Source: a virus
Virus record (IMG/VR): IMGVR_UViG_3300030419_007825
Span: 1 to 52,139 of that record
Reading direction: 5' to 3' (one strand)
DNA length: 52,139 nt
In this document: one piece after another, positions 1-52,139 of the stretch
How positions within the stretch are numbered: the first letter of the stretch is position 1
Layout of the letters: every line of letters begins with the position of its first letter
The notes under the pieces: model-generated
The model's input: only the letters and a program-made list of their open reading frames with translations
What the model was told of the DNA's origin: nothing
The model's database searches: none
Made by a program: the position numbers and the translations under genes

Positions 1-110
1 GCTTGACACATGCTGTTGAGAAGTTTAAGGACTTTGGGCTAGCATCGCATGTCACGCTCCTTAAGGGAGAGCGCTCTAGAGTTGCAACCTTTGCCGCACA
101 GAATTTGTGA
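1..110 (+). CDS. C-terminal end of a PhoH-like ATPase (partial, tentative)
   Basis: The 5' end of this gene lies outside the window. The only open reading without a stop here begins at base 3 and ends at a TGA at 108-110, giving about 35 residues. The tail contains a KGERS motif followed by a short alanine-rich helix ending in AAQNL. From memory, PhoH/YlaK-type ATPases of phages and bacteria end with a similar 'TLxKGERSxLAxxAA' sequence, and phoH-like genes are common in T4-like marine phages. No Walker motif is in view, so the assignment rests on a short tail. The next gene starts 8 bases after this stop, which suits one transcript. Confidence 0.45.
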   Translation, partial: LTHAVEKFKDFGLASHVTLLKGERSRVATFAAQNL

Positions 111-117
111 GATTAAA

Positions 118-363
118 ATGGAACTAGAAAATATGGAATTAGCCTCAACTTTGTCGGTTGAAACCCCTCTTAAACAGATGGTTGTTGATTACATCGGGGA
201 AAGGCTAGATCCCGAAGATGGCGACGTAACAGTTCAGATGGCCGTAGATGTGTTCGCTCTGGAATTCCCGGAGTTTCTGTTAGCAGTAGCCGAAGAAAAT
301 TTCCTTCGGGGCTATGAGCAGGCGTTAACTGATATGGCTGCTACCATGAATAAGCAAGAGTAA
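118..363 (+). CDS. Small acidic conserved-looking phage protein, 81 aa
   Basis: I do not recognise a function. The protein is short and acidic, with no membrane segment or cysteine pair. It is predicted mostly helical, with a segment FLRGYEQAL near the C-terminus that suggests an amphipathic helix. The reading frame is open further upstream to an ATG at 49, but that would overlap the preceding gene heavily and give an arginine-rich leader unlike the rest, so the ATG at 118 is preferred; the ATG at 133 is also possible. Its stop overlaps the ATG of the metalloprotease gene by one base, so the two are probably translationally coupled. Confidence 0.6.
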   Translation: MELENMELASTLSVETPLKQMVVDYIGERLDPEDGDVTVQMAVDVFALEFPEFLLAVAEENFLRGYEQALTDMAATMNKQE

Positions 364-983
364 TGGAATATTATATCTACAACGTTCCTTTATTCGTGGT
401 TGATAGGCCCGATGAAAGCGTGCACATTGGAGAGTTCTGTTCGGAAGTAGAGGATTACTTGGCGCCTGGTCTCTTAAGAGATGTAGAAGTTATCTATATT
501 GGCAACTTTAAAGAGTTGGGAGACAGAAATGCTATGTTCTCTAACGGAGGCATTTATATGACTTCTCTAGAGCCCACTACTTTTGATATGGTGGAGAATT
601 TTGTTCACGAGGTAGCTCACTCGCTTGAGCAGCGCTATGGACCACACATATATAGTGACGAGTTGATAACAGAATTTAAAGGCAAGCGAGAGCGACTCCG
701 TCATGCGCTGGAAGCAGAAGGTTTTTATATTAACCCGGCGCTTTATCAGTTTTCGGAGTATAATAGAAAATTTGATGACTTCTTGGCTAATACGGTAGGA
801 TACCCCACGCTGCTAACACTAACGATGGGCCTCTTTTGTTCTCCCTATGGAGCCACATCAATCCAAGAGTATTTTGCAAACGGATTTGAAAAATACTTTC
901 TTGATAACCCCCGGGCGGTGAGAGATATCTCTCCGACCCTGTACGAAAAGATTGAAGAAATAATTAATGACAACGAAACGTGA
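363..983 (+). CDS. Putative lethal-factor-like zinc metalloprotease (HExxH)
   Basis: The 206-residue protein carries a zincin signature, HEVAH at residues 82-86, where the two histidines would bind zinc and Glu83 would be the catalytic base. About 83 residues later comes QEYFANGFEKYF, whose Glu169 is well placed as the third zinc ligand. This 'EYFAxxFE' pattern followed by an asparagine-proline and a 'P-x-x-Y' tail is what I recall from the anthrax-lethal-factor-like (ATLF/M34) clan. No signal peptide or membrane segment is visible, so it probably acts in the cytoplasm or travels in the virion. The substrate is unknown; head or tail protein maturation and cleavage of a host protein are both possible. 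It overlaps the next gene by 17 bases. Confidence 0.6.
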   Translation: MEYYIYNVPLFVVDRPDESVHIGEFCSEVEDYLAPGLLRDVEVIYIGNFKELGDRNAMFSNGGIYMTSLEPTTFDMVENFVHEVAHSLEQRYGPHIYSDELITEFKGKRERLRHALEAEGFYINPALYQFSEYNRKFDDFLANTVGYPTLLTLTMGLFCSPYGATSIQEYFANGFEKYFLDNPRAVRDISPTLYEKIEEIINDNET

Positions 984-1749
984 ACATATATCGTATTCAG
1001 AACTAAAAGATTGGGCTCATTGCCCACACTATCACAAGAAAGCATGGGTGGAAAAGGTTGCTCCCTTTGAGGGCAACGAATATACTGCCTTCGGTAGTGC
1101 AATCCATGACGTCTGCGAGAAAAAACTCCTTAAGGAAGATATTAACGAGACAGAGGTATTCCAGATTGGATTCAATAAGCGGCTGCAGGAATTGGTTGAA
1201 AAAAATATAGAGGTAAATCCACAGAATGTTGAGCAGATGAAAACAGCTGGGCCCGCAATCCTAGCGGAAGTTGAAGATGCCTTGGAAGAATATTTTGGTG
1301 ACTATGAGGTTTTCTCGTCGGAGGAAATGTTATATGTTCCCATCGAGAATTTTAATATTTTCTTTAAAGGTTTTGTTGATGCCGTCGTTAAGGTAGGAGA
1401 CACCTATCATTTATTCGACTGGAAGACTTGCTCATGGGGATGGGATTCGCGCAAGAAAGCAGAAAAGCTCGTCACATATCAGCTTACACTGTATAAGCAT
1501 TTTTTCTGTTTGAAGCACAAAATCGACCCGACTAAGGTAGAAACACACTTTGCGCTTCTTAAAAGAACAGCCAAAAAAGACCGGGTAGAGATATTTAGAG
1601 TAACGAGCGGTCCGAGAAAAACGGAAAACGCGCTTAAACTTCTCTACCAAGCAATATACAATATAACCAAAAAGTTTGCCATTAAAAATCGGCTGAATTG
1701 CCACAAGCCGTATCCGTGCAAGCTGCTCAATACCGAACATTGTCGTTAG
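967..1749 (+). CDS. RecB/Cas4-like PD-(D/E)XK nuclease with probable Fe-S cluster
   Basis: The 260-residue protein shows the RecB-type nuclease core: GSAIH with His47, Asp138 in the FVDAVV strand, the D-x-K pair Asp151/Lys153 in LFDWKT, and a Q-x-x-x-Y motif at Gln172 and Tyr176. Cys19 near the N-terminus and Cys245, Cys251 and Cys259 near the C-terminus give the one-plus-three spacing that holds a 4Fe-4S cluster in Cas4, AddB and related exonucleases. It probably processes DNA ends in phage recombination or replication. There is no helicase domain and no nearby CRISPR array, so a Cas4 role in spacer acquisition is not supported. It overlaps the metalloprotease gene by 17 bases. Confidence 0.8.
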   Translation: MTTKREHISYSELKDWAHCPHYHKKAWVEKVAPFEGNEYTAFGSAIHDVCEKKLLKEDINETEVFQIGFNKRLQELVEKNIEVNPQNVEQMKTAGPAILAEVEDALEEYFGDYEVFSSEEMLYVPIENFNIFFKGFVDAVVKVGDTYHLFDWKTCSWGWDSRKKAEKLVTYQLTLYKHFFCLKHKIDPTKVETHFALLKRTAKKDRVEIFRVTSGPRKTENALKLLYQAIYNITKKFAIKNRLNCHKPYPCKLLNTEHCR

Positions 1750-1757
1750 GAGACAAA

Positions 1758-3008
1758 ATGTCAGATAAAATCAAGATCTTTACGATCAGTGACCATCCTC
1801 TATCGCCTTCTGGGGTGGGCACCCAAACAAAATATATCATTGAAGGTATGCTTAAGACTGGAAAGTATCAATTCATTAGCTTTGGCGGTGCCATGCAGCA
1901 CCCTAATCATCAGCCTCAGAAAACTGAACAGTGGGGAGAGGATTGGATTATTTGGCCGGTTGATGGTTACGGCAATCCGGATATGGTGAGAGCCATGATA
2001 AACCAGAATAAGCCTGATATTTTATGGTTTATGACAGATCCTCGTTTTTATGGTTGGTTGTGGCAGATTGAGAATGAGATTCGCGTTAACGTTCCCATGG
2101 TTTATTATCATGTGTGGGACAACTATCCCTATCCTACTTTTAACCGACCCTATTATCTGTCCAACGATCACATTGCTTGTATTTCTAAGTTGACTTATGA
2201 TATTGTACAAAACGTTGCGCCCGAAGTGGACTCTTCTTATATTCCACATGCGGTGGATGGGGATATTTTTAAGCCCTTAGACCCCAAAAAGAGTGCCGAA
2301 TTTAAGATTTCCAAGGGCTTGGGCAAGAAGTTTGTTTGTTTCTGGAATAGTCGAAACGCCCGGCGAAAACAATCAGGTACTCTTATCTGGTGGTTTAAGG
2401 AATTCTTGGATCGGGTGGGCCACGACAACGCATGCCTCATTATGCATACTGATACGAAAGATGTTCATGGTCAGGACTTAGAAGCAATAATTGCTGAACT
2501 GGGCCTAGTCAATGGCGAGGTATTGTTCTCCCGAGATAAATTAAGCGCTGCAGATCTTTCAGTTGTTTACAATATGGCCGACGTTACTCTTTGCATCTCT
2601 GATGCCGAGGGATTTGGTCTATCAACGTTGGAGTCTCTCTCCAGCGGAACGCCTATCATTGTTAATATGACCGGAGGCCTTCAGGATCAAGTGACGGATG
2701 GCGAGAATTGGTATGGGATTGGCATCGAGCCAAGCTCTAAGGCTATTATCGGCTCTCAACAGGTGCCTTATATTTATGAAGACCGCATGAGTAAGGACGA
2801 CTTCTTGGATGCTCTAGAAAAAATATATAACATGAGCACCAAAGAACGCCACGAATTAGGCCTTAAAGGGTCCGAATGGGCGCGCAATTTCTTTGGGTTT
2901 GACAAGTTCATCGAGCGATGGGATGAATTGTTTACTTCAATTCATGAAAACAAGGGTTCGTGGGAACATCGCGAAGGTTACACACCATATGAAGTGAGGG
3001 TATATTAA
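1758..3008 (+). CDS. GT-B glycosyltransferase (family GT4-like)
   Basis: This 416-residue protein has the two-domain layout of retaining GT-B transferases. The C-terminal half carries an E-x7-E motif in EGFGLSTLE (Glu284 to Glu292), followed by the 'SGTPII' strand that contacts the nucleotide of the sugar donor. The N-terminal half has an acceptor-side GVGTQT loop near residue 20. The ATG at 1758 is preferred over an in-frame ATG at 1698 because it has AGGAGA upstream with good spacing and avoids overlap with the nuclease gene. It opens the carbohydrate island and lies two bases from a second GT-B gene. Donor and acceptor cannot be told from sequence. Confidence 0.85.
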   Translation: MSDKIKIFTISDHPLSPSGVGTQTKYIIEGMLKTGKYQFISFGGAMQHPNHQPQKTEQWGEDWIIWPVDGYGNPDMVRAMINQNKPDILWFMTDPRFYGWLWQIENEIRVNVPMVYYHVWDNYPYPTFNRPYYLSNDHIACISKLTYDIVQNVAPEVDSSYIPHAVDGDIFKPLDPKKSAEFKISKGLGKKFVCFWNSRNARRKQSGTLIWWFKEFLDRVGHDNACLIMHTDTKDVHGQDLEAIIAELGLVNGEVLFSRDKLSAADLSVVYNMADVTLCISDAEGFGLSTLESLSSGTPIIVNMTGGLQDQVTDGENWYGIGIEPSSKAIIGSQQVPYIYEDRMSKDDFLDALEKIYNMSTKERHELGLKGSEWARNFFGFDKFIERWDELFTSIHENKGSWEHREGYTPYEVRVY

Positions 3009-3009
3009 G

Positions 3010-4263
3010 ATGAAAAAGATTTTGATAAAAGGACCGGTCTTGTCGCGCTCGGGCTATGGTGAGCAAGCGCGCTTTGCCCTAAGGGCTTTACGTAGTCGTG
3101 CGGACATATTTGACATTTATATTCTGAATATCCCATGGGGATCTACGGGGTGGTTGAGCGCAAGATCCGAAGAGACTGAGTTTATTAATTTTGCCATCAT
3201 GAAAACGGCTCAATATATCCAAGCTGGCGGCCGATTTGATATATCCCTACAGGTCACGGTACCCAATGAGTTTGAGAAAATAGCTCCTCTGAACATTGGA
3301 TACACGGCGGGCATTGAAACAAATAAGGTAGCCCCACAGTGGATTGAGAAAGGGAACGCGTCCGTCGATAAGATCATCGTTGTATCTAATCATGCTAAAA
3401 AGGTTTTTGAAGAAACCAAGTATTCCATTCAAAACAGCCAGACGGGCCAACTCATTGAAGACTGGGGACTGCAGGTCCCCGTTACGGCCGTCAACTATCC
3501 TGTGCGCCTATCGGATCCGGACCCATTAGATATCGAATTCACCACCGACAAGAACTTCCTGGTTGTTTCTCAATGGGGCCCTCGAAAGAATCTAGATAAT
3601 ACTATTAGATGGTTTGTGGAGGAGTTTCATGACGATGAGACGGTAGGGTTGGTATTGAAAACAAACACGGCTGCCGACTCTATCATGGACAGGGAGCACA
3701 CTGCTGCCCGGTTGCAATCTTTATTGGGCGCCCATCCTGATAGAAAATGCAAGGTTTATTTAGTTCACGGAGAAGTGACGCCTTCACATCTGACGTGGCT
3801 ATATCAACATCCCACCATGAAAGCGCTTATCAATATCGCACATGGGGAGGGATTTGGTTTACCCCTTTTTGAGGCGGCATACAACGGCCTTCCCTTGATT
3901 ACTGTTCCGTGGAGCGGTCAGATGGACTTTATTTGCAAGCCGAACAAAAAAGGGAAGAACTATCCTCGGGTTATTAAAGTTGATTTTAACATCGATAAGG
4001 TACAGAAATCAGCTGTTTGGAAGGGTGTGATCCAGGAAGACTCAATGTGGGCGCATGCAAAAGAAGGGTCCTATAAAGCAGGCCTCCGTGCAGCTATAGA
4101 TAAAGAGGGACATCACCGAAAAGAAGCCATAGCCCTCCAGAAACATATACTGGAGAATTTTACCGAGGAAGAGATGTATAAGCAGTTTGCTGAAAATGTT
4201 TATAATCCTTCGGAGGAGGAGATGGAGTGGCTAGCAGCCCTCTCTGAAATAGAGATATTATAA
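3010..4263 (+). CDS. GT-B glycosyltransferase (family GT4-like)
   Basis: The protein has 417 residues. Its N-terminus (ILIKGPVLSRSGYGEQAR) is the glycine-containing loop that binds the acceptor side in GT-B enzymes. The donor site is marked by HGEGFGLPLFEA, an E-x7-E motif with Glu280 and Glu288, followed by 'NGLPLITVPWSG'. It differs clearly from the preceding transferase apart from these motifs, so the two probably make different linkages. A GTGAGGG sequence upstream serves as ribosome binding site. The stop codon shares a base with the start of the next transferase gene, so three transferases in a row are likely translated together. Confidence 0.85.
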   Translation: MKKILIKGPVLSRSGYGEQARFALRALRSRADIFDIYILNIPWGSTGWLSARSEETEFINFAIMKTAQYIQAGGRFDISLQVTVPNEFEKIAPLNIGYTAGIETNKVAPQWIEKGNASVDKIIVVSNHAKKVFEETKYSIQNSQTGQLIEDWGLQVPVTAVNYPVRLSDPDPLDIEFTTDKNFLVVSQWGPRKNLDNTIRWFVEEFHDDETVGLVLKTNTAADSIMDREHTAARLQSLLGAHPDRKCKVYLVHGEVTPSHLTWLYQHPTMKALINIAHGEGFGLPLFEAAYNGLPLITVPWSGQMDFICKPNKKGKNYPRVIKVDFNIDKVQKSAVWKGVIQEDSMWAHAKEGSYKAGLRAAIDKEGHHRKEAIALQKHILENFTEEEMYKQFAENVYNPSEEEMEWLAALSEIEIL

Positions 4264-5114
4264 TGAAGGTTTTATTTGTTGCCGACCACTATCAGGAACA
4301 AATGAAATTTGGCGGAGGAGAAAACAACGATTCGGTTTTAATTCATCATCTCCGAAGTCATGACAATGTCGATATAACGTGCCTATACACTTCCACCACA
4401 ACTGTGGACCAAATGCGGGAGTACGATAAGGTCATTGTTGGAAACTTTATCTTTTTAAGCGAAGAAGCAAAACAATATTTGATCAACAATAAGAAATACT
4501 TGATCTATGAGCATGATCATAAATATGTAAAAACTAGAGATCCCTCAAAATTTGTAGACTTTATAGTTCCTTCCGATCAATTGGTTAATAGAGATTTTTA
4601 TGAAGGAAGTGATCAAGTAGTGGTTTTGAGCAAGATTTGCGAGGAAGTGTTAACAACGAATATTCCAGCCGCCAAGGTGCACAGTATTGGCTGCAGCTTA
4701 TGGACAAAGGACTTTTTTCATTTAGTTAAAAATTTAGAGTTATCTCCGAAGACGAGAGATGTGTGTATACTTCAAAGTCCCAATCCTACTAAAAATTATG
4801 CAGCCACTGTTAACTATTGCATTGCGAAGGGTCTGGATTATACCGCCATCTTTTCCCCAAGTCACACAAAGTTTCTAGAACAGATGGCATGCCATAAGAG
4901 ATTTTTATTTATGCCCACGGTACTAGAAACGTTTTCGCGTGTTTGCGCAGAAGCCAAAATGTTAGGACTTCAAATAATTACAAATCCAAAAATGATCGGG
5001 ATGTTTAGTGAAACATGTAGCAGCCTTTCTGGGTCTGAACTCCAATCGGCGCTATTAGAACGAAATGAAAGAGCCTTAAAATATTTTTCGGATTGGGTAT
5101 TATCCGATGGTTAG
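4263..5114 (+). CDS. GT-B-like glycosyltransferase, short form
   Basis: At 283 residues this is shorter than a typical GT4 enzyme. It starts with a Rossmann strand and a glycine-rich FGGGEN loop. The C-terminal half has 'ILQSPNPTKN', which resembles the 'R-x-x-P-x-K' donor-phosphate region, and ETFSRVCAE, an E-x7-E motif at Glu222 to Glu230. The middle part (YEHDHKYV, IVPSDQLV) resembles the hinge region of GT-B proteins. The substrate is unknown. The gene overlaps the RpiB-HldE fusion gene by 8 bases, tying the transferases to the sugar-activation genes. Confidence 0.7.
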   Translation: MKVLFVADHYQEQMKFGGGENNDSVLIHHLRSHDNVDITCLYTSTTTVDQMREYDKVIVGNFIFLSEEAKQYLINNKKYLIYEHDHKYVKTRDPSKFVDFIVPSDQLVNRDFYEGSDQVVVLSKICEEVLTTNIPAAKVHSIGCSLWTKDFFHLVKNLELSPKTRDVCILQSPNPTKNYAATVNYCIAKGLDYTAIFSPSHTKFLEQMACHKRFLFMPTVLETFSRVCAEAKMLGLQIITNPKMIGMFSETCSSLSGSELQSALLERNERALKYFSDWVLSDG

Positions 5115-5976
5115 AATAGGCTTGGCATCCGATCATAATGGCGTCGCACTAAAAAAGGAAATGGCGGAGTTTCTGCGTAAATTAGAAGATGTGTGTATTG
5201 TAGATTTGGGCCCCTTTGAAGAGGGTAAAAAAGTAGACTATGTTGATTATGCCAATCAATTGGCACAAATTTTATCTAATGGAGATGTTGATAAAGGCAT
5301 CTTAATATGTGGTACGGGCGTTGGCATGAGTATTGCTGCCAATCGGTTTGAGAAAGTCCGGGCTGCTCTTGTTCATAACATCCTCACCGCTCCAAAGTGC
5401 CGGGAACACAATGATGCCAATGTACTGTGCTTGGGAGCGTGGGTGGCAACGGCAGAGGAAAACTTTAAGATACTTGAGTCTTGGTTGGAGACGGATTTCG
5501 GCCATGGCCGACACGTCAAAAGGGTGGAGAAATTATCTACTTCCAAGCAAAAGATTGTTTTTACAAATGGTGTTTTTGATATTCTTCATGCTGGTCACAT
5601 CAATTTGCTAAATTTTGCTAAGTCCTTAGGGGATAAGCTGATTGTGGGCATCAATTCCGATGCAAGCGTTCGGTCAATTAAAGGGGAGAATCGCCCAGTG
5701 AATAAGGAGACTGATCGCAAGGCACTGCTGGAGGCCCTCGCTCCGGTGGATGAGGTGATAATTTTTGATGACGAAAAGGCCCACACTTTAGTACTCGAAG
5801 TCAGTCCATCTGTGCTCGTGAAGGGAGGGGAGTGGACAGCCGACGAGGTCCGCGCTCGCGATGGAATACCCCCAGAGGTGGAGATTAAAATTTACCCGAT
5901 TGTGGGGGACTATTCTACAACTGCTATTATTAAGAAAATTCATGAAAAAGATGATTGGAAAAAGCAAGGATCCTAA
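5107..5976 (+). CDS. Fusion: RpiB-type sugar-phosphate isomerase + HldE C-domain (RfaE2) nucleotidyltransferase
   Basis: Two complete enzyme domains share one 289-residue chain. Residues 1-143 are RpiB/LacAB-like: ASDHNG at 7-12, the catalytic-type Cys68 in ICGTGVGMSI, REHNDAN at 99-105 and the arginine-rich GRHVKRV at 134-140. Residues 149-280 match the nucleotidyltransferase that makes ADP-heptose (HldE C-domain, RfaE2): HAGH at 161-164, NSDASV at 183-188, VKGGEW at 238-243 and a STTAIIKKI tail. Bacterial ADP-heptose synthesis uses the SIS-family isomerase GmhA, not RpiB. The fusion suggests that here the RpiB domain makes the aldose phosphate that is later activated by the C-domain; this is inference. 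It overlaps the sugar-kinase gene. Confidence 0.9.
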   Translation: MVRIGLASDHNGVALKKEMAEFLRKLEDVCIVDLGPFEEGKKVDYVDYANQLAQILSNGDVDKGILICGTGVGMSIAANRFEKVRAALVHNILTAPKCREHNDANVLCLGAWVATAEENFKILESWLETDFGHGRHVKRVEKLSTSKQKIVFTNGVFDILHAGHINLLNFAKSLGDKLIVGINSDASVRSIKGENRPVNKETDRKALLEALAPVDEVIIFDDEKAHTLVLEVSPSVLVKGGEWTADEVRARDGIPPEVEIKIYPIVGDYSTTAIIKKIHEKDDWKKQGS

Positions 5977-6877
5977 AAGGGTTTTGGTGTTGGGAGATTC
6001 CATTTTAGACCATGATATTGTCTGCAATGCAATGGGTCTTTCTTTGGAGACGCCGACTTTAAAAGCCCGTCTTCATTCGGAGAGTTACAAATTCGGTGGC
6101 GCCGCCAACGTTGTTAATAATTTATTAGCTCTCGGATCTTTTGTAACTTACGTTACTCCTGTGGCTGCCGATAAATATGAGTCAAAGTACCATAAGTGGG
6201 AGCATCCTCGATTAGATCTGATCCCCCTTAGTTACCAGGGACAAAACATAGTAAAGTCTCGATATTGGATCAAGCGCGGTGAACACTCTTATAAGCACCT
6301 TCAAATTAACCAAGGAACCTTATTTGTCGACGTGGAAAAAGCGCTAAAGACGATTAGCGATATTGTAGTCGAGGGGATATATGATGCAATCATTTTAGTG
6401 GACTATCGAGGCGGCCTATTTTCCAGGAATGAAGTCAGTCGTAAGTTGGTAGAGGCGATATCATCTACTCATTCATGTGTTTATGCCGCATCGCAAGTGT
6501 CGGATAGGGAGAGTCAATACTCACTTTTTGAAGGGGTAGATGTTATTTGTTTGAATGAACAAGAAGCGCGCTCAGAGCTTGAAGATTTTAGTCCAATCCC
6601 CGAGGATATTTTGCGTCTTTCTCGGCATTTGGATACCAGAGTTTGTGTTACATTGGGATCGCATGGAAGCACTCTACATACTCGTATCGACACTGTTGAA
6701 AGTGCTGATGCCTATAGTGTGGCCGTTAAAGATACTTGCGGCGCCGGCGACAGTTTCCTCGCCGCCCTAGTGGCATCAGACGAGGATTTAGAGTTTAGCA
6801 ATAAGTGGGCCGCAGCATCGACACAACAGATAGGAACAAGTGTCCCTAACTTAGAAGAGGTGTTGGCATGGGAATAA
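5942..6877 (+). CDS. PfkB-family sugar kinase, HldE N-domain (RfaE1)-like
   Basis: About 311 residues, the usual length of the kinase half of HldE. The N-terminus has VLVLGDSILDHD, as in RfaE1, followed by GGAANVVNN, the sugar-binding loop. The C-terminal signature DTCGAGDSFLAAL carries the PfkB catalytic aspartate and the anion hole. In bacteria this enzyme phosphorylates D-glycero-D-manno-heptose-7-phosphate at C1. In E. coli the kinase and nucleotidyltransferase are one protein; here they are separate genes overlapping by about 35 bases. The in-frame ATGs at 5942 and 5951 are both possible; an open frame reaching to 5861 is rejected because it lacks family sequence. A close relative acting on another sugar phosphate cannot be excluded. 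Confidence 0.85.
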   Translation: MKKMIGKSKDPKRVLVLGDSILDHDIVCNAMGLSLETPTLKARLHSESYKFGGAANVVNNLLALGSFVTYVTPVAADKYESKYHKWEHPRLDLIPLSYQGQNIVKSRYWIKRGEHSYKHLQINQGTLFVDVEKALKTISDIVVEGIYDAIILVDYRGGLFSRNEVSRKLVEAISSTHSCVYAASQVSDRESQYSLFEGVDVICLNEQEARSELEDFSPIPEDILRLSRHLDTRVCVTLGSHGSTLHTRIDTVESADAYSVAVKDTCGAGDSFLAALVASDEDLEFSNKWAAASTQQIGTSVPNLEEVLAWE

Positions 6878-7548
6878 AAGACAGGGTTTTAGAGGCCAAT
6901 CAATGGATTGTAGATAAAGGCCTTGTTGAGCTAACATGGGGGAATGTGAGTGCGGTGGCGACCAATGGGGATTCGGTGGTTATTAAGCCATCGGGAGTTC
7001 AATTAGATACCACTACCAGAGATGACATGGCTGCCGTTGATTGGGATGGTAATCATCTTTCGGGACAAAAACCGTCGGTAGATACCCCATCTCATTTGGC
7101 TTTGTATAATAGCTTTCCTGAAATTGCTAGCATTGTTCACACGCATTCTAAGTATGCTACTATATTCGCCCAAGCGGGGCACCCAATTCCGTGCTTGGGG
7201 ACAACACATGCCGATTATTTTTATGGGGATGTTCCCTGTGTGCCCCACCCCCCCGAGAAGGAAGTCGAAAATGACTACGAGGAAAATACTGGCCGAATAA
7301 TAGGTGAATATTTTAGCGAGAATGAGTTAAACTGTTTGTATATTCCGGGATGTGTGGTAAAGGGACATGGAGTTTTTACATGGGGTCAAACGATAGAAGC
7401 CGCCTTGGAAAATGCATATGTGCTAGAGGTGGTAGCAGAAATGGCATATAAAACGTTGATGCTGGACCGCTATAGTTGCTTGGCTGATTTTGTTTTAGAA
7501 AAGCATTTCGGCCGCAAACATGGGGATACTAAATATTATGGCCAGTGA
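6868..7548 (+). CDS. araD: L-ribulose-5-phosphate 4-epimerase (AraD family)
   Basis: The 226-residue protein aligns by eye along its whole length with AraD. It has GNVSA at 25-29, KPSG at 40-43, the zinc-binding HTH at 91-93, the second zinc site in GHG at 167-168, Asp116 in THADYF matching the catalytic aspartate, and the characteristic C-terminal KHGDTKYYGQ. AraD interconverts L-ribulose-5-phosphate and D-xylulose-5-phosphate; the related UlaF and SgbE do the same reaction. The family also contains aldolases, but the YYGQ tail favours the epimerase. A GAGG ribosome binding site lies in the end of the kinase gene, which it overlaps by 10 bases. A run of seven C lies at 7248-7254. Confidence 0.88.
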   Translation: MGIKDRVLEANQWIVDKGLVELTWGNVSAVATNGDSVVIKPSGVQLDTTTRDDMAAVDWDGNHLSGQKPSVDTPSHLALYNSFPEIASIVHTHSKYATIFAQAGHPIPCLGTTHADYFYGDVPCVPHPPEKEVENDYEENTGRIIGEYFSENELNCLYIPGCVVKGHGVFTWGQTIEAALENAYVLEVVAEMAYKTLMLDRYSCLADFVLEKHFGRKHGDTKYYGQ

Positions 7549-7951
7549 AATTAAGTACGGACCGCAAGAGTTGCCTCCTATTGATAGCGTGGTGAAAGAG
7601 GTGCACAAATATTGGGGAGACATGAAGACCCTCTTTGAAAATGATCAATATTCTGTAAAGAGAATATTCATGAAAAAGGGAACCCAAAGTAGTTTAGAAT
7701 ACCATGTTAAAAAAGAGGAATCTTACTACATAGAATCCGGGAAGTTGAAAGTAGGTACTCGCATAGGCCGCGCCCGAAACACCTCTCTCGTGTTAAACCA
7801 AGGTGATGTATTTCATATTCCACTGGGATTTATGCATATGAGGATAGCCCTAGAGGATACGGTCATCATAGAGTTTTCTACTCTGGATGACGATGCTGAT
7901 TCTCACATAGTAGAGGACGGCAAAACTTATGTTCATAAGGAGGAAGAATAA
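7538..7951 (+). CDS. Cupin protein, phosphomannose-isomerase-C-terminal-like
   Basis: The 137-residue protein is a single cupin barrel. Motif 1 is seen as YHVKKEESYYIESG, with a histidine and glutamates as metal ligands, and motif 2 as GDVFHIPLGFMH, with a histidine near the end. The pattern resembles the C-terminal cupin of bifunctional mannose-1-phosphate guanylyltransferase/phosphomannose isomerase (type II). It may be a sugar or sugar-phosphate isomerase or epimerase in the same pathway as its neighbours, but single-domain cupins have many functions. The ATG at 7538 is preferred to 7520, because protein similar to the family begins there; it overlaps araD by 11 bases. Confidence 0.7.
   Translation: MASEIKYGPQELPPIDSVVKEVHKYWGDMKTLFENDQYSVKRIFMKKGTQSSLEYHVKKEESYYIESGKLKVGTRIGRARNTSLVLNQGDVFHIPLGFMHMRIALEDTVIIEFSTLDDDADSHIVEDGKTYVHKEEE
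7937..7943 (+). promoter_or_regulatory. Strong Shine-Dalgarno that fixes the transaldolase start
   Basis: AAGGAGG lies nine bases before the ATG at 7953. It settles the transaldolase start at 7953 rather than at the upstream in-frame codon at 7929, which would add residues not found in the family. It is among the strongest ribosome binding sites in the island and lies inside the end of the cupin gene. Confidence 0.75.
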
Positions 7952-7952
7952 G

Positions 7953-8621
7953 ATGAAGTTATTTATTGATACAGCAAATTTAGATGAGATTAGTACTGCT
8001 CTAGAGTATGGTCTCGCACAGGGGGTAACAACAAATCCCTCTCTGCTGGCTAAAGAGCCGCAAGCAGACTTTTATGCTCATATCCAGAGGATTGCTGATG
8101 TGTGCACCGAGTTAAGCCCGGATATTCCTTTGTCCGTAGAGGTTTTCGCACAAACACCAGATGCAATGATCGACCAGGCCCATCATATCGTGGGAACAAT
8201 TAAATACACTAATTTAAATATCAAAATCCCCGTGGGGTTTGATGAAATGAGGGTGGTAAAAGCCCTCAGCAATGATGGGGTGAGGGTGAACTGTACTTGC
8301 TGTTTTACAGCCACTCAGATGCAGCTCGCCGCAGCCGCTGGCGCTCGTTATGTATCACTTTTTTACAATCGCGCTCTGGACAGCCAGATCGACGCCCTGC
8401 AAACTCTGCGCCGCACTAGAAAATTTATTGATACTAATCTTCTCAATTGTGAGATCATTGCGGGAAGTATTAGAAATGCTTATGACCTTGAGGACTGTTG
8501 GGATGCTGGGTGCGATATTGTAACAGCAGGGATGCCAGCCATACGCAAGTCGGTCGCGCACTTAAAGACAGACGAATCAGTGGAAGGGTTTTTGAAGGAT
8601 TTTGCAGCATGGATCGAATGA
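7953..8621 (+). CDS. talC: Transaldolase (TalC/MipB-type)
   Basis: The 222-residue protein has the short form typical of TalC and fructose-6-phosphate aldolase. It starts MKLFIDTANL with Asp6, has VTTNPSLL at 25-32, Glu63, and NIKIP with Lys91 as the Schiff-base lysine. NCTCCFTATQ at 113-122 and the YVSLFYNR strand complete the barrel. Transaldolase moves a dihydroxyacetone unit between sugar phosphates and can make sedoheptulose-7-phosphate, the precursor of activated heptoses. TalC is a known metabolic gene of cyanophages. Here it sits inside a glycan island, which suggests precursor supply rather than general pentose-phosphate flux; that is inference. Confidence 0.9.
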   Translation: MKLFIDTANLDEISTALEYGLAQGVTTNPSLLAKEPQADFYAHIQRIADVCTELSPDIPLSVEVFAQTPDAMIDQAHHIVGTIKYTNLNIKIPVGFDEMRVVKALSNDGVRVNCTCCFTATQMQLAAAAGARYVSLFYNRALDSQIDALQTLRRTRKFIDTNLLNCEIIAGSIRNAYDLEDCWDAGCDIVTAGMPAIRKSVAHLKTDESVEGFLKDFAAWIE

Positions 8622-8938
8622 CTTACGTAATTGATATTGACGACACCATATGTCGTACCAACGGCAGCGATTACGAAAATTCCCAACCTCTAAATGACCG
8701 GATTGCAGCGATAAATAAGTTGTATGAGGAGGGGCATACCATATTGTTTTTAACCGCTCGTGGAATGTGTCGAAACAACAATGATCAATTAGGCGCGATC
8801 GCTGAATTGTACAATTTTACCCACGATCAACTTGTGGCCTGGGGAGTTAAATTTCATAAATTGTTTTTGGGCAAGCCGGCTGGGGATGTGTACATAGACG
8901 ACAAAGCCTGTAAGGATACGGATTTTTTTGATGTATGA
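8609..8938 (+). CDS. Small HAD-superfamily sugar-phosphate phosphatase, Cj1435-like
   Basis: The protein has about 109 residues and is a minimal HAD fold. Motif I is DIDDT at 9-13 with both catalytic aspartates, motif II is the threonine in FLTARGM, and the C-terminal YIDDKA supplies the magnesium-binding acids after a GKP lysine. The arrangement resembles the small phosphatases of capsule clusters (Cj1435c type). In this context it could remove the C7 phosphate of a heptose bisphosphate, the GmhB step missing elsewhere in the window; this is inference. The ATG at 8609 has AAGGA ten bases upstream; 8618 forms an ATGA overlap with transaldolase and is an alternative. Confidence 0.75.
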   Translation: MDRMTYVIDIDDTICRTNGSDYENSQPLNDRIAAINKLYEEGHTILFLTARGMCRNNNDQLGAIAELYNFTHDQLVAWGVKFHKLFLGKPAGDVYIDDKACKDTDFFDV

Positions 8939-9626
8939 AACTCCGGACTGGTTTTTTGACAAGTTAAGGCAAAAACACAACTTTTGCTATGTAAGATACA
9001 ATGATGGCGAAATGATGGGCATTGATAGGGTTGGGGCCATAGCAGCAAGAGGGGACCAAGTTGTTAACCGTTCCTTACATGAGAAATTAATCGAGGGTAT
9101 CTCGCACCGGCAGGAAGATTATTATATTGGACTTCCCTGTGGGACTTGCTTCCCCAAACACGCCCAATTAGCCGCAGAGCTGACGCGGGGCCATGGTTGG
9201 ATAACATCAGCAGTGCTGCTAACCAATAGAAATTGGAAAAAATTCTATGATAATTTTCCGGACGCTTGCGGTGAGAGGTCTGTAATATGGGTGGGTGGCA
9301 AATCTCAATCTAAGCAAAATTTAATAGACTATGGACTGAATATAAAGAAGTGTGTTCTGGTGCCAGAAAAAAATAGTTGGACTTACTATGAAAAGTTAAA
9401 AGAATTAGTGCCCCCTCTTTTTGTTAAGAACGACATTGTCGCTGTATCGCTGGGTCCGACAGCAAGGGTGTTGTGTAAAGAATGGTTTGAGGAATACCCC
9501 GATACAACTTTTATAGATATGGGGAGCCTCTTAGACCCAGTAACGCGAGGGGTGTATTTTACTGCCCATAAGGGCTGGGACGAGACAGGGTTCAACCTGC
9601 AGAACAGGTGTCCAGAGTGCAATTGA
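8931..9626 (+). CDS. Putative GT-D-type glycosyltransferase
   Basis: The 231-residue protein has RYNDGE at about residues 22-27, close to the 'R-F/Y-x-D-G-E' signature of GT-D fold transferases (formerly DUF1792). Further on are GLPCGTC, a region with alternating strands and helices, and a VSLGPTARVL stretch with an 'IDMGSLLDP' segment near the end that resembles the C-terminal nucleotide-sugar site of this family. Three cysteines at the C-terminus (including CPEC) may bind metal. It overlaps the phosphatase gene by 8 bases. The donor is unknown. The fold assignment rests on the DGE motif and general layout. Confidence 0.55.
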   Translation: MYETPDWFFDKLRQKHNFCYVRYNDGEMMGIDRVGAIAARGDQVVNRSLHEKLIEGISHRQEDYYIGLPCGTCFPKHAQLAAELTRGHGWITSAVLLTNRNWKKFYDNFPDACGERSVIWVGGKSQSKQNLIDYGLNIKKCVLVPEKNSWTYYEKLKELVPPLFVKNDIVAVSLGPTARVLCKEWFEEYPDTTFIDMGSLLDPVTRGVYFTAHKGWDETGFNLQNRCPECN

Positions 9627-10468
9627 AGAAAGTGCTTTTTGCCGGCCCATGGGTGGGAGAGTTTGGTTGGGAACTATTTTGCTGGCATGCCTACGTTAGA
9701 AGCCTTTCAAGGTTTTATGATGAGACTGTGTGTGTTGGCCCACCACATTCCGAGTTCATGTATAGAGATTTTTGTGATAAGTACATAAACTTCACCCCTG
9801 AATATGGTGATTATAGAGACTCGTTTTACAAAGTTGGATTTTCTATTGATGGTCCCCTTATTCGTGGACTAATGAAAAAAGCAGAAATCTCTACAGAAGA
9901 AAATCAGGTTTCGATATTTGCACCTCGGAGAATTGGAGATCCGCCGCGTACACATTACAATGAAAAGTTCCAATTTGGCAATCAACTTATTGCACCTGAG
10001 TATATTAAATTTGGAACACAAAGAGAAGAATACAAAAACACCATTATTTTTCACGCTAGGAATAGGACCTTGCGTCAGGGAGATAACTGGCACGAAGATA
10101 ATTGGAAACCCTTAGCTGAATCTTTGCTTACTAAAGGATACGAGATAGTTTCAATAGGGCTCAAGAGCGAGTCGCTGCATATTGAGAACACAACAGACAA
10201 GAGAGAATGCGATCAACAAGAGTTATTAGATATTTTACATAGTGGTGTTGCGATTTTTGGACCATCATCCGGCGCAATGCATTTAGCAACCCTATGCGGA
10301 TGCTCGCAGATAGTTTGGACAACCGACTATAATTTAGAGAGGTATACAAAAAATTGGAACCCTTTCGAAACGCCTGTGTTATTCTTGTCGAAGCATGGCT
10401 GGCAACCACCTCCCGAATATGTATTTGAGGAATTTGGCAAATGGGGGCGCCACGGAGGAGGTATATAG
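9608..10468 (+). CDS. GT9 (heptosyltransferase)-like glycosyltransferase
   Basis: The protein has about 286 residues. It begins with a Rossmann strand and the loop GEFGWEL and has a C-terminal half with GPSSGAMHLATLCG. The latter matches the 'G-x-D-S-G-x-M-H-L-A-A-A' signature of GT9 heptosyltransferases, with serine in place of aspartate. Between them is IIFHARNR, resembling the start of the donor domain. A transferase of this family suits the activated-heptose genes upstream. The start is unclear: GTG at 9608, GTG at 9617 or TTG at 9623 are all possible and all overlap the previous gene. It could equally use another NDP-sugar. Confidence 0.65.
   Translation: MSRVQLKKVLFAGPWVGEFGWELFCWHAYVRSLSRFYDETVCVGPPHSEFMYRDFCDKYINFTPEYGDYRDSFYKVGFSIDGPLIRGLMKKAEISTEENQVSIFAPRRIGDPPRTHYNEKFQFGNQLIAPEYIKFGTQREEYKNTIIFHARNRTLRQGDNWHEDNWKPLAESLLTKGYEIVSIGLKSESLHIENTTDKRECDQQELLDILHSGVAIFGPSSGAMHLATLCGCSQIVWTTDYNLERYTKNWNPFETPVLFLSKHGWQPPPEYVFEEFGKWGRHGGGI
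10454..10461 (+). promoter_or_regulatory. Shine-Dalgarno that fixes the sulfotransferase start
   Basis: GGAGGAGG lies nine bases before the ATG at 10471. It supports that start over an in-frame ATG at 10441 inside the preceding gene. The site overlaps the end of the GT9-like coding sequence. Confidence 0.7.
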
Positions 10469-10470
10469 GA

Positions 10471-11133
10471 ATGAGTAAGAGTAGCGAAATTGAAAAGCAT
10501 TTTTTGGATGCATTTGCAACCACTAATAAAGAGTTTATTTATATACCAATACCAAAGACGGGCACCAGATCAATCCTTAAACTGATGAATAAGATTTATG
10601 GAAAAGACCTTAAATTTTCTCACCACTCCTATAAATGGGTAGCCAACACGATCTCCCAAGCAGAGTTGGCGCGCGCAAAAGTTTTTGCAACCGTTAGAAA
10701 TCCCTGGGCTAGGATGTATTCTATATTTTCATATTATGGACCTCAGAGTAAGTTCCCTCTTAAGTCAAAAAACTTCAGGGATTTTATAATGACATCTCCC
10801 ATAGAATATGCCAATTGGTATCAGGACGAGGGCTGCTGGGAAGATTTTTATAATCAATCTCGATGGCTCGCAGATGTGTCCGGAGAAATAAAAGTTGATA
10901 AAATATTTAAATTAGAAAATTTAAATAATCGAGATCTTAATGGTTTTTTTGGAGTAAGTGGGCACAAGATTTATCATGTAAATCGGTCTACCTCCAAGAA
11001 GCAACATTACTCTTTATTTTACGATGATGATATGATTGAAGTCGTTTATAAATTGTGCAAAGAGGACATCGACAATTTTAATTATAATTTTGAATACAAA
11101 GAGAACACAGAGAAGAGGGATAAAAATGGATAA
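10471..11133 (+). CDS. PAPS-dependent carbohydrate sulfotransferase
   Basis: The 220-residue protein carries both co-factor motifs of this family. PKTGTRSI at 28-35 is the 5'-phosphosulfate loop with its lysine and threonine. VRNPWARMYSIFSYY at 75-89 is the 3'-phosphate site with Arg76 and Ser84. This is the layout of the carbohydrate sulfotransferase 2 family, which moves sulfate from PAPS to a sugar hydroxyl. The phage would depend on host PAPS. Its place among glycosyltransferases argues for a glycan substrate. This gene and the next are noticeably AT-rich compared with the rest of the island, suggesting separate acquisition. Confidence 0.83.
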   Translation: MSKSSEIEKHFLDAFATTNKEFIYIPIPKTGTRSILKLMNKIYGKDLKFSHHSYKWVANTISQAELARAKVFATVRNPWARMYSIFSYYGPQSKFPLKSKNFRDFIMTSPIEYANWYQDEGCWEDFYNQSRWLADVSGEIKVDKIFKLENLNNRDLNGFFGVSGHKIYHVNRSTSKKQHYSLFYDDDMIEVVYKLCKEDIDNFNYNFEYKENTEKRDKNG

Positions 11134-11755
11134 AAAATTGTTAAAGCTTACGGAAGATGGCTTGAGCTTATGGTATGAAGAAAATTATGATAAAAGTTGG
11201 TTTGTTGAGTGCACGGGTGTGGAATATTTAAAGAATTATTACACAAATCATCGCCCTAGACTGTTTGAGCGCTATCACGGATGGTTTGGTAGCCTAGGCC
11301 TAACAGGACATGGACTAGATCTTGGATTCACCAATGGAAGAGGGATTTACTTCTTTTCTAGGATCTTCCCACACTGCAAAATTACGGCCATTGATTTTAA
11401 TAAAAATACAGAATTAATACACGACCACCTAAAGAATTTAATTCCACAGATTGTAGAACTAAGAACCGAAAATTGTTCTGCTCTTTCCGATCCAGATGAA
11501 AAATATGATTTTTGCACCTCGACAGATTTTTATGAACATGTAGATGAGAGCACATATTTTAAGTCAATAAGAGAAGTTCATAGAGTTTTAAAAAAGCAAG
11601 GAAAATTTTGTGTATATTTAGGAAAAACAATCCTACCGGAGCACATTAATTTGAGACCTGATTGGCAAGTATTCCAAGATATGAAACATAACGGCTTTAA
11701 ATTTATAGATAAAAGAAATGATTTACTAGTTTTTGAAAAAAATGAAACTTCTTAG
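11126..11755 (+). CDS. SAM-dependent methyltransferase (class I)
   Basis: The 209-residue protein has motif I in GLDLGFTNGRG, an acidic strand end in ITAIDFNKN (motif II) and a region CTSTDFYEHVDE followed by 'VHRVLKKQGKFCVYLG', the usual layout of Methyltransf_11-type enzymes. Next to a sulfotransferase and many transferases it most likely makes an O- or N-methyl group on a sugar. The ATG at 11126 overlaps the sulfotransferase stop by 8 bases and has AGAGGGA upstream. A longer open frame back to 11036 lies wholly over the sulfotransferase gene and is rejected. Very AT-rich: by hand count only 12 of 60 bases at 11701-11760 are G or C. Confidence 0.8.
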   Translation: MDKKLLKLTEDGLSLWYEENYDKSWFVECTGVEYLKNYYTNHRPRLFERYHGWFGSLGLTGHGLDLGFTNGRGIYFFSRIFPHCKITAIDFNKNTELIHDHLKNLIPQIVELRTENCSALSDPDEKYDFCTSTDFYEHVDESTYFKSIREVHRVLKKQGKFCVYLGKTILPEHINLRPDWQVFQDMKHNGFKFIDKRNDLLVFEKNETS

Positions 11756-12749
11756 CGTAATTGGCACAAGGCCACAATATATTAAAATAAAGCCATTCTA
11801 TGATTTTTGCAAAAGGCAAAACATAGATCATCAAATTCTGGATACACTTCAGCATTACTCCGATAATGTTTCGAAAGATTTAATTGGTGACCTTGACCTC
11901 AGAATAGATTTTACCTTAAAAACACGAAAAGACAGCGAGCTTTCCTTCATCGCGGGTGCACTAGAAGAAATAGGACAAATTCTTCAAAGAGAAAGTCCCG
12001 ATTATGTTTTGGTTTATGGTGACACGAACTCTACCCTGTGTGCGTCTTTAGCGGCCTATAAATTGAATATTCCCGTTGCTCATGTGGAAGCAGGGCTGCG
12101 ATGTGGAGATATTCGCGTCCCGGAAGAGGTAAACCGGATCTTTGCAGATACAGTAGCGGCGATACAATTGTGTTCTTCCAAAGCTGGAATGAAAAACCTT
12201 CAACGTGGAATATATTGTGGGGATTTAGAGTATGAGATTTTAAACACCATAAACCCTTCAGTTGTACATGGCGATTTTGGAGTAATGACAATTCATCGAC
12301 AGAGTAATACCACGCCAGAGCAATTGCACAAGATTCTAGATTTTTGCTCCCAAATTCCTCACCATATTCGTTTTTATGTACACCACCGTACGTTGCCATT
12401 CTTGCGCTACGTCGACCTTCCTACCAATATAGAGGTGTACGAATCGTGTCCTTATTCGGAGATGGTGAAGAACTTGGCAGAATGTAAATTTATTTTGACA
12501 GACTCGGGTGGGATTCAGAAAACGGCCCCTTTTTTTGGCAAGAAAACTTTGGTGTTTCGGTCTAAAATTGAGTGGACCGAGACCGAAGAGGCCGGGTATG
12601 TCAAAAAAGCGGATTATAGCAAAGAGAGCCTAAATTGGCTCCTATCAGGGAATACACGACGCTCGCCTGCTTTCTATGGGAGCACCACTAACACGACTTC
12701 GGAGATAATCTATAATTCCATCGCCCAAGACCTGGAGGGTCGAGCCTAA
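11742..12749 (+). CDS. UDP-HexNAc(A) 2-epimerase, WecB/WbpI family
   Basis: The 335-residue protein is a non-hydrolysing UDP-N-acetylhexosamine 2-epimerase: VIGTRPQ at 6-12, GDTNST at 93-98, HVEAGLR at 114-120, PEEVNR at 127-132, HR at 185-186 and DSGGIQK at 255-261. Two differences from WecB/MnaA stand out. The segment after DSGGIQ reads KTAPFFGKK, and the later motif is IEWTE instead of the 'TERPE' of MnaA. As I recall, WbpI and WlbD, which epimerise UDP-2,3-diacetamido-2,3-dideoxy-glucuronic acid, have 'TEW' here. The neighbouring WbpE- and WbpB-like genes support the same reading. Start at 11742 is chosen over a TTG at 11733. Confidence 0.85.
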   Translation: MKLLSVIGTRPQYIKIKPFYDFCKRQNIDHQILDTLQHYSDNVSKDLIGDLDLRIDFTLKTRKDSELSFIAGALEEIGQILQRESPDYVLVYGDTNSTLCASLAAYKLNIPVAHVEAGLRCGDIRVPEEVNRIFADTVAAIQLCSSKAGMKNLQRGIYCGDLEYEILNTINPSVVHGDFGVMTIHRQSNTTPEQLHKILDFCSQIPHHIRFYVHHRTLPFLRYVDLPTNIEVYESCPYSEMVKNLAECKFILTDSGGIQKTAPFFGKKTLVFRSKIEWTETEEAGYVKKADYSKESLNWLLSGNTRRSPAFYGSTTNTTSEIIYNSIAQDLEGRA

Positions 12750-13837
12750 TGAGTGTGCCATTATTTGATTTGCGGAGAGTTATTCATCCGCATGCGTCTT
12801 CTTTAAGGAGGGCATTTGAATCCTCTCTCGAAACCTGTCATTTTATCAACGGTCCTGCAGTTACAGACTGGGAGGCCGACTTGGATGACTATTTGGGGGC
12901 TGGTAAGAGTTTGGGCATCTCAAGTGGAACGGATGCATTGTTGGCCATTTTTATGGCCCTAGGACTTGAACCTGGGAGCGAGATATTGGTGACGTCCTTT
13001 ACATTTGTCGCCTCAGCGACGTCTATCGTAAGAGCAGGACTCAAGCCGGTGTTCGTTGATACAGCACCCCAATCTTTCCACCCTGGTCTTGAAGAATACG
13101 CGGCCGCCATGACTACAAATACTAAGGCAGTATTGTTAGTTCATATCTTCGGTGCGCCCAACAATATGGCCGAGATGGTTAACTTTTGCAAAACCAATGA
13201 TCTCCTATTAATTGAAGATTGCGCCCAGTCTTTAGGCGCCGAATGGGAAGGTCAAAAAATAGGTACTTTTGGGGATGCTAGTGCGTTCAGTTTTTTCCCG
13301 GCAAAGAACCTAGGTTGTTTTGGGGACGGCGGCGCCGTATCGACACCCTCGACCAAAATATATGAAACTATTAAAGCAATTAGGTCACATGGTGCAAAAA
13401 CAAAGTACCATACCGAAATGATGGGAGGCAATTTTCGTCTAGACACAATTCAGGCATCAATCTTGAGTGTTCTCTTGCCTGCATTGTCCGGTTGGCTTTC
13501 CCAGAGGGGCGAGAATGCTTTATATTATCTTGAGCACATTAATGAAAGTAAAAGCACACAACTTCCTGAGAATCTCAAAGGGCATTCGTGGAACCAGTTT
13601 ACTCTACGATCGTCCAGGCGCGATGCTCTTAAAATATATTTAGATGAAAATAACATAGGAAATGCAGTATACTATCCTATACCGTTACACAAACAACCTT
13701 TATTTGCCACCACTACTACCCAGTGTCTTCCGAACGTAGAAAAACTGTGTAAAGAGGTTTTATCGCTTCCAATATATCCTGGATTAACGCGAGATGAGCA
13801 AATAGAAGTAGTCGATAAGATTAACTGTTTTAAATAA
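12749..13837 (+). CDS. PLP-dependent sugar aminotransferase (DegT/DnrJ/EryC1, WbpE-like)
   Basis: The 362-residue protein fits the family length. SSGTDALL at 58-65 binds PLP phosphate, EDCAQ at 156-160 holds the PLP-ring aspartate and glutamine, and FFPAKNLGCFGDGG at 182-195 carries the Schiff-base lysine, Lys186. The GxNFRLDxIQAS stretch near 230-240 is also typical. It would transfer an amino group from glutamate to a keto-sugar nucleotide. Next to a WbpB-like dehydrogenase, the likely substrate is UDP-2-acetamido-3-keto-hexuronic acid, the WbpE reaction. The start is supported by GGAGGG and a TAATG overlap with the epimerase gene. Confidence 0.9.
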   Translation: MSVPLFDLRRVIHPHASSLRRAFESSLETCHFINGPAVTDWEADLDDYLGAGKSLGISSGTDALLAIFMALGLEPGSEILVTSFTFVASATSIVRAGLKPVFVDTAPQSFHPGLEEYAAAMTTNTKAVLLVHIFGAPNNMAEMVNFCKTNDLLLIEDCAQSLGAEWEGQKIGTFGDASAFSFFPAKNLGCFGDGGAVSTPSTKIYETIKAIRSHGAKTKYHTEMMGGNFRLDTIQASILSVLLPALSGWLSQRGENALYYLEHINESKSTQLPENLKGHSWNQFTLRSSRRDALKIYLDENNIGNAVYYPIPLHKQPLFATTTTQCLPNVEKLCKEVLSLPIYPGLTRDEQIEVVDKINCFK

Positions 13838-13872
13838 TGTTGGTTGACAAGGACTGAACAGGTGGGAACACA

Positions 13873-14547
13873 ATGATATATATATTAACATACGACTCTT
13901 TTCATAGAAAAACGCAAGATCTCCTTTTGCGCCTTAAGGCTACCGGAGTGTCAGAGGCGCATGTATTAATTACCCCATGGGAAGATAGAAAAAATCACGT
14001 TCCCCTCATTCCTCATAGACCCCCCACAACTTTAGAAGTTGATACTGTCACTCTTTGCGACAGATTATCTTTTAAAAGCACAAAGATTGATTCATTCGAT
14101 GAGATGCCCCCACTGGAAGAAGAAGACTTTATTTTGATTGGGGGCGCCGGTATCCTACCAGAAAAAGTAGTAAAAAGCGGAAAAGTTATCAATTCTCATC
14201 CCGGCTATCTTCCGTACTGCCGCGGCCTGGATTCCTATAAATGGGCTATCTACGAAGGTAAGCCAATTGGGGTTACAACCCATATAGTATCGGAAGGGTG
14301 TGACACTGGTAAATTGATTAAGGCAAAACTGGTGCCGTTATATTCATGGGATACTTTTCATAGTGTAGCTCAAAGACAGTACGAACTAGAAATTGATATG
14401 CTTGTCGAGGCTATAAAAGATATAAAAACCTCTAAGTTGGAGCCCATAGACGAAACTCGGTCTTCGCCCAAAAGAAGAATGAAACACTCCATGGAGGTTC
14501 GTTTGTTGTCTCGATTTCAACAGATAGTAGACAAGTGTGAGATTTAA
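13873..14547 (+). CDS. Sugar N-formyltransferase
   Basis: The 224-residue protein has the catalytic triad of 10-formyl-tetrahydrofolate-dependent formyltransferases: Asn107 and His109 in INSHPGYLPY, and Asp144 in EGCDTGKLI. The fold also includes IGGAGILP before it and GVTTHIV between. It lacks the C-terminal domain of Met-tRNA formyltransferase and is not close to PurN in surroundings, so a nucleotide-sugar amine is the likely acceptor, as for VioF, FdtF and related enzymes. It sits between the aminotransferase and the 3-dehydrogenase, where a WbpD acetyltransferase would be expected. GGTGGGA serves as ribosome binding site; 35 bases separate it from the previous gene. Confidence 0.85.
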   Translation: MIYILTYDSFHRKTQDLLLRLKATGVSEAHVLITPWEDRKNHVPLIPHRPPTTLEVDTVTLCDRLSFKSTKIDSFDEMPPLEEEDFILIGGAGILPEKVVKSGKVINSHPGYLPYCRGLDSYKWAIYEGKPIGVTTHIVSEGCDTGKLIKAKLVPLYSWDTFHSVAQRQYELEIDMLVEAIKDIKTSKLEPIDETRSSPKRRMKHSMEVRLLSRFQQIVDKCEI

Positions 14548-14574
14548 TTAAGTGCCTGAAAAAAGGAAAATAAA

Positions 14575-15516
14575 ATGTTGAGATTTGGACTACTGGGTGC
14601 TGCTGGTTTTGTGGCGCCCCGCCACCTGCAGGCGATAAAAGAAACCAACAATAACTTATTAGCAGCAATAGATCCTCACGACTCAGTGGGGATCCTAGAT
14701 TCTTACTTCCCTCAAGCTGATTTTTTTACCGAGCCGGAAAGATTTGAAAGACACCTAGATCGCCTTAAGGACAAGGGGAAAAAGCTCGATTATTTATCCA
14801 TTTGTTCGCCAAATTATTTACATGATGCCCACATAAGAATGGGGCTTAAGAATGATATTGATGTGGTGTGTGAAAAGCCACTCTTGGTAAACCCTAAAAA
14901 CGTTGAATTGTTAAAAAAACTAGAGAAGGAAACGGGAAGAAAAATAAATTGCATTTTGCAACTTAGACTTCATGACACTATCGTCTCACTGAAAAAAGAT
15001 ATAGATAAAAATAAAATTTATGATATAGATTTAACTTATATAACACGTCGAGGAAAGTGGTACGAATACTCTTGGAAAGGTGATATTCATAAATCTGGAG
15101 GCCTTGCCATGAATATCGGAATTCATTTTTTTGATATGCTCATGTGGATTTTTGGAGAGTGCCTCGAAAGTAAAGTTTTTTATAGAACAGCGGACGCTAT
15201 TAGTGGGCGCTTGGTTCTCGACAGAGCACGAGTTAGATGGACTTTGAGCACTGATTCCACCATGTTACCAAAAAATGTTAAGGCTCCGTATCGGTCAATA
15301 TTAATCGATGGGAAAGAGCTGGAATTTAGTCATGGGTTTACAGATTTACATACAAAAAGCTACAAGCAGGTTATTGAGGGTGAAGGATTTGGCACTGCCG
15401 ACGTGATGGGGTCGCTAGAGGCCACCAGTGAAATAATGTCCTCCCGGATAGAGCCAGTTCTAGATAGGGCTTGGGTCCACCCTCTCTGTCCGGTGCTGGC
15501 CCTCCAGGAGAAGTAA
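14575..15516 (+). CDS. Gfo/Idh/MocA oxidoreductase, WbpB/WlbA-like UDP-HexNAcA 3-dehydrogenase
   Basis: The 313-residue length equals that of WlbA. The N-terminus has the NAD-binding GLLGAAGFVAPRH, EKP at 100-102 carries the family lysine, and LRLHDTI, YITRRGKWYEYSWKGD (155-170) and SGGLAMNIGIHFFDML (174-189) match what I recall of WbpB/WlbA almost word for word. These enzymes oxidise C3 of UDP-2-acetamido-2-deoxy-glucuronic acid, making the substrate of the WbpE/WlbC aminotransferase. A separate UDP-GlcNAc 6-dehydrogenase (WbpA) is not in the window, so the substrate must come from the host or from elsewhere in the phage. AAAGGA precedes the start. Confidence 0.88.
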   Translation: MLRFGLLGAAGFVAPRHLQAIKETNNNLLAAIDPHDSVGILDSYFPQADFFTEPERFERHLDRLKDKGKKLDYLSICSPNYLHDAHIRMGLKNDIDVVCEKPLLVNPKNVELLKKLEKETGRKINCILQLRLHDTIVSLKKDIDKNKIYDIDLTYITRRGKWYEYSWKGDIHKSGGLAMNIGIHFFDMLMWIFGECLESKVFYRTADAISGRLVLDRARVRWTLSTDSTMLPKNVKAPYRSILIDGKELEFSHGFTDLHTKSYKQVIEGEGFGTADVMGSLEATSEIMSSRIEPVLDRAWVHPLCPVLALQEK

Positions 15517-15519
15517 AAG

Positions 15520-16545
15520 ATGAAGGTACTCTATATAACCCCCCAGGGAGTAGGAGGCACATCACCACAGATAGAGATGGCGCAACATCTAAGACCACGG
15601 TTTGAAAGGCTAGACTTGTGTATTATCGGCCTAGACAACTTGTCTGCCTATAGAAAAGATTGGGATGTTGTGTTTGGGGCGATGGAAACGGCATGCCCGG
15701 TCGCTTTACAAGTATCGTCACAGATGAACATTCCAGCATATGGTCATTGGGAGTACATCCCCCCATTTAGGATACATGGGTACCCGGGAGGCTCAGACCC
15801 TTTGTTATGGGGCTATCGAGAAGAGCATCTGGCGGAACATTATCAAAATAAGCGCTTTTATTCCTTGTATAAATCTATAATTGATGCGGCGGCCCAAAGT
15901 ACCATTAGTTCTTGCGCTGGCCATGCCTTTAAGGAAACAGCAAAAACCTTTTCAGGACACGATTTAGATAATTGCTTTATCAAATATCCTGCCAGCCCAA
16001 TGCCTCTAAATAAAGACCGCAATGCGGAAAAAAGAGATTATTTTATTACGGTTTCCCGGCTAGTTCCCAACAAAAGGGTGGCCGATCTGGCTAAGGCTGT
16101 TCGCAAAGCAAACTTAGAAACAACCTGGGTGATAGTGGGCGACGGCCCCGAAAAGGCCGAAATAAACCGAATTATGAAGGACAGCAAAACCAAAGTACAC
16201 TATATGCCCAATACGAACGGAGAGAAAAAGTTTTTCTTTCTTTCCAGAGCTAAGTTCCAACTTTCAGCATGGCATGGTTTGCCCCAATTAGAGGCTGCTC
16301 TGGTGGGAACACCGACTATTAATTTAGATATAGATTATATCCGAGAACTTTATGGCGATAGCCTTACGTGGGCAGCCACCACTGAGGATCTTGTTCACGA
16401 GATGAGAAATTTCGCTGAAAACCCTGTTATGTGTAAACAAAAGGCCGACACGCTTTATGAGGCAGCCATTGGAGACGCATTAAACATAAACACCATAGAT
16501 CAGGCGGCAGATATAATTGAGGATACTTTAAGAAAAATACTATAA
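15520..16545 (+). CDS. GT-B glycosyltransferase (GT4-like)
   Basis: The 341-residue protein starts with a Rossmann strand and a GVGGTSP loop. The donor domain is clear: YFITVSRLVPNKRV has the R-x-x-P-x-K motif, VIVGDGPEKAEI is the following strand and loop, and HGLPQLEAALVGTP is a shortened form of the E-x7-E region, with the first glutamate replaced. Retaining GT-B enzymes that lost this glutamate exist, but activity should not be assumed. AGGAGAAG lies eight bases before the ATG. It directly follows the WbpB-like gene and may transfer the sugar made by that pathway. Confidence 0.82.
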   Translation: MKVLYITPQGVGGTSPQIEMAQHLRPRFERLDLCIIGLDNLSAYRKDWDVVFGAMETACPVALQVSSQMNIPAYGHWEYIPPFRIHGYPGGSDPLLWGYREEHLAEHYQNKRFYSLYKSIIDAAAQSTISSCAGHAFKETAKTFSGHDLDNCFIKYPASPMPLNKDRNAEKRDYFITVSRLVPNKRVADLAKAVRKANLETTWVIVGDGPEKAEINRIMKDSKTKVHYMPNTNGEKKFFFLSRAKFQLSAWHGLPQLEAALVGTPTINLDIDYIRELYGDSLTWAATTEDLVHEMRNFAENPVMCKQKADTLYEAAIGDALNINTIDQAADIIEDTLRKIL

Positions 16546-16628
16546 TTTAATTATAAGAAAGGCTAGTTTGCGAAGCTTAGGGAGAAATAGGGAATGAAAT
16601 TAGACTCAAGGGAAGAGGAAATTTACGC
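16546..16628 (+). promoter_or_regulatory. Longest intergenic gap, possible promoter and short leader ORF
   Basis: This 83-base gap is the longest non-coding stretch in the window. It starts AT-rich with TTATAAGA (16552-16559), which resembles the T4-type late promoter TATAAATA in part. A 12-codon reading frame runs from an ATG at 16594, preceded by AGGGAGAAAT, to a TGA at 16630-16632 that overlaps the GTG of the next gene, so it could couple translation. Neither is certain. No hairpin terminator was seen. Confidence 0.3.
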
Positions 16629-17489
16629 GTGAGGTATATACTTGTCACCGGTGGAGCCGGATTTGTGGGGACGGCACTTATCAGGGAATTGGTTAAAGAT
16701 CCGAGCAACTGTGTTTATTCGTTAGACAATTACTTTACCGGTACAGAAAAAAATCATGTGGAAGGCGCCACCTATATTAGGGGCAACACACAGCATATAC
16801 AGGACTTAATCCACGATGGTAGCAAAATTGATATCGTATACCATTTTGGAGAATACTCCAGAGTTTCCACATCTTTTGAAGATAATGAAACTGTCTGGAG
16901 ATCAAATGTAGCGGGTACCCGAGAGGTATTAGAATTTTGTCGCAGAAACAATTGCAAATTAATTTATTCTGCTTCTAGTACTAAGTTTGGCGATGGCGGC
17001 ACAAATGCGTATGCTTCGCCCTATGCTCTTTCTAAGTCACAAAACACGGAGTTGATAAGATGCTACTCAGAATGGTTTGGCTTGGATTCGGTTATTTGCT
17101 ACTTTTATAACGTATATGGCCCAGGGCAAATCACTGAGGGCAAATATGCCACTGTTATCGGTATATTTGAGAGGCAGTATTTTGCTGACGAGCCACTTAC
17201 AGTTGTATTCCCGGGCACCCAGGAGCGATCTTTTACGCACATAGACGATGTGGTCTCTGCGTTAATAAAGTTACAAAAGGTAAAGGGTGATAATTATTGT
17301 ATCGGGAATACCGAGGCATATCAGATAGTTGAGGTAGCTAAAATGTTTAGTGATAATCTGGTATACTTAGATGAGCGCCCGGGCGAGCGCTACACAACCG
17401 CCATCGATCTTACAAAGATGGCGGAACTAGGGTGGAAGCCTGTACATAATTTGCCCGCATATGTGAAAGACATTTTACAAGGAGAATGA
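16629..17489 (+). CDS. Extended SDR nucleotide-sugar epimerase/dehydratase
   Basis: The 286-residue protein starts at a GTG and opens with VTGGAGFVG, the NAD-binding glycine motif. YHFGEYSRVSTS is the strand before the active site, SASSTKFGDGG holds the catalytic serine or threonine, and YALSK supplies Tyr and Lys. RSFTHIDDVV and RPGER in the C-terminal half are typical of UDP-glucose 4-epimerase and related enzymes. It may change the stereochemistry at C4 or C6 of one of the sugars made here, for example a 4-epimerisation, or act on the NDP-heptose like HldD. Sequence alone does not decide. It closes the carbohydrate island. Confidence 0.82.
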   Translation: MRYILVTGGAGFVGTALIRELVKDPSNCVYSLDNYFTGTEKNHVEGATYIRGNTQHIQDLIHDGSKIDIVYHFGEYSRVSTSFEDNETVWRSNVAGTREVLEFCRRNNCKLIYSASSTKFGDGGTNAYASPYALSKSQNTELIRCYSEWFGLDSVICYFYNVYGPGQITEGKYATVIGIFERQYFADEPLTVVFPGTQERSFTHIDDVVSALIKLQKVKGDNYCIGNTEAYQIVEVAKMFSDNLVYLDERPGERYTTAIDLTKMAELGWKPVHNLPAYVKDILQGE

Positions 17490-17490
17490 G

Positions 17491-17691
17491 ATGAAACTAT
17501 CCGACCAAGCGTTAGGTGCCCTAATGATGGCATTACAAAAATCATTAATAGAACAAACTGATATTGTGCCTGTCTTAAAGGACATGAACTTTGAAACTGA
17601 AGAAACTGAGGAGACGGACGTCCCTACTTTGGTGATTACCAATCCTCCCGTGTTTTCTCTGGATGATGCTGTATTTAATGACGAGGCCTAA
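17491..17691 (+). CDS. Small conserved-looking phage protein, 66 aa
   Basis: The function is not recognised. The N-terminal half is a helix (LSDQALGALMMALQKSL) and the C-terminal half is acidic and probably unstructured, with repeated glutamate-threonine. From memory, similar short proteins with a 'LSDxALGxIMMALQKSL' start occur in T4-like marine phages, but I cannot check this. The start is well supported by AAGGAGA at 17479-17485. It lies between the last sugar gene and a zinc-ribbon gene and may mark the return to core phage genes. Confidence 0.6.
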   Translation: MKLSDQALGALMMALQKSLIEQTDIVPVLKDMNFETEETEETDVPTLVITNPPVFSLDDAVFNDEA

Positions 17692-17697
17692 AACCTG

Positions 17698-17949
17698 ATG
17701 CCCCGTTATGAGTACCGCTGCGGCAATTGCAAACAAACGTCTACAGTTATGCATGCGTCTGCAGAGCAGGCCACAGAGTGCCCCAAATGCAATATTTCGG
17801 GATCTCTTACAAAACTGCTATCAGCATTTTCTACAGCACCTCCGCCTCGTAAGGTGCACACCAAGGTAGGAGAAGTTACGGAAGATTTTATAGCCACATC
17901 TCGTGAAGAGCTGCAGCAACAAAAAAACGACCTAACTAAGAATAGATGA
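17698..17949 (+). CDS. FmdB-type zinc-ribbon protein
   Basis: The 83-residue protein begins MPRYEYRCGNC and has two C-x2-C pairs, Cys8/Cys11 and Cys28/Cys31, the FmdB/CxxC_CXXC_SSSS zinc-ribbon fold. The C-terminal half is polar. Members of this family are thought to bind nucleic acid or act as regulators, but the role is rarely known. It lies six bases after the previous gene and overlaps the next by 4 bases. Its closeness to the late sigma factor would fit a role in late gene expression, which is inference. Confidence 0.75.
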   Translation: MPRYEYRCGNCKQTSTVMHASAEQATECPKCNISGSLTKLLSAFSTAPPPRKVHTKVGEVTEDFIATSREELQQQKNDLTKNR

Positions 17950-18302
17950 TGTTACTATATGGCACACTAATATTTTCGCTTTTAATTAACATCCTCTTAG
18001 GTTGGTATGTAACAAGGTTGCTTAAAAAATTTATGTATATTTCTGCGAATATGGCAGATTTGTACCTGATCACCAAAGCCTTTAATGTATTTGTGAGCGA
18101 CCTTTATAGTATGGATTCGTTTCATGGCGAACCCATGATAGAGGAAATGGTGACGCGGATCCGAGAAGTCTCCGAAGAGATGGAGGCTTTTAGAAGCATT
18201 TTTGAATATACATTAGATGAGGAAGTAGACAACGAACTAGAGGAAGCATTAAATGCCGAGGAAGAAGAGCAAAAAAAACCATTATTTTACGCAGGTCCAT
18301 GA
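17946..18302 (+). CDS. Small membrane-anchored acidic protein
   Basis: The 118-residue protein has one hydrophobic N-terminal segment (about residues 4-22) followed by basic residues RLLKKF, which suggests an inner-membrane anchor with the rest in the cytoplasm. The C-terminal third is strongly acidic with runs of glutamate. No known family is recognised. Its ATGATG start overlaps the stop of the zinc-ribbon gene, and its last 50 bases overlap the sigma-factor gene, so the three are likely translated together. It might bring host or phage proteins to the membrane, but nothing in the sequence shows which. Confidence 0.65.
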   Translation: MMLLYGTLIFSLLINILLGWYVTRLLKKFMYISANMADLYLITKAFNVFVSDLYSMDSFHGEPMIEEMVTRIREVSEEMEAFRSIFEYTLDEEVDNELEEALNAEEEEQKKPLFYAGP

Positions 18303-18939
18303 AGACGCAATCGTTAAGTATGCGCTTTCGCAAGACAATGAGCTAAGATCTAAGCTTTACGAAGAATATATACAACCAGCTTTTGACCAGATGGTCGACA
18401 AGATTATTTATACATATCGTTTTACAACGTTGCCCAACATCGACTATTTAAAAGCCGACTGCAAAGTCTGGCTAACCACAATATTAAACAAATATGACCC
18501 CAGCAAAGGCTCTAAGGCCTTTTCATATTTCTCAGTGGTAACCAAAAACTGGTTTATCCACAAAGTGAAGAGGACCAAGAGAAGGCTCCAGACTGAGGTG
18601 TTCATGGAGGATCTCCTAAACGAAGTAGATGAAGACCTTGTATCCGATGAGGAGACTTATTTTGATCGAAGAGTTGAGCTAGAGTTTTGGAAATCTTTGA
18701 ATGGAGAAATTAGTACGTGGGACTCCTTTATGTTGAAGGAGAACGAAAAGAAGGTACTGATGGCGGTCCGCATTCTTTTAGACTCCGCAGATCAAATAGA
18801 AATTTTCAATAAAAAAGCTATTTACTTATATCTCCGGGAGATAACAGGTCTTAACACAAAACAGGTTGTTAATAATTTGAATAAGTTAAGAAAACGATAT
18901 AGGGTATTTAAAATTAAATGGGAAAACGGCGAGATCTAA
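18253..18939 (+). CDS. 55: Late-transcription sigma factor, T4 gp55-like
   Basis: The 228-residue protein has a sigma-70 region-2-like core. The stretch ILNKYDPSKGSKAFSYFSVV (about residues 76-95) followed by TKNWFIHKVKRTKRR is the pattern I know from T4-type gp55, which directs host RNA polymerase to late promoters. The C-terminal half has helices and a basic end. In T4 the protein ends in a sliding-clamp-binding motif; here no clear LDFLFE-like motif is visible at the end. The gene overlaps its upstream neighbour by 50 bases and its downstream neighbour by 22. It presumably switches on the structural genes that follow. Confidence 0.85.
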   Translation: MPRKKSKKNHYFTQVHEDAIVKYALSQDNELRSKLYEEYIQPAFDQMVDKIIYTYRFTTLPNIDYLKADCKVWLTTILNKYDPSKGSKAFSYFSVVTKNWFIHKVKRTKRRLQTEVFMEDLLNEVDEDLVSDEETYFDRRVELEFWKSLNGEISTWDSFMLKENEKKVLMAVRILLDSADQIEIFNKKAIYLYLREITGLNTKQVVNNLNKLRKRYRVFKIKWENGEI

Positions 18940-19226
18940 CCCTCGAAGAATATGTAGAGGAAACGACGACAAACATCCGGGAAGACCGGGCCATGGCTAA
19001 GACCCTGTTGATGGACGTCATGGCTGATATGTCCGCTAGCGCCCACGACCGCCGGGAATTTGGCCCCCTTGCAGCAAAGTTCGTAGAAAACCTACAGCGC
19101 TCCAACGAGCAAATGGTAAAACTAGCTGCCATATTGCAACGACAAAAGACGTCCTCTGTGGGCCTCACCGCGGGAGACAAGGAAGAACTCTTTGATCTTC
19201 TCAATGAGGGTAAAGAGGATGGCTAA
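18918..19226 (+). CDS. Small helical protein of unknown function
   Basis: The 102-residue protein is mostly helical and charged. It overlaps the end of the sigma-factor gene by 22 bases and the next gene by 8. In its last 15 residues is ELFDLLNEG, loosely similar to the LDFLFE sliding-clamp-binding tail of the T4 late co-activator gp33 and of gp55. The position next to gp55 makes a gp33 analogue conceivable, but the resemblance is weak and gp33 itself is very variable. Otherwise unrecognised. Confidence 0.55.
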   Translation: MGKRRDLTLEEYVEETTTNIREDRAMAKTLLMDVMADMSASAHDRREFGPLAAKFVENLQRSNEQMVKLAAILQRQKTSSVGLTAGDKEELFDLLNEGKEDG

Positions 19227-20370
19227 TGAGGATATTGCGACACTAGAGGCGCTTAGTCTTGTATATTCTGACTTTGGCCCCCAGAGACGATCTAATCCGT
19301 ATGTGGAGTCGGTAGATACGCGTTTTGAGAGCACCCTTGATGTGCTTCGAAGAGGTACCCTTAAGGGCTTCGAGGACAATATTTTGGGCAGTGGAGACAG
19401 TATCTTTGGGATAGTGCTCCGCGCCAACGACCCGGCCGCGAGCAATCCAGCCACCAACAGTACGGCCGAAACTATGAGCATCCTTTCCCGTATTTTTGGC
19501 ACGCCCCAGTCGGTTATTCACGGCGCCCGAATAAAAGTTCTTAAGACTCCTCATACTGATATTTTTATGGATCCCCTTACTTATGACCAGACTTTAGAAG
19601 ATGCGTTGCGCATTGATAACTTTCCCTTGTTTCTCTATGACGCGAGTAAAATAACAATCGAGCCAGGAAGCTTTATATATGGCAATTTTGATGCACACAC
19701 TCTCCGCAGCGGCCTTATCGGCGAGGTGGCCGACTTGCCTCCCTTTGCTCTTGGAGTGCAGTCTTCGGCCTTGACGGCCGGTAGTTATGCCTCGGCTGCG
19801 GCCTCGACCGTGGAGGATTTTGTGCAATCATTAATGCGGGATCCCCCGCCTCCTTTGGAGGGCGCAGAAGTTTATGCTCCTTACTCACCTGAGGCCATGA
19901 AGCTTTTTGAGGAAGCTTTGGAATATGCTAGTCTGGATATTGGCTGGGCATACTTGGATAGCACTCATTATATCTTGAGCAAAGAAAGCGGCGGAAAGGT
20001 GGGGATTCCTAACTATACTTATAGAATTTTGACAGGCAGAGACCCTGTAGAAATCCCCAATATTAAAGATAAGCCAGAGCACTGGCCCACCACGTGGGCT
20101 GCGGCAAAAGCTGGAAATTTTGGAACATACTTGGGGAGATCCACGGCCACCGGGTTAGGTCAACTTTTGCAGAGTAACGCAGCTAAGTTTTACCCCAATG
20201 GTGTTGATGGCATCGGTGATGCGTTTAACGAAGCTGTAGGTTTTGTACGCTATATTTATGACCGCTACGGCGACCCCGACACTGCCCGCAGTGTATATGG
20301 GCGCATAGGAAGTTACCGTAACTCCAGGACTGGAGTGGTAATGAAAAAGACATTCAGAGAGGGGTATTAA
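19219..20370 (+). CDS. Tail/baseplate protein with lytic-transglycosylase-like domain
   Basis: The 383-residue protein has two parts. Residues 1-200 are a phage-specific structural region with strands around FGTPQSVIHGARIKVL and IEPGSFIYGNF, possibly an OB-type fold like that of T4 gp5. Residues 245-365 resemble an SLT/goose-lysozyme fold: SKESGG with Glu256 as the candidate catalytic acid, STATGLGQLL at 308-317 and a 'GFVRYIYDRYGDPDTA' helix near 340-356. It would cut peptidoglycan locally during injection. It starts the virion-gene block. The start at 19219 has AAAGAGG upstream; a further in-frame ATG at 19192 is rejected because it lies deep in the previous gene. Confidence 0.75.
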   Translation: MANEDIATLEALSLVYSDFGPQRRSNPYVESVDTRFESTLDVLRRGTLKGFEDNILGSGDSIFGIVLRANDPAASNPATNSTAETMSILSRIFGTPQSVIHGARIKVLKTPHTDIFMDPLTYDQTLEDALRIDNFPLFLYDASKITIEPGSFIYGNFDAHTLRSGLIGEVADLPPFALGVQSSALTAGSYASAAASTVEDFVQSLMRDPPPPLEGAEVYAPYSPEAMKLFEEALEYASLDIGWAYLDSTHYILSKESGGKVGIPNYTYRILTGRDPVEIPNIKDKPEHWPTTWAAAKAGNFGTYLGRSTATGLGQLLQSNAAKFYPNGVDGIGDAFNEAVGFVRYIYDRYGDPDTARSVYGRIGSYRNSRTGVVMKKTFREGY

Positions 20371-20374
20371 AAAA

Positions 20375-21328
20375 ATGGATAACAAGAACTTTCAGCCTAA
20401 ACCAGATCCGCCTCTCGTAGATTCGGATAAGCTAGGCCCACGAGACCGTGCTCTCTTTGACGACGGCCCCGGCTCTTTTTCGTTTTTAGGTTTCGGCCAC
20501 ACGCCAACCTTGGGCCCGCGCCCTAAACGAAATGTGGGCCTCGCCGAGCGCGTATACGGGTGTCCTACTGTTAATGGTTCCTTTACGATGGGGAACCAAA
20601 GAGGAAACGGTGGCCTCGCCGAGGGCTATGGCGGCCAGGGGATTGAATCTCCCACTATTGACCTTACGGTGGGTCATATGGGCCCGTATGCTAAGACTAC
20701 TGACGGGAATGGCCGCCAGCTCCTTTATAATCCTAACAAAGAAATTGACGCAGCTAGTTTTTATATATCGTCTCTAGACACTCCCGACGAGGTTTTAAAC
20801 TTGCCGGATGGAAGTATCGGAAATAAAAAGGGTCTCTCATCTATTGCCGGCATTGCTGAGGCGATCCGATTCCGCGCTAAAGGGGAGGGAGGCATGAAAT
20901 TTGTGTGCCTTCCATCAAATCGTTCCAGCCGCGGCCAAAAGAACCTCGAAAACGCGGTCATTGAGTTCATCGGCGATACCGAAGCATCCACTCAGCCATT
21001 GGTGTTAGGGGATAATCTCATAGCGCTTCTAAAAGAAATGAGCGAAGATATTGATAACGTGCGGGAAACAATGAGCGGCTTTATCAAAGACCAGGGTGAA
21101 TTAAACGATAAGGTGATGAATCATAATCACAATTCTCCCTTTTATGCACTGACAACTGCCCCGGCGTTTAATCTCCTTTTTGAGGGAATTAAATCGGCTT
21201 TTAAGAGGGTGGCTGTAACAGAGGTTAATGCGATTAATACCATCGTTAATAAAGAATCCAGTCAAAGCAATTATTTTACTCCTATGCAAGAAAAATATAT
21301 TTTAAGTTCCCTAGTAAGGACAACATAG
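20375..21328 (+). CDS. Baseplate/tail structural protein
   Basis: The 317-residue protein has a proline- and glycine-rich N-terminal 130 residues, a middle region with GMKFVCLPSNRSS, and a C-terminal 110 residues with QPLVLGDNLIALLKEM followed by a helix and HNHNSPF. From memory, 'QPLVxGDNLxxLL' and a histidine-rich segment are common in baseplate or tail proteins of T4-like environmental phages. No enzyme motif is present. It lies four bases after the lysozyme-like gene and one base before the giant 2038-residue protein and is probably a partner in the same assembly. Confidence 0.6.
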   Translation: MDNKNFQPKPDPPLVDSDKLGPRDRALFDDGPGSFSFLGFGHTPTLGPRPKRNVGLAERVYGCPTVNGSFTMGNQRGNGGLAEGYGGQGIESPTIDLTVGHMGPYAKTTDGNGRQLLYNPNKEIDAASFYISSLDTPDEVLNLPDGSIGNKKGLSSIAGIAEAIRFRAKGEGGMKFVCLPSNRSSRGQKNLENAVIEFIGDTEASTQPLVLGDNLIALLKEMSEDIDNVRETMSGFIKDQGELNDKVMNHNHNSPFYALTTAPAFNLLFEGIKSAFKRVAVTEVNAINTIVNKESSQSNYFTPMQEKYILSSLVRTT

Positions 21329-21329
21329 G

Positions 21330-24300
21330 ATGGCAACAATTTCCCAAGCCCCAGCGATGACTGCCTCCAATCCGCAAACGGTGGCACAGAGACTTAAGTG
21401 GCACACACGCCGAATAGAAAAACCTTATGAGACGGGTACTCAAATTTTTATTAATGTTTATTCTTCTGTCATCGAGCGTGGTCGAGAAGCGACTGACTAT
21501 TTTACCGCACTTAACGAGAGTCACGCACGCCGGCTCATCCTAGATTTTTATGGGAAACCTTTGGGTTTTATGGTGCCCGTCACTCCGGCCAATATCTTCT
21601 TTCCCTCTCGGGAACTCTCTAGCCCCATTCTTCAGTTCGCCGTTTCTAAAGAAGTACTGGAGGAGGTGCCTGATGCATCGGGCGATACGGAAGGATATCT
21701 TGTACAGAACCTTATAACCTCTAGACAGATTAATAAATTTACCAAAGATATTAATACCCTCTTCCCGGTATATCAACAACAATTAAAATTTTTCAACGGC
21801 GCTATATTTCCGAGAATCAATTTCCTGGACCTCTCCGACAAGGTCGGGCTCTTCTTTGCGAACCTCCGAGATTTTATAGAATTTAATGGATATACCCAAG
21901 ATCAATATCAGAAAATAGGATTGAAGTTTGATGACAACTATCTGGTTCAAAGCGTAATACTACAGCAGGCTGATAAGGATCGTATTACCAACATTCCGCT
22001 GGTGCGGGGAGTAAAATATTATTTTGAAACCAAAAAGGAAGGACGTAATCCATATGTGAATGAGCTGGTGTCCAACATGGAAAGTGTCCTGTTCGACAGA
22101 CGCCAGAAGCTTAATTGGACACAGTTCTTATATCAATACCTGCCGAATTCTGGCATCGAGGTCAACTTCTTTGGCAAGCCCAGCACCGAAACAGAAGCCA
22201 GTAAAGCTAACAAAAGAGCCGAGGAGGGACCTTGGGGCCCTCTGGCCGCGACTGATGAAGAGGTTGAAGCGATACGTCGGTCTATTGATGATCGACAAGT
22301 CCAGGTAAAGGCTTTTGACGAAGCTAATAAATCAATCCGGGAAATTAATCAAAGTTTACAGAAGCGCCTAGAATCAATCGTCGCCGAGATGGAAAATATT
22401 ACCGGCGAGGTCGACAAGGTGATGGGAATTCTAAATAAATTTAATGTGACCACCTTGATTGAAGCTGCGCTAGAGTGTTTGCTAGTGAAGCAGGGCTTTA
22501 ACGGGGCTCTCCCCGATTTTCTCCCGGGCATTAATCCATTTAAACCAGAACCACCAAGGATAAAATTCCAATTACCAGAGATACCGACTAAGTTACCCAT
22601 CATATCAATTAACAAAGCGCTACAGGTTCAAATCAGGGAGGGTTTGAAGAGAGCCCTGATGGCCTCTTTAATGTCGATCCTGGAGTCGCTGGCGGGCATA
22701 ATAAAAGAATTCTGCCTAGAGACAGGAGATGAAGGCCCATCTCAACCTGCACAAGATGTTGTGGGCGACTTTTTAGATCCTTTAGAAGGGCCCAACCCAC
22801 TTCATCAGTGCTATATGGATTTTGGGTTCATAGTCAGTTCTCCGGATTTATTTGAGGTACCAGCTGGTCTCACGGAATCGTCAGTCCTAGAGGGATATTT
22901 GACGGAGTTTGCGCCTCTTATCACTCCGCGAGAATTATGTGATTTGTTTAATAATATAGCTTCTGCGGATGTCTTGCAGATTGCAAATAATTTAATCGAT
23001 GCTTCCTGGTCACAGCTTCGACAAAACTTTCCAGACGAAGAAGCGATACAGAGCTTTTTCGCATGTATCGGCGATCTAGTAGATCCCACCTATTGTCAGG
23101 ATGTATATAACGGACTTATCCCGCAGCTCCCCGATATTGATCCTTGTACTATTGAAGATATGCAGCCCTATCAGGACATTGTTGATCTATTAGAAAACTT
23201 AGAGGATCTTCTAGAGGCCCCGGATATGGCTTGTGGTGCGGGTATTGTCCCGGCCCTAGCCGACATTGATTCCTACAACAATTCCGTTACGGGCCTTATT
23301 GATACAGTGGTGTCCACTATTCAGCAGATGTTTGTTAATGATTTGGGGAACTTTAAGAGTGCCGCTTTATTGCCGAAGCCCCTCGGCCGCGCGGATCAAA
23401 AAAAGCTGACAGAGTTGGAGAATTTACTACAATTTATTGAGGGCCCCCCGGAACCCGAGATCCCGGAAGGGTCGGATCAGTTCTTTAACAATCTTATTCC
23501 TCAGCGCCTTGTTCAAACCTCAAATGATTTTAAAAATATTCATAATGCTCTCACCAGACAGGCACAACAATCACTAGAAGAGAACATAAAAGATATTTTA
23601 GCCAAGCAAGAGTTTCTTGTGGCTCCTGGAACTCGTGCTCTATATGAGGCTATTGAGGATAATTTTGACACAAGTTTATTGTTTGATGAAGGTGGGGATC
23701 TCGCTTCTTTGGCGTCGCCCCTCCTCGCGGTGACATATTATGCTTTTTCCACCCAGTTGGTGTTGGACATGCCTTTCCTGGCGCGCGGTGGCACACAGGG
23801 GAAAGATATCCTCTACGCAATGCGAGGCTCCTTAGAGGAGGCCTCAGATGCCTTGGCTATCTTGTCCTTACCGTTAATTACCGCGGAGCAAAAAGCTGAG
23901 AAACGCGGCATGTTGGATCTTCAAGATGCTCTGAGTCCTGTTGCTGTGGCCTTTGCTATGAGTTTTCTCAATAATACAGTCACCGATTTTACGGAGAAGC
24001 TCTTCTCCTATATGGAATCTCAACACTCTGAGCCCCTTAATCAACAGTTACTTCAAAATAAATCCCTCATGAAGCTTTATCCTTATTTTAACTTTGGATT
24101 AATAAATTCTATTGCTTATAAGATCTCAAATTCGGATTTATTCAACGCAGATACATTTGCGTCCTTAAATCTATTTCCAAAACTTTGCCAGGACGGCTCA
24201 ATAAGTAATTCGGATTTGCTCGATGTTAATGGTATCAAGCAAAGTGCGCTCCAAGAGTTTGTAGATAATTCGTGCATTGATAGAGAATTCGAGCTGGGCC

Positions 24301-27300
24301 CCGTGAGGGACGCCGGCCTTCTGGCAATTGTCGAACTATACATGCAGGTCTTAATTGTGGATCTGATTTTAAAGAACATTTTTATTACTTCTACATTTGG
24401 CATTGATTATCTTTCGAAGGCTCCCGAAATATTAGAGGAGCTAATAAATCAGATAACTACGTCGACGGCTCCCGCTGCAAGGGTTCTCAGTGTTCCCTTT
24501 AATAAATTACCCTCTTTGCTGCGCCAGGGCGCTGCTATTCTTGTTAAGAAGGTGGTGGACCGCTCTCAACAGCCTGGGATGCCCTCCTTTAAATATCCTA
24601 TCTCGGGAGAGTTACCGACAGACCAACGACAATTTATAAATAATCCTGAAAACAGTTTCGGACCGTCAGGCGTTCCTATAGAAAATTCTATGATGCAGAG
24701 TATAGCCATTCAATATTTGTTCGAAAAAAGATTACTTAGCACCAGAGACAAGATTGAAGACTTCTTCGGTGTGCGGGGTAATAATCTGGTGGAGACCTAT
24801 CTCTATAATGGCGTTCAATTTGCGGATATGAAAATGCTTGCGTTGGACTGGCCTGCTAGCTCTGTGGGCTCCAATGTAGCACCCCTCAATTACTTTACCT
24901 CCTATAACTACGTTGCTCAGGGTAGGGAAATATATGATGAATATATCTGGGGCGGCCTTCCTGACGACACGCGCGCGGCTTTTGAGGGGAGCATAGCAGA
25001 ACAAAAACTACAGAAGGAGGCAGACTCCATCCTCAAATATGGCACCATGGCTGCCGAGAAGTACTTCGAAGTGACATTTTCTCCATCTGAGCTGGAGTCG
25101 TGGGACGGACCTCTTGCCGTAAAAGAGGCTGTTCTCGCAAAGTTTGATGAATTAGTACCGCTGGGCACCGCCGCCGGTCAGGGAGTTATGGTTCTAGGCG
25201 GCCCCCCACCCAATCGAAAGTACCTCCTCAGTTTTGATCAAATGCTTGAGGTTCTTTATTTAGTTGTTGCTTCACTCGATGTTCGACGTCTTTTGCTTGA
25301 CGATGCTCTTCCTGTATACTTGAGTGGCTATAATTTGGAGCAACAGCAACCCGAAGTCGGCCCGGTCACGAGCACCGGCCGCGACTACCGCACAGGGCCC
25401 ACAAAGATAGAGGTCAATAATGGTACGTATAATGATTCAGGTCCTAGGAATTTGTCGGATTATACGTTAATTAGGGACTGGTGGAAGCATGTGAGTAGAT
25501 CGGGAGTAAACGTACTCAGTGATTGGTGGAACCCGGACCAGTCCGATTGGCATTCAAGTTGGTCTGAGGATCCCATGAAACTACCGCTTTACGGGCCCCT
25601 CAGGCAAGAAGACAATTCAGTACCGGACTGGCCAGCCATCACCAGTGAGAATGCAGTGTCCCTCATGGAAGTCAACTGGCTCGCTTTGTCGTGGCCACCG
25701 ATCACCGACGACAACGGCTTCAGCATTCTCGCTATCCATCCGCGAGTTCTTCGCGAGTACGACAACGGCATCCGCGAGCTGGCCTCCGACCCCTATAAAT
25801 CAATGCTCTATAATGCGCGCCTTTTTTCTGGATTGAACATATTTGGATACCAATCATTTAATTTGGAAGATGCAGTTGGCCTTGAGTCCAACCAGGTCCT
25901 CGAACCGGGTGCAACCCGTGTTATAGCAGAGTCTACAAACTTTGCCATTGTAGTGTCTCCGGTGAACACGGTTCGGGGGTGGCACTTTGAGGATGACGTC
26001 TTTTATGTCGGCTTCAAGAAAAAGACTCCCGAGGACACCTTACCTCTCACGGAGTCTCCGGAGGATGGCCAGCCTACATTTTATTCATCTATAGACTTCT
26101 TTGACGGCAATGAAGATACCGAGCTGTTGCAGCGCTATAGATATGAGAATTTGGTAGAGGTTTTTGAGCAGTATCCCAACGAAGAGGCATTAATGGCCGG
26201 CGCGCCCGTACAGTTCCATGAAGGCCTGACAGGGGCATTCCGAGTCGACCTTCGAGACCAGGGCTCCGATATCACCACGGCCCTCCGCCGCACTATAGAA
26301 CAGGGTAAGTCCGGCGAATCACCTCTTGCTAGGTTCCTACAAGCTATACTCCCAGAGGTGTTGATGAAAACCAGAATGACGTACATCACTCCCCAGGATA
26401 GAGATGTGGGGGGAGTAGTATCAGATGTCGCTGATAACGAGCTGCTCGTAAAATCGTTAAATACCTTTTATAAGGTGCATCCTGGGTCGACCAGCTGGCA
26501 TGTAGCCACAGACTATCAGGCTGAAGTAGATGTAACAAATAGTTTATTTAGCGACGAGGCACTGGAAGATTTCTCGGCTGAAAGTGGTACTCTTTATATG
26601 AACCGGCTGTTTGAGAACGCGATGCCGGATTTGGTACCCCAACTCGCTTCGTCCCTACAAAATTTAATCGGAGAAGAAGGTCCTATAGATTTGTCGGGGA
26701 CGCTACGCTATTTGTATATAACGGGAGAAATTAAAACATATTATGACCTCTTTACCAATGTTGACATATTTGCCGACACAAAAGCTGCGCTGCTATTAGC
26801 CCTGCAAGCGGCCTTTGGTTTGGAGGAGAGCGAGTGCGATCAGTCAGCACTTCATAACGCACTCTTAAGCGGCGCGAACCGCGCCCTCACCCCGCTTGCT
26901 GGCCTTGGAAACTCATTCTTAAACAAGATGCTACAAGAAACCCCCAAGTACATTCTAAAGGGAGTAGTGGAGCTTACAGAGCCGCATGTCATTATTAGCA
27001 AGTTGGTGAAAGATATCTCCCGCCAGGCATTTCAACAGATTCGAGCAGTACAAGATACCGGAGAACAAATTGCCGACGCCATAGGCGCAGGCGCCAATTC
27101 ATTGCCCGCAGGCGAACTGGCCCTTGGCGGATCTTCTAATTGTGCGACGGGAGACTTACCTCCCGATGCGCAGGTGGACTTGGCCGCCCTCCGCGCATCG
27201 TTGCCCGATACTCCGGATCTAGATCGTATTCTGTCTATGATTCAGACTGAGATCGACCGCGGCTTCCCCGAAGGCTTCCCGGATGCCTTGAAGCCCTCGG

Positions 27301-27446
27301 CCACCGAGAAAGATGGTATTAATTTGGAAGGAACCATTCCGTATTCATTTTTTGTGCCTCCACTAACACCGTTTGGCATCATCTATCTTCTGCTCCGATT
27401 ATCAGAACTTGGTCAACAAGAGCTGGAGACAGATGAAGAGTGTTAA
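21330..27446 (+). CDS. Giant virion protein, 2038 aa
   Basis: This is one of the largest genes of the window. The N-terminal 280 residues mix strands and helices (QFAVSKEVLEEV, LNWTQFLYQYLP). Residues 310-375 form a likely coiled coil with repeated acidic and basic heptads. A proline-rich segment near 400-430 (INPFKPEPPRIK) precedes a long helical region with several cysteines and ITPRELCDLFN near 530. The C-terminal third has tyrosine- and tryptophan-rich strands and ends in helices. No enzyme motif was seen. Position between a lysozyme-like baseplate protein and the gp25 gene suggests a baseplate or hub component. A tape-measure role is less likely, because a tape measure is more uniformly helical. 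Confidence 0.65.
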   Translation: MATISQAPAMTASNPQTVAQRLKWHTRRIEKPYETGTQIFINVYSSVIERGREATDYFTALNESHARRLILDFYGKPLGFMVPVTPANIFFPSRELSSPILQFAVSKEVLEEVPDASGDTEGYLVQNLITSRQINKFTKDINTLFPVYQQQLKFFNGAIFPRINFLDLSDKVGLFFANLRDFIEFNGYTQDQYQKIGLKFDDNYLVQSVILQQADKDRITNIPLVRGVKYYFETKKEGRNPYVNELVSNMESVLFDRRQKLNWTQFLYQYLPNSGIEVNFFGKPSTETEASKANKRAEEGPWGPLAATDEEVEAIRRSIDDRQVQVKAFDEANKSIREINQSLQKRLESIVAEMENITGEVDKVMGILNKFNVTTLIEAALECLLVKQGFNGALPDFLPGINPFKPEPPRIKFQLPEIPTKLPIISINKALQVQIREGLKRALMASLMSILESLAGIIKEFCLETGDEGPSQPAQDVVGDFLDPLEGPNPLHQCYMDFGFIVSSPDLFEVPAGLTESSVLEGYLTEFAPLITPRELCDLFNNIASADVLQIANNLIDASWSQLRQNFPDEEAIQSFFACIGDLVDPTYCQDVYNGLIPQLPDIDPCTIEDMQPYQDIVDLLENLEDLLEAPDMACGAGIVPALADIDSYNNSVTGLIDTVVSTIQQMFVNDLGNFKSAALLPKPLGRADQKKLTELENLLQFIEGPPEPEIPEGSDQFFNNLIPQRLVQTSNDFKNIHNALTRQAQQSLEENIKDILAKQEFLVAPGTRALYEAIEDNFDTSLLFDEGGDLASLASPLLAVTYYAFSTQLVLDMPFLARGGTQGKDILYAMRGSLEEASDALAILSLPLITAEQKAEKRGMLDLQDALSPVAVAFAMSFLNNTVTDFTEKLFSYMESQHSEPLNQQLLQNKSLMKLYPYFNFGLINSIAYKISNSDLFNADTFASLNLFPKLCQDGSISNSDLLDVNGIKQSALQEFVDNSCIDREFELGPVRDAGLLAIVELYMQVLIVDLILKNIFITSTFGIDYLSKAPEILEELINQITTSTAPAARVLSVPFNKLPSLLRQGAAILVKKVVDRSQQPGMPSFKYPISGELPTDQRQFINNPENSFGPSGVPIENSMMQSIAIQYLFEKRLLSTRDKIEDFFGVRGNNLVETYLYNGVQFADMKMLALDWPASSVGSNVAPLNYFTSYNYVAQGREIYDEYIWGGLPDDTRAAFEGSIAEQKLQKEADSILKYGTMAAEKYFEVTFSPSELESWDGPLAVKEAVLAKFDELVPLGTAAGQGVMVLGGPPPNRKYLLSFDQMLEVLYLVVASLDVRRLLLDDALPVYLSGYNLEQQQPEVGPVTSTGRDYRTGPTKIEVNNGTYNDSGPRNLSDYTLIRDWWKHVSRSGVNVLSDWWNPDQSDWHSSWSEDPMKLPLYGPLRQEDNSVPDWPAITSENAVSLMEVNWLALSWPPITDDNGFSILAIHPRVLREYDNGIRELASDPYKSMLYNARLFSGLNIFGYQSFNLEDAVGLESNQVLEPGATRVIAESTNFAIVVSPVNTVRGWHFEDDVFYVGFKKKTPEDTLPLTESPEDGQPTFYSSIDFFDGNEDTELLQRYRYENLVEVFEQYPNEEALMAGAPVQFHEGLTGAFRVDLRDQGSDITTALRRTIEQGKSGESPLARFLQAILPEVLMKTRMTYITPQDRDVGGVVSDVADNELLVKSLNTFYKVHPGSTSWHVATDYQAEVDVTNSLFSDEALEDFSAESGTLYMNRLFENAMPDLVPQLASSLQNLIGEEGPIDLSGTLRYLYITGEIKTYYDLFTNVDIFADTKAALLLALQAAFGLEESECDQSALHNALLSGANRALTPLAGLGNSFLNKMLQETPKYILKGVVELTEPHVIISKLVKDISRQAFQQIRAVQDTGEQIADAIGAGANSLPAGELALGGSSNCATGDLPPDAQVDLAALRASLPDTPDLDRILSMIQTEIDRGFPEGFPDALKPSATEKDGINLEGTIPYSFFVPPLTPFGIIYLLLRLSELGQQELETDEEC

Positions 27447-27487
27447 AGAATTTAGTTTAAACTAGTTATAGCAGCGGGTTTTTTATT
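27447..27487 (+). promoter_or_regulatory. Candidate late promoter before the gp25 gene
   Basis: This 41-base gap holds the perfect palindrome TAGTTTAAACTA (27453-27464), then GTTATAGCAGCGGG and a T-rich stretch. The core TAAACTAGTTAT (27458-27469) matches TAAACTATTTAT at 48106-48117 in 11 of 12 positions, and both lie 27-30 bases before a start codon and are followed by GGG and T-rich sequence. They are the two longest gaps in the structural block (41 and 34 bases). A phage late promoter read by the gp55-like sigma factor is a reasonable guess. Confidence 0.4.
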
Positions 27488-27889
27488 ATGATCGGGTTGT
27501 CTCCAAAATTTCCTCTAGAAATCGATACATCAGTGGGTGCGTATGCACTAAATACCACCCTTAAAGAGGTAGTAAAGCAGAACTTTATCAACTTGATGCT
27601 TACGGCCCCGGGGGAAAGAATCGCTGACATTGAATTTGGAGCGGGGTTAAGACATTATCTTTTTGAACAAAACACTCCCGGTCTTCATAGCGAGATAGCC
27701 ACCAAGATACAAGAGCAAACTAAAAAGTATATGCCCTTTGTATCCCTCGGCTCTATCTCCTTTAACAAAAGCCAACTTTTGAATGGATATGAGGACCAGA
27801 TACTAATTATATCAATAAGTTTTGCGATACCTTCGATCGGGGCAGACGAAGTGATAGTAGAGATAGGATCTGCTGTTGAAGTAATATAG
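27488..27889 (+). CDS. 25: Baseplate wedge subunit, gp25-like
   Basis: The 133-residue length equals that of T4 gp25. The protein has the family layout: an N-terminal strand, LKEVVKQNFINLMLTAPGERI and IEFGAGLRHYLFEQ, followed by two strands with acidic residues. The central stretch matches 'L-x-x-P-G-E-R-x-x-x-P-x-F-G-x-x-L' of gp25 and type VI secretion TssE proteins. It is part of the wedge that triggers sheath contraction, which makes this a contractile-tailed phage. It follows a 41-base gap with a candidate promoter and precedes the gp6-like gene by 10 bases, the same order as in many myoviruses. Confidence 0.9.
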   Translation: MIGLSPKFPLEIDTSVGAYALNTTLKEVVKQNFINLMLTAPGERIADIEFGAGLRHYLFEQNTPGLHSEIATKIQEQTKKYMPFVSLGSISFNKSQLLNGYEDQILIISISFAIPSIGADEVIVEIGSAVEVI

Positions 27890-27899
27890 GATTTAGATT

Positions 27900-29717
27900 A
27901 TGGCTGATGATAGGGCGAACAATAGTAAAAAACAACTGAAGATCATAAACTACGCCGGGCGTGATTTCAACTCTATACGTAACAATCTCATTGATTATGT
28001 CAAGAGATATTACCCGGATTCTTTCAAAGATTTTAATTCAGCCGGCTTCGGTTCCCTGGTTCTGGATACAGTGGCTTATGTGGGTGATGTTCTGTCTTTC
28101 TATGCAGACTATCAGCTCAACGAATCGTTCCTCGACACAGCCAACGAATACGATAACGTTGTGAAGATCGCCCGCCAGCTGGGCTACAAGTACGCAGATT
28201 CATTTTCATCTGTAGGCGAAGCACAGTTCTTTGTCTCAGTTCCTGCTTCGACAGCAGGCGCTCCCGATGAGGATTATATTCCGACTTTGCAGGCCAACTC
28301 TACATTTACTACCACCGGTGGACAAAACTTTACTTTGGTCGAAGATGTCAATTTCGCGGATCCGAACAACCCGGTGATTGTCAATAAAATCAATTCTTCC
28401 ACAGGCGCCCCTTCGGAATTCGCGATAAAAGCTACAGGCAAGGTAATATCGGGCCGAGTAGAAAGACAGACCGAGACTATCGGTGACTTCGTGAAGTTCC
28501 GTAAGGTGCCTTTGAATAGTGCCAAGCCTGTAGAGATCCTCAATGTATTCGATAGTGAAGGACACAGATATTTCCAGGTGGACCACTTAGCACAAGAGAT
28601 CGTTTTCAAAGCTATCAGAAACAACAACACTGATAAAAACATTGTTCCCTCTATCTTAAAGGCCATTCCAGTAACTCGCCGCTTCACTCTAGAAAAAGAC
28701 AGAACAGAAGCATACTTGCAGTTTGGATACGGCTCTGAGTCGGAACTTACCAACGAATCGGTTGTGGATCCGAGCAAGATTGTTTTACAACTCCACGGTC
28801 GCGACTATATAACTCAACAAAACTTCGACCCCACGAACTTGACGGAGACCGACAAGTTCGGCGTGGGTCCTTCCAACACGATTATTACTATTTTGTATCG
28901 AGTTAATGAGTCTACGGATGTTAATGCGGCCGCCAACACCCTTACACAGGTAGCGTTCCCTCTCCTTAAGTTTAACAGCCCCCAGTCCTTAAACTCTACT
29001 CTTCTTTCTCGTGTGCGCTCTTCTCTGGAGGTAACCAATGAAGATCCCATCGTCGGAGATGTTCAGGTACCCACAACTGCAGAGCTTAAGCAAAGAGTGT
29101 ATTCACACTTTTCAACTCAGAACCGAGCCGTCACTATCCAGGATTATAAGGCCATTTCCTACGCCATGCCTCCTAGCTTTGGAGCCATTCATCGCTGTTC
29201 GGTTGAGAGGGATTTTGATTCCTTCAAGAGAAACTTGAATATGTATGTTATCTCCAAAAATAAGCTCGGTTTCCTCACTGCGACCAATAAAACAATTAAA
29301 GAAAATTTAAAAACTTGGCTTTCTAACTATAAAATGATCAATGATACGATTGATATTCGCGACGCGCATGTCGTTAATTTCGGTATTAACTTTGCTATCG
29401 TGGCCGACCTGGAAGAAAATCGCTTCAATGTTTTGAATTTGGCAACTCAAAGGTTGCGCAACTTCTTTGCGAACCAGCAGTACGATATATCGGAACCATT
29501 GTATGTGGTCGATATTTACAAGGAACTTCAGAGAGTACCCGGAGTGATTGACGTGATTGATGTGCAAATCCTTCACAAACAGGGTGGCCTTTATTCCAAT
29601 ACAGATTTTGATTTTAACGACCGCCTTTCAGTAGATGGCCGCTATTTGAATGGCGAAGTAAATACTATTTTTGAATTAAAATACCCTAACGATGATATTC
29701 AAGGAAGTGTTACCTAA
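27900..29717 (+). CDS. 6: Baseplate wedge subunit, gp6/baseplate-J-like
   Basis: The 605-residue protein is close to T4 gp6 in length. The N-terminus has INYAGRDFNSIR and FYADYQLNESFLDTA, followed by 'ARQLGY', which is the gp6/baseplate-J signature. The middle part is rich in strands and the C-terminal half carries VTIQDYKAISYAMPP and FGAIHRCSV, typical for baseplate J homologues, where gp6 forms dimers round the hub. Together with gp25 it forms the baseplate wedge core. The stop overlaps the next start by one base. The first part is somewhat GC-richer than neighbouring genes. Confidence 0.9.
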   Translation: MADDRANNSKKQLKIINYAGRDFNSIRNNLIDYVKRYYPDSFKDFNSAGFGSLVLDTVAYVGDVLSFYADYQLNESFLDTANEYDNVVKIARQLGYKYADSFSSVGEAQFFVSVPASTAGAPDEDYIPTLQANSTFTTTGGQNFTLVEDVNFADPNNPVIVNKINSSTGAPSEFAIKATGKVISGRVERQTETIGDFVKFRKVPLNSAKPVEILNVFDSEGHRYFQVDHLAQEIVFKAIRNNNTDKNIVPSILKAIPVTRRFTLEKDRTEAYLQFGYGSESELTNESVVDPSKIVLQLHGRDYITQQNFDPTNLTETDKFGVGPSNTIITILYRVNESTDVNAAANTLTQVAFPLLKFNSPQSLNSTLLSRVRSSLEVTNEDPIVGDVQVPTTAELKQRVYSHFSTQNRAVTIQDYKAISYAMPPSFGAIHRCSVERDFDSFKRNLNMYVISKNKLGFLTATNKTIKENLKTWLSNYKMINDTIDIRDAHVVNFGINFAIVADLEENRFNVLNLATQRLRNFFANQQYDISEPLYVVDIYKELQRVPGVIDVIDVQILHKQGGLYSNTDFDFNDRLSVDGRYLNGEVNTIFELKYPNDDIQGSVT

Positions 29718-31243
29718 TGGCTATTTTACGATATACAGCTAGCGCCGACAATACAATTACTAATGCTTTTGACTATACTCTAGTGACGCGTGGTACCGGC
29801 TCTAACATGGGCTATGCTGATTCCCTAGAGGTATTTTCAATTTATGGGGAAACCACATCTTCCGCCGGCATGTCCCAACAGTTGTCGCGAATTTTAATTA
29901 ATTTTCCTATTTCGCAGATTTCAGCTGACCGGACCGCTGGTACTATTCCTGCGAGCGGCAGCGTTTCATTTTACCTTAAGATGTATAATGCAGAGACCCC
30001 CTTTACTCTGCCTCAGGATTTTACTTTGGTTGTGGCTCCAGTTTCTCAGTCTTGGACTGAAGGCACCGGTCTGGATATGGAGGAGTATACCGATAAGGGT
30101 TATTCTAATTGGATGTCTGCTTCTGATGGTGTAGGTTGGACCTCTGTTGGCGGCGATTACTTGACCGCCTCCAACTTTGAGGTGACTTTTCCGCAGGGGT
30201 ATGAAAACCTAGAGACCGATGTATCAGAAATTGTGGAGCGCTGGATCACGGTTGGTAATGAATTTACTAATTATGGCTTTGGAGTTCGGCTGACAGCTAG
30301 TCAGGAAGCCTACTTTTCCAGCTCCACCGGCCAAAACACAGGAAGCATCATTGATAATATTGGTGGATCGACTGACACCTATTACACTAAAAAGTTTTTC
30401 GCCCGCTCCACGCAATTCTTCTTTAAGCGCCCGGTTATTGAAGCTCGGTGGGATTCGCGCACTATGGATGATAGGGAGAACTTCTATTTCTCTAGTTCCC
30501 GCGCACCCGCAGCTGACAACCTTAATACACTGAACTTATATAACTATGTGCGTGGGCGCCTCGTCAATATTCCCGTTATCGGAAACGATCCAATTTATGT
30601 TTCATTTTATTCTAGTTCTGCCGGTTCTCCGACTGGCTCCAAGTTGCAGCTAGCCGCCGGCGGCGATGTGGCCGCAGATGGTGACCTTAATGCTACCGGA
30701 AGTCTGAGCAGCACAACAGGAATTTATACGGTGAGTGTCGCACTGACAGCCGCATCCACACCCCTTCAGGCGATACATGATGTGTGGCACAGGGATGGTG
30801 TGGAGTATTATACTGGCTCTTTTTATCCTGAGACAATGCCCACTTACGACATGGCGCCAACATTTAATAGAATAACGTCTTGTAGGAATCTTAAAAAGTC
30901 TTACTCTCGGAGTGATACTGCGCGTTTTAGATTTTTTGTTAGAGACAGAAACTGGTCGCCAACATTGTATACTGTGGCGACCGCCAACAACCCTACAGAT
31001 ATTATAGAAAGTGCTTCCTATAGTATTGTGAGGGTTGCCGACAATCATACAGCAATCGCCTACGGAACCGGATCAGACCTCTCCACGTACCTATCCTACG
31101 ATAAAGATGGCAATTATTTTGATCTGGACATGTCTATTTTGGAGGCTGATTATATGTATGAATTAAAATTGTCCTATTATAACGATAGTATAGGATCTTG
31201 GCAGGAACAACCTCAGACGTTTAAATTTAGAGTTGAAGAATAA
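29717..31243 (+). CDS. Virion structural protein, strand-rich, 508 aa
   Basis: The protein is almost entirely beta strands with many serine, threonine and aromatic residues. A first domain (about 1-180) has SRILINFPI, then FTLVVAPVSQSW and a 'SWTEGTGLDMEEY' stretch, similar to DNRLRE-like or galactose-binding-like jelly rolls found in tail proteins. A second part has KFFARSTQFFFKRPVIEARW near 230-250. The last 150 residues end in further strands. From memory, similar proteins occur in marine myoviruses. It is expected on the outside of the baseplate or as a fibre-attachment protein. AAGGAAG precedes the start. Confidence 0.65.
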   Translation: MAILRYTASADNTITNAFDYTLVTRGTGSNMGYADSLEVFSIYGETTSSAGMSQQLSRILINFPISQISADRTAGTIPASGSVSFYLKMYNAETPFTLPQDFTLVVAPVSQSWTEGTGLDMEEYTDKGYSNWMSASDGVGWTSVGGDYLTASNFEVTFPQGYENLETDVSEIVERWITVGNEFTNYGFGVRLTASQEAYFSSSTGQNTGSIIDNIGGSTDTYYTKKFFARSTQFFFKRPVIEARWDSRTMDDRENFYFSSSRAPAADNLNTLNLYNYVRGRLVNIPVIGNDPIYVSFYSSSAGSPTGSKLQLAAGGDVAADGDLNATGSLSSTTGIYTVSVALTAASTPLQAIHDVWHRDGVEYYTGSFYPETMPTYDMAPTFNRITSCRNLKKSYSRSDTARFRFFVRDRNWSPTLYTVATANNPTDIIESASYSIVRVADNHTAIAYGTGSDLSTYLSYDKDGNYFDLDMSILEADYMYELKLSYYNDSIGSWQEQPQTFKFRVEE

Positions 31244-31250
31244 TTAGGTT

Positions 31251-34200
31251 ATGAGCCTCAAAGGACTATTTGAAGATATATCTCTTACAAAGGTAGTACC
31301 TGATAAAACAGCCGCTGAAATTGGTGATGTTGTTGAGTCAGTTAGCTACCACGAAGCAGATATAATTGATGAAAAAAGATTTGTTCCGGAGATTGACTTC
31401 TCTAAGCCGGAGAACTTTGCCAAATATGGCTCAGCCGAAACCTATTATGAAGATTCCTTTACCTATATTCATTCGCTTTATCCTTACGATGGTTCTCTTG
31501 CAGAAAAGCTACAGTGGAGAAATAGCGGTTCATATATAGATCTCTATATTTTTGACAACGAATATCCCAGAACAACTGGATATATCAATTTCTCTTATGG
31601 GGGGTGGGGTACCCTCGTTGGTGCGCTAGAAAGTGGCTACGGCACCTCTGACGATGTAGAGTACATTGGGATTAAAGGCGGCCCCGGCCTCGGAGGCGGC
31701 ATCCAAGACCAGTCAGCAAATGTCTGGGATCCAGATAATAACAGAGAATCCAACCTAGAAGTAGACTTAACGGAGGGTGTTACTGTAGAATTTTGGCTCA
31801 ACAAAGAGGCTTTTAATGACACAGACACCGAAAAAGAGGTTATTCTTGATGTATGGAACAATGAGCTGTCAAGCTCAAGTGAGTACGGTAGATTTAGACT
31901 GGAATTGACCGGCGCTGCGTCGGGCCCGAGTTGGCTAGTTACGATTATGTCTGGAACCACTGGTGTCCAGTGGCAGACGATTGGCTCTGTTGAAAACGCT
32001 ACGGTGACTGATGGGAATTGGCACCACTATGCGTTTTCTTTCCTGTCCGCGTCGGCAGGCGTCACGACCAAGACCTACTTGGATGGTAATCTCCAAAAAA
32101 CCGAAACTATCGGAACCACAGGAATAAACAAAATTCAGGGCGCCCTGGAGGCCAACATCGGCGCGCTCTTCACGGCGGTGTCTGGCACGACGACGCCGAG
32201 CACCACAGCAAAGGGCGACGGCAAGCTGTCGGGCTCGTTAGATGAGTTTAGGTATTGGAAGGCCCAGCGCTCATCCGAAAAGATCGGGCGTTACTGGTTC
32301 ACGCAAGTGGGCGGGGGCACAAATACGGATATAGCCAATACCGATCTGGGTGTATATTACAAATTTAATGAAGGAATAACGGGTGTCGCTGCCACCGATA
32401 GCACAGTTTTGGATTACTCCGGCCGAGTTACAAATGGAAGCTGGACTGGGTATTCTGCTGGGTCCCGCAATACGGGCTCAGCAATCGTTTCATCCTCCGC
32501 TGCTGCTAGTGAATTCCGCGACCCGATTGTATATTCCACGCATCCGGAGGTGGTCTCTACGCTGGCCAACTTAAAGCTTTCGGGGTCAGCATATGATTTT
32601 GAAAACCCTTCGCAACTATTTTCGTTTTTCCCGTCATGGATGCAAGAAAATGATTTAGAACAAGGCGGCGAGCTGAAGAAGCTGACGCAGATAATGTCCA
32701 GCTACTTTGATAATTTGTATCTACAATTAGAGTCGCTATCTGAAATACAAGATGTAACATATCTCAGCGGTTCTTCCACAAAGGAGAACACGCTAGCCAA
32801 TCGGCTCCTAGCCAGCAAAGGATTTGTTGCCCCTGAGCTGTTCGCCGATGCTGATATTCTTGAGCAGCTCGGTGACCGAAGTGAAACGTTGCGCTATCGC
32901 GATACGCTGTCGAACATTAAGAACAAGATATATCAGAACATTTACAATAATCTTACTAATATCTACAAGACAAAGGGAACGCGACAGTCATTTAGAAACC
33001 TTCTTCGATGTTTTGGCGTAGATGAAAAGATTTATAGGATCAATGCGTATGGTAACAACGTTCAGTTTGAAGTAAGAAATAATCGTGAGCTTAATTCTAT
33101 AAAGAAGAATTATATTGACTTTAGCCAAACGGCCAGTTTTGGCGCCTCGGTATTTCTTACCTCTAGTGCAGATTCCAATACAGTTTCTTACCTCACCGGG
33201 TCTAGTCAATTGACAGGGGGCTTTGCCAGTACTCTCGAAACGTATGTTTTCTTTCCCAAGAAGCCCGATAGTTCAGACAAGGCCTACACAAACTATAGAT
33301 TCAATAGCCTGACTTCTTCGTTGTTCGGCCGCCATACGGTCGACCCGGCCGACCCCAATTCGCTTACGTGGGCCACTACTGATAATGCGAACTACCAAGT
33401 GTATGCTGTTCGTGATGAAGTCATGTCTAATGATGTTCGTTTCGTTTTAACTACGAGCGCAGGAGGAACTCTCCCGACGATTAGTTCCTCATATTATCAG
33501 GATGTTTATGATAACACAAATTGGATTTTTGCAGTAACCATCAAGCCTGCGGAGTATCCTCTCGTAGATTATGTAGAGGGCACCTCAACGACAGACTACA
33601 CCGTTGAGTTTAAGGGCACCCAGGTGGACGCTGGAGAGGTTTTAGACAGCTTCACCGTTACTGGTTCTTATAACGCTACAAACGACGGCTACGGCCCGAT
33701 AACAGGCAGCACGAGGGTATACGTCGGAGCACATCGCACAGATTTTGAAGGCTCTGTACTTGACCACACAGATGTACGGGTGGGGTACTGTAGATATTGG
33801 CTTGACGATGTTGATATGCCTACGCTCCAAGCTCACGGCAAGGACGTGACAAACTATGGCACTGATTTTCCATCGCTCAGCCCGTTTTTGTTCCAAAATA
33901 ATCAAGACTTCAATTTAAACTTTACGAAGGGCGACACTCTTGCTCTTAATTGGGATTTTCAAACTGTAACGGGATCCGACTCCTCCGGTGAGTTTGTAGT
34001 GGCAGACTTTTCGTCTGGGTCGAGCGCTATTCAGTCCAGTCGTTATGGGTTTTTAGGAAATCTTTTGGGCGCCCAGCATACGGGCCAAGGTTTCGGCTTT
34101 TTGACCAACAATACAAATGTAATTGATCCAGACTATAACATCGCTGCCGAGTTGCTAAATTTTGAACAGCTCACCTCTGAGGATATGATTGAAGTCCTCG

Positions 34201-37200
34201 ACATTCAGGATGATATTCAGTTTACCAGAGAATCGCGACCGATTAACTTTTTGTTTGCAATCGAAAAGAGCATGTATGCCACCATTTCAGAGGAGATGAT
34301 AAAAACGTTTGCGGTGATCAGTGATTTTAATAATATTGTGGGCAATCCTGTTAACAAGTACCGAAGCGAGTACAAAGATCTCCGCGTTTTAAGGCAGAAA
34401 TTTTTTGAAAGAGTGGGAAATACTCCCGACCTTGACAAATATATTGAATATTATAAGTGGTTTGATGCAGCGCTGAGCAAGATGATTGAGCAGCTTATTC
34501 CTGCGAGCGCGCAGTTCTCTAAGAATGTTCAAAGTGTGGTAGAAAGCCATATCCTTGAAAGAAGCAAGTATCAACATAAGTTCCCCACTCTAGAGTTTAA
34601 GGGTACGGATATAATGGGTGTTGTTGAGTCGCCCCTCCCGCTCAGCCCGGGCTGGAGATACACTCACCACCCCGTCGATGATCTAGAGAGCAACAACGCC
34701 AACTGGTGGCTCACCCGCGCTGCCAGAAACAAGGGTAAATTGGCTTCTGGGATCGCTGCGGTAGATGGGAATCGTCAGGTTGTTTTCGAACACACCATTG
34801 AGGACAACAGGACTCGTAAACGCGAAAATGTTTATCGATTTAAAGAACAAAGACAGAAAATAATTGCCGCCGGGACCAATTATGGCGATAACAAGATAAA
34901 GAATTACGTCTTTCATGCCACGGAGCCCTGGGGTCCCACAGTGCCCTCAACAAACGTTCCTCAGAATGTGATGGTTTCTTTTGATACAGACATTATGAGT
35001 CCACAAGTTATTAGTGATGATTTGCACCCCGGGAAGAAAAAGCGGATCAAGTATGCCATCGATCCTACAATCAACAAGGATATTGAAAGTACGGCCAAGG
35101 GAGCTTACTTAACGCCTTTCAGCCTATACAGTGCATCCTCGGCTACTGATTATAATTCGCGAATAGAAACAGGTTATCGTGAAAACATTAATTTAACAAA
35201 TCTCCATGAAGATATTGTAGGCAATAATGACACGCGCCCACTTCAAGGTCCCTTCACAGAAAAATTCGTAGGAGGCCGCTTCTATCGCCATACCGAACTT
35301 AATGACGGCACAGATACGCGTGAGTCTAGAGGGGAAGGATTCCGTTTGGCAATCGGGCTGGAGTCGGTCGATGATGCTCCTCCCGGAGCTGTAGGCGCCT
35401 TGGGTATTGTCCCTCCAAATTATCCATTTATTGATTCTCCTTCTGGTTCTGCACCACACGGTTTTTTGCCGGCCCTAAAAACAGCCCATCGGCTACGTGA
35501 TGAGGGGGTGAAAAGATCGGTAAACATTAGAAACATTCTGATGTCTACTGCATCGGCTGATGTACGCCTGTCGGGTACGCTGGTGCACAATAGGATTGGC
35601 AACTATTCAAAGAACTATCAAATTGTACAAACCTCGGGCCGCACCATTAATGATTTATATTTCCGAAAGCAAACCTTTGATTTTGCTTCATACCCGGAGA
35701 CGCTAGCGACACGAGGGCGCTTCCCGCTCACCCTAACTTCGACGCAGAACGTAGGGGGGGCTTTGGAATATGAGCTTCCCGACCGCGACGGTGTCAATTC
35801 TAATCAAACTGTTATCGTTAACCGTTTCTCGGCCCCTGGTTCGTTCGCTGCCATTTCACGTGGTTACCTAGATCCGGCGCACGAAGAGAAGTCGGTTTAT
35901 AACGTTTTACCCTATCGTAATCTTAGGGTACTCAATTATGGCCTGTCTGGTTCAGCATCCGTTGATCCTACCACGACCGGCAGCATCTTGGTGCAAGATC
36001 AAATTAATAAGCCCCGCGGATTAAAGCAGCTACTGACGCTGCACTGCGGCCGCTTTGGAATTGACGCGGCCTATGGGTCCTTCCCGACCGAGGGATATCC
36101 TACTACTGGCTCTTATCATAAAATAAATCGTAACCGTCGACGGCGGGTGTTCTATGGGGACCCTGACACTATTGAGTCGGTTTACGATAACGGCCACCTT
36201 ACTCATCCCATCCCGCGATCCACCCAGCAATACCAGTGGATTACAGCCTCGATACGCGACCAGGAAATAATTTATGGCTATACGGAATTAAGTGGGGGAT
36301 TTTTCGTTGACAGTTTGCCTCTCATCAGTCGCTCTGTGGATTATGCGGACGAGACTTTTCTATACCTGACAACAGGAATTGTCGATCCGGTCACCGCGTC
36401 GTCTAATACATTAGGCTACCCACTCGATGCTCCAACTCAAAATATTGATGGAGTGTCCTACTCTGCGTACGCTAACGCCGACTATTGGAATCCCCCCGTG
36501 TTTGATCGGCCGCCTGATTTCTTTAACTCTTTGATGCTTATGCGAAACGGTCCCTATCAAGCACCTTCATGGAAACAGGTCCGTATATCCGACCACCCGG
36601 TGATTAGAAATCACGTGAAGAATAGTGTCTATTCGGTTGCCTCTTTAACTGCCTATGACATGTCTGTAAATAGTGCCCGAGGCAGCTCCATAAAACAGTT
36701 TACTGAGCCTGTGGTATATTCCGAAGAAATGCCGCTGAGGCACACATTAGATTACTCTGGCCTCAATCTTACACTCAAAAACACCTTTGGCAACAAATTG
36801 ATTCATTTTGCTACCTATGAGATTGATAACATTGAGAATACCAGAAAAGATTATGCTTCCTCGGATCTCTACTTCAACCGCATTAACTCAATGATAATGA
36901 AAGGGTCCAATAAGGACACCACCGTGGGGGGTGCTTTAAGCAACATGTCAGTAGTATACTCTCAGCGAGTATATCCGGCAGCCTACAATTCATTCTTGGA
37001 GAGGACAAGGTCTAGGCAGCATTATAGCATTGATAATATCTGGGACAACGCTAGAGCAGAACGTTCAGACGCGGACCGTGAAAATTCCCAAGGCACTACA
37101 ATTGATAAACTATATGTAGCTTATCCCAGTAAATGGTCCACCGATGCCCACCATGTCTATAGTTCTTCTGTGAGTTTTACGTACGATGATGGCGCCGGCG

Positions 37201-40200
37201 AGCTTCAAAACTCCTATTCCCGCTACATGGTCCAAGGAAGGTACGATCCGGACAAGAACCTGGACGTAAAGATTATATACCCCGCAGCCACCTATAACGC
37301 TCGGGTGCCACTGGGAACTTATTCTTCGTCGGTGGCTACGTTCCCGGTAACAGGAGCGCGGCCTGCATATGTGGGAGATCGGTTTAACCTTGTGATGGGT
37401 ACCTTCTCGGGCTCGATTGCGAATGCGGGGTCGGGCAAATTTCCATATAAGACTTACGGAGAATTTGGTAAACATTTGCGTCTTGTAGGCAAGGACTACT
37501 CTATCGTGCCCGAATTTTTGATAAGCAAGCATATGGAGGAATATCTCCAAGGCGAAGACTTCACTACTCTGGATGACATTGACGACTTGTTCAACCTTAC
37601 GGGTTCCGGTTATGGTAACTCCGCCACTACTGGGTTCTTTAGGGAGTATAGCAATTCGGACTTCATGAAGATGTTCGATGTTGTTAACACGGCGTATGAT
37701 GGTGCTGAATTGGTCGACGGATCCAAGATGTCTCAAGATAAGATTGGCCTCAAGTGCACTGCATATTTGCAATTTTTACCATACAAGGGCTTTTATCCAG
37801 CGGAGCGCACTCTAGAACTGGCGACGCTGTTTTCGCAGTCCTATGCGCCATACATCAATAAGAGTGGCTCGTCTGGCAGCGCCACGGCCGCAGTGTATCG
37901 AGCCCTTCTTGAGCCGCTATATTCTCAGGGCGTTATGTACAATACAATTAAGTCTGGAATCGCCGTCAGCAACTTTGTTATATCCAACACCTCAAGCGCA
38001 CCCTCTTCAATTTTACCCTCGTGGGCCCCATGGTATCCGGCAACAGCTGGATCAAACATTTCGGCCTCCTCAGTTCAGAACATTAATGCAACCGCTTTGC
38101 CCGAGGGTAACCTGTATTTTAAGTACATGCTGCCTCCCTTTAGGACTATCGACGGTTCGCACTCATCTTCATACTATAATGAGAATGGCTACTTCTTCGA
38201 AAAGGTTCCGTTCGAGGCGCTTTATCAGCCCAGAAACTATCTCACCCAAGATTATGTTTCCGGTTCGGGAAGAATTTATGATACAGGACTTCATAGTGCG
38301 AGCTTGAAAGCTTACTCTGGGGACGTCTCTGAAGAAAACTATATCACATGGGACGGCGACGGCGACAGCAGGTACGAGTTGGCCATAGATAATTTCTTGT
38401 GTGAAACAGTCAACTTCTTCCAGGACGGCTTAGTATCAGTTCTATCTGGAAGGGAGGAAGACTTCGGCGCCGTTACGAGTGGGTCCGAATACTCCATGAC
38501 GCTTAAGCTCTATCGGCCCACTACCTCTAGTGTGGGCTACGACTGGGCCGACACTGGTTCAATCATCCCCGATTATGATAAGTTTGACATGTACCGACGT
38601 GTTTCTGCCTTTGGTCCCCCCCTTGCGGCGAAGAGTTGGTCCGGCTGGCCGTTCTTCGCGGGCAGCGCTAGCTATGGTGCAAGCTTCTCGCACGTGACGC
38701 CCCCTTATTTGGCCGGCTCGGGCTCTTGCACATTTACCTTTAAGGCAACCTATGATGGGCAGCCCACTTTGGATGAAATCTTTAGCAATTTAACAATCAC
38801 TTATGATAGAATGGAATTTGTAGAACTTCAAAATTCTAGCCCCAGCTTCGCCACCGATATGACCGACTATAAGGTACAGTTGAAGGACTGTTTTAACTTG
38901 ACGTCCTCTGTGAATACGGTCCCCAACAATACTAGATCGCAAAAGAAGCAGTGGCTTATCCAGTCTAAATTTGAGACTCCCGTTATTAATATTGCTGGAG
39001 ATCGACGCACGTGCTTGGACCCTGGAACAGGCGTTAAAGCCAGCGGCTCCATTTTCTTCACCCGCGCCCCTTCAGCTACCTTCATGAGCGGAACGAATGT
39101 CAATTGGGCCGATGGTCTCGGCAATACTCATACTTATATATTTACAGATGCGGCGGCTGTAAGTGCTGCCGGCGGCAAACTTCAAGTGAGCACATATGAT
39201 TGGGAGGTTTACGTAGTCAATGGCAACACGGAGGCCACTCGCAATAATCTCTATCATGCTATTACTGCCTCTAAGTGGGTAGATAGCGCCCTGAATGTGG
39301 CAACCACGTCCAGTACTGACTGGATCTATTTAGATCAGCGCTTCACGGGTTCGATCTTTAACCAGACCATCGCGAACTCTGCGAGCCCGTACGTAAATGT
39401 TGCAGGATTTGCCGGCGGAGTAAACGGCACAGCGGACGTGCAATATGGAGACGTATACGGCAATATCCCCGAAGCAACGCCCACGGGCACTGTGGTGCCG
39501 ACGTTGCCCCACTCTACTAACGGCCTTGAGGTTACTCCTAACTGTCAGCTCTTTACGCAGGGTCTCTGGCACGATTACGGGACGATACCTAGCGGCTCTG
39601 ACGAAGGCGTCTTTGCTATTATAGAATCACCGTCTCCCAAGAAAGGAAAATCTTTGGCAGAAGTGGTGCAGATGCCTATTGGTCAGCCATTCCGCGTCGG
39701 CTCCATTAAGGAACGAAGCTTGCTGGAAGAGGCTGTCGTGGCCATCCCATTCTTTATGGGCACCGATGACAGAAGGAAATACTACAAGCTAGACGAGGAC
39801 GCACAGGCTTCCATAGACACGCTGTCGGCCCATCTGGAAAAGTATGTCTTCCCGCCGCGCTTCGACTTTGTGCGCAACCCAACGATGGCCCCAGTGGCAA
39901 TGTATGTGTTCGAATTTAGTCGCGCTATAACTAAGCAGGATTTGGCCGACATGTGGCAAAACTTGCCTCCCTCTATTCATGAGTCGTTTGAGCAGAAAGT
40001 TACAGTGATTGAGCATCGACTTCTGAGAGATCAGATTTTAAATACAGAGAATCGAAAGTTGCGCCAAGATTTGCGTTGGATGGTTTTTAAGGTCAAGAAG
40101 CGCGCAGCCATGGACTACACTCGATTTATCAAACAAGGTTTGGTGGATGATACTGGCGTCATCCCAAGTAATATTAATAATGCCGCCTATTCCTACAACT

Positions 40201-40352
40201 GGCCCTATGATTATTTCTCTCTAGTTGAACTAGTTAAGATTGATGAAGCCATAGAGTACAATTCAGAGCTACCCCCAGATAGCAGAATTGAAATTGTTGG
40301 AGATGTAAACGTCCAAGCCATCCAGGCGCTTCCAGTTAGGGTGGAAGAATAA
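31251..40352 (+). CDS. Giant virion protein, 3033 aa, with LamG-like domains
   Basis: This is the largest gene. Residues about 170-380 form a LamG/concanavalin-like lectin domain: VTVEFWLNKEAF, WHHYAFSF, TKTYLDGN, GSLDEFRYWK and YYKFNEG. Residues 555-600 have a helical segment with IYKTKGTRQSFRNLLRCFG, which I recall from large baseplate proteins of environmental phages. A second LamG-like part at about 660-865 ends in TDVRVGYCRYWLDDV. The remaining 2100 residues are mostly strands, with a helical C-terminal 200 residues. It probably forms a peripheral baseplate or adhesion structure that binds glycans. The first LamG region has unusually GC-rich stretches, 42 of 60 bases at 32161-32220. Confidence 0.75.
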   Translation: MSLKGLFEDISLTKVVPDKTAAEIGDVVESVSYHEADIIDEKRFVPEIDFSKPENFAKYGSAETYYEDSFTYIHSLYPYDGSLAEKLQWRNSGSYIDLYIFDNEYPRTTGYINFSYGGWGTLVGALESGYGTSDDVEYIGIKGGPGLGGGIQDQSANVWDPDNNRESNLEVDLTEGVTVEFWLNKEAFNDTDTEKEVILDVWNNELSSSSEYGRFRLELTGAASGPSWLVTIMSGTTGVQWQTIGSVENATVTDGNWHHYAFSFLSASAGVTTKTYLDGNLQKTETIGTTGINKIQGALEANIGALFTAVSGTTTPSTTAKGDGKLSGSLDEFRYWKAQRSSEKIGRYWFTQVGGGTNTDIANTDLGVYYKFNEGITGVAATDSTVLDYSGRVTNGSWTGYSAGSRNTGSAIVSSSAAASEFRDPIVYSTHPEVVSTLANLKLSGSAYDFENPSQLFSFFPSWMQENDLEQGGELKKLTQIMSSYFDNLYLQLESLSEIQDVTYLSGSSTKENTLANRLLASKGFVAPELFADADILEQLGDRSETLRYRDTLSNIKNKIYQNIYNNLTNIYKTKGTRQSFRNLLRCFGVDEKIYRINAYGNNVQFEVRNNRELNSIKKNYIDFSQTASFGASVFLTSSADSNTVSYLTGSSQLTGGFASTLETYVFFPKKPDSSDKAYTNYRFNSLTSSLFGRHTVDPADPNSLTWATTDNANYQVYAVRDEVMSNDVRFVLTTSAGGTLPTISSSYYQDVYDNTNWIFAVTIKPAEYPLVDYVEGTSTTDYTVEFKGTQVDAGEVLDSFTVTGSYNATNDGYGPITGSTRVYVGAHRTDFEGSVLDHTDVRVGYCRYWLDDVDMPTLQAHGKDVTNYGTDFPSLSPFLFQNNQDFNLNFTKGDTLALNWDFQTVTGSDSSGEFVVADFSSGSSAIQSSRYGFLGNLLGAQHTGQGFGFLTNNTNVIDPDYNIAAELLNFEQLTSEDMIEVLDIQDDIQFTRESRPINFLFAIEKSMYATISEEMIKTFAVISDFNNIVGNPVNKYRSEYKDLRVLRQKFFERVGNTPDLDKYIEYYKWFDAALSKMIEQLIPASAQFSKNVQSVVESHILERSKYQHKFPTLEFKGTDIMGVVESPLPLSPGWRYTHHPVDDLESNNANWWLTRAARNKGKLASGIAAVDGNRQVVFEHTIEDNRTRKRENVYRFKEQRQKIIAAGTNYGDNKIKNYVFHATEPWGPTVPSTNVPQNVMVSFDTDIMSPQVISDDLHPGKKKRIKYAIDPTINKDIESTAKGAYLTPFSLYSASSATDYNSRIETGYRENINLTNLHEDIVGNNDTRPLQGPFTEKFVGGRFYRHTELNDGTDTRESRGEGFRLAIGLESVDDAPPGAVGALGIVPPNYPFIDSPSGSAPHGFLPALKTAHRLRDEGVKRSVNIRNILMSTASADVRLSGTLVHNRIGNYSKNYQIVQTSGRTINDLYFRKQTFDFASYPETLATRGRFPLTLTSTQNVGGALEYELPDRDGVNSNQTVIVNRFSAPGSFAAISRGYLDPAHEEKSVYNVLPYRNLRVLNYGLSGSASVDPTTTGSILVQDQINKPRGLKQLLTLHCGRFGIDAAYGSFPTEGYPTTGSYHKINRNRRRRVFYGDPDTIESVYDNGHLTHPIPRSTQQYQWITASIRDQEIIYGYTELSGGFFVDSLPLISRSVDYADETFLYLTTGIVDPVTASSNTLGYPLDAPTQNIDGVSYSAYANADYWNPPVFDRPPDFFNSLMLMRNGPYQAPSWKQVRISDHPVIRNHVKNSVYSVASLTAYDMSVNSARGSSIKQFTEPVVYSEEMPLRHTLDYSGLNLTLKNTFGNKLIHFATYEIDNIENTRKDYASSDLYFNRINSMIMKGSNKDTTVGGALSNMSVVYSQRVYPAAYNSFLERTRSRQHYSIDNIWDNARAERSDADRENSQGTTIDKLYVAYPSKWSTDAHHVYSSSVSFTYDDGAGELQNSYSRYMVQGRYDPDKNLDVKIIYPAATYNARVPLGTYSSSVATFPVTGARPAYVGDRFNLVMGTFSGSIANAGSGKFPYKTYGEFGKHLRLVGKDYSIVPEFLISKHMEEYLQGEDFTTLDDIDDLFNLTGSGYGNSATTGFFREYSNSDFMKMFDVVNTAYDGAELVDGSKMSQDKIGLKCTAYLQFLPYKGFYPAERTLELATLFSQSYAPYINKSGSSGSATAAVYRALLEPLYSQGVMYNTIKSGIAVSNFVISNTSSAPSSILPSWAPWYPATAGSNISASSVQNINATALPEGNLYFKYMLPPFRTIDGSHSSSYYNENGYFFEKVPFEALYQPRNYLTQDYVSGSGRIYDTGLHSASLKAYSGDVSEENYITWDGDGDSRYELAIDNFLCETVNFFQDGLVSVLSGREEDFGAVTSGSEYSMTLKLYRPTTSSVGYDWADTGSIIPDYDKFDMYRRVSAFGPPLAAKSWSGWPFFAGSASYGASFSHVTPPYLAGSGSCTFTFKATYDGQPTLDEIFSNLTITYDRMEFVELQNSSPSFATDMTDYKVQLKDCFNLTSSVNTVPNNTRSQKKQWLIQSKFETPVINIAGDRRTCLDPGTGVKASGSIFFTRAPSATFMSGTNVNWADGLGNTHTYIFTDAAAVSAAGGKLQVSTYDWEVYVVNGNTEATRNNLYHAITASKWVDSALNVATTSSTDWIYLDQRFTGSIFNQTIANSASPYVNVAGFAGGVNGTADVQYGDVYGNIPEATPTGTVVPTLPHSTNGLEVTPNCQLFTQGLWHDYGTIPSGSDEGVFAIIESPSPKKGKSLAEVVQMPIGQPFRVGSIKERSLLEEAVVAIPFFMGTDDRRKYYKLDEDAQASIDTLSAHLEKYVFPPRFDFVRNPTMAPVAMYVFEFSRAITKQDLADMWQNLPPSIHESFEQKVTVIEHRLLRDQILNTENRKLRQDLRWMVFKVKKRAAMDYTRFIKQGLVDDTGVIPSNINNAAYSYNWPYDYFSLVELVKIDEAIEYNSELPPDSRIEIVGDVNVQAIQALPVRVEE

Positions 40353-41419
40353 TGCAATTCTTTGACGACAAGCAGGACGTGTTTGATATAGTGGTTACTC
40401 CATATGGAGAATCATTGCTGGCCAAGGGGTTGTTTGATCCAGCATACTATGCCTTTTTCGATGACGATATCCTTTATGATGCCGAGTGGGCCGGCATTAC
40501 CACAGAGGTTCAAAACGATATAGAAGGAAGAATTCAGCAGGGAACACCGCGCATGCGGCCTCCATCAGTTTATACGGGGGTTGAGACTGCGATAGGGCAA
40601 ATAAATGCGGATATTCGGGCGGCTATATCAGGTTCTGGCCTAACTGATAGCACCAGTGTTGTTCAAGACACTCTTAATAATCCTATTTACAATCAAGATG
40701 GAATGCAAAACTATGGTGATAAATTTGAATTCCTTTCCAAGCCTCTAGGAAGATCAGCGCTTACCTCGAAAAAACACCCCTCCTGGTCTCTTTCAATGCT
40801 TCAGGGAGAGATCTCTTCCAGTCAGAATTATTCCGAAACAGAAACGGGCTTTGAAAACATTCCCCAAATTAATATAGATTTGAGTTATAAGCTCTATGTG
40901 AGTGAAACTGGGGACCCTGCAATCCAGTTCAATAATGCGACGGCCGAGTTTTCATCTGTCTTGTTTCCCGTAGGGTCAGGCACCCCACAAAGCACAGCTA
41001 TTTCTGACGTTATTCCTCCGACGGAGTTTCAGAACATTATATCTCAAGTTTTTCAGGACCAAACCTATTTTTCTTTAACTGATGGAAGGATCCTCATAGA
41101 CATTCTTGAAGAGAACGTTGATTTTAAAAAGGAAAATTTTGATATACAAGTGTTTATGTCGGGGTCATCAGTTAATGGGGCCAATGGTGCCCCCGTCCAG
41201 TTATTGTATGGCAACCAGGTGACAAACATGGCCACCGATGAGGTGGAAAAATACCTCACTATTCGAGTGGACCGAGAAATAACAGATGCCAGAGTGAGTG
41301 ACTTGCCACAGATTACAGAAAACAGGCTAGTAGCGGATCCGTCTGTCACCAATGTCATCAGCACAAGGGAGTTCTTGCTGAGAGATCTTTATGATCCTGA
41401 GCCGGATATATGTGATTAA
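40352..41419 (+). CDS. Virion protein with an N-terminal 'TxxGxxLLAxG' domain, 355 aa
   Basis: The first 45 residues contain VTPYGESLLAKG and YYAFFDDDILYD, a pattern found in a different form at the start of the 312-residue protein at 48133. The rest has acidic loops, a segment SKKHPSWSLSMLQGE near 135-150 and strands at the end. From memory such proteins are conserved in large marine phages beside giant structural genes. No enzyme motif is present. Its start shares a base with the stop of the 3033-residue protein, and its stop touches the next start, so the three are probably made together. Confidence 0.65.
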   Translation: MQFFDDKQDVFDIVVTPYGESLLAKGLFDPAYYAFFDDDILYDAEWAGITTEVQNDIEGRIQQGTPRMRPPSVYTGVETAIGQINADIRAAISGSGLTDSTSVVQDTLNNPIYNQDGMQNYGDKFEFLSKPLGRSALTSKKHPSWSLSMLQGEISSSQNYSETETGFENIPQINIDLSYKLYVSETGDPAIQFNNATAEFSSVLFPVGSGTPQSTAISDVIPPTEFQNIISQVFQDQTYFSLTDGRILIDILEENVDFKKENFDIQVFMSGSSVNGANGAPVQLLYGNQVTNMATDEVEKYLTIRVDREITDARVSDLPQITENRLVADPSVTNVISTREFLLRDLYDPEPDICD

Positions 41420-44400
41420 TGAAAATCCGAACCAATAACGTAACTCCCAATATTGACAATGTTGTTGTCAATCAAGATGATGGGCAGTACAACATCTCTA
41501 CCACTATTAAGTTTCTAGCTCGCAATTTAGCTACTGCGAAAAAAGATTATTTTATAGTGTTGTGCTTGAATGAAGAAGTGGCTAATAGTCTCATCGGCGA
41601 TCGCGCCGAGTTGGCCTCTTACATATCTAGAAGAAAAACAACCGATAATGTTGTTGTTGTCCATGATAGGTTCTCCTACGACCCTCGACGCGCTCCCATG
41701 TATACGTCACCATATGAGAAAGTTACCCTCACAAAAGAGATAACAATAAATCAGCAAAATATTAGTAACCTTACGATTATAGTTACCACGGCGCGACAAC
41801 TACGCATGCGCAAAATAACAACCTATTCTCCCCTTAACAAGGATATGATCAGAGTGTTCCGGAACGGATCGGTACCTACCGAGAACATTGTTCTGTATGA
41901 AGACGAAGCGCAAGAAAAAATATGGATCGGCGATTTCTTCCGAGACACCCAGGGAGATTATCGTAAGCTCGATAATTCTCAATTATTTGTCAAGACGGTC
42001 CCCAACACTAAAATTATTTTTCACAGCCTTTTGGTTAAGCAGCTTTATAAAACTATAGTTAATGATTTTAATAGTTTGTTTAGTTTTAATAAAGGCTTAA
42101 ATACTACTGAAGCTATTGTCGACAGGCTATCAACGGAAAGTACAAATTATTTTTCCGATCTCTATTTTGCCAAGACGACTAATTTGCGTCTCCCGCTCAG
42201 CTTCAGTTTTAATAAACTAGCTTTTTTTAAAAACAACACGTTGTTTGGCCGCCTGATTAAAAATCAGGCCCAATTGCTTAGCTCGGTAGAACTACTCGAT
42301 GTAAGGTTTATACGAAAGAGAGTAAAGTCTTATAATCCTTCTAGTCCTTTGACTGCCTTTGGGCCTACGGTATCTTACAAAAACACTGAACAGCCCTTAG
42401 GCACCTCTGTGACCCTAATAGATATCCTCAATAATAACGGAATTATAACCGTACAAGGAACCGATACGGATATGGACCATATCACTTATGGGCTCTACCA
42501 GTACGGGGTTGAGATGGTGTTTATGGATCATACAGCGGAAAAGATCCGCGATATTATTAGTGCTGACTCAGATGGTCTGGAGTTAGCTGCGTCCAATATT
42601 AAAACCATTCTCGCTGAAGCCAGTCTTCCCAATAATTATGATGTTTATAGCCAGGAGTTTTTGGCAGCATATAAGACGAAGTATAATCTAGACCATAAGC
42701 CGATTGTTGTGGAGGCTATCAAGAAGTATGTGTCTGCGCTAGCGGTATTTTATGAAAACTTTTCCTTATCTCTCCAGGAGTCTCCAAATTCTCTGGCCCT
42801 AAAGATATACGATCTCGCCAATCCGATGACGCGAGGCCCATCAGCGCTTCAAGAGTTGCTGTCTCTTATCAATGGTCTTATTAGTGAGTTGCTCCTCTTC
42901 ATTAAGAAATCCGCCTTAGCTCCCGGGTCGGCGCAAAACCAACAGACCAAGACTTCCCAGCTAGGAAATGATGCTCGCATCATTAAGAAAAAGCATTTTT
43001 TCAAGCAGGTGGTGGATGCTGATATGCTTGTCAACGATGGGTATGATTACTTATCGACCCAGATTGGGCAATCTTTAAATCCTACGTATTCTAACTTTAG
43101 GCTTTTGAGCTACAATGAGTTTGATCAACTTAAGACTGCAGAGATAACCAAGTTTGAGGGTCTCGACTTTGCCCAAAAAGACGATATCGCACTGACTCCT
43201 AACTACTTTAAATTAAATAAACACACCACTAAGATCAATCTTGTAGAACCAGAGACAGAGGGGAACGATAGTGTCATCGGAACCCAGATTTTAGTGGCCA
43301 AAGCTTACCGAAATTCACCTATTAATTTTGGCGTGAGCCAGATTAAGAATAATAATACGGGCCTTCCTAATAAACAGATTCAAACGATTAAAAATAGTGT
43401 CATGATCGCCGCACAAAATAGTTGCCAAATTGAGGTAAATGTCGCTCCTCGAACCGATATTTTTGATACACCTGAAATACTTTTAGATGCCGACAATTAC
43501 TTGGATGCTGCTGAAAAACTATCAGAACAGTCTCCTTTTGTGATCAACAAGACCGGAAGCGTTTCATTGAATCAGTTTCTTTTTTCAATTATCAACAATA
43601 ACACAGAAGAAAGATATCTCGATACACTTCAAAATCTTAGCAACGATATGCTATCATATCTAATACAGACAGATTATTTTAGTTTAGAGAAACAGGATCC
43701 AGATAAACGCGTTAAAAATATTACTGACAAAGAGGTTTTTTACTCTAAAAATAATACATTTGATGCCTTTAATCAGCAAGTCCTTGATCAAGAAAAAGAT
43801 AAGGCTGTGCGGACCACCGCAATGAATGCCGTGTTCGACACCCATAGACAAATGGAATTTTACCCGCCCCAAGAACTTCGATATGGTGCACTCCTACGAA
43901 ATCCGGTCTCTGCCTCGCAGGTTGCGAATATTGCGATGAAATACGGCAATACCCGTAAGATAGAATATCTTGCGGGATTTAAACAGTCTGAACACACACT
44001 GTTTATGGGTGAGCCTGTGTGGGCCCCTCTTACCGAAGGGGTGTATGAGAACTTTTTTGCGTCTCAGAGGACGTTGATGTGCCGGCTTAAAGAGTATTCA
44101 TCCCTATTCAGCAAGTACGAAGGGGTTCGGTTTCCTATATATGATGAGATTTTCTTGATTGGCTCAGCCCCTACGCCCGCCCCTGCGTCGACTCCGCCAA
44201 CTATGCAGTCCTTTGCTAGTTTGGATGTCGACACAGAAAACTTGGATGAGATGCAATATGCTTGTGGCGAAGTAGAGAATGTGCAATACACTGTGGGTTC
44301 TGTGCCTATGATCTCCCGGGACCTTCCTCAAAATCAGCATACAGGCCTATATACAAATGGAAACGATTTCTTGTTGCCGAATGGAGATAAGTATGTGGGA

Positions 44401-44577
44401 TTATATCATATTCATTATGATGCGCCCCGGAAAAAATTTATTGCCATGGCAGGGGTCGCACATACGTCAAAACCACACGATAACCTAACGCCGGTGTCAA
44501 ATAAGGCACATAGAGTGCTTAGAGAAGCCATGCAATCGCGCGAAGGTGACCTACAATTAGGCGGGGGGAATTACTGA
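41419..44577 (+). CDS. Large virion protein, 1052 aa
   Basis: The function is not recognised. The N-terminal 240 residues are strand-rich. The middle 250-750 residues are helical with many asparagines and polar residues. The C-terminal 100 residues contain PNGDKYVGLYHIHYD (near 985-1000) and a further HTSKPHDNL segment, a pattern I recall at the end of structural proteins of marine myoviruses. No lectin or enzyme motif was found. Several stretches (for example 42031-42240) are AT-rich. The gene sits between two structural genes with one-base overlaps. Confidence 0.6.
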   Translation: MKIRTNNVTPNIDNVVVNQDDGQYNISTTIKFLARNLATAKKDYFIVLCLNEEVANSLIGDRAELASYISRRKTTDNVVVVHDRFSYDPRRAPMYTSPYEKVTLTKEITINQQNISNLTIIVTTARQLRMRKITTYSPLNKDMIRVFRNGSVPTENIVLYEDEAQEKIWIGDFFRDTQGDYRKLDNSQLFVKTVPNTKIIFHSLLVKQLYKTIVNDFNSLFSFNKGLNTTEAIVDRLSTESTNYFSDLYFAKTTNLRLPLSFSFNKLAFFKNNTLFGRLIKNQAQLLSSVELLDVRFIRKRVKSYNPSSPLTAFGPTVSYKNTEQPLGTSVTLIDILNNNGIITVQGTDTDMDHITYGLYQYGVEMVFMDHTAEKIRDIISADSDGLELAASNIKTILAEASLPNNYDVYSQEFLAAYKTKYNLDHKPIVVEAIKKYVSALAVFYENFSLSLQESPNSLALKIYDLANPMTRGPSALQELLSLINGLISELLLFIKKSALAPGSAQNQQTKTSQLGNDARIIKKKHFFKQVVDADMLVNDGYDYLSTQIGQSLNPTYSNFRLLSYNEFDQLKTAEITKFEGLDFAQKDDIALTPNYFKLNKHTTKINLVEPETEGNDSVIGTQILVAKAYRNSPINFGVSQIKNNNTGLPNKQIQTIKNSVMIAAQNSCQIEVNVAPRTDIFDTPEILLDADNYLDAAEKLSEQSPFVINKTGSVSLNQFLFSIINNNTEERYLDTLQNLSNDMLSYLIQTDYFSLEKQDPDKRVKNITDKEVFYSKNNTFDAFNQQVLDQEKDKAVRTTAMNAVFDTHRQMEFYPPQELRYGALLRNPVSASQVANIAMKYGNTRKIEYLAGFKQSEHTLFMGEPVWAPLTEGVYENFFASQRTLMCRLKEYSSLFSKYEGVRFPIYDEIFLIGSAPTPAPASTPPTMQSFASLDVDTENLDEMQYACGEVENVQYTVGSVPMISRDLPQNQHTGLYTNGNDFLLPNGDKYVGLYHIHYDAPRKKFIAMAGVAHTSKPHDNLTPVSNKAHRVLREAMQSREGDLQLGGGNY

Positions 44578-47500
44578 TGGCGCGCAAATTTTGGTTAATT
44601 AATCGCACCCTTGCTATGGATCCGTCTTTGGAAAATAGGAAAAATAATTGGTGGAGCAACGAGAAGCGACAGCATCCGATGGTGAGTCGCCGCGGCTCAC
44701 CGGAAAGTGATTACCTCCGCCGATCTTTCGCGCGCTATTTTTCATGGCAAGAAGGGAACGACCCGGATGACTATAATAACTTCGGATACCTGAATTCATC
44801 TCCCCTCGACGCCCAGGCTGGCATGCCCCCGACAGTCGGGGCCAACATCACTCAGTATGCAGATCCATATCCTGTGTTCCCCCCTCAGATTCCCGTTGTA
44901 GTAGCTTTGGCCACCGAAAACCTTCCTTCCACTGGCGCCGGCTTGGCAAAATATATCTTTGGACACCCATCCCTAGGGAATTTGAGTGGGGAATATAATG
45001 CCATTATATTATCTGGCGCGGCGGATGCTTGGCTTGAAGCTTCTGAATGGGCGTTTGGCACCTCGGGGAACTCATGGGCCAGAGATCTTTTTAACGCCCC
45101 ATTTTGGACAAATTGGCAGGCCTATGTGTTAGGAGGGTCCGCTGTCACCTCCGATGACGATGATACCCCTGAAAGACAATTTTATGGATTATTCGGGGAT
45201 AGCGGTGGTACTCTATACTATGACTATCAATTTGAAAAAGATGTTCCCACACGAGAAGAAGTGGCAGTGGCCACCAACTATAACTACTATAATGCATTTT
45301 TTGATGAGATGGCTGATAATTCGAGCATTAGCGAACTTTATATTCCGAACCTATATGTGGTCTACAGTATTGGCTCCAATGGTTCCTACCTTTACCCTAG
45401 TCTTTATAATGACGATGGCTCATCGAGACAGAAAACGGGCTTAATATTATCTAATGGAATTGGCGAGCTAGCGAATGACTATCTAGACAATAGTCGAGTC
45501 CCTATAGGTCAGGTTTTTGCCAAGAACCAAGCCCCCGACTCGATTCTCAATAGGTTCACGCGAAAAGATTTTAGTTCCCCGCTCTACACCGCTTCGCTGG
45601 AGGCTCAAGTGGCGGATAAGAATAGGCACCTTGGGATTGGGACCGAGCTTTTAGCGGGCCCAAATAATTTACTGCAAGAGATTGCAGGAAGACAACATGC
45701 TTTTCCCTATAATGCTCAAGTGAGCTTCCCTCTAGCTGGTACAGGTGACTTGTTTGACAACCTATCAAGCCAGTTGTCGTCCTCTGCCCCGGAGCAGGCC
45801 CTCAAATTTTTCTTGTTTGAGGTAATGAAAGCCAATATACTCGATTTTAATTCGGGTTCTTACGACTTTTACGAGAGCCTCGATGTCTCGGCGAGAGAAG
45901 AAGACGACGGCGAATTTAAATATTATGGTTTTGATTGGACTAATGACGGCGATTGGGTCCCTCCCAATAATCCCGAAGCTAGAGAAAAGTACGCCACCAA
46001 CACCATTGATGTAGTCCGGCTTTTTACAAGCATTTTTGAGGAGCTTGGGAATACTTATGCAAACCCCCTCGGAGCCGGGGAGACTTATAATGGCTTCATA
46101 AACCAACTGTATTCATCCGTGAGAAGTATCGTCAATGGGCAGGGCTTTATTGTAGGACAGCAATCTTTTGGATGGCCCGGTAACCCCGAAAATGATGACG
46201 ATTATAATATTTTCACCGGTGAAGTTCCCCAGTTTTTGTTATATCTGGGGCAAACTTTAGTAGATCATTCACGCACACATTCTCAGCTGCTGGAGGGAAA
46301 TGAGGCCTATAATCAAACCCTGGTTTACAAGCTAGATAAACACCTTGTAGACCCGGCTAGCGGTGAGCCGCTGCCCGAACCGGTGCAGAGCGTCTACTTC
46401 CCCAATATGAGTGCCCAAAACGTAACCTACTATGATACACAGGTAAAGTTTGGTCAACAGTATATGTATAAGGCTTATTCCTATGATTTAGTAGTTGGTA
46501 ACCAATATAAGTATTTAGACCCCCAAGTCTATCCGCCTCCGGCGGCTCCGTGGCCTACTCAACTGGCGCCGCTTATGGGATTTGCTCTCCCTCTTTCCAA
46601 CCCCATTATCCCCGGCCCCCAATTCGATTTAAACCGAACACTTCAGCCTGACACCGCGGCCGCCTCCTTTGCGCCATTCCCGGGACAGCAGATATATGTT
46701 GGTAATCCTGTAACCTGGACCACGACGGTCCCCAATCCCAACGGTGAAACCATCTTTAAAAGAGTGGATCTTACGTCAATGAGTCTTTGGTATAATTCGG
46801 ATTACAGTCTATATTTTGACTACTGGGCGCCGCCAGCTTTGGATCCAATAGCAATAGAGATTCCCAATGTTGCATACCCTACTACTATGGGCGACACAAT
46901 AAAAGATATGAATTTGACTCTGTTGGCGGCAACTATAGAGCAGGGTCTAAATTATGGGGGACCACCAGAAGCCCCCCAGGGAAACATGTGGCGCGTGAGA
47001 TTTATTCCTGAACAGGGGTCCTCCACTCAGGGGCGCTTTGTGATAGCGGCGGCTAATGAACTCACTGACTTGCCCCCCGCAAAAAAAGCAACACTCGCAC
47101 AAACGCTTAATGTGTCGTCGGGGGATGTTAATGCGCTCTTTGATATAGATCCTAATTGGACTTTTATGAGCCCTTCGCCGACGAATCTTCTTTTCAGGAC
47201 AGGCCCCCATGGTTACCAGCCGGAATATCCTTGGGACATCACCGACGCGGGCAAAGCATCAGCCCAAGTTCAAAACTATAGATCAGTTAAAATTATGGAA
47301 TTGCCATATTTTGAGACCAATGTTTTTGAAGTGGTTGATCTTCCTCCTCAGTTTCCCGACGTAGAAATAGTACCGCTGAAGGGAGAAAGTAAAAGAATTA
47401 AGATTTTGCTGAACGAGAACGCTACTCGCAATGCCTATTTGCCTATGATCATCGAGCCTGAAGACACCGCAAAGTTTGAGGAGATTAGAATAGGTCAGGG

Positions 47501-48098
47501 CCGAGATCCCGGCGAGGCGCTAGTGTTTGGATCTGATGATTCTATAGTTTCATTTCAAATATATCGTACAGACACGCCTCCACAGGCATATACTGATTTT
47601 GCGGGCCATCTAACCGATACCTTAGATACATTCACGCCGTCCGGCAGATCTATTACTACTGCTAGCAAGCTGGATATGGTGGAGCCAAATGTAGTTTATT
47701 ATTATTGTTTTAGAACGATCGATAAGAATGGGTTTATATCGGTCCCCAGTCCCATCTTGAAAGTCCAAATGGTTGACGATAATGGCCGAGTTTATCCAAT
47801 CATAGAACCATATGACCTTCCAGTCGGAGAATCTAGAAGTGCCGAAAAGCCTTTCAAGCGATATTTAGAAATAGACACCTCTTTGCAGGCGAAACAACTT
47901 ACGGGCATTCCGGCTAATGCAACGTCAGCCGGTAATCCTCTGGACGCTCCGTCGGGTGTTTCGCTATCTGGGTCTGTTTGGGATGAAAATATTACATTTA
48001 AAGTGAGAGTAGTGAGTAAGGATACTGGAAGAAAGCTAGACTTGAACTTGAACTTCAATGCGCAAGCAATTCCAAATCCTAATTTGCAGGGTGATTAA
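44577..48098 (+). CDS. Large virion protein, 1173 aa, with Fn3-like segments
   Basis: The protein has a positively charged N-terminus (residues 1-70), then a long tyrosine-, asparagine- and proline-rich body. Two short segments look like fibronectin-type-III strands: TYYDTQVKFGQQYMYKAYSY at about 617-636, and VVYYYCFRTIDKNGFISVP at about 1039-1057, where 'Y-x-Y-x-x-x-x-x-D-x-x-G' is the typical E-F strand. The end is a serine- and glycine-rich region. It is likely a baseplate-periphery or fibre protein. Its stop lies in front of a 34-base gap that holds a candidate promoter. Confidence 0.6.
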   Translation: MARKFWLINRTLAMDPSLENRKNNWWSNEKRQHPMVSRRGSPESDYLRRSFARYFSWQEGNDPDDYNNFGYLNSSPLDAQAGMPPTVGANITQYADPYPVFPPQIPVVVALATENLPSTGAGLAKYIFGHPSLGNLSGEYNAIILSGAADAWLEASEWAFGTSGNSWARDLFNAPFWTNWQAYVLGGSAVTSDDDDTPERQFYGLFGDSGGTLYYDYQFEKDVPTREEVAVATNYNYYNAFFDEMADNSSISELYIPNLYVVYSIGSNGSYLYPSLYNDDGSSRQKTGLILSNGIGELANDYLDNSRVPIGQVFAKNQAPDSILNRFTRKDFSSPLYTASLEAQVADKNRHLGIGTELLAGPNNLLQEIAGRQHAFPYNAQVSFPLAGTGDLFDNLSSQLSSSAPEQALKFFLFEVMKANILDFNSGSYDFYESLDVSAREEDDGEFKYYGFDWTNDGDWVPPNNPEAREKYATNTIDVVRLFTSIFEELGNTYANPLGAGETYNGFINQLYSSVRSIVNGQGFIVGQQSFGWPGNPENDDDYNIFTGEVPQFLLYLGQTLVDHSRTHSQLLEGNEAYNQTLVYKLDKHLVDPASGEPLPEPVQSVYFPNMSAQNVTYYDTQVKFGQQYMYKAYSYDLVVGNQYKYLDPQVYPPPAAPWPTQLAPLMGFALPLSNPIIPGPQFDLNRTLQPDTAAASFAPFPGQQIYVGNPVTWTTTVPNPNGETIFKRVDLTSMSLWYNSDYSLYFDYWAPPALDPIAIEIPNVAYPTTMGDTIKDMNLTLLAATIEQGLNYGGPPEAPQGNMWRVRFIPEQGSSTQGRFVIAAANELTDLPPAKKATLAQTLNVSSGDVNALFDIDPNWTFMSPSPTNLLFRTGPHGYQPEYPWDITDAGKASAQVQNYRSVKIMELPYFETNVFEVVDLPPQFPDVEIVPLKGESKRIKILLNENATRNAYLPMIIEPEDTAKFEEIRIGQGRDPGEALVFGSDDSIVSFQIYRTDTPPQAYTDFAGHLTDTLDTFTPSGRSITTASKLDMVEPNVVYYYCFRTIDKNGFISVPSPILKVQMVDDNGRVYPIIEPYDLPVGESRSAEKPFKRYLEIDTSLQAKQLTGIPANATSAGNPLDAPSGVSLSGSVWDENITFKVRVVSKDTGRKLDLNLNFNAQAIPNPNLQGD

Positions 48099-48132
48099 TT
48101 TGTTGTAAACTATTTATGTTAGGGATTTTACT
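48099..48132 (+). promoter_or_regulatory. Candidate late promoter before the 312-aa virion gene
   Basis: This 34-base gap contains TAAACTATTTAT (48106-48117), nearly the same as the element before the gp25 gene, followed by GTTAGGGATTTTACT and the ATG. TTAGGGA also serves as ribosome binding site. The pairing of the two elements in the two longest gaps of the structural block is the only support; the spacing to the ATG differs by three bases. Confidence 0.4.
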
Positions 48133-49071
48133 ATGGCTTTTTTAGATAACTCCGGCGATATTATATTAGACGCCGTCTTAACCGACACCGGCCGCCTGCG
48201 CCTAGCGCAAGGTGACGGAACATTCACGATCGTAAAGTTTGCTTTAGGCGACGACGAAATCGATTATGGACTTTATGAGAAGAACAAGGAGTCGGCCCTC
48301 AAGGCTCTCACCCTTTTGCAAACCCCGGTCTTGGAAGCTTTTGCAAATAATGCATCTAGCATGAAGAGCAGATTATTGTCGTACGGCGGCGATGCAGATC
48401 TTCTTTACTTACCAGTGATTAAACTTAATGAAAACGGCTCTAGTGCTCGCTTTGGATCAGGCGCCAGCGCAAAATATATTGTTCCCGTCGATAAGACTAC
48501 TGTGGACGATATCGTACCCGATGGGACCACTGCTGTTCCCAGTGGTGTTTTAAACGGCTATCAGCCGGGCCCCTCCGAACATATGGTTCGCGCCGACCAG
48601 GGTCTGGACACCAGTGCGATCACTCAGGACATCCCCTTGGATGCGGAGCTGAACGAAACCCAGTTCATGATTCAGATGGATAGCCGACTGGGCGGCCTAG
48701 TAAACCCTGTAAACCAGCAGGCAACTCCCGCTACGCTTAGTTACGTGGATGATGACAGAGTGGCTTCTTACGTGTTAACGCTTAATACAGACTCGGATTA
48801 TGTTGTGGATTTGCCGGCCGTGTTGGACTCCACCAACGGCAGCACATCTATTTTAGGCCCCACCGGTTCGCGTGTTAAGTTTAAGATCGCTGCTTCCACT
48901 TCTCTACGCACGAGTTCCTATTTGTTTACTGTGTTGGGGAACACCGGCACCGAGGCAATCGGAAGTATGAGCAGCGCGGCATACAAGTACATTGATTCAA
49001 CTATATCTATCACCGGCCAGACTACCGGCTACAGATTAGACATTCCAGTTAGATATGTTAAGAAAATATAA
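48133..49071 (+). CDS. Virion structural protein with 'DxVLTDTGRxxLAxG' N-terminal domain, 312 aa
   Basis: The N-terminus has DAVLTDTGRLRLAQGDG and FALGDDEIDY, which I recall from conserved structural proteins of marine phages. The same outline (D-x-V-x-T-x-x-G-x-x-x-L-A-x-G ... A/F-x-x-D-D-x-I) appears at the start of the 355-residue protein at 40352, so both probably share a domain that docks to a common partner. The middle is variable and the last 110 residues form beta strands (SYVLTLNTDSDYVV, YRLDIPVRYV). It probably belongs to the tail or fibre assembly. It has its own candidate promoter. Confidence 0.7.
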   Translation: MAFLDNSGDIILDAVLTDTGRLRLAQGDGTFTIVKFALGDDEIDYGLYEKNKESALKALTLLQTPVLEAFANNASSMKSRLLSYGGDADLLYLPVIKLNENGSSARFGSGASAKYIVPVDKTTVDDIVPDGTTAVPSGVLNGYQPGPSEHMVRADQGLDTSAITQDIPLDAELNETQFMIQMDSRLGGLVNPVNQQATPATLSYVDDDRVASYVLTLNTDSDYVVDLPAVLDSTNGSTSILGPTGSRVKFKIAASTSLRTSSYLFTVLGNTGTEAIGSMSSAAYKYIDSTISITGQTTGYRLDIPVRYVKKI

Positions 49072-49081
49072 GGTATAAAAG

Positions 49082-50149
49082 ATGGCAAGCATTTATAAGA
49101 CATTCACCTCTAATGATATTGTAAGCAAGAGAGATCTGCTTCATGAGGCAATCCCTCTCACTGGCACAATCGTTTCCGGAACGTACAGTGATGAGAACAT
49201 TAAAGTATATCCGGCCCACGACATGTTTGAGTCCGTATTCGACTACCCTTACTTGAGTTCTTCGGCTAATCACATTTTTGATTTAACTGCCGGCTTTGCT
49301 AGTGACTCGGGACTTTCCTCCTCGGCCGTCGATGCCAGTCTTCTTCCGGCCAAAAAGATCAACATTTATAACCAAATGGCACAAATTCTTGTTGGCTTCG
49401 ATGCGACAGGATCGGTTCGCAACTTTGATCGCGATGGTGATCTTACAGGCGGAAATCAGCTTAAAGAGGTATTCTTTGTAAACTTCGCCCGACTTCTAAC
49501 CAAAGACGAGATTAAGAAACAGTCGTTTTCAATCCAGTTTTTAACGGGTGGCACTGTGAGTGCCCCCACCGATAGTCTAACAATCGCGGATTATGGGGCC
49601 CTTACGTCTTATAAGACAAACTCTCCAGCTGGTGAGTATGGAATTCTTTATACGTCTTCTGCAGATCCGAATGCCAATTCTGGTGTTGGACTGATTTATT
49701 ACCAAGCAGGTATTTGTGTTCTTACGGCCTCTATTTTTGATGGAGATGCTTCTGACTATATTGGACCAAACGGCGCCCATGGTGCGGCCGCAGCCGATAA
49801 TCAGGATACTTCCGAAAAGCTGCTGGTTTCGGGATCTATTTCGGGCTCTGCTGATGCGCTGAGAAATCGTTTGGAAAATATTTCTTTCAACAACACCATT
49901 GAGATTAATTCGACCATTTACTTCTGTCGGGCAAACAATAACGAGTTTAACTATTCTAGTAACCCCACATATCTCAGTCAGAGTCAGATTGTTGTCAAGA
50001 ACAACGCTGAAGAATTGCCTGTAGCTTTTGTTACTTCGGTGGGTTTGTACTCGGCAGACAATGAGCTGCTGGCGACTGCCAAGCTCTCTGAGCCCTTAGA
50101 GAAAAACCCGACTGATGAATTTACCCTGCGAGTAAGATTGGATTACTAA
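49082..50149 (+). CDS. Virion protein, paralogue of the next gene, 355 aa
   Basis: The function is not known, but the protein is a paralogue of the following 446-residue protein in its C-terminal half. Shared features are SSNPTY at 292-297, GLYSADNELLATAKL and FTLRVRLDY at the end, in the same order and spacing. The N-terminal half is different and includes a long serine-rich region. It has the length and composition of a tail-fibre or baseplate appendage protein. TAAGGTATAAAAG supplies the ribosome binding site. It follows the 312-residue gene by ten bases. Confidence 0.65.
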   Translation: MASIYKTFTSNDIVSKRDLLHEAIPLTGTIVSGTYSDENIKVYPAHDMFESVFDYPYLSSSANHIFDLTAGFASDSGLSSSAVDASLLPAKKINIYNQMAQILVGFDATGSVRNFDRDGDLTGGNQLKEVFFVNFARLLTKDEIKKQSFSIQFLTGGTVSAPTDSLTIADYGALTSYKTNSPAGEYGILYTSSADPNANSGVGLIYYQAGICVLTASIFDGDASDYIGPNGAHGAAAADNQDTSEKLLVSGSISGSADALRNRLENISFNNTIEINSTIYFCRANNNEFNYSSNPTYLSQSQIVVKNNAEELPVAFVTSVGLYSADNELLATAKLSEPLEKNPTDEFTLRVRLDY

Positions 50150-50169
50150 ACGTAAGTTAAGAAAATGAA

Positions 50170-51510
50170 ATGGCGCATATCTTTAGATTTAACAAATCAG
50201 ACAAGATTATCAATCTTGTAAAGACGTATCCAAAGGTATCCTATTATTTTTATAGTGGCTCCGCTTACTATAACAACCAATATAATTTAAGCGGAGCCTT
50301 TTCGGCCAGCGCGCTCGGAGTTCCATCGGGTTACGTTTCATTATATGAACAAAATGTGGACCGTTCTGGTTCTATCAACTTCGCAGATTCCACATTAACC
50401 GGCGACATTAAGGATCCTTTTGGTCATGCCGTCGCTGCCGGCGTTGACCCACGCACCTTTTACGACGGAGCCAATCCTCGGTATGCCACGTTTAAGGTCA
50501 AGGATGGAACCCGGATAGGCTTCAAGACAGTTACTGATAAGCAATTTAATATTAGTTCATCTTTCGGAAGTGTATTGTCCCAAAACTATCCGCTTTCTGC
50601 ATCTATTCAGAAGTATTTTTACGCCGCTGCAGCTGCTAAGTTTGCCACCTCTTCCGTCGATAATTCTGCTTCTACGCCAACCTATACCACCGGTTCGATA
50701 ACTTATCTGTATGCTCTAAAAAACAGCCTTAATCACTACTCTGTTGTAAACCCCAATTATCAAGTTTCTTCTTCGGTGAGAGATCTTACTGCTAGTTCCC
50801 CGTCACCCGGAGCCATAGATGTTGGATTAGTTACAATTCCCACTATACTCTATGGTGATACTATTAAGCGCGGAAGTGTGAATTTAAAATTCTACATAAC
50901 CGGGACTTTGGTGGGAGAACTCAAGGACGAGAATAGAAATGGCGATCTGATCCAGACTGGCCCTGCAGGATCCACCGGTTCGGGGTCTGTCGCCGGCATC
51001 GCGCTCTACAGCGAAGGCTTCCTGGTTTTGAGTGGCGCCTGGGCCCTTTCAGATTCTCACACAGAGGATTATGTTGAGACGGGCGTCAGTGTGGCACCAT
51101 CATGGAAATACTTTGCTCAAACAATCTCTGCCTCTGCTCCGACAACTCATTCATCAAGTTATGCTCTAAATTTTAGCGGTTCTCACAAGATTCCTACTAT
51201 GACTGTGTTTGCACATGCTGGAAAAGGTGACCTAAACCACTCTAATAATCCGACATATATCAGCAAGAACACGCAACTCTATCTTACATCTGGATCAAAT
51301 GGGTATCAACAAAATCCAGACGCCACAATCAAAAATGTGGTAAGCTCCTCCTATCCGGATCCCACAGGTTCTTTCACCAAAACCACCTATATCTCCAAGA
51401 TCGGACTTTATGATAAGAACAAAAATCTTATAGCTATTGCCAAGGTGGCAACGCCCGTTAAGAAAACAGCTGAACGTGACTTTACATTTAAGATCAAGCT
51501 AGATATCTGA
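50170..51510 (+). CDS. Virion protein, paralogue of the preceding gene, 446 aa
   Basis: The last 90 residues repeat those of the 49082 gene: SNNPTY at 358-363, IGLYDKNKNLIAIAKV and FTFKIKLDI. The upstream part has KIINLVKTYP near residue 13 and a strand-rich middle with many serines, threonines and tyrosines. The N-terminal parts of the two proteins are not alike, so only the C-terminal domain was duplicated or kept. It may form a symmetric unit together with its paralogue at the tail periphery. 20 bases separate the two genes. Confidence 0.65.
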   Translation: MAHIFRFNKSDKIINLVKTYPKVSYYFYSGSAYYNNQYNLSGAFSASALGVPSGYVSLYEQNVDRSGSINFADSTLTGDIKDPFGHAVAAGVDPRTFYDGANPRYATFKVKDGTRIGFKTVTDKQFNISSSFGSVLSQNYPLSASIQKYFYAAAAAKFATSSVDNSASTPTYTTGSITYLYALKNSLNHYSVVNPNYQVSSSVRDLTASSPSPGAIDVGLVTIPTILYGDTIKRGSVNLKFYITGTLVGELKDENRNGDLIQTGPAGSTGSGSVAGIALYSEGFLVLSGAWALSDSHTEDYVETGVSVAPSWKYFAQTISASAPTTHSSSYALNFSGSHKIPTMTVFAHAGKGDLNHSNNPTYISKNTQLYLTSGSNGYQQNPDATIKNVVSSSYPDPTGSFTKTTYISKIGLYDKNKNLIAIAKVATPVKKTAERDFTFKIKLDI

Positions 51511-51537
51511 TATTATCTGCTAAAAGGGAGAGCGAAG

Positions 51538-51711
51538 ATGGCAGTTACGCGTGATATAATTGTTGATGAGCTTTATCGTTCCATACGAGATGCAATGAAC
51601 GCCTTTTTGTGGACGCACCGCGAAAAAAACAATGTAATAGTCCAGCTCGATGATAAGAAGATTACTATCTCATTTAGGATAAAAATAGAAGATTCCGAGA
51701 TAGAAAAATGA
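51538..51711 (+). CDS. Small protein of unknown function, 57 aa
   Basis: The gene starts at an ATG at 51538, 27 bases after the last structural gene and preceded by AAAAGGGAGAG. It encodes 57 residues with a helix (RDIIVDELYRSIRDAMNAF) and a second half of strands (VIVQLDDKKITISF). I do not recognise it. Its TGA at 51709-51711 overlaps the ATG of the RuvC-like gene at 51708, so the two are translationally coupled and may work together. Confidence 0.6.
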   Translation: MAVTRDIIVDELYRSIRDAMNAFLWTHREKNNVIVQLDDKKITISFRIKIEDSEIEK

Positions 51712-52139
51712 TTTTAGGAATAGACGTTTCAACCAGTATTACTGGTTACACCCTGCTAGATGAAACCGGCAAGATTATAGAGTGCGGCCATATCGATATG
51801 CGCAAAGAGAAGAACTTCTTCAAGAAGGCAACTCTTGTTGAAGATGCACTAGCTCAGATCACTGGCTACACCACCATTCAGGCGGTATATATCGAGCAGC
51901 CCTTTTTGTTTTTCAAGTCCGGCGGATCATCTGCAGCCACGATGGCAGCCCTCCAAAAATTTAATGGCGTTGTGTCGTGGATATGCTATAATCTATTTGA
52001 CCTTGAGCCCAAGTACCTAAAGGCCCAGGAAGCGCGAAAGCTTTGCTCTATTAAGGTCCCCCGCGGCCAGAAGGCAAAGAAGGTTGTCATGGATTTTATC
52101 ATTGACAACGTGCCCGACTTTGATGTAGAATACACAAGA
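51708..52139 (+). CDS. RuvC-like Holliday junction resolvase (3' end beyond the window)
   Basis: The 144 visible residues start MILGIDVSTSITGY, where Asp6 is the first catalytic acid of the RNase-H-like RuvC fold. The strand AVYIEQP at about 63-69 carries the second acid, Glu67, and a 'SSAATMAALQKFNG' helix follows. The window ends before the last acidic residues. The protein would resolve four-way or branched DNA during replication, recombination or packaging; T4 uses the unrelated endonuclease VII for this. The assignment is firm in fold and less so in exact function. Confidence 0.8.
   Translation, partial: MILGIDVSTSITGYTLLDETGKIIECGHIDMRKEKNFFKKATLVEDALAQITGYTTIQAVYIEQPFLFFKSGGSSAATMAALQKFNGVVSWICYNLFDLEPKYLKAQEARKLCSIKVPRGQKAKKVVMDFIIDNVPDFDVEYTR

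What the first reader, a model, noticed from the sequence alone, without database searches (positions are those of the whole stretch)
5107..6877. RpiB-HldE(C) fusion beside a split HldE kinase: a possible GmhA-free activated-heptose pathway
One protein joins an intact RpiB-type isomerase (Cys68 in ICGTGVGMSI) to an intact HldE-type nucleotidyltransferase (HAGH), and the next gene is the matching PfkB kinase. Known heptose pathways use GmhA (SIS fold) as isomerase. RpiB relatives act on several aldose/ketose phosphates, so the fusion suggests that an RpiB domain replaced GmhA, or that the activated sugar is a pentose or hexose. With the nearby HAD phosphatase and transaldolase, all reaction classes from sedoheptulose-7-phosphate to NDP-heptose are present.
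Basis: partly seen in the sequence, partly recalled or inferred. Interest (0 to 1): 0.82.

Follow-up and report, generated by a model that had tools for sequence, protein, structure and literature searches.

The report
Phage six-gene cassette activating unidentified sugar
Many phages carry the same six-gene set, marked by a fused sugar isomerase and nucleotide-adding enzyme, that probably makes an activated sugar for the phage's glycosyltransferases; the sugar is probably not the standard bacterial heptose, and which sugar it is remains open.

Summary
ORF 5107-5976 joins an intact RpiB domain to an HldE-C/HldC-type nucleotidyltransferase, and an HldE-N-like PfkB kinase follows. It is far more than chance: 50 further virus contigs and one archaeal MAG contig encode the full-length fusion at about 50-68% identity. 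It heads a conserved cassette: fusion, kinase, AraD-like 4-epimerase (usually present), cupin, TalC transaldolase, small HAD phosphatase.

The chemistry fits ketose-P to aldose-P to 1,n-bisphosphate to 1-phosphate to NDP-sugar. No GmhA-type (SIS_2) gene was found in 26 virus records.

The claim that RpiB replaces GmhA in the ordinary heptose pathway is weakened. The cassette kinase differs from 34 bacterial HldE proteins at seven HldE-conserved positions. Its nucleotidyltransferase lacks the EXTP motif predicted to contact heptose-1-P (0/37, against 30/34). AraD keeps the catalytic residues of L-ribulose-5-P 4-epimerase. Some of these phages carry a second, more HldE-like set.

Best reading: a phage pathway to an activated sugar other than D-glycero-D-manno-heptose; a pentose is favoured, a differently configured heptose possible. 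The sugar is not identified. New variant of a known kind.

The parts
5107..5976 (+). RpiB - HldE-C-type nucleotidyltransferase fusion, 289 aa
   Evidence: full-length homologues in 50 virus contigs and one archaeal MAG contig
5107..5535 (+). RpiB domain (residues 1-143); D9, H10, D44, Y45, C68, T70, H101, R135, H136, R139 kept; R113-equivalent is W112
   Evidence: residue roles from PMC4783025
5554..5946 (+). nucleotidyltransferase domain (about residues 150-280); HAGH, KG and STT kept; EXTP motif absent; E242, R249, R251, D252 invariant in the cassette
   Evidence: 46-48% identity to BpHldC 5xf2
5942..6877 (+). PfkB kinase, HldE-N-like (listed ORF from 5861; likely start 5942 or 5951); GAGD motif kept, other HldE-conserved positions replaced
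6868..7548 (+). AraD-type L-ribulose-5-phosphate 4-epimerase; catalytic and metal residues kept, S75 to V
   Evidence: (281 bits to E. coli AraD 1jdi, next family 81 bits)
7520..7951 (+). single-domain cupin, function unassigned, highly conserved in the cassette
7953..8621 (+). TalC-type transaldolase (Glu in SVEVF, Phe in SLFYNR); listed ORF from 7929
   Evidence: (182 bits to B. subtilis transaldolase 3r8r, about 98 bits to FSA)
8609..8938 (+). small HAD phosphatase, EcbF/BcbF type (listed ORF from 8498; likely start 8609)
1698..5114 (+). three genes directly upstream (1698-3008, 3010-4263, 4263-5114); same order upstream of the cassette in L055, L057 and L062. The first two are glycosyltransferases by Pfam (the second weakly); 4263-5114 has no Pfam hit. 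Candidate users of the product (inferred).
9608..10468 (+). GT9-like glycosyltransferase downstream (no clear Pfam hit itself; 49% identical to the GT9-like part of L055:11834-13606)

Best explanation
The fusion is part of a portable phage pathway that makes a nucleotide-activated aldose for the phage's own glycosyltransferases. Proposed order: TalC, with host transketolase, raises the supply of a ketose phosphate. The AraD-like enzyme, where present, inverts C4 of that ketose phosphate. The RpiB half converts the ketose phosphate to an aldose phosphate. The kinase phosphorylates C1 to give a 1,n-bisphosphate. The HAD enzyme removes the terminal phosphate. The nucleotidyltransferase half makes the NDP-sugar, which neighbouring glycosyltransferases use. 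The cupin probably performs a further isomerisation or epimerisation. The sugar is most likely not D-glycero-D-manno-heptose. My ranking: a pentose, such as L-ribose or L-arabinose from xylulose-5-P through AraD, 0.45; a heptose of other configuration made from S7P, 0.30; D-glycero-D-manno-heptose, 0.15; other, 0.10. Shown here: gene content, order, conservation, intact catalytic residues and the lineage-wide residue shifts. Inferred: every reaction, their order, the role of the cupin, the sugar, and what is glycosylated.
For: Conserved cassette: among 33 fusion clusters (90% identity; 21 at 70%), kinase is within 6 kb in 32, cupin 32, TalC 31, HAD 29 and AraD 27; some misses are contig ends. 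Catalytic residues are kept in the RpiB domain (36-37 of 37) and in AraD (32/32 for N28, S74, D76, H95, H97, T116, D120, H171, Y229), and GAGD in the kinase (37/38). Shifted positions: kinase GLT and YKQN instead of RPV and QQRD; nucleotidyltransferase EXTP 0/37 against 30/34 in HldE, with E242/R249/R251/D252 invariant; RpiB W112 37/37 where 13/21 bacterial RpiB have Arg; AraD S75V 29/32. Two sugar systems in one phage: second sets of nucleotidyltransferase, HldE-like kinase and cupin in L057, L063 and L064, and a second cupin of the other type in L067 and L076. Glycan-gene setting: glycosyltransferases beside the cassette in the window, L055, L057, L062; GT9 beside it in L002; GT11, FkbM methyltransferase or GDP-mannose dehydratase near it in other lineages.
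Against: No enzyme of the cassette has been assayed and no product is known. RpiB passes the ordinary rpiB cut-off, and the nucleotidyltransferase is 46-48% identical to HldC, so standard substrates are not excluded. The EXTP contact was predicted by docking, not seen in a crystal, and cyanophage nucleotidyltransferases also lack it (0/3). The kinase positions were not mapped onto a structure here. AraD is absent in five of 32 cluster representatives, with at least three supported changes on the fusion tree, so a route that needs AraD cannot be universal unless the host supplies it. The kinase is the most variable part and is shortened to about 250-260 aa in many lineages. GT9-family neighbours (L002, L055, weakly others) fit a heptose.
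Confidence: 0.6

Rival explanations
1. One reading: RpiB has taken the place of GmhA, and the cassette makes ordinary activated D-glycero-D-manno-heptose from sedoheptulose-7-phosphate supplied by TalC.
For: HldE-N and HldE-C are the nearest families; transaldolase-type TalC makes S7P (activity from family knowledge); no GmhA in 26 virus records; GT9 neighbours.
Against: Kinase and nucleotidyltransferase both depart from HldE at HldE-conserved positions. AraD is unexplained. Usual RpiB substrates (D-ribulose-5-P, D-allulose-6-P) have the opposite C3 configuration to S7P, and the expected aldose would differ at C2 from GmhA's product (stereochemistry from general knowledge). The HldE-like cyanophage sets also lack GmhA, so its absence is not diagnostic.
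Confidence: 0.15
2. A central-metabolism module: RpiB, TalC and AraD rewire the host pentose phosphate pathway toward ribose-5-P and nucleotides; the kinase and nucleotidyltransferase are incidental.
For: rpiB and tal genes are reported as viral auxiliary metabolic genes (PMC10653327); RpiB catalytic residues are intact.
Against: RpiB is physically fused to a sugar nucleotidyltransferase in 52 of 54 loci examined, the kinase, HAD and cupin are kept with it, and the setting is rich in glycan genes.
Confidence: 0.07
3. The fusion is an assembly or frameshift artefact, or a decaying gene.
For: None found.
Against: The same join occurs in 33 clusters from many independent contigs, with catalytic residues kept in both halves; the model shows two well-formed domains.
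Confidence: 0.01

Closest known systems
ADP-heptose pathway: GmhA, HldE (kinase + adenylyltransferase), GmhB, HldD
   Same: Same logic: isomerase, C1 kinase, phosphatase, nucleotidyltransferase; kinase and nucleotidyltransferase are homologous to HldE-N and HldE-C/HldC
   Different: RpiB instead of GmhA, fused to the nucleotidyltransferase; kinase separate; HAD is EcbF/BcbF type, not GmhB; extra AraD, cupin and TalC; HldE-conserved residues replaced
Cyanophage kinase/nucleotidyltransferase/HAD/cupin genes (S-SSM7, P-TIM68)
   Same: Homologous kinase, nucleotidyltransferase, HAD and cupin near one another in T4-like cyanophage genomes; cupin and HAD-type genes also in S-CAM1 and S-CAM3
   Different: No RpiB, AraD or TalC in the regions read; kinase keeps the HldE RPV pattern; cupin has HxH where the cassette has ExH
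RpiB / AlsB / LacAB sugar-phosphate isomerases
   Same: RpiB fold and catalytic residues; nearest solved structure C. thermocellum RpiB
   Different: Fused to a nucleotidyltransferase; lineage-wide N11, V46 (32/37), W112 and G132
Phage RB69 arabinosylation genes (PMC6024577)
   Same: Phage-encoded genes proposed to supply an activated pentose to a phage glycosyltransferase
   Different: RB69 candidates are SIS-related and NTP-transferase-like proteins, not RpiB/HldE-type; no evidence here that DNA is the acceptor

Membership tests
HldE/HldC heptose-1-phosphate nucleotidyltransferase | TIGR02199 equivalog-domain score | tested here: not met
   158 bits against a cut-off of 181.5
HldE/HldC heptose-1-phosphate nucleotidyltransferase | EXTP motif predicted to contact heptose-1-P (PMC7993394) | tested here: not met
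   0/37 cassette, 30/34 HldE, 11/17 split bacterial, 0/3 cyanophage
HldE/HldC heptose-1-phosphate nucleotidyltransferase | HxGH, KG and TNG motifs | tested here: met
   HAGH in the window; KG 37/37, TNG 31/37
HldE-N / HldA heptose-7-phosphate kinase | HldE-conserved R-P-V and Q-Q-R-D positions (conserved in HldE; roles not mapped on a structure) | tested here: not met
   GLT 35/38 and YKQN 30/38 in the cassette; RPV 33/34 and QQRD 31/34 in HldE
HldE-N / HldA heptose-7-phosphate kinase | PfkB GAGD catalytic motif | tested here: met
   37/38
RpiB ribose-5-phosphate isomerase B | TIGR01120 equivalog score and catalytic D, H, C, H residues | tested here: met
   143.7 against 138.65; residues invariant
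RpiB ribose-5-phosphate isomerase B | Phosphate-side Arg113 (PMC4783025) | tested here: not met
   W in 37/37; Arg in only 13/21 bacterial RpiB, so weak as a criterion
AraD L-ribulose-5-phosphate 4-epimerase | Metal and catalytic residues of E. coli AraD | tested here: met
   D76, H95, H97, T116, D120, H171, Y229 in 32/32; S75 replaced in 32/32 (V in 29). NF006047 cut-off passed, TIGR00760 not
TalC transaldolase rather than FSA | Closer to transaldolase; Glu and Phe at the discriminating positions (positions from memory) | tested here: met
   182 bits to 3r8r, about 98 to FSA; SVEVF and SLF
Activated-heptose pathway as a whole | GmhA (SIS) isomerase | tested here: not met
   SIS_2 0/26 virus records; no hit with bacterial GmhA profile
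Activated-heptose pathway as a whole | Product is an NDP-heptose | not testable with these tools
   needs enzymology or mass spectrometry

The most novel reading that the evidence does not exclude
A pathway found almost only in phages makes a nucleotide-activated sugar not known from cells, for example NDP-L-ribose built from xylulose-5-P through AraD and RpiB, or an NDP-heptose of the talo or galacto series, and the phage uses it on its virion, its DNA or the host surface.
Probability: 0.35. Interest if true: 0.8.

Novelty: new variant of a known kind. Interest (0 to 1): 0.6.

Why it matters
It gives a specific, testable marker (the RpiB-nucleotidyltransferase fusion) for a widespread phage sugar-activation pathway. 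If the product is a rare sugar, it would add a nucleotide sugar and an isomerase route to known biochemistry, and would bear on how phages decorate virions, DNA or host surfaces. It also suggests that two cyanophage gene labels used in databases are wrong, which affects claims about phage heptose metabolism.

Tried and rejected
1) A single-sequence scan of viral contigs found nothing; alignment-based queries found the relatives. 2) INPHARED phages hold only single-domain matches, no fusion. 3) A first GmhA profile was contaminated by two cyanophage proteins annotated 'phosphoheptose isomerase'; its hits in the HAD genes were false. A bacterial-only profile gave no hits. 4) Cyanophages as GmhA-bearing comparators: rejected, since those genes are HAD proteins. 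5) Cellular origin: one MAG contig among 84,980 species scanned with exact peptide patterns (limited sensitivity); in its phylum only that same MAG among 87 genomes; 0 of 299 in the phylum of L014's genome (a betaproteobacterium) and 0 of 296 in the phylum of L003's genome (a Saprospiraceae MAG) at E 1e-60; the last two searches had no positive control. 6) DNA arabinosylation as the purpose: considered because of RB69, neither supported nor excluded. 7) Cupin function by fold: cupins of many functions match about equally, so no assignment. 8) GT9 profile across loci: 9 loci, mostly weak, so only mild support for heptose. 9) Literature: no held paper joins RpiB, heptose and HldE; other searches found no description of the fusion; most subscription papers are not held.

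Full report
What is there. The window is a 52 kb virus record. A baseplate wedge-like gene lies at 27900-29717, and a region of glycosyltransferase and sugar genes lies at about 1.7-16.5 kb. ORF 5107-5976 encodes an RpiB domain followed by an HldE-C-type nucleotidyltransferase domain. The genes downstream are a PfkB kinase (5942-6877), an AraD-like protein (6868-7548), a cupin (7520-7951), a TalC transaldolase (7953-8621) and a small HAD phosphatase (8609-8938). They overlap or nearly touch, all on the + strand.

More than chance. An alignment-based scan of IMG/VR found 50 other contigs with a full-length fusion at about 50-68% identity. A scan of GTDB genomes found one, in a 5 kb contig of an archaeal MAG, L002. 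Among 33 clusters at 90% identity, kinase and cupin are within 6 kb of the fusion in 32, TalC in 31, HAD in 29 and AraD in 27. Gene order is nearly fixed; exceptions are AraD before the kinase (L100, L101, L103), HAD before the fusion (L070, L071, L077, L100, L101), HAD displaced (for example L086-L089, L096, L097) and no AraD (L002, L073-L075, L079, L102). Nine of 26 records tested carry a T4-type gp23 capsid gene. The flanks differ between lineages, and in L058-L061 they lie on the opposite strand, so the cassette appears to move as a unit. L104 carries an unfused RpiB with the same W112 and VDYV features, a kinase of cassette type, TalC, cupin and a divergent AraD-like gene, with a nucleotidyltransferase elsewhere.

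Domains and catalytic residues. AlphaFold2 gives two compact domains with a low-confidence linker, matching RpiB 3he8 and HldC 5xf2. RpiB catalytic residues are invariant or nearly so in 37 sequences. AraD keeps the metal and catalytic residues in 32 sequences and its profile scores 281 bits to E. coli AraD, against 81 for the next family. TalC is transaldolase-like rather than FSA-like. The kinase keeps GAGD in 37 of 38. The cassette therefore looks functional.

Why probably not ordinary heptose. I compared cassette kinases with 34 bacterial HldE proteins, 31 of which lie in loci where GmhA was also detected. Positions R59/P62/V66 of HldE are G/L/T in 35 of 38 cassette kinases, and Q144/Q145/R148/D150 are Y/K/Q/N in 30 of 38 (numbering from ORF start 5861). 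All three cyanophage kinases keep RPV and R148/D150. In the nucleotidyltransferase, the EXTP motif that docking places at heptose-1-P in BpHldC (PMC7993394) is present in 30 of 34 HldE and 0 of 37 cassette proteins, while E242, R249, R251 and D252 are invariant. The RpiB domain has W at the position of the phosphate-side Arg113 of LdRpiB (PMC4783025) in 37 of 37; bacterial RpiB have Arg in 13 of 21. AraD S75 is V in 29 of 32. These changes suggest a shared substrate that differs from the standard ones. They were not mapped onto ligand-bound structures, and the EXTP argument is weakened by cyanophage proteins that also lack it.

Two systems in one phage. L057, L063 and L064 carry a second nucleotidyltransferase, kinase and cupin close to the cassette, and L067 and L076 a second cupin. 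The second-set nucleotidyltransferases keep EDTP and the kinases keep R148/D150, though not the full RPV/QQ pattern. The second cupins have HxH where cassette cupins have ExH. Two such sets in one phage are best explained by two different products (inference).

Which sugar. AraD points to a pentulose phosphate: xylulose-5-P to L-ribulose-5-P, which an RpiB-type isomerase might turn into L-ribose-5-P or L-arabinose-5-P. TalC and GT9-family neighbours (L002 strongly, L055 weakly) point to a heptose. AraD has changed state at least three times on the fusion tree, so it is an accessory step. The stereochemical arguments are from general knowledge. I rank pentose first, but the evidence does not decide.

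GmhA. No SIS_2 protein was found in 26 virus records and a bacterial GmhA profile found none in the cassette loci. These records may be fragments, and the host could supply GmhA. The cyanophage regions I read also lack GmhA; the genes annotated 'phosphoheptose isomerase' there are homologous to the cassette HAD.

Literature. Viral surveys list rpiB, tal and rfaE genes separately (PMC10653327, PMC7029224). None of the searches in the held library found the fusion or the cassette. I did not search outside that library.

Limits. No activity, product or acceptor is known. The cupin's role is unassigned. The two 0-of-about-300 cellular searches lacked a positive control. Kinship of the phages beyond gp23, their hosts and their habitats were not examined.

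Noticed in passing
L107:8067-8402, L108:6778-7116; window 8609-8938: Cyanophage genes annotated 'phosphoheptose isomerase' (and PHROG phrog_1238 with that label) are homologous to the cassette's EcbF/BcbF-type HAD protein and do not match a bacterial GmhA profile; the label looks wrong.
   Followed up: partly
L107:8380-8781, L108:6347-6778; window 7520-7951: The neighbouring cyanophage gene labelled 'nucleotidyltransferase' or 'cysteine dioxygenase' (phrog_7851) is a cupin related to the cassette cupin.
   Followed up: partly
L057:11688-13173, L063:12675-14185, L064:10372-11882: A second nucleotidyltransferase-kinase-cupin set, more HldE-like, sits just downstream of the cassette.
   Followed up: partly
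window 11733-14547: WecB-like 2-epimerase, DegT-type aminotransferase (family matches) and a formyltransferase-like gene (by eye, untested) in a row, suggesting a separate formamido-sugar module; a sulfotransferase-family gene is at 10441-11133.
   Followed up: no
L002:3146-3940: In the archaeal MAG contig the cupin is doubled (264 aa) and AraD is missing; the contig is 5 kb, so viral origin or misbinning is possible.
   Followed up: no
L110:7017-8435: A 595 kb uncultured phage (LR756511) encodes a one-piece kinase-nucleotidyltransferase of HldE type.
   Followed up: no
L057:8852-9622, L062:8837-9598: The cassette kinase is shortened to about 255 aa, with IGAGD in place of DTCGAGD context; still open but the least conserved part.
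   Followed up: no

Follow-up and report, generated by a model that had tools for sequence, protein, structure and literature searches.

The question raised by this locus is whether a phage could make a 2,3-diamino hexuronic acid in which the 3-amine is formylated instead of acetylated. The window, i.e. the whole stretch of DNA that was analysed, is a linear IMG/VR virus record of 52,139 bases and a metagenomic fragment. Besides the sugar genes, the record encodes T4-type baseplate proteins and a late sigma factor, so it is a fragment of a phage, one of the marine T4-like kind. No DNA relatives of the stretch were found by megablast against 50,697 phage records, and a tblastn search of the same records with WbpB gave no match. 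The four sugar ORFs (11742-15516) are all intact, on the + strand and almost contiguous, with gaps of -1, 35 and 27 bases from the epimerase to the dehydrogenase. The features of the region are:

11123..11755, + strand: methyltransferase (PF08241), sharing 14 bases with the start of the epimerase gene
11742..12749, + strand: WbpI-type UDP-sugar 2-epimerase, 335 aa (PF02350, 5.3e-58)
12749..13837, + strand: DegT-family 3-keto-sugar aminotransferase with a WbpE-like role (PF01041, 2e-97)
13873..14547, + strand: sugar N-formyltransferase, 224 aa (PF00551, 2.8e-14)
14575..15516, + strand: WbpB, UDP-GlcNAcA 3-dehydrogenase of the Gfo/Idh/MocA type (PF01408, 4e-17)
15520..16545, + strand: GT4-type glycosyltransferase (PF00534, 7.5e-10)
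16629..17489, + strand: short-chain NAD-dependent sugar epimerase/dehydratase family protein (PF01370, 2.2e-38)
18253..18939, + strand: late sigma transcription factor (phrog_234, 1.1e-6), a landmark of the shared locus position

The epimerase start was placed at the ATG at 11742; the longest ORF opens at a TTG at 11733. The methyltransferase, a possible tailoring enzyme, has a homologue with 83% identity in the corresponding cluster of the related locus L001. The GT4 is a candidate user of the sugar, and its homologues also adjoin WbpB in L001 (57%) and L006 (61%). The position of the 16629..17489 gene is occupied by a compact NDP-sugar dehydrogenase in several relatives.

We propose, with a probability of roughly three in four, that the four genes constitute a WbpA-B-E-D-I-like route in which the 3-amine is formylated instead of acetylated, yielding UDP-2-acetamido-3-formamido-2,3-dideoxy-D-mannuronic acid. 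UDP-GlcNAcA would be supplied by the host or by a phage dehydrogenase encoded beyond the fragment. WbpB would oxidise it at C3, the DegT enzyme would install the C3 amine, the formyltransferase would transfer a formyl group, presumably from 10-formyl-THF, onto this amine, and the WbpI-type epimerase would invert C2. The adjacent GT4 probably attaches the sugar to a glycan of the virion or of the infected-cell surface. For this scheme we infer the substrates, the order of the last two steps, the configuration of the sugar and its final location.

The earlier note had described the four genes as a WbpI-like epimerase carrying 'IEW', a DegT aminotransferase, an N-formyltransferase with an intact Asn107/His109/Asp144 triad and a WbpB/WlbA-like 3-dehydrogenase; all four assignments were borne out, the last of them as WbpB type. 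The dehydrogenase matched the WbpB structures 3o9z (1.5e-93) and 3oa2 (2.2e-92), and the WlbA-type 3q2k at 1.7e-8 only; the EKP lysine (K101) and the NIGxHFFD histidine (H184) were present in the alignment. Judged by its sequence, the enzyme is beyond doubt WbpB. In the DegT protein the PLP lysine is K186, within FFPAKNLG. Its best PDB matches included QdtB (6.5e-71) and WbpE (1.7e-56), in the same order as given by the family profile, and the protein was nearest to C3-amino enzymes, with 4-amino enzymes such as ArnB ranking lower. A 4-amino-sugar role was rejected on the PDB matches and the family profile. Its greater similarity to QdtB than to WbpE counts against the proposed scheme.

The epimerase matched WbpI best in the PDB (8sxv, 1.7e-38; WecB 1f6d, 7.9e-26), and the top 17 fold matches of its AF2 model (pLDDT 94.8) were, without exception, T. 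thermophilus WbpI. Its score against the wecB profile TIGR00236 was 177, under the cut-off of 210. In the C3 pocket, WbpI is marked by a Trp in place of Arg (PMC10622841). The 'IEW' corresponds to residues 276-278, with W278 aligned to WbpI Trp307, a position held by Arg in WecB-type enzymes. We found W, H, Y or N there in 24 WbpB-linked epimerases and Arg in none; all four annotated UDP-GlcNAc 2-epimerases have Arg. Two further formyltransferase loci, L015 and L021, have Tyr at the Trp position, which speaks against the scheme, as do the residues Thr261 and Ile16 described below. Identity as WecB was rejected on the profile score, W278 and the predicted fold. The catalytic residues of WbpI, Asp98, Lys17, Glu120 and His208, have counterparts in D94, K15, E116 and H185, and Gln12 is also present. 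With respect to the C6 pocket, which in WbpI comprises Tyr96 and Ala18, Y92 matches Tyr96, and I16 is neither Leu/Met nor the Ala of T. thermophilus WbpI. Residue T261 replaces the conserved ribose-holding Glu of WbpI and WecB (Glu290), which bridges the ribose hydroxyls and is invariant across the 2-epimerases that PMC10622841 compares. Thr occupies this position in nine sequences of the phage clade and, because acetyl-type relatives have it too, Thr261 is a trait of the clade. Since Glu290 is replaced, we consider the enzyme WbpI-type and likely to work like WbpI, rather than a strict WbpI.

The same enzymes could instead act on UDP-GlcNAc in a GnnA/GnnB-like manner, forming first UDP-GlcNAc3NFo and from it UDP-ManNAc3NFo; the absence of WbpA would then be accounted for. 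This absence, pointed out in the earlier note, held for the entire 52-kb record, in which no NDP-sugar dehydrogenase of the WbpA type (PF03721) was found, and the dehydrogenase does show a weak match (2.7e-8) to an archaeal UDP-GlcNAc 3-dehydrogenase family. We nevertheless regard action on UDP-GlcNAc as unlikely. The dehydrogenase matches WbpB itself with an E-value of the order of 1e-93, and the epimerase has a WbpI pocket. Moreover, 14 related viral loci encode a compact NDP-sugar dehydrogenase no more than 5 kb from WbpB, so the missing WbpA may simply lie beyond the fragment, and the bacterial formyl sets L091 and L101 both include an NDP-sugar dehydrogenase.

The triad residues of the formyltransferase were invariant in 35 homologues, and an N-terminal HxKTQ motif is conserved throughout its family. 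The AF2 model (pLDDT 95.4) gave Foldseek matches with E about 1e-9, among them PseJ, VioF, QdtF and Fmt, the solved enzymes being distant (TM about 0.6); among viral predicted structures only giant-virus formyltransferases were found. Members of the family were seen in Bacteroidota, Chloroflexota, Fidelibacterota and other genomes. Most of the bacterial members do not adjoin WbpB, and the WbpB- or WlbA-linked ones are scattered over several branches of the tree. Family membership alone would leave the formylated amine unspecified. PDB entries 7s43 and 8e75, considered as 2,3-diamino uronic acid enzymes, were dropped, as the Psychrobacter paper (PMC8040287) describes another sugar, a 2,4-diamino 6-deoxy one.

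WbpI-DegT-WbpB is kept upstream of the late sigma gene in related marine T4-like contigs, and late sigma homologues were found downstream of WbpB in L001-L004, L006, L008 and L010. The order in the window is WbpI-DegT-formyltransferase-WbpB-GT4, as against WbpI-DegT-(WbpD-like hexapeptide acyltransferase)-WbpB-GT4 in L001, a one-for-one replacement which agrees with the earlier claim that the acyl-transfer step differs. The hexapeptide protein that occupies this slot in relatives is similar to WxcM, QdtC and WlbB; no hexapeptide acyltransferase of the WbpD type (PF00132) was found in the 52-kb record. Other arrangements are epimerase-formyltransferase-DegT-WbpB-GT4 (L006) and formyltransferase-epimerase-WbpB (L005+L021 and L015). 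A nearby hexapeptide acyltransferase was present in none of the seven WbpB loci with the window's formyltransferase family, compared with 34 of 53 loci without it (Fisher p 0.0017, loci counted without correction for relatedness); the formyltransferase of L003, of a different, Fmt-like type, was left out of the family count. The comparison supports a formyl-for-acetyl swap. The formyl variant is not exclusive to phages: locus L091, from a gut bacterium (isolate D16-36), has WbpI-NDP-sugar dehydrogenase-WlbA-formyltransferase-DegT, a complete five-gene set without WbpD whose dehydrogenase is of the WlbA type (3q2k, 1.9e-75), and bacterial L101-L103 have WbpB-formyltransferase-DegT. The description of the route as phage-encoded thus applies to this phage, but not as something unique to it, since many viral contigs carry the route, usually with an acetyltransferase-type protein, and bacteria have formyl versions as well.

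The formyltransferase might also serve another amino sugar, for example a 4-amino sugar of the host, leaving the WbpB/E/I product as a free 3-amine or to be acylated by a host WbpD. This would suit the occurrence of the family in other bacterial contexts, and also the fact that the solved enzyme closest to it in sequence is a dTDP-4-amino-4,6-dideoxyglucose formyltransferase. We find it quite unlikely, given that the gene lies between DegT and WbpB, in the exact WbpD slot of L001, that linkage to WbpB or WlbA recurs in several branches of the tree, and that formyltransferase and hexapeptide acyltransferase do not co-occur. No aminotransferase besides the single DegT was found in the record, which leaves DegT as the only visible partner of the formyltransferase; because it is nearest to C3-amino enzymes, there would be no visible 4-amino sugar in the record to act on. 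It is very improbable, even for a metagenomic record, that the contig was mis-binned and that the cluster is of cellular origin or decayed and does not work in a phage: the record also encodes baseplate proteins and a late sigma factor, the locus position is conserved across independent viral contigs, and the four ORFs are intact with their catalytic residues present.

Going beyond the proposed formylation of the 3-amine by this gene set, we think it slightly better than an even bet that phages of this marine T4-like group make their own UDP-2-acetamido-3-formamido-2,3-dideoxy-mannuronic acid, with the exchange of formyl for acetyl on C3 serving as a variable chemical tag of the virion or infected cell. 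We found neither a 3-formamido-2,3-dideoxy-hexuronic acid nor phages with such genes in the open-access literature searched, where carbohydrate-chemistry journals are sparsely covered. If true, the proposal would add an N-formylated diamino-hexuronic acid route, in phages and bacteria, to nucleotide-sugar chemistry and suggest a role for the formyltransferase family with the HxKTQ motif. One phage locus with either a formyl-type or an acetyl-type acyltransferase would be a natural experiment, making acyl-group variation on a surface sugar testable, e.g. against receptors, competing phages or host enzymes.

Among known systems, the marine T4-like loci L001, L002, L004, L008, L014 and L017 have the same island, and most share the late-sigma landmark, DegT and WbpB. 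What sets them apart from the window is a WbpD-like hexapeptide acyltransferase and, in several, a compact NDP-sugar dehydrogenase; no epimerase was seen within 5 kb in L002, L014 and L017. The WbpA-B-E-D-I system for UDP-ManNAc3NAcA (Pseudomonas aeruginosa and T. thermophilus enzymes) resembles the window in its adjacent WbpB, 3-aminotransferase and WbpI-type epimerase with the same roles, whereas the window is phage-encoded, has an N-formyltransferase for the hexapeptide acetyltransferase WbpD, has no WbpA in the fragment and has an epimerase without the conserved ribose-binding Glu. The WlbA-type route of Bordetella follows the same chemical logic, with L091 as its formyl variant, in which the dehydrogenase is of the WlbA type, but the dehydrogenase of the window is of the WbpB type (1.5e-93, compared with 1.7e-8 for 3q2k). 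With QdtF, FdtF, VioF, WlaRD and PseJ, whose substrates are dTDP- or UDP-6-deoxy amino sugars, the formyltransferase shares the Formyl_trans_N fold, the Asn/His/Asp triad and an adjoining sugar aminotransferase; it differs from them in the HxKTQ motif of its family and in its expected substrate, a UDP-hexuronic acid.

The earlier note's claim of four open reading frames held: all are intact and almost contiguous.

11742-12749, same strand as the other three: epimerase
12749-13837, same strand as the other three: DegT aminotransferase
13873-14547, same strand as the other three: formyltransferase
14575-15516, same strand as the other three: dehydrogenase

The window is a complete IMG/VR virus record (linear, 52,139 bases) that encodes a late sigma factor as well as baseplate wedge proteins of the T4 type. 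Its structural genes are closest to those of Microcystis phage Mel-JY01 and Flavobacterium phage immuto (~30% identity), and since these genomes are 160-190 kb long, the window is a fragment, comprising perhaps one-third of a phage genome. Amid the structural genes lie very large ORFs of 2038 residues (21330-27446; no PHROG match) and 3033 residues (31251-40352).

By family, the dehydrogenase is assigned to WbpB, the UDP-GlcNAcA 3-dehydrogenase: it matched solved WbpB structures at 1.5e-93 (T. thermophilus) and 2.2e-92, and the WlbA-type entry 3q2k at only 1.7e-8. The closest solved relative of the epimerase was T. thermophilus WbpI (1.7e-38, versus 7.9e-26 for E. coli WecB). When the search used a profile built from four phage epimerases, the gap widened (2e-54 versus 1e-36), with the M. 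jannaschii UDP-GlcNAc epimerase (4neq) not far behind WbpI at 2.7e-53. The top 17 Foldseek matches of the AlphaFold model (pLDDT 94.8) were all WbpI entries. In UDP-GlcNAc epimerases a conserved Arg touches the C3 hydroxyl, and WbpI has Trp307 instead (PMC10622841); the window enzyme carries Trp278 at this position. Among 24 epimerases from contigs with WbpB the residue was Trp (15), His (4), Tyr (4) or Asn (1), and never Arg, which was present in all four annotated UDP-GlcNAc 2-epimerases compared. The catalytic residues Lys15, Asp94, Glu116 and His185 are retained. The ribose hydroxyls are bridged by a Glu that is strictly conserved in the 2-epimerases compared (PMC10622841); its place is taken by Thr261 (12522-12524) here and by Thr in eight relatives, which makes nine phage epimerases of this clade. 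Because some of the Thr-bearing relatives have an acetyltransferase-type protein, Thr261 is a trait of the phage clade, not of the formyl variant.

The cluster's DegT protein was the only one found in the record. Its PLP lysine sits in FFPAKNLG, and its top solved relatives include QdtB and WbpE, which aminate C3. In the formyltransferase, Formyl_trans_N spans residues 85-190, and Asn107, His109 and Asp144 are invariant across 35 homologues. The confident model (pLDDT 95.4, pTM 0.91) matched PseJ, VioF, QdtF, Fmt and GAR transformylase (E about 1e-9, TM about 0.6). The enzyme thus shares the fold of the sugar N-formyltransferases PseJ, VioF and QdtF, but forms a branch distant from the solved enzymes, with an N-terminal HxKTQ motif; sequence by itself is insufficient to tell its substrate. 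The enzyme was nearest to those of phages L005 and L015 and next to those of Fidelibacterota (Marinimicrobia), which hints weakly at the group to which the host belongs.

The viral collection has 66 loci that encode WbpB (among them L001, L004, L006, L015 and L033; some are copies of one virus), whereas the 50,697 annotated phage records gave no match. On T4-like contigs closely related to the window, the WbpI-DegT-WbpB trio is flanked by glycosyltransferase genes on one side and the late sigma gene on the other. The gene orders were as follows.

Window: WbpI-DegT-formyltransferase-WbpB-GT4
L001: WbpI-DegT-hexapeptide protein-WbpB-GT4
L006: WbpI-formyltransferase-DegT-WbpB-GT4-NDP-sugar dehydrogenase
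L015, and the contig of L005/L021: formyltransferase-WbpI-WbpB

The hexapeptide protein is a WbpD-like acyltransferase; that of L004 resembles WxcM, QdtC and WlbB. None of 7 contigs with the window's formyltransferase family had a hexapeptide protein within 3.5 kb of WbpB, compared with 34 of the 53 that lack this family (Fisher p 0.0017, indicative only, as the distinct contigs counted are related and some are short). No hexapeptide protein was found anywhere in the 52,139 bases of the window.

In the proposed pathway, WbpB would oxidize UDP-GlcNAcA to the 3-keto sugar, DegT would convert this to the 3-amine, the formyltransferase would yield the 3-formamide and the WbpI-type epimerase would produce the manno epimer. 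No NDP-sugar dehydrogenase as a UDP-GlcNAcA source was seen in the 52,139-base fragment. At 14 related viral loci, a compact NDP-sugar dehydrogenase (~270 residues) of the UDP-glucose/GDP-mannose dehydrogenase type lies within 5 kb of WbpB, beside or near it (L001 10709-11524, L004 8930-9742, L006 5235-6080 and others); it combines an NAD domain and a central domain with a GGKCFPKD cysteine motif, and lacks the C-terminal domain. The best candidate for using the sugar, which may end up on the virion or on the infected cell, is the GT4 adjoining WbpB; both acetyl-type (L001) and formyl-type (L006) clusters have it. A methyltransferase overlapping the cluster (11123-11755) may tailor the product. 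It is 83% identical to its L001 counterpart (9974-10594), well above the 48-62% of the other cluster genes, a difference suggestive of either a recent exchange or strong constraint.

Elsewhere in the glycan island, 10441-11133 has a weak sulfotransferase-family match (PF03567, 1.7e-5). A second sugar-activation module (5107-8938) comprises an RpiB isomerase fused to an HldE-type adenylyltransferase, a PfkB/HldE-like kinase, an AraD-type epimerase, a cupin, a fructose-6-phosphate aldolase-like protein and a capsule-phosphatase-like HAD, which suggests a phage-made pentose or heptose, ADP- or CDP-activated. In viral locus L033, homologues of the kinase and the RpiB fusion adjoin WbpB.

A genome scan for the formyltransferase family gave 53 loci. 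In Bacterium D16-36 (L091) five genes follow one another: those for a WbpI-like epimerase, which carries the diagnostic Trp, for an NDP-sugar dehydrogenase, WlbA (1.9e-75 to 3q2k), the formyltransferase and DegT. This set has no hexapeptide acyltransferase. Three Chloroflexota loci (L101-L103) carry a WbpB-formyltransferase pair, followed by DegT in L101, with an NDP-sugar dehydrogenase upstream, and by DegT at the cut end in L103. Since WbpB- or WlbA-linked members are spread over several branches of the formyltransferase tree, this association seems to have more than one origin.

The open-access literature searched, in which most carbohydrate journals are missing, yielded no description of a 3-formamido-2,3-dideoxy-hexuronic acid, and we know of none. 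Comparative evidence supports the prediction that the four genes encode a new, formyl version of the bacterial WbpA-B-E-D-I route to UDP-ManNAc3NAcA, in which WbpD acetylates the 3-amine.
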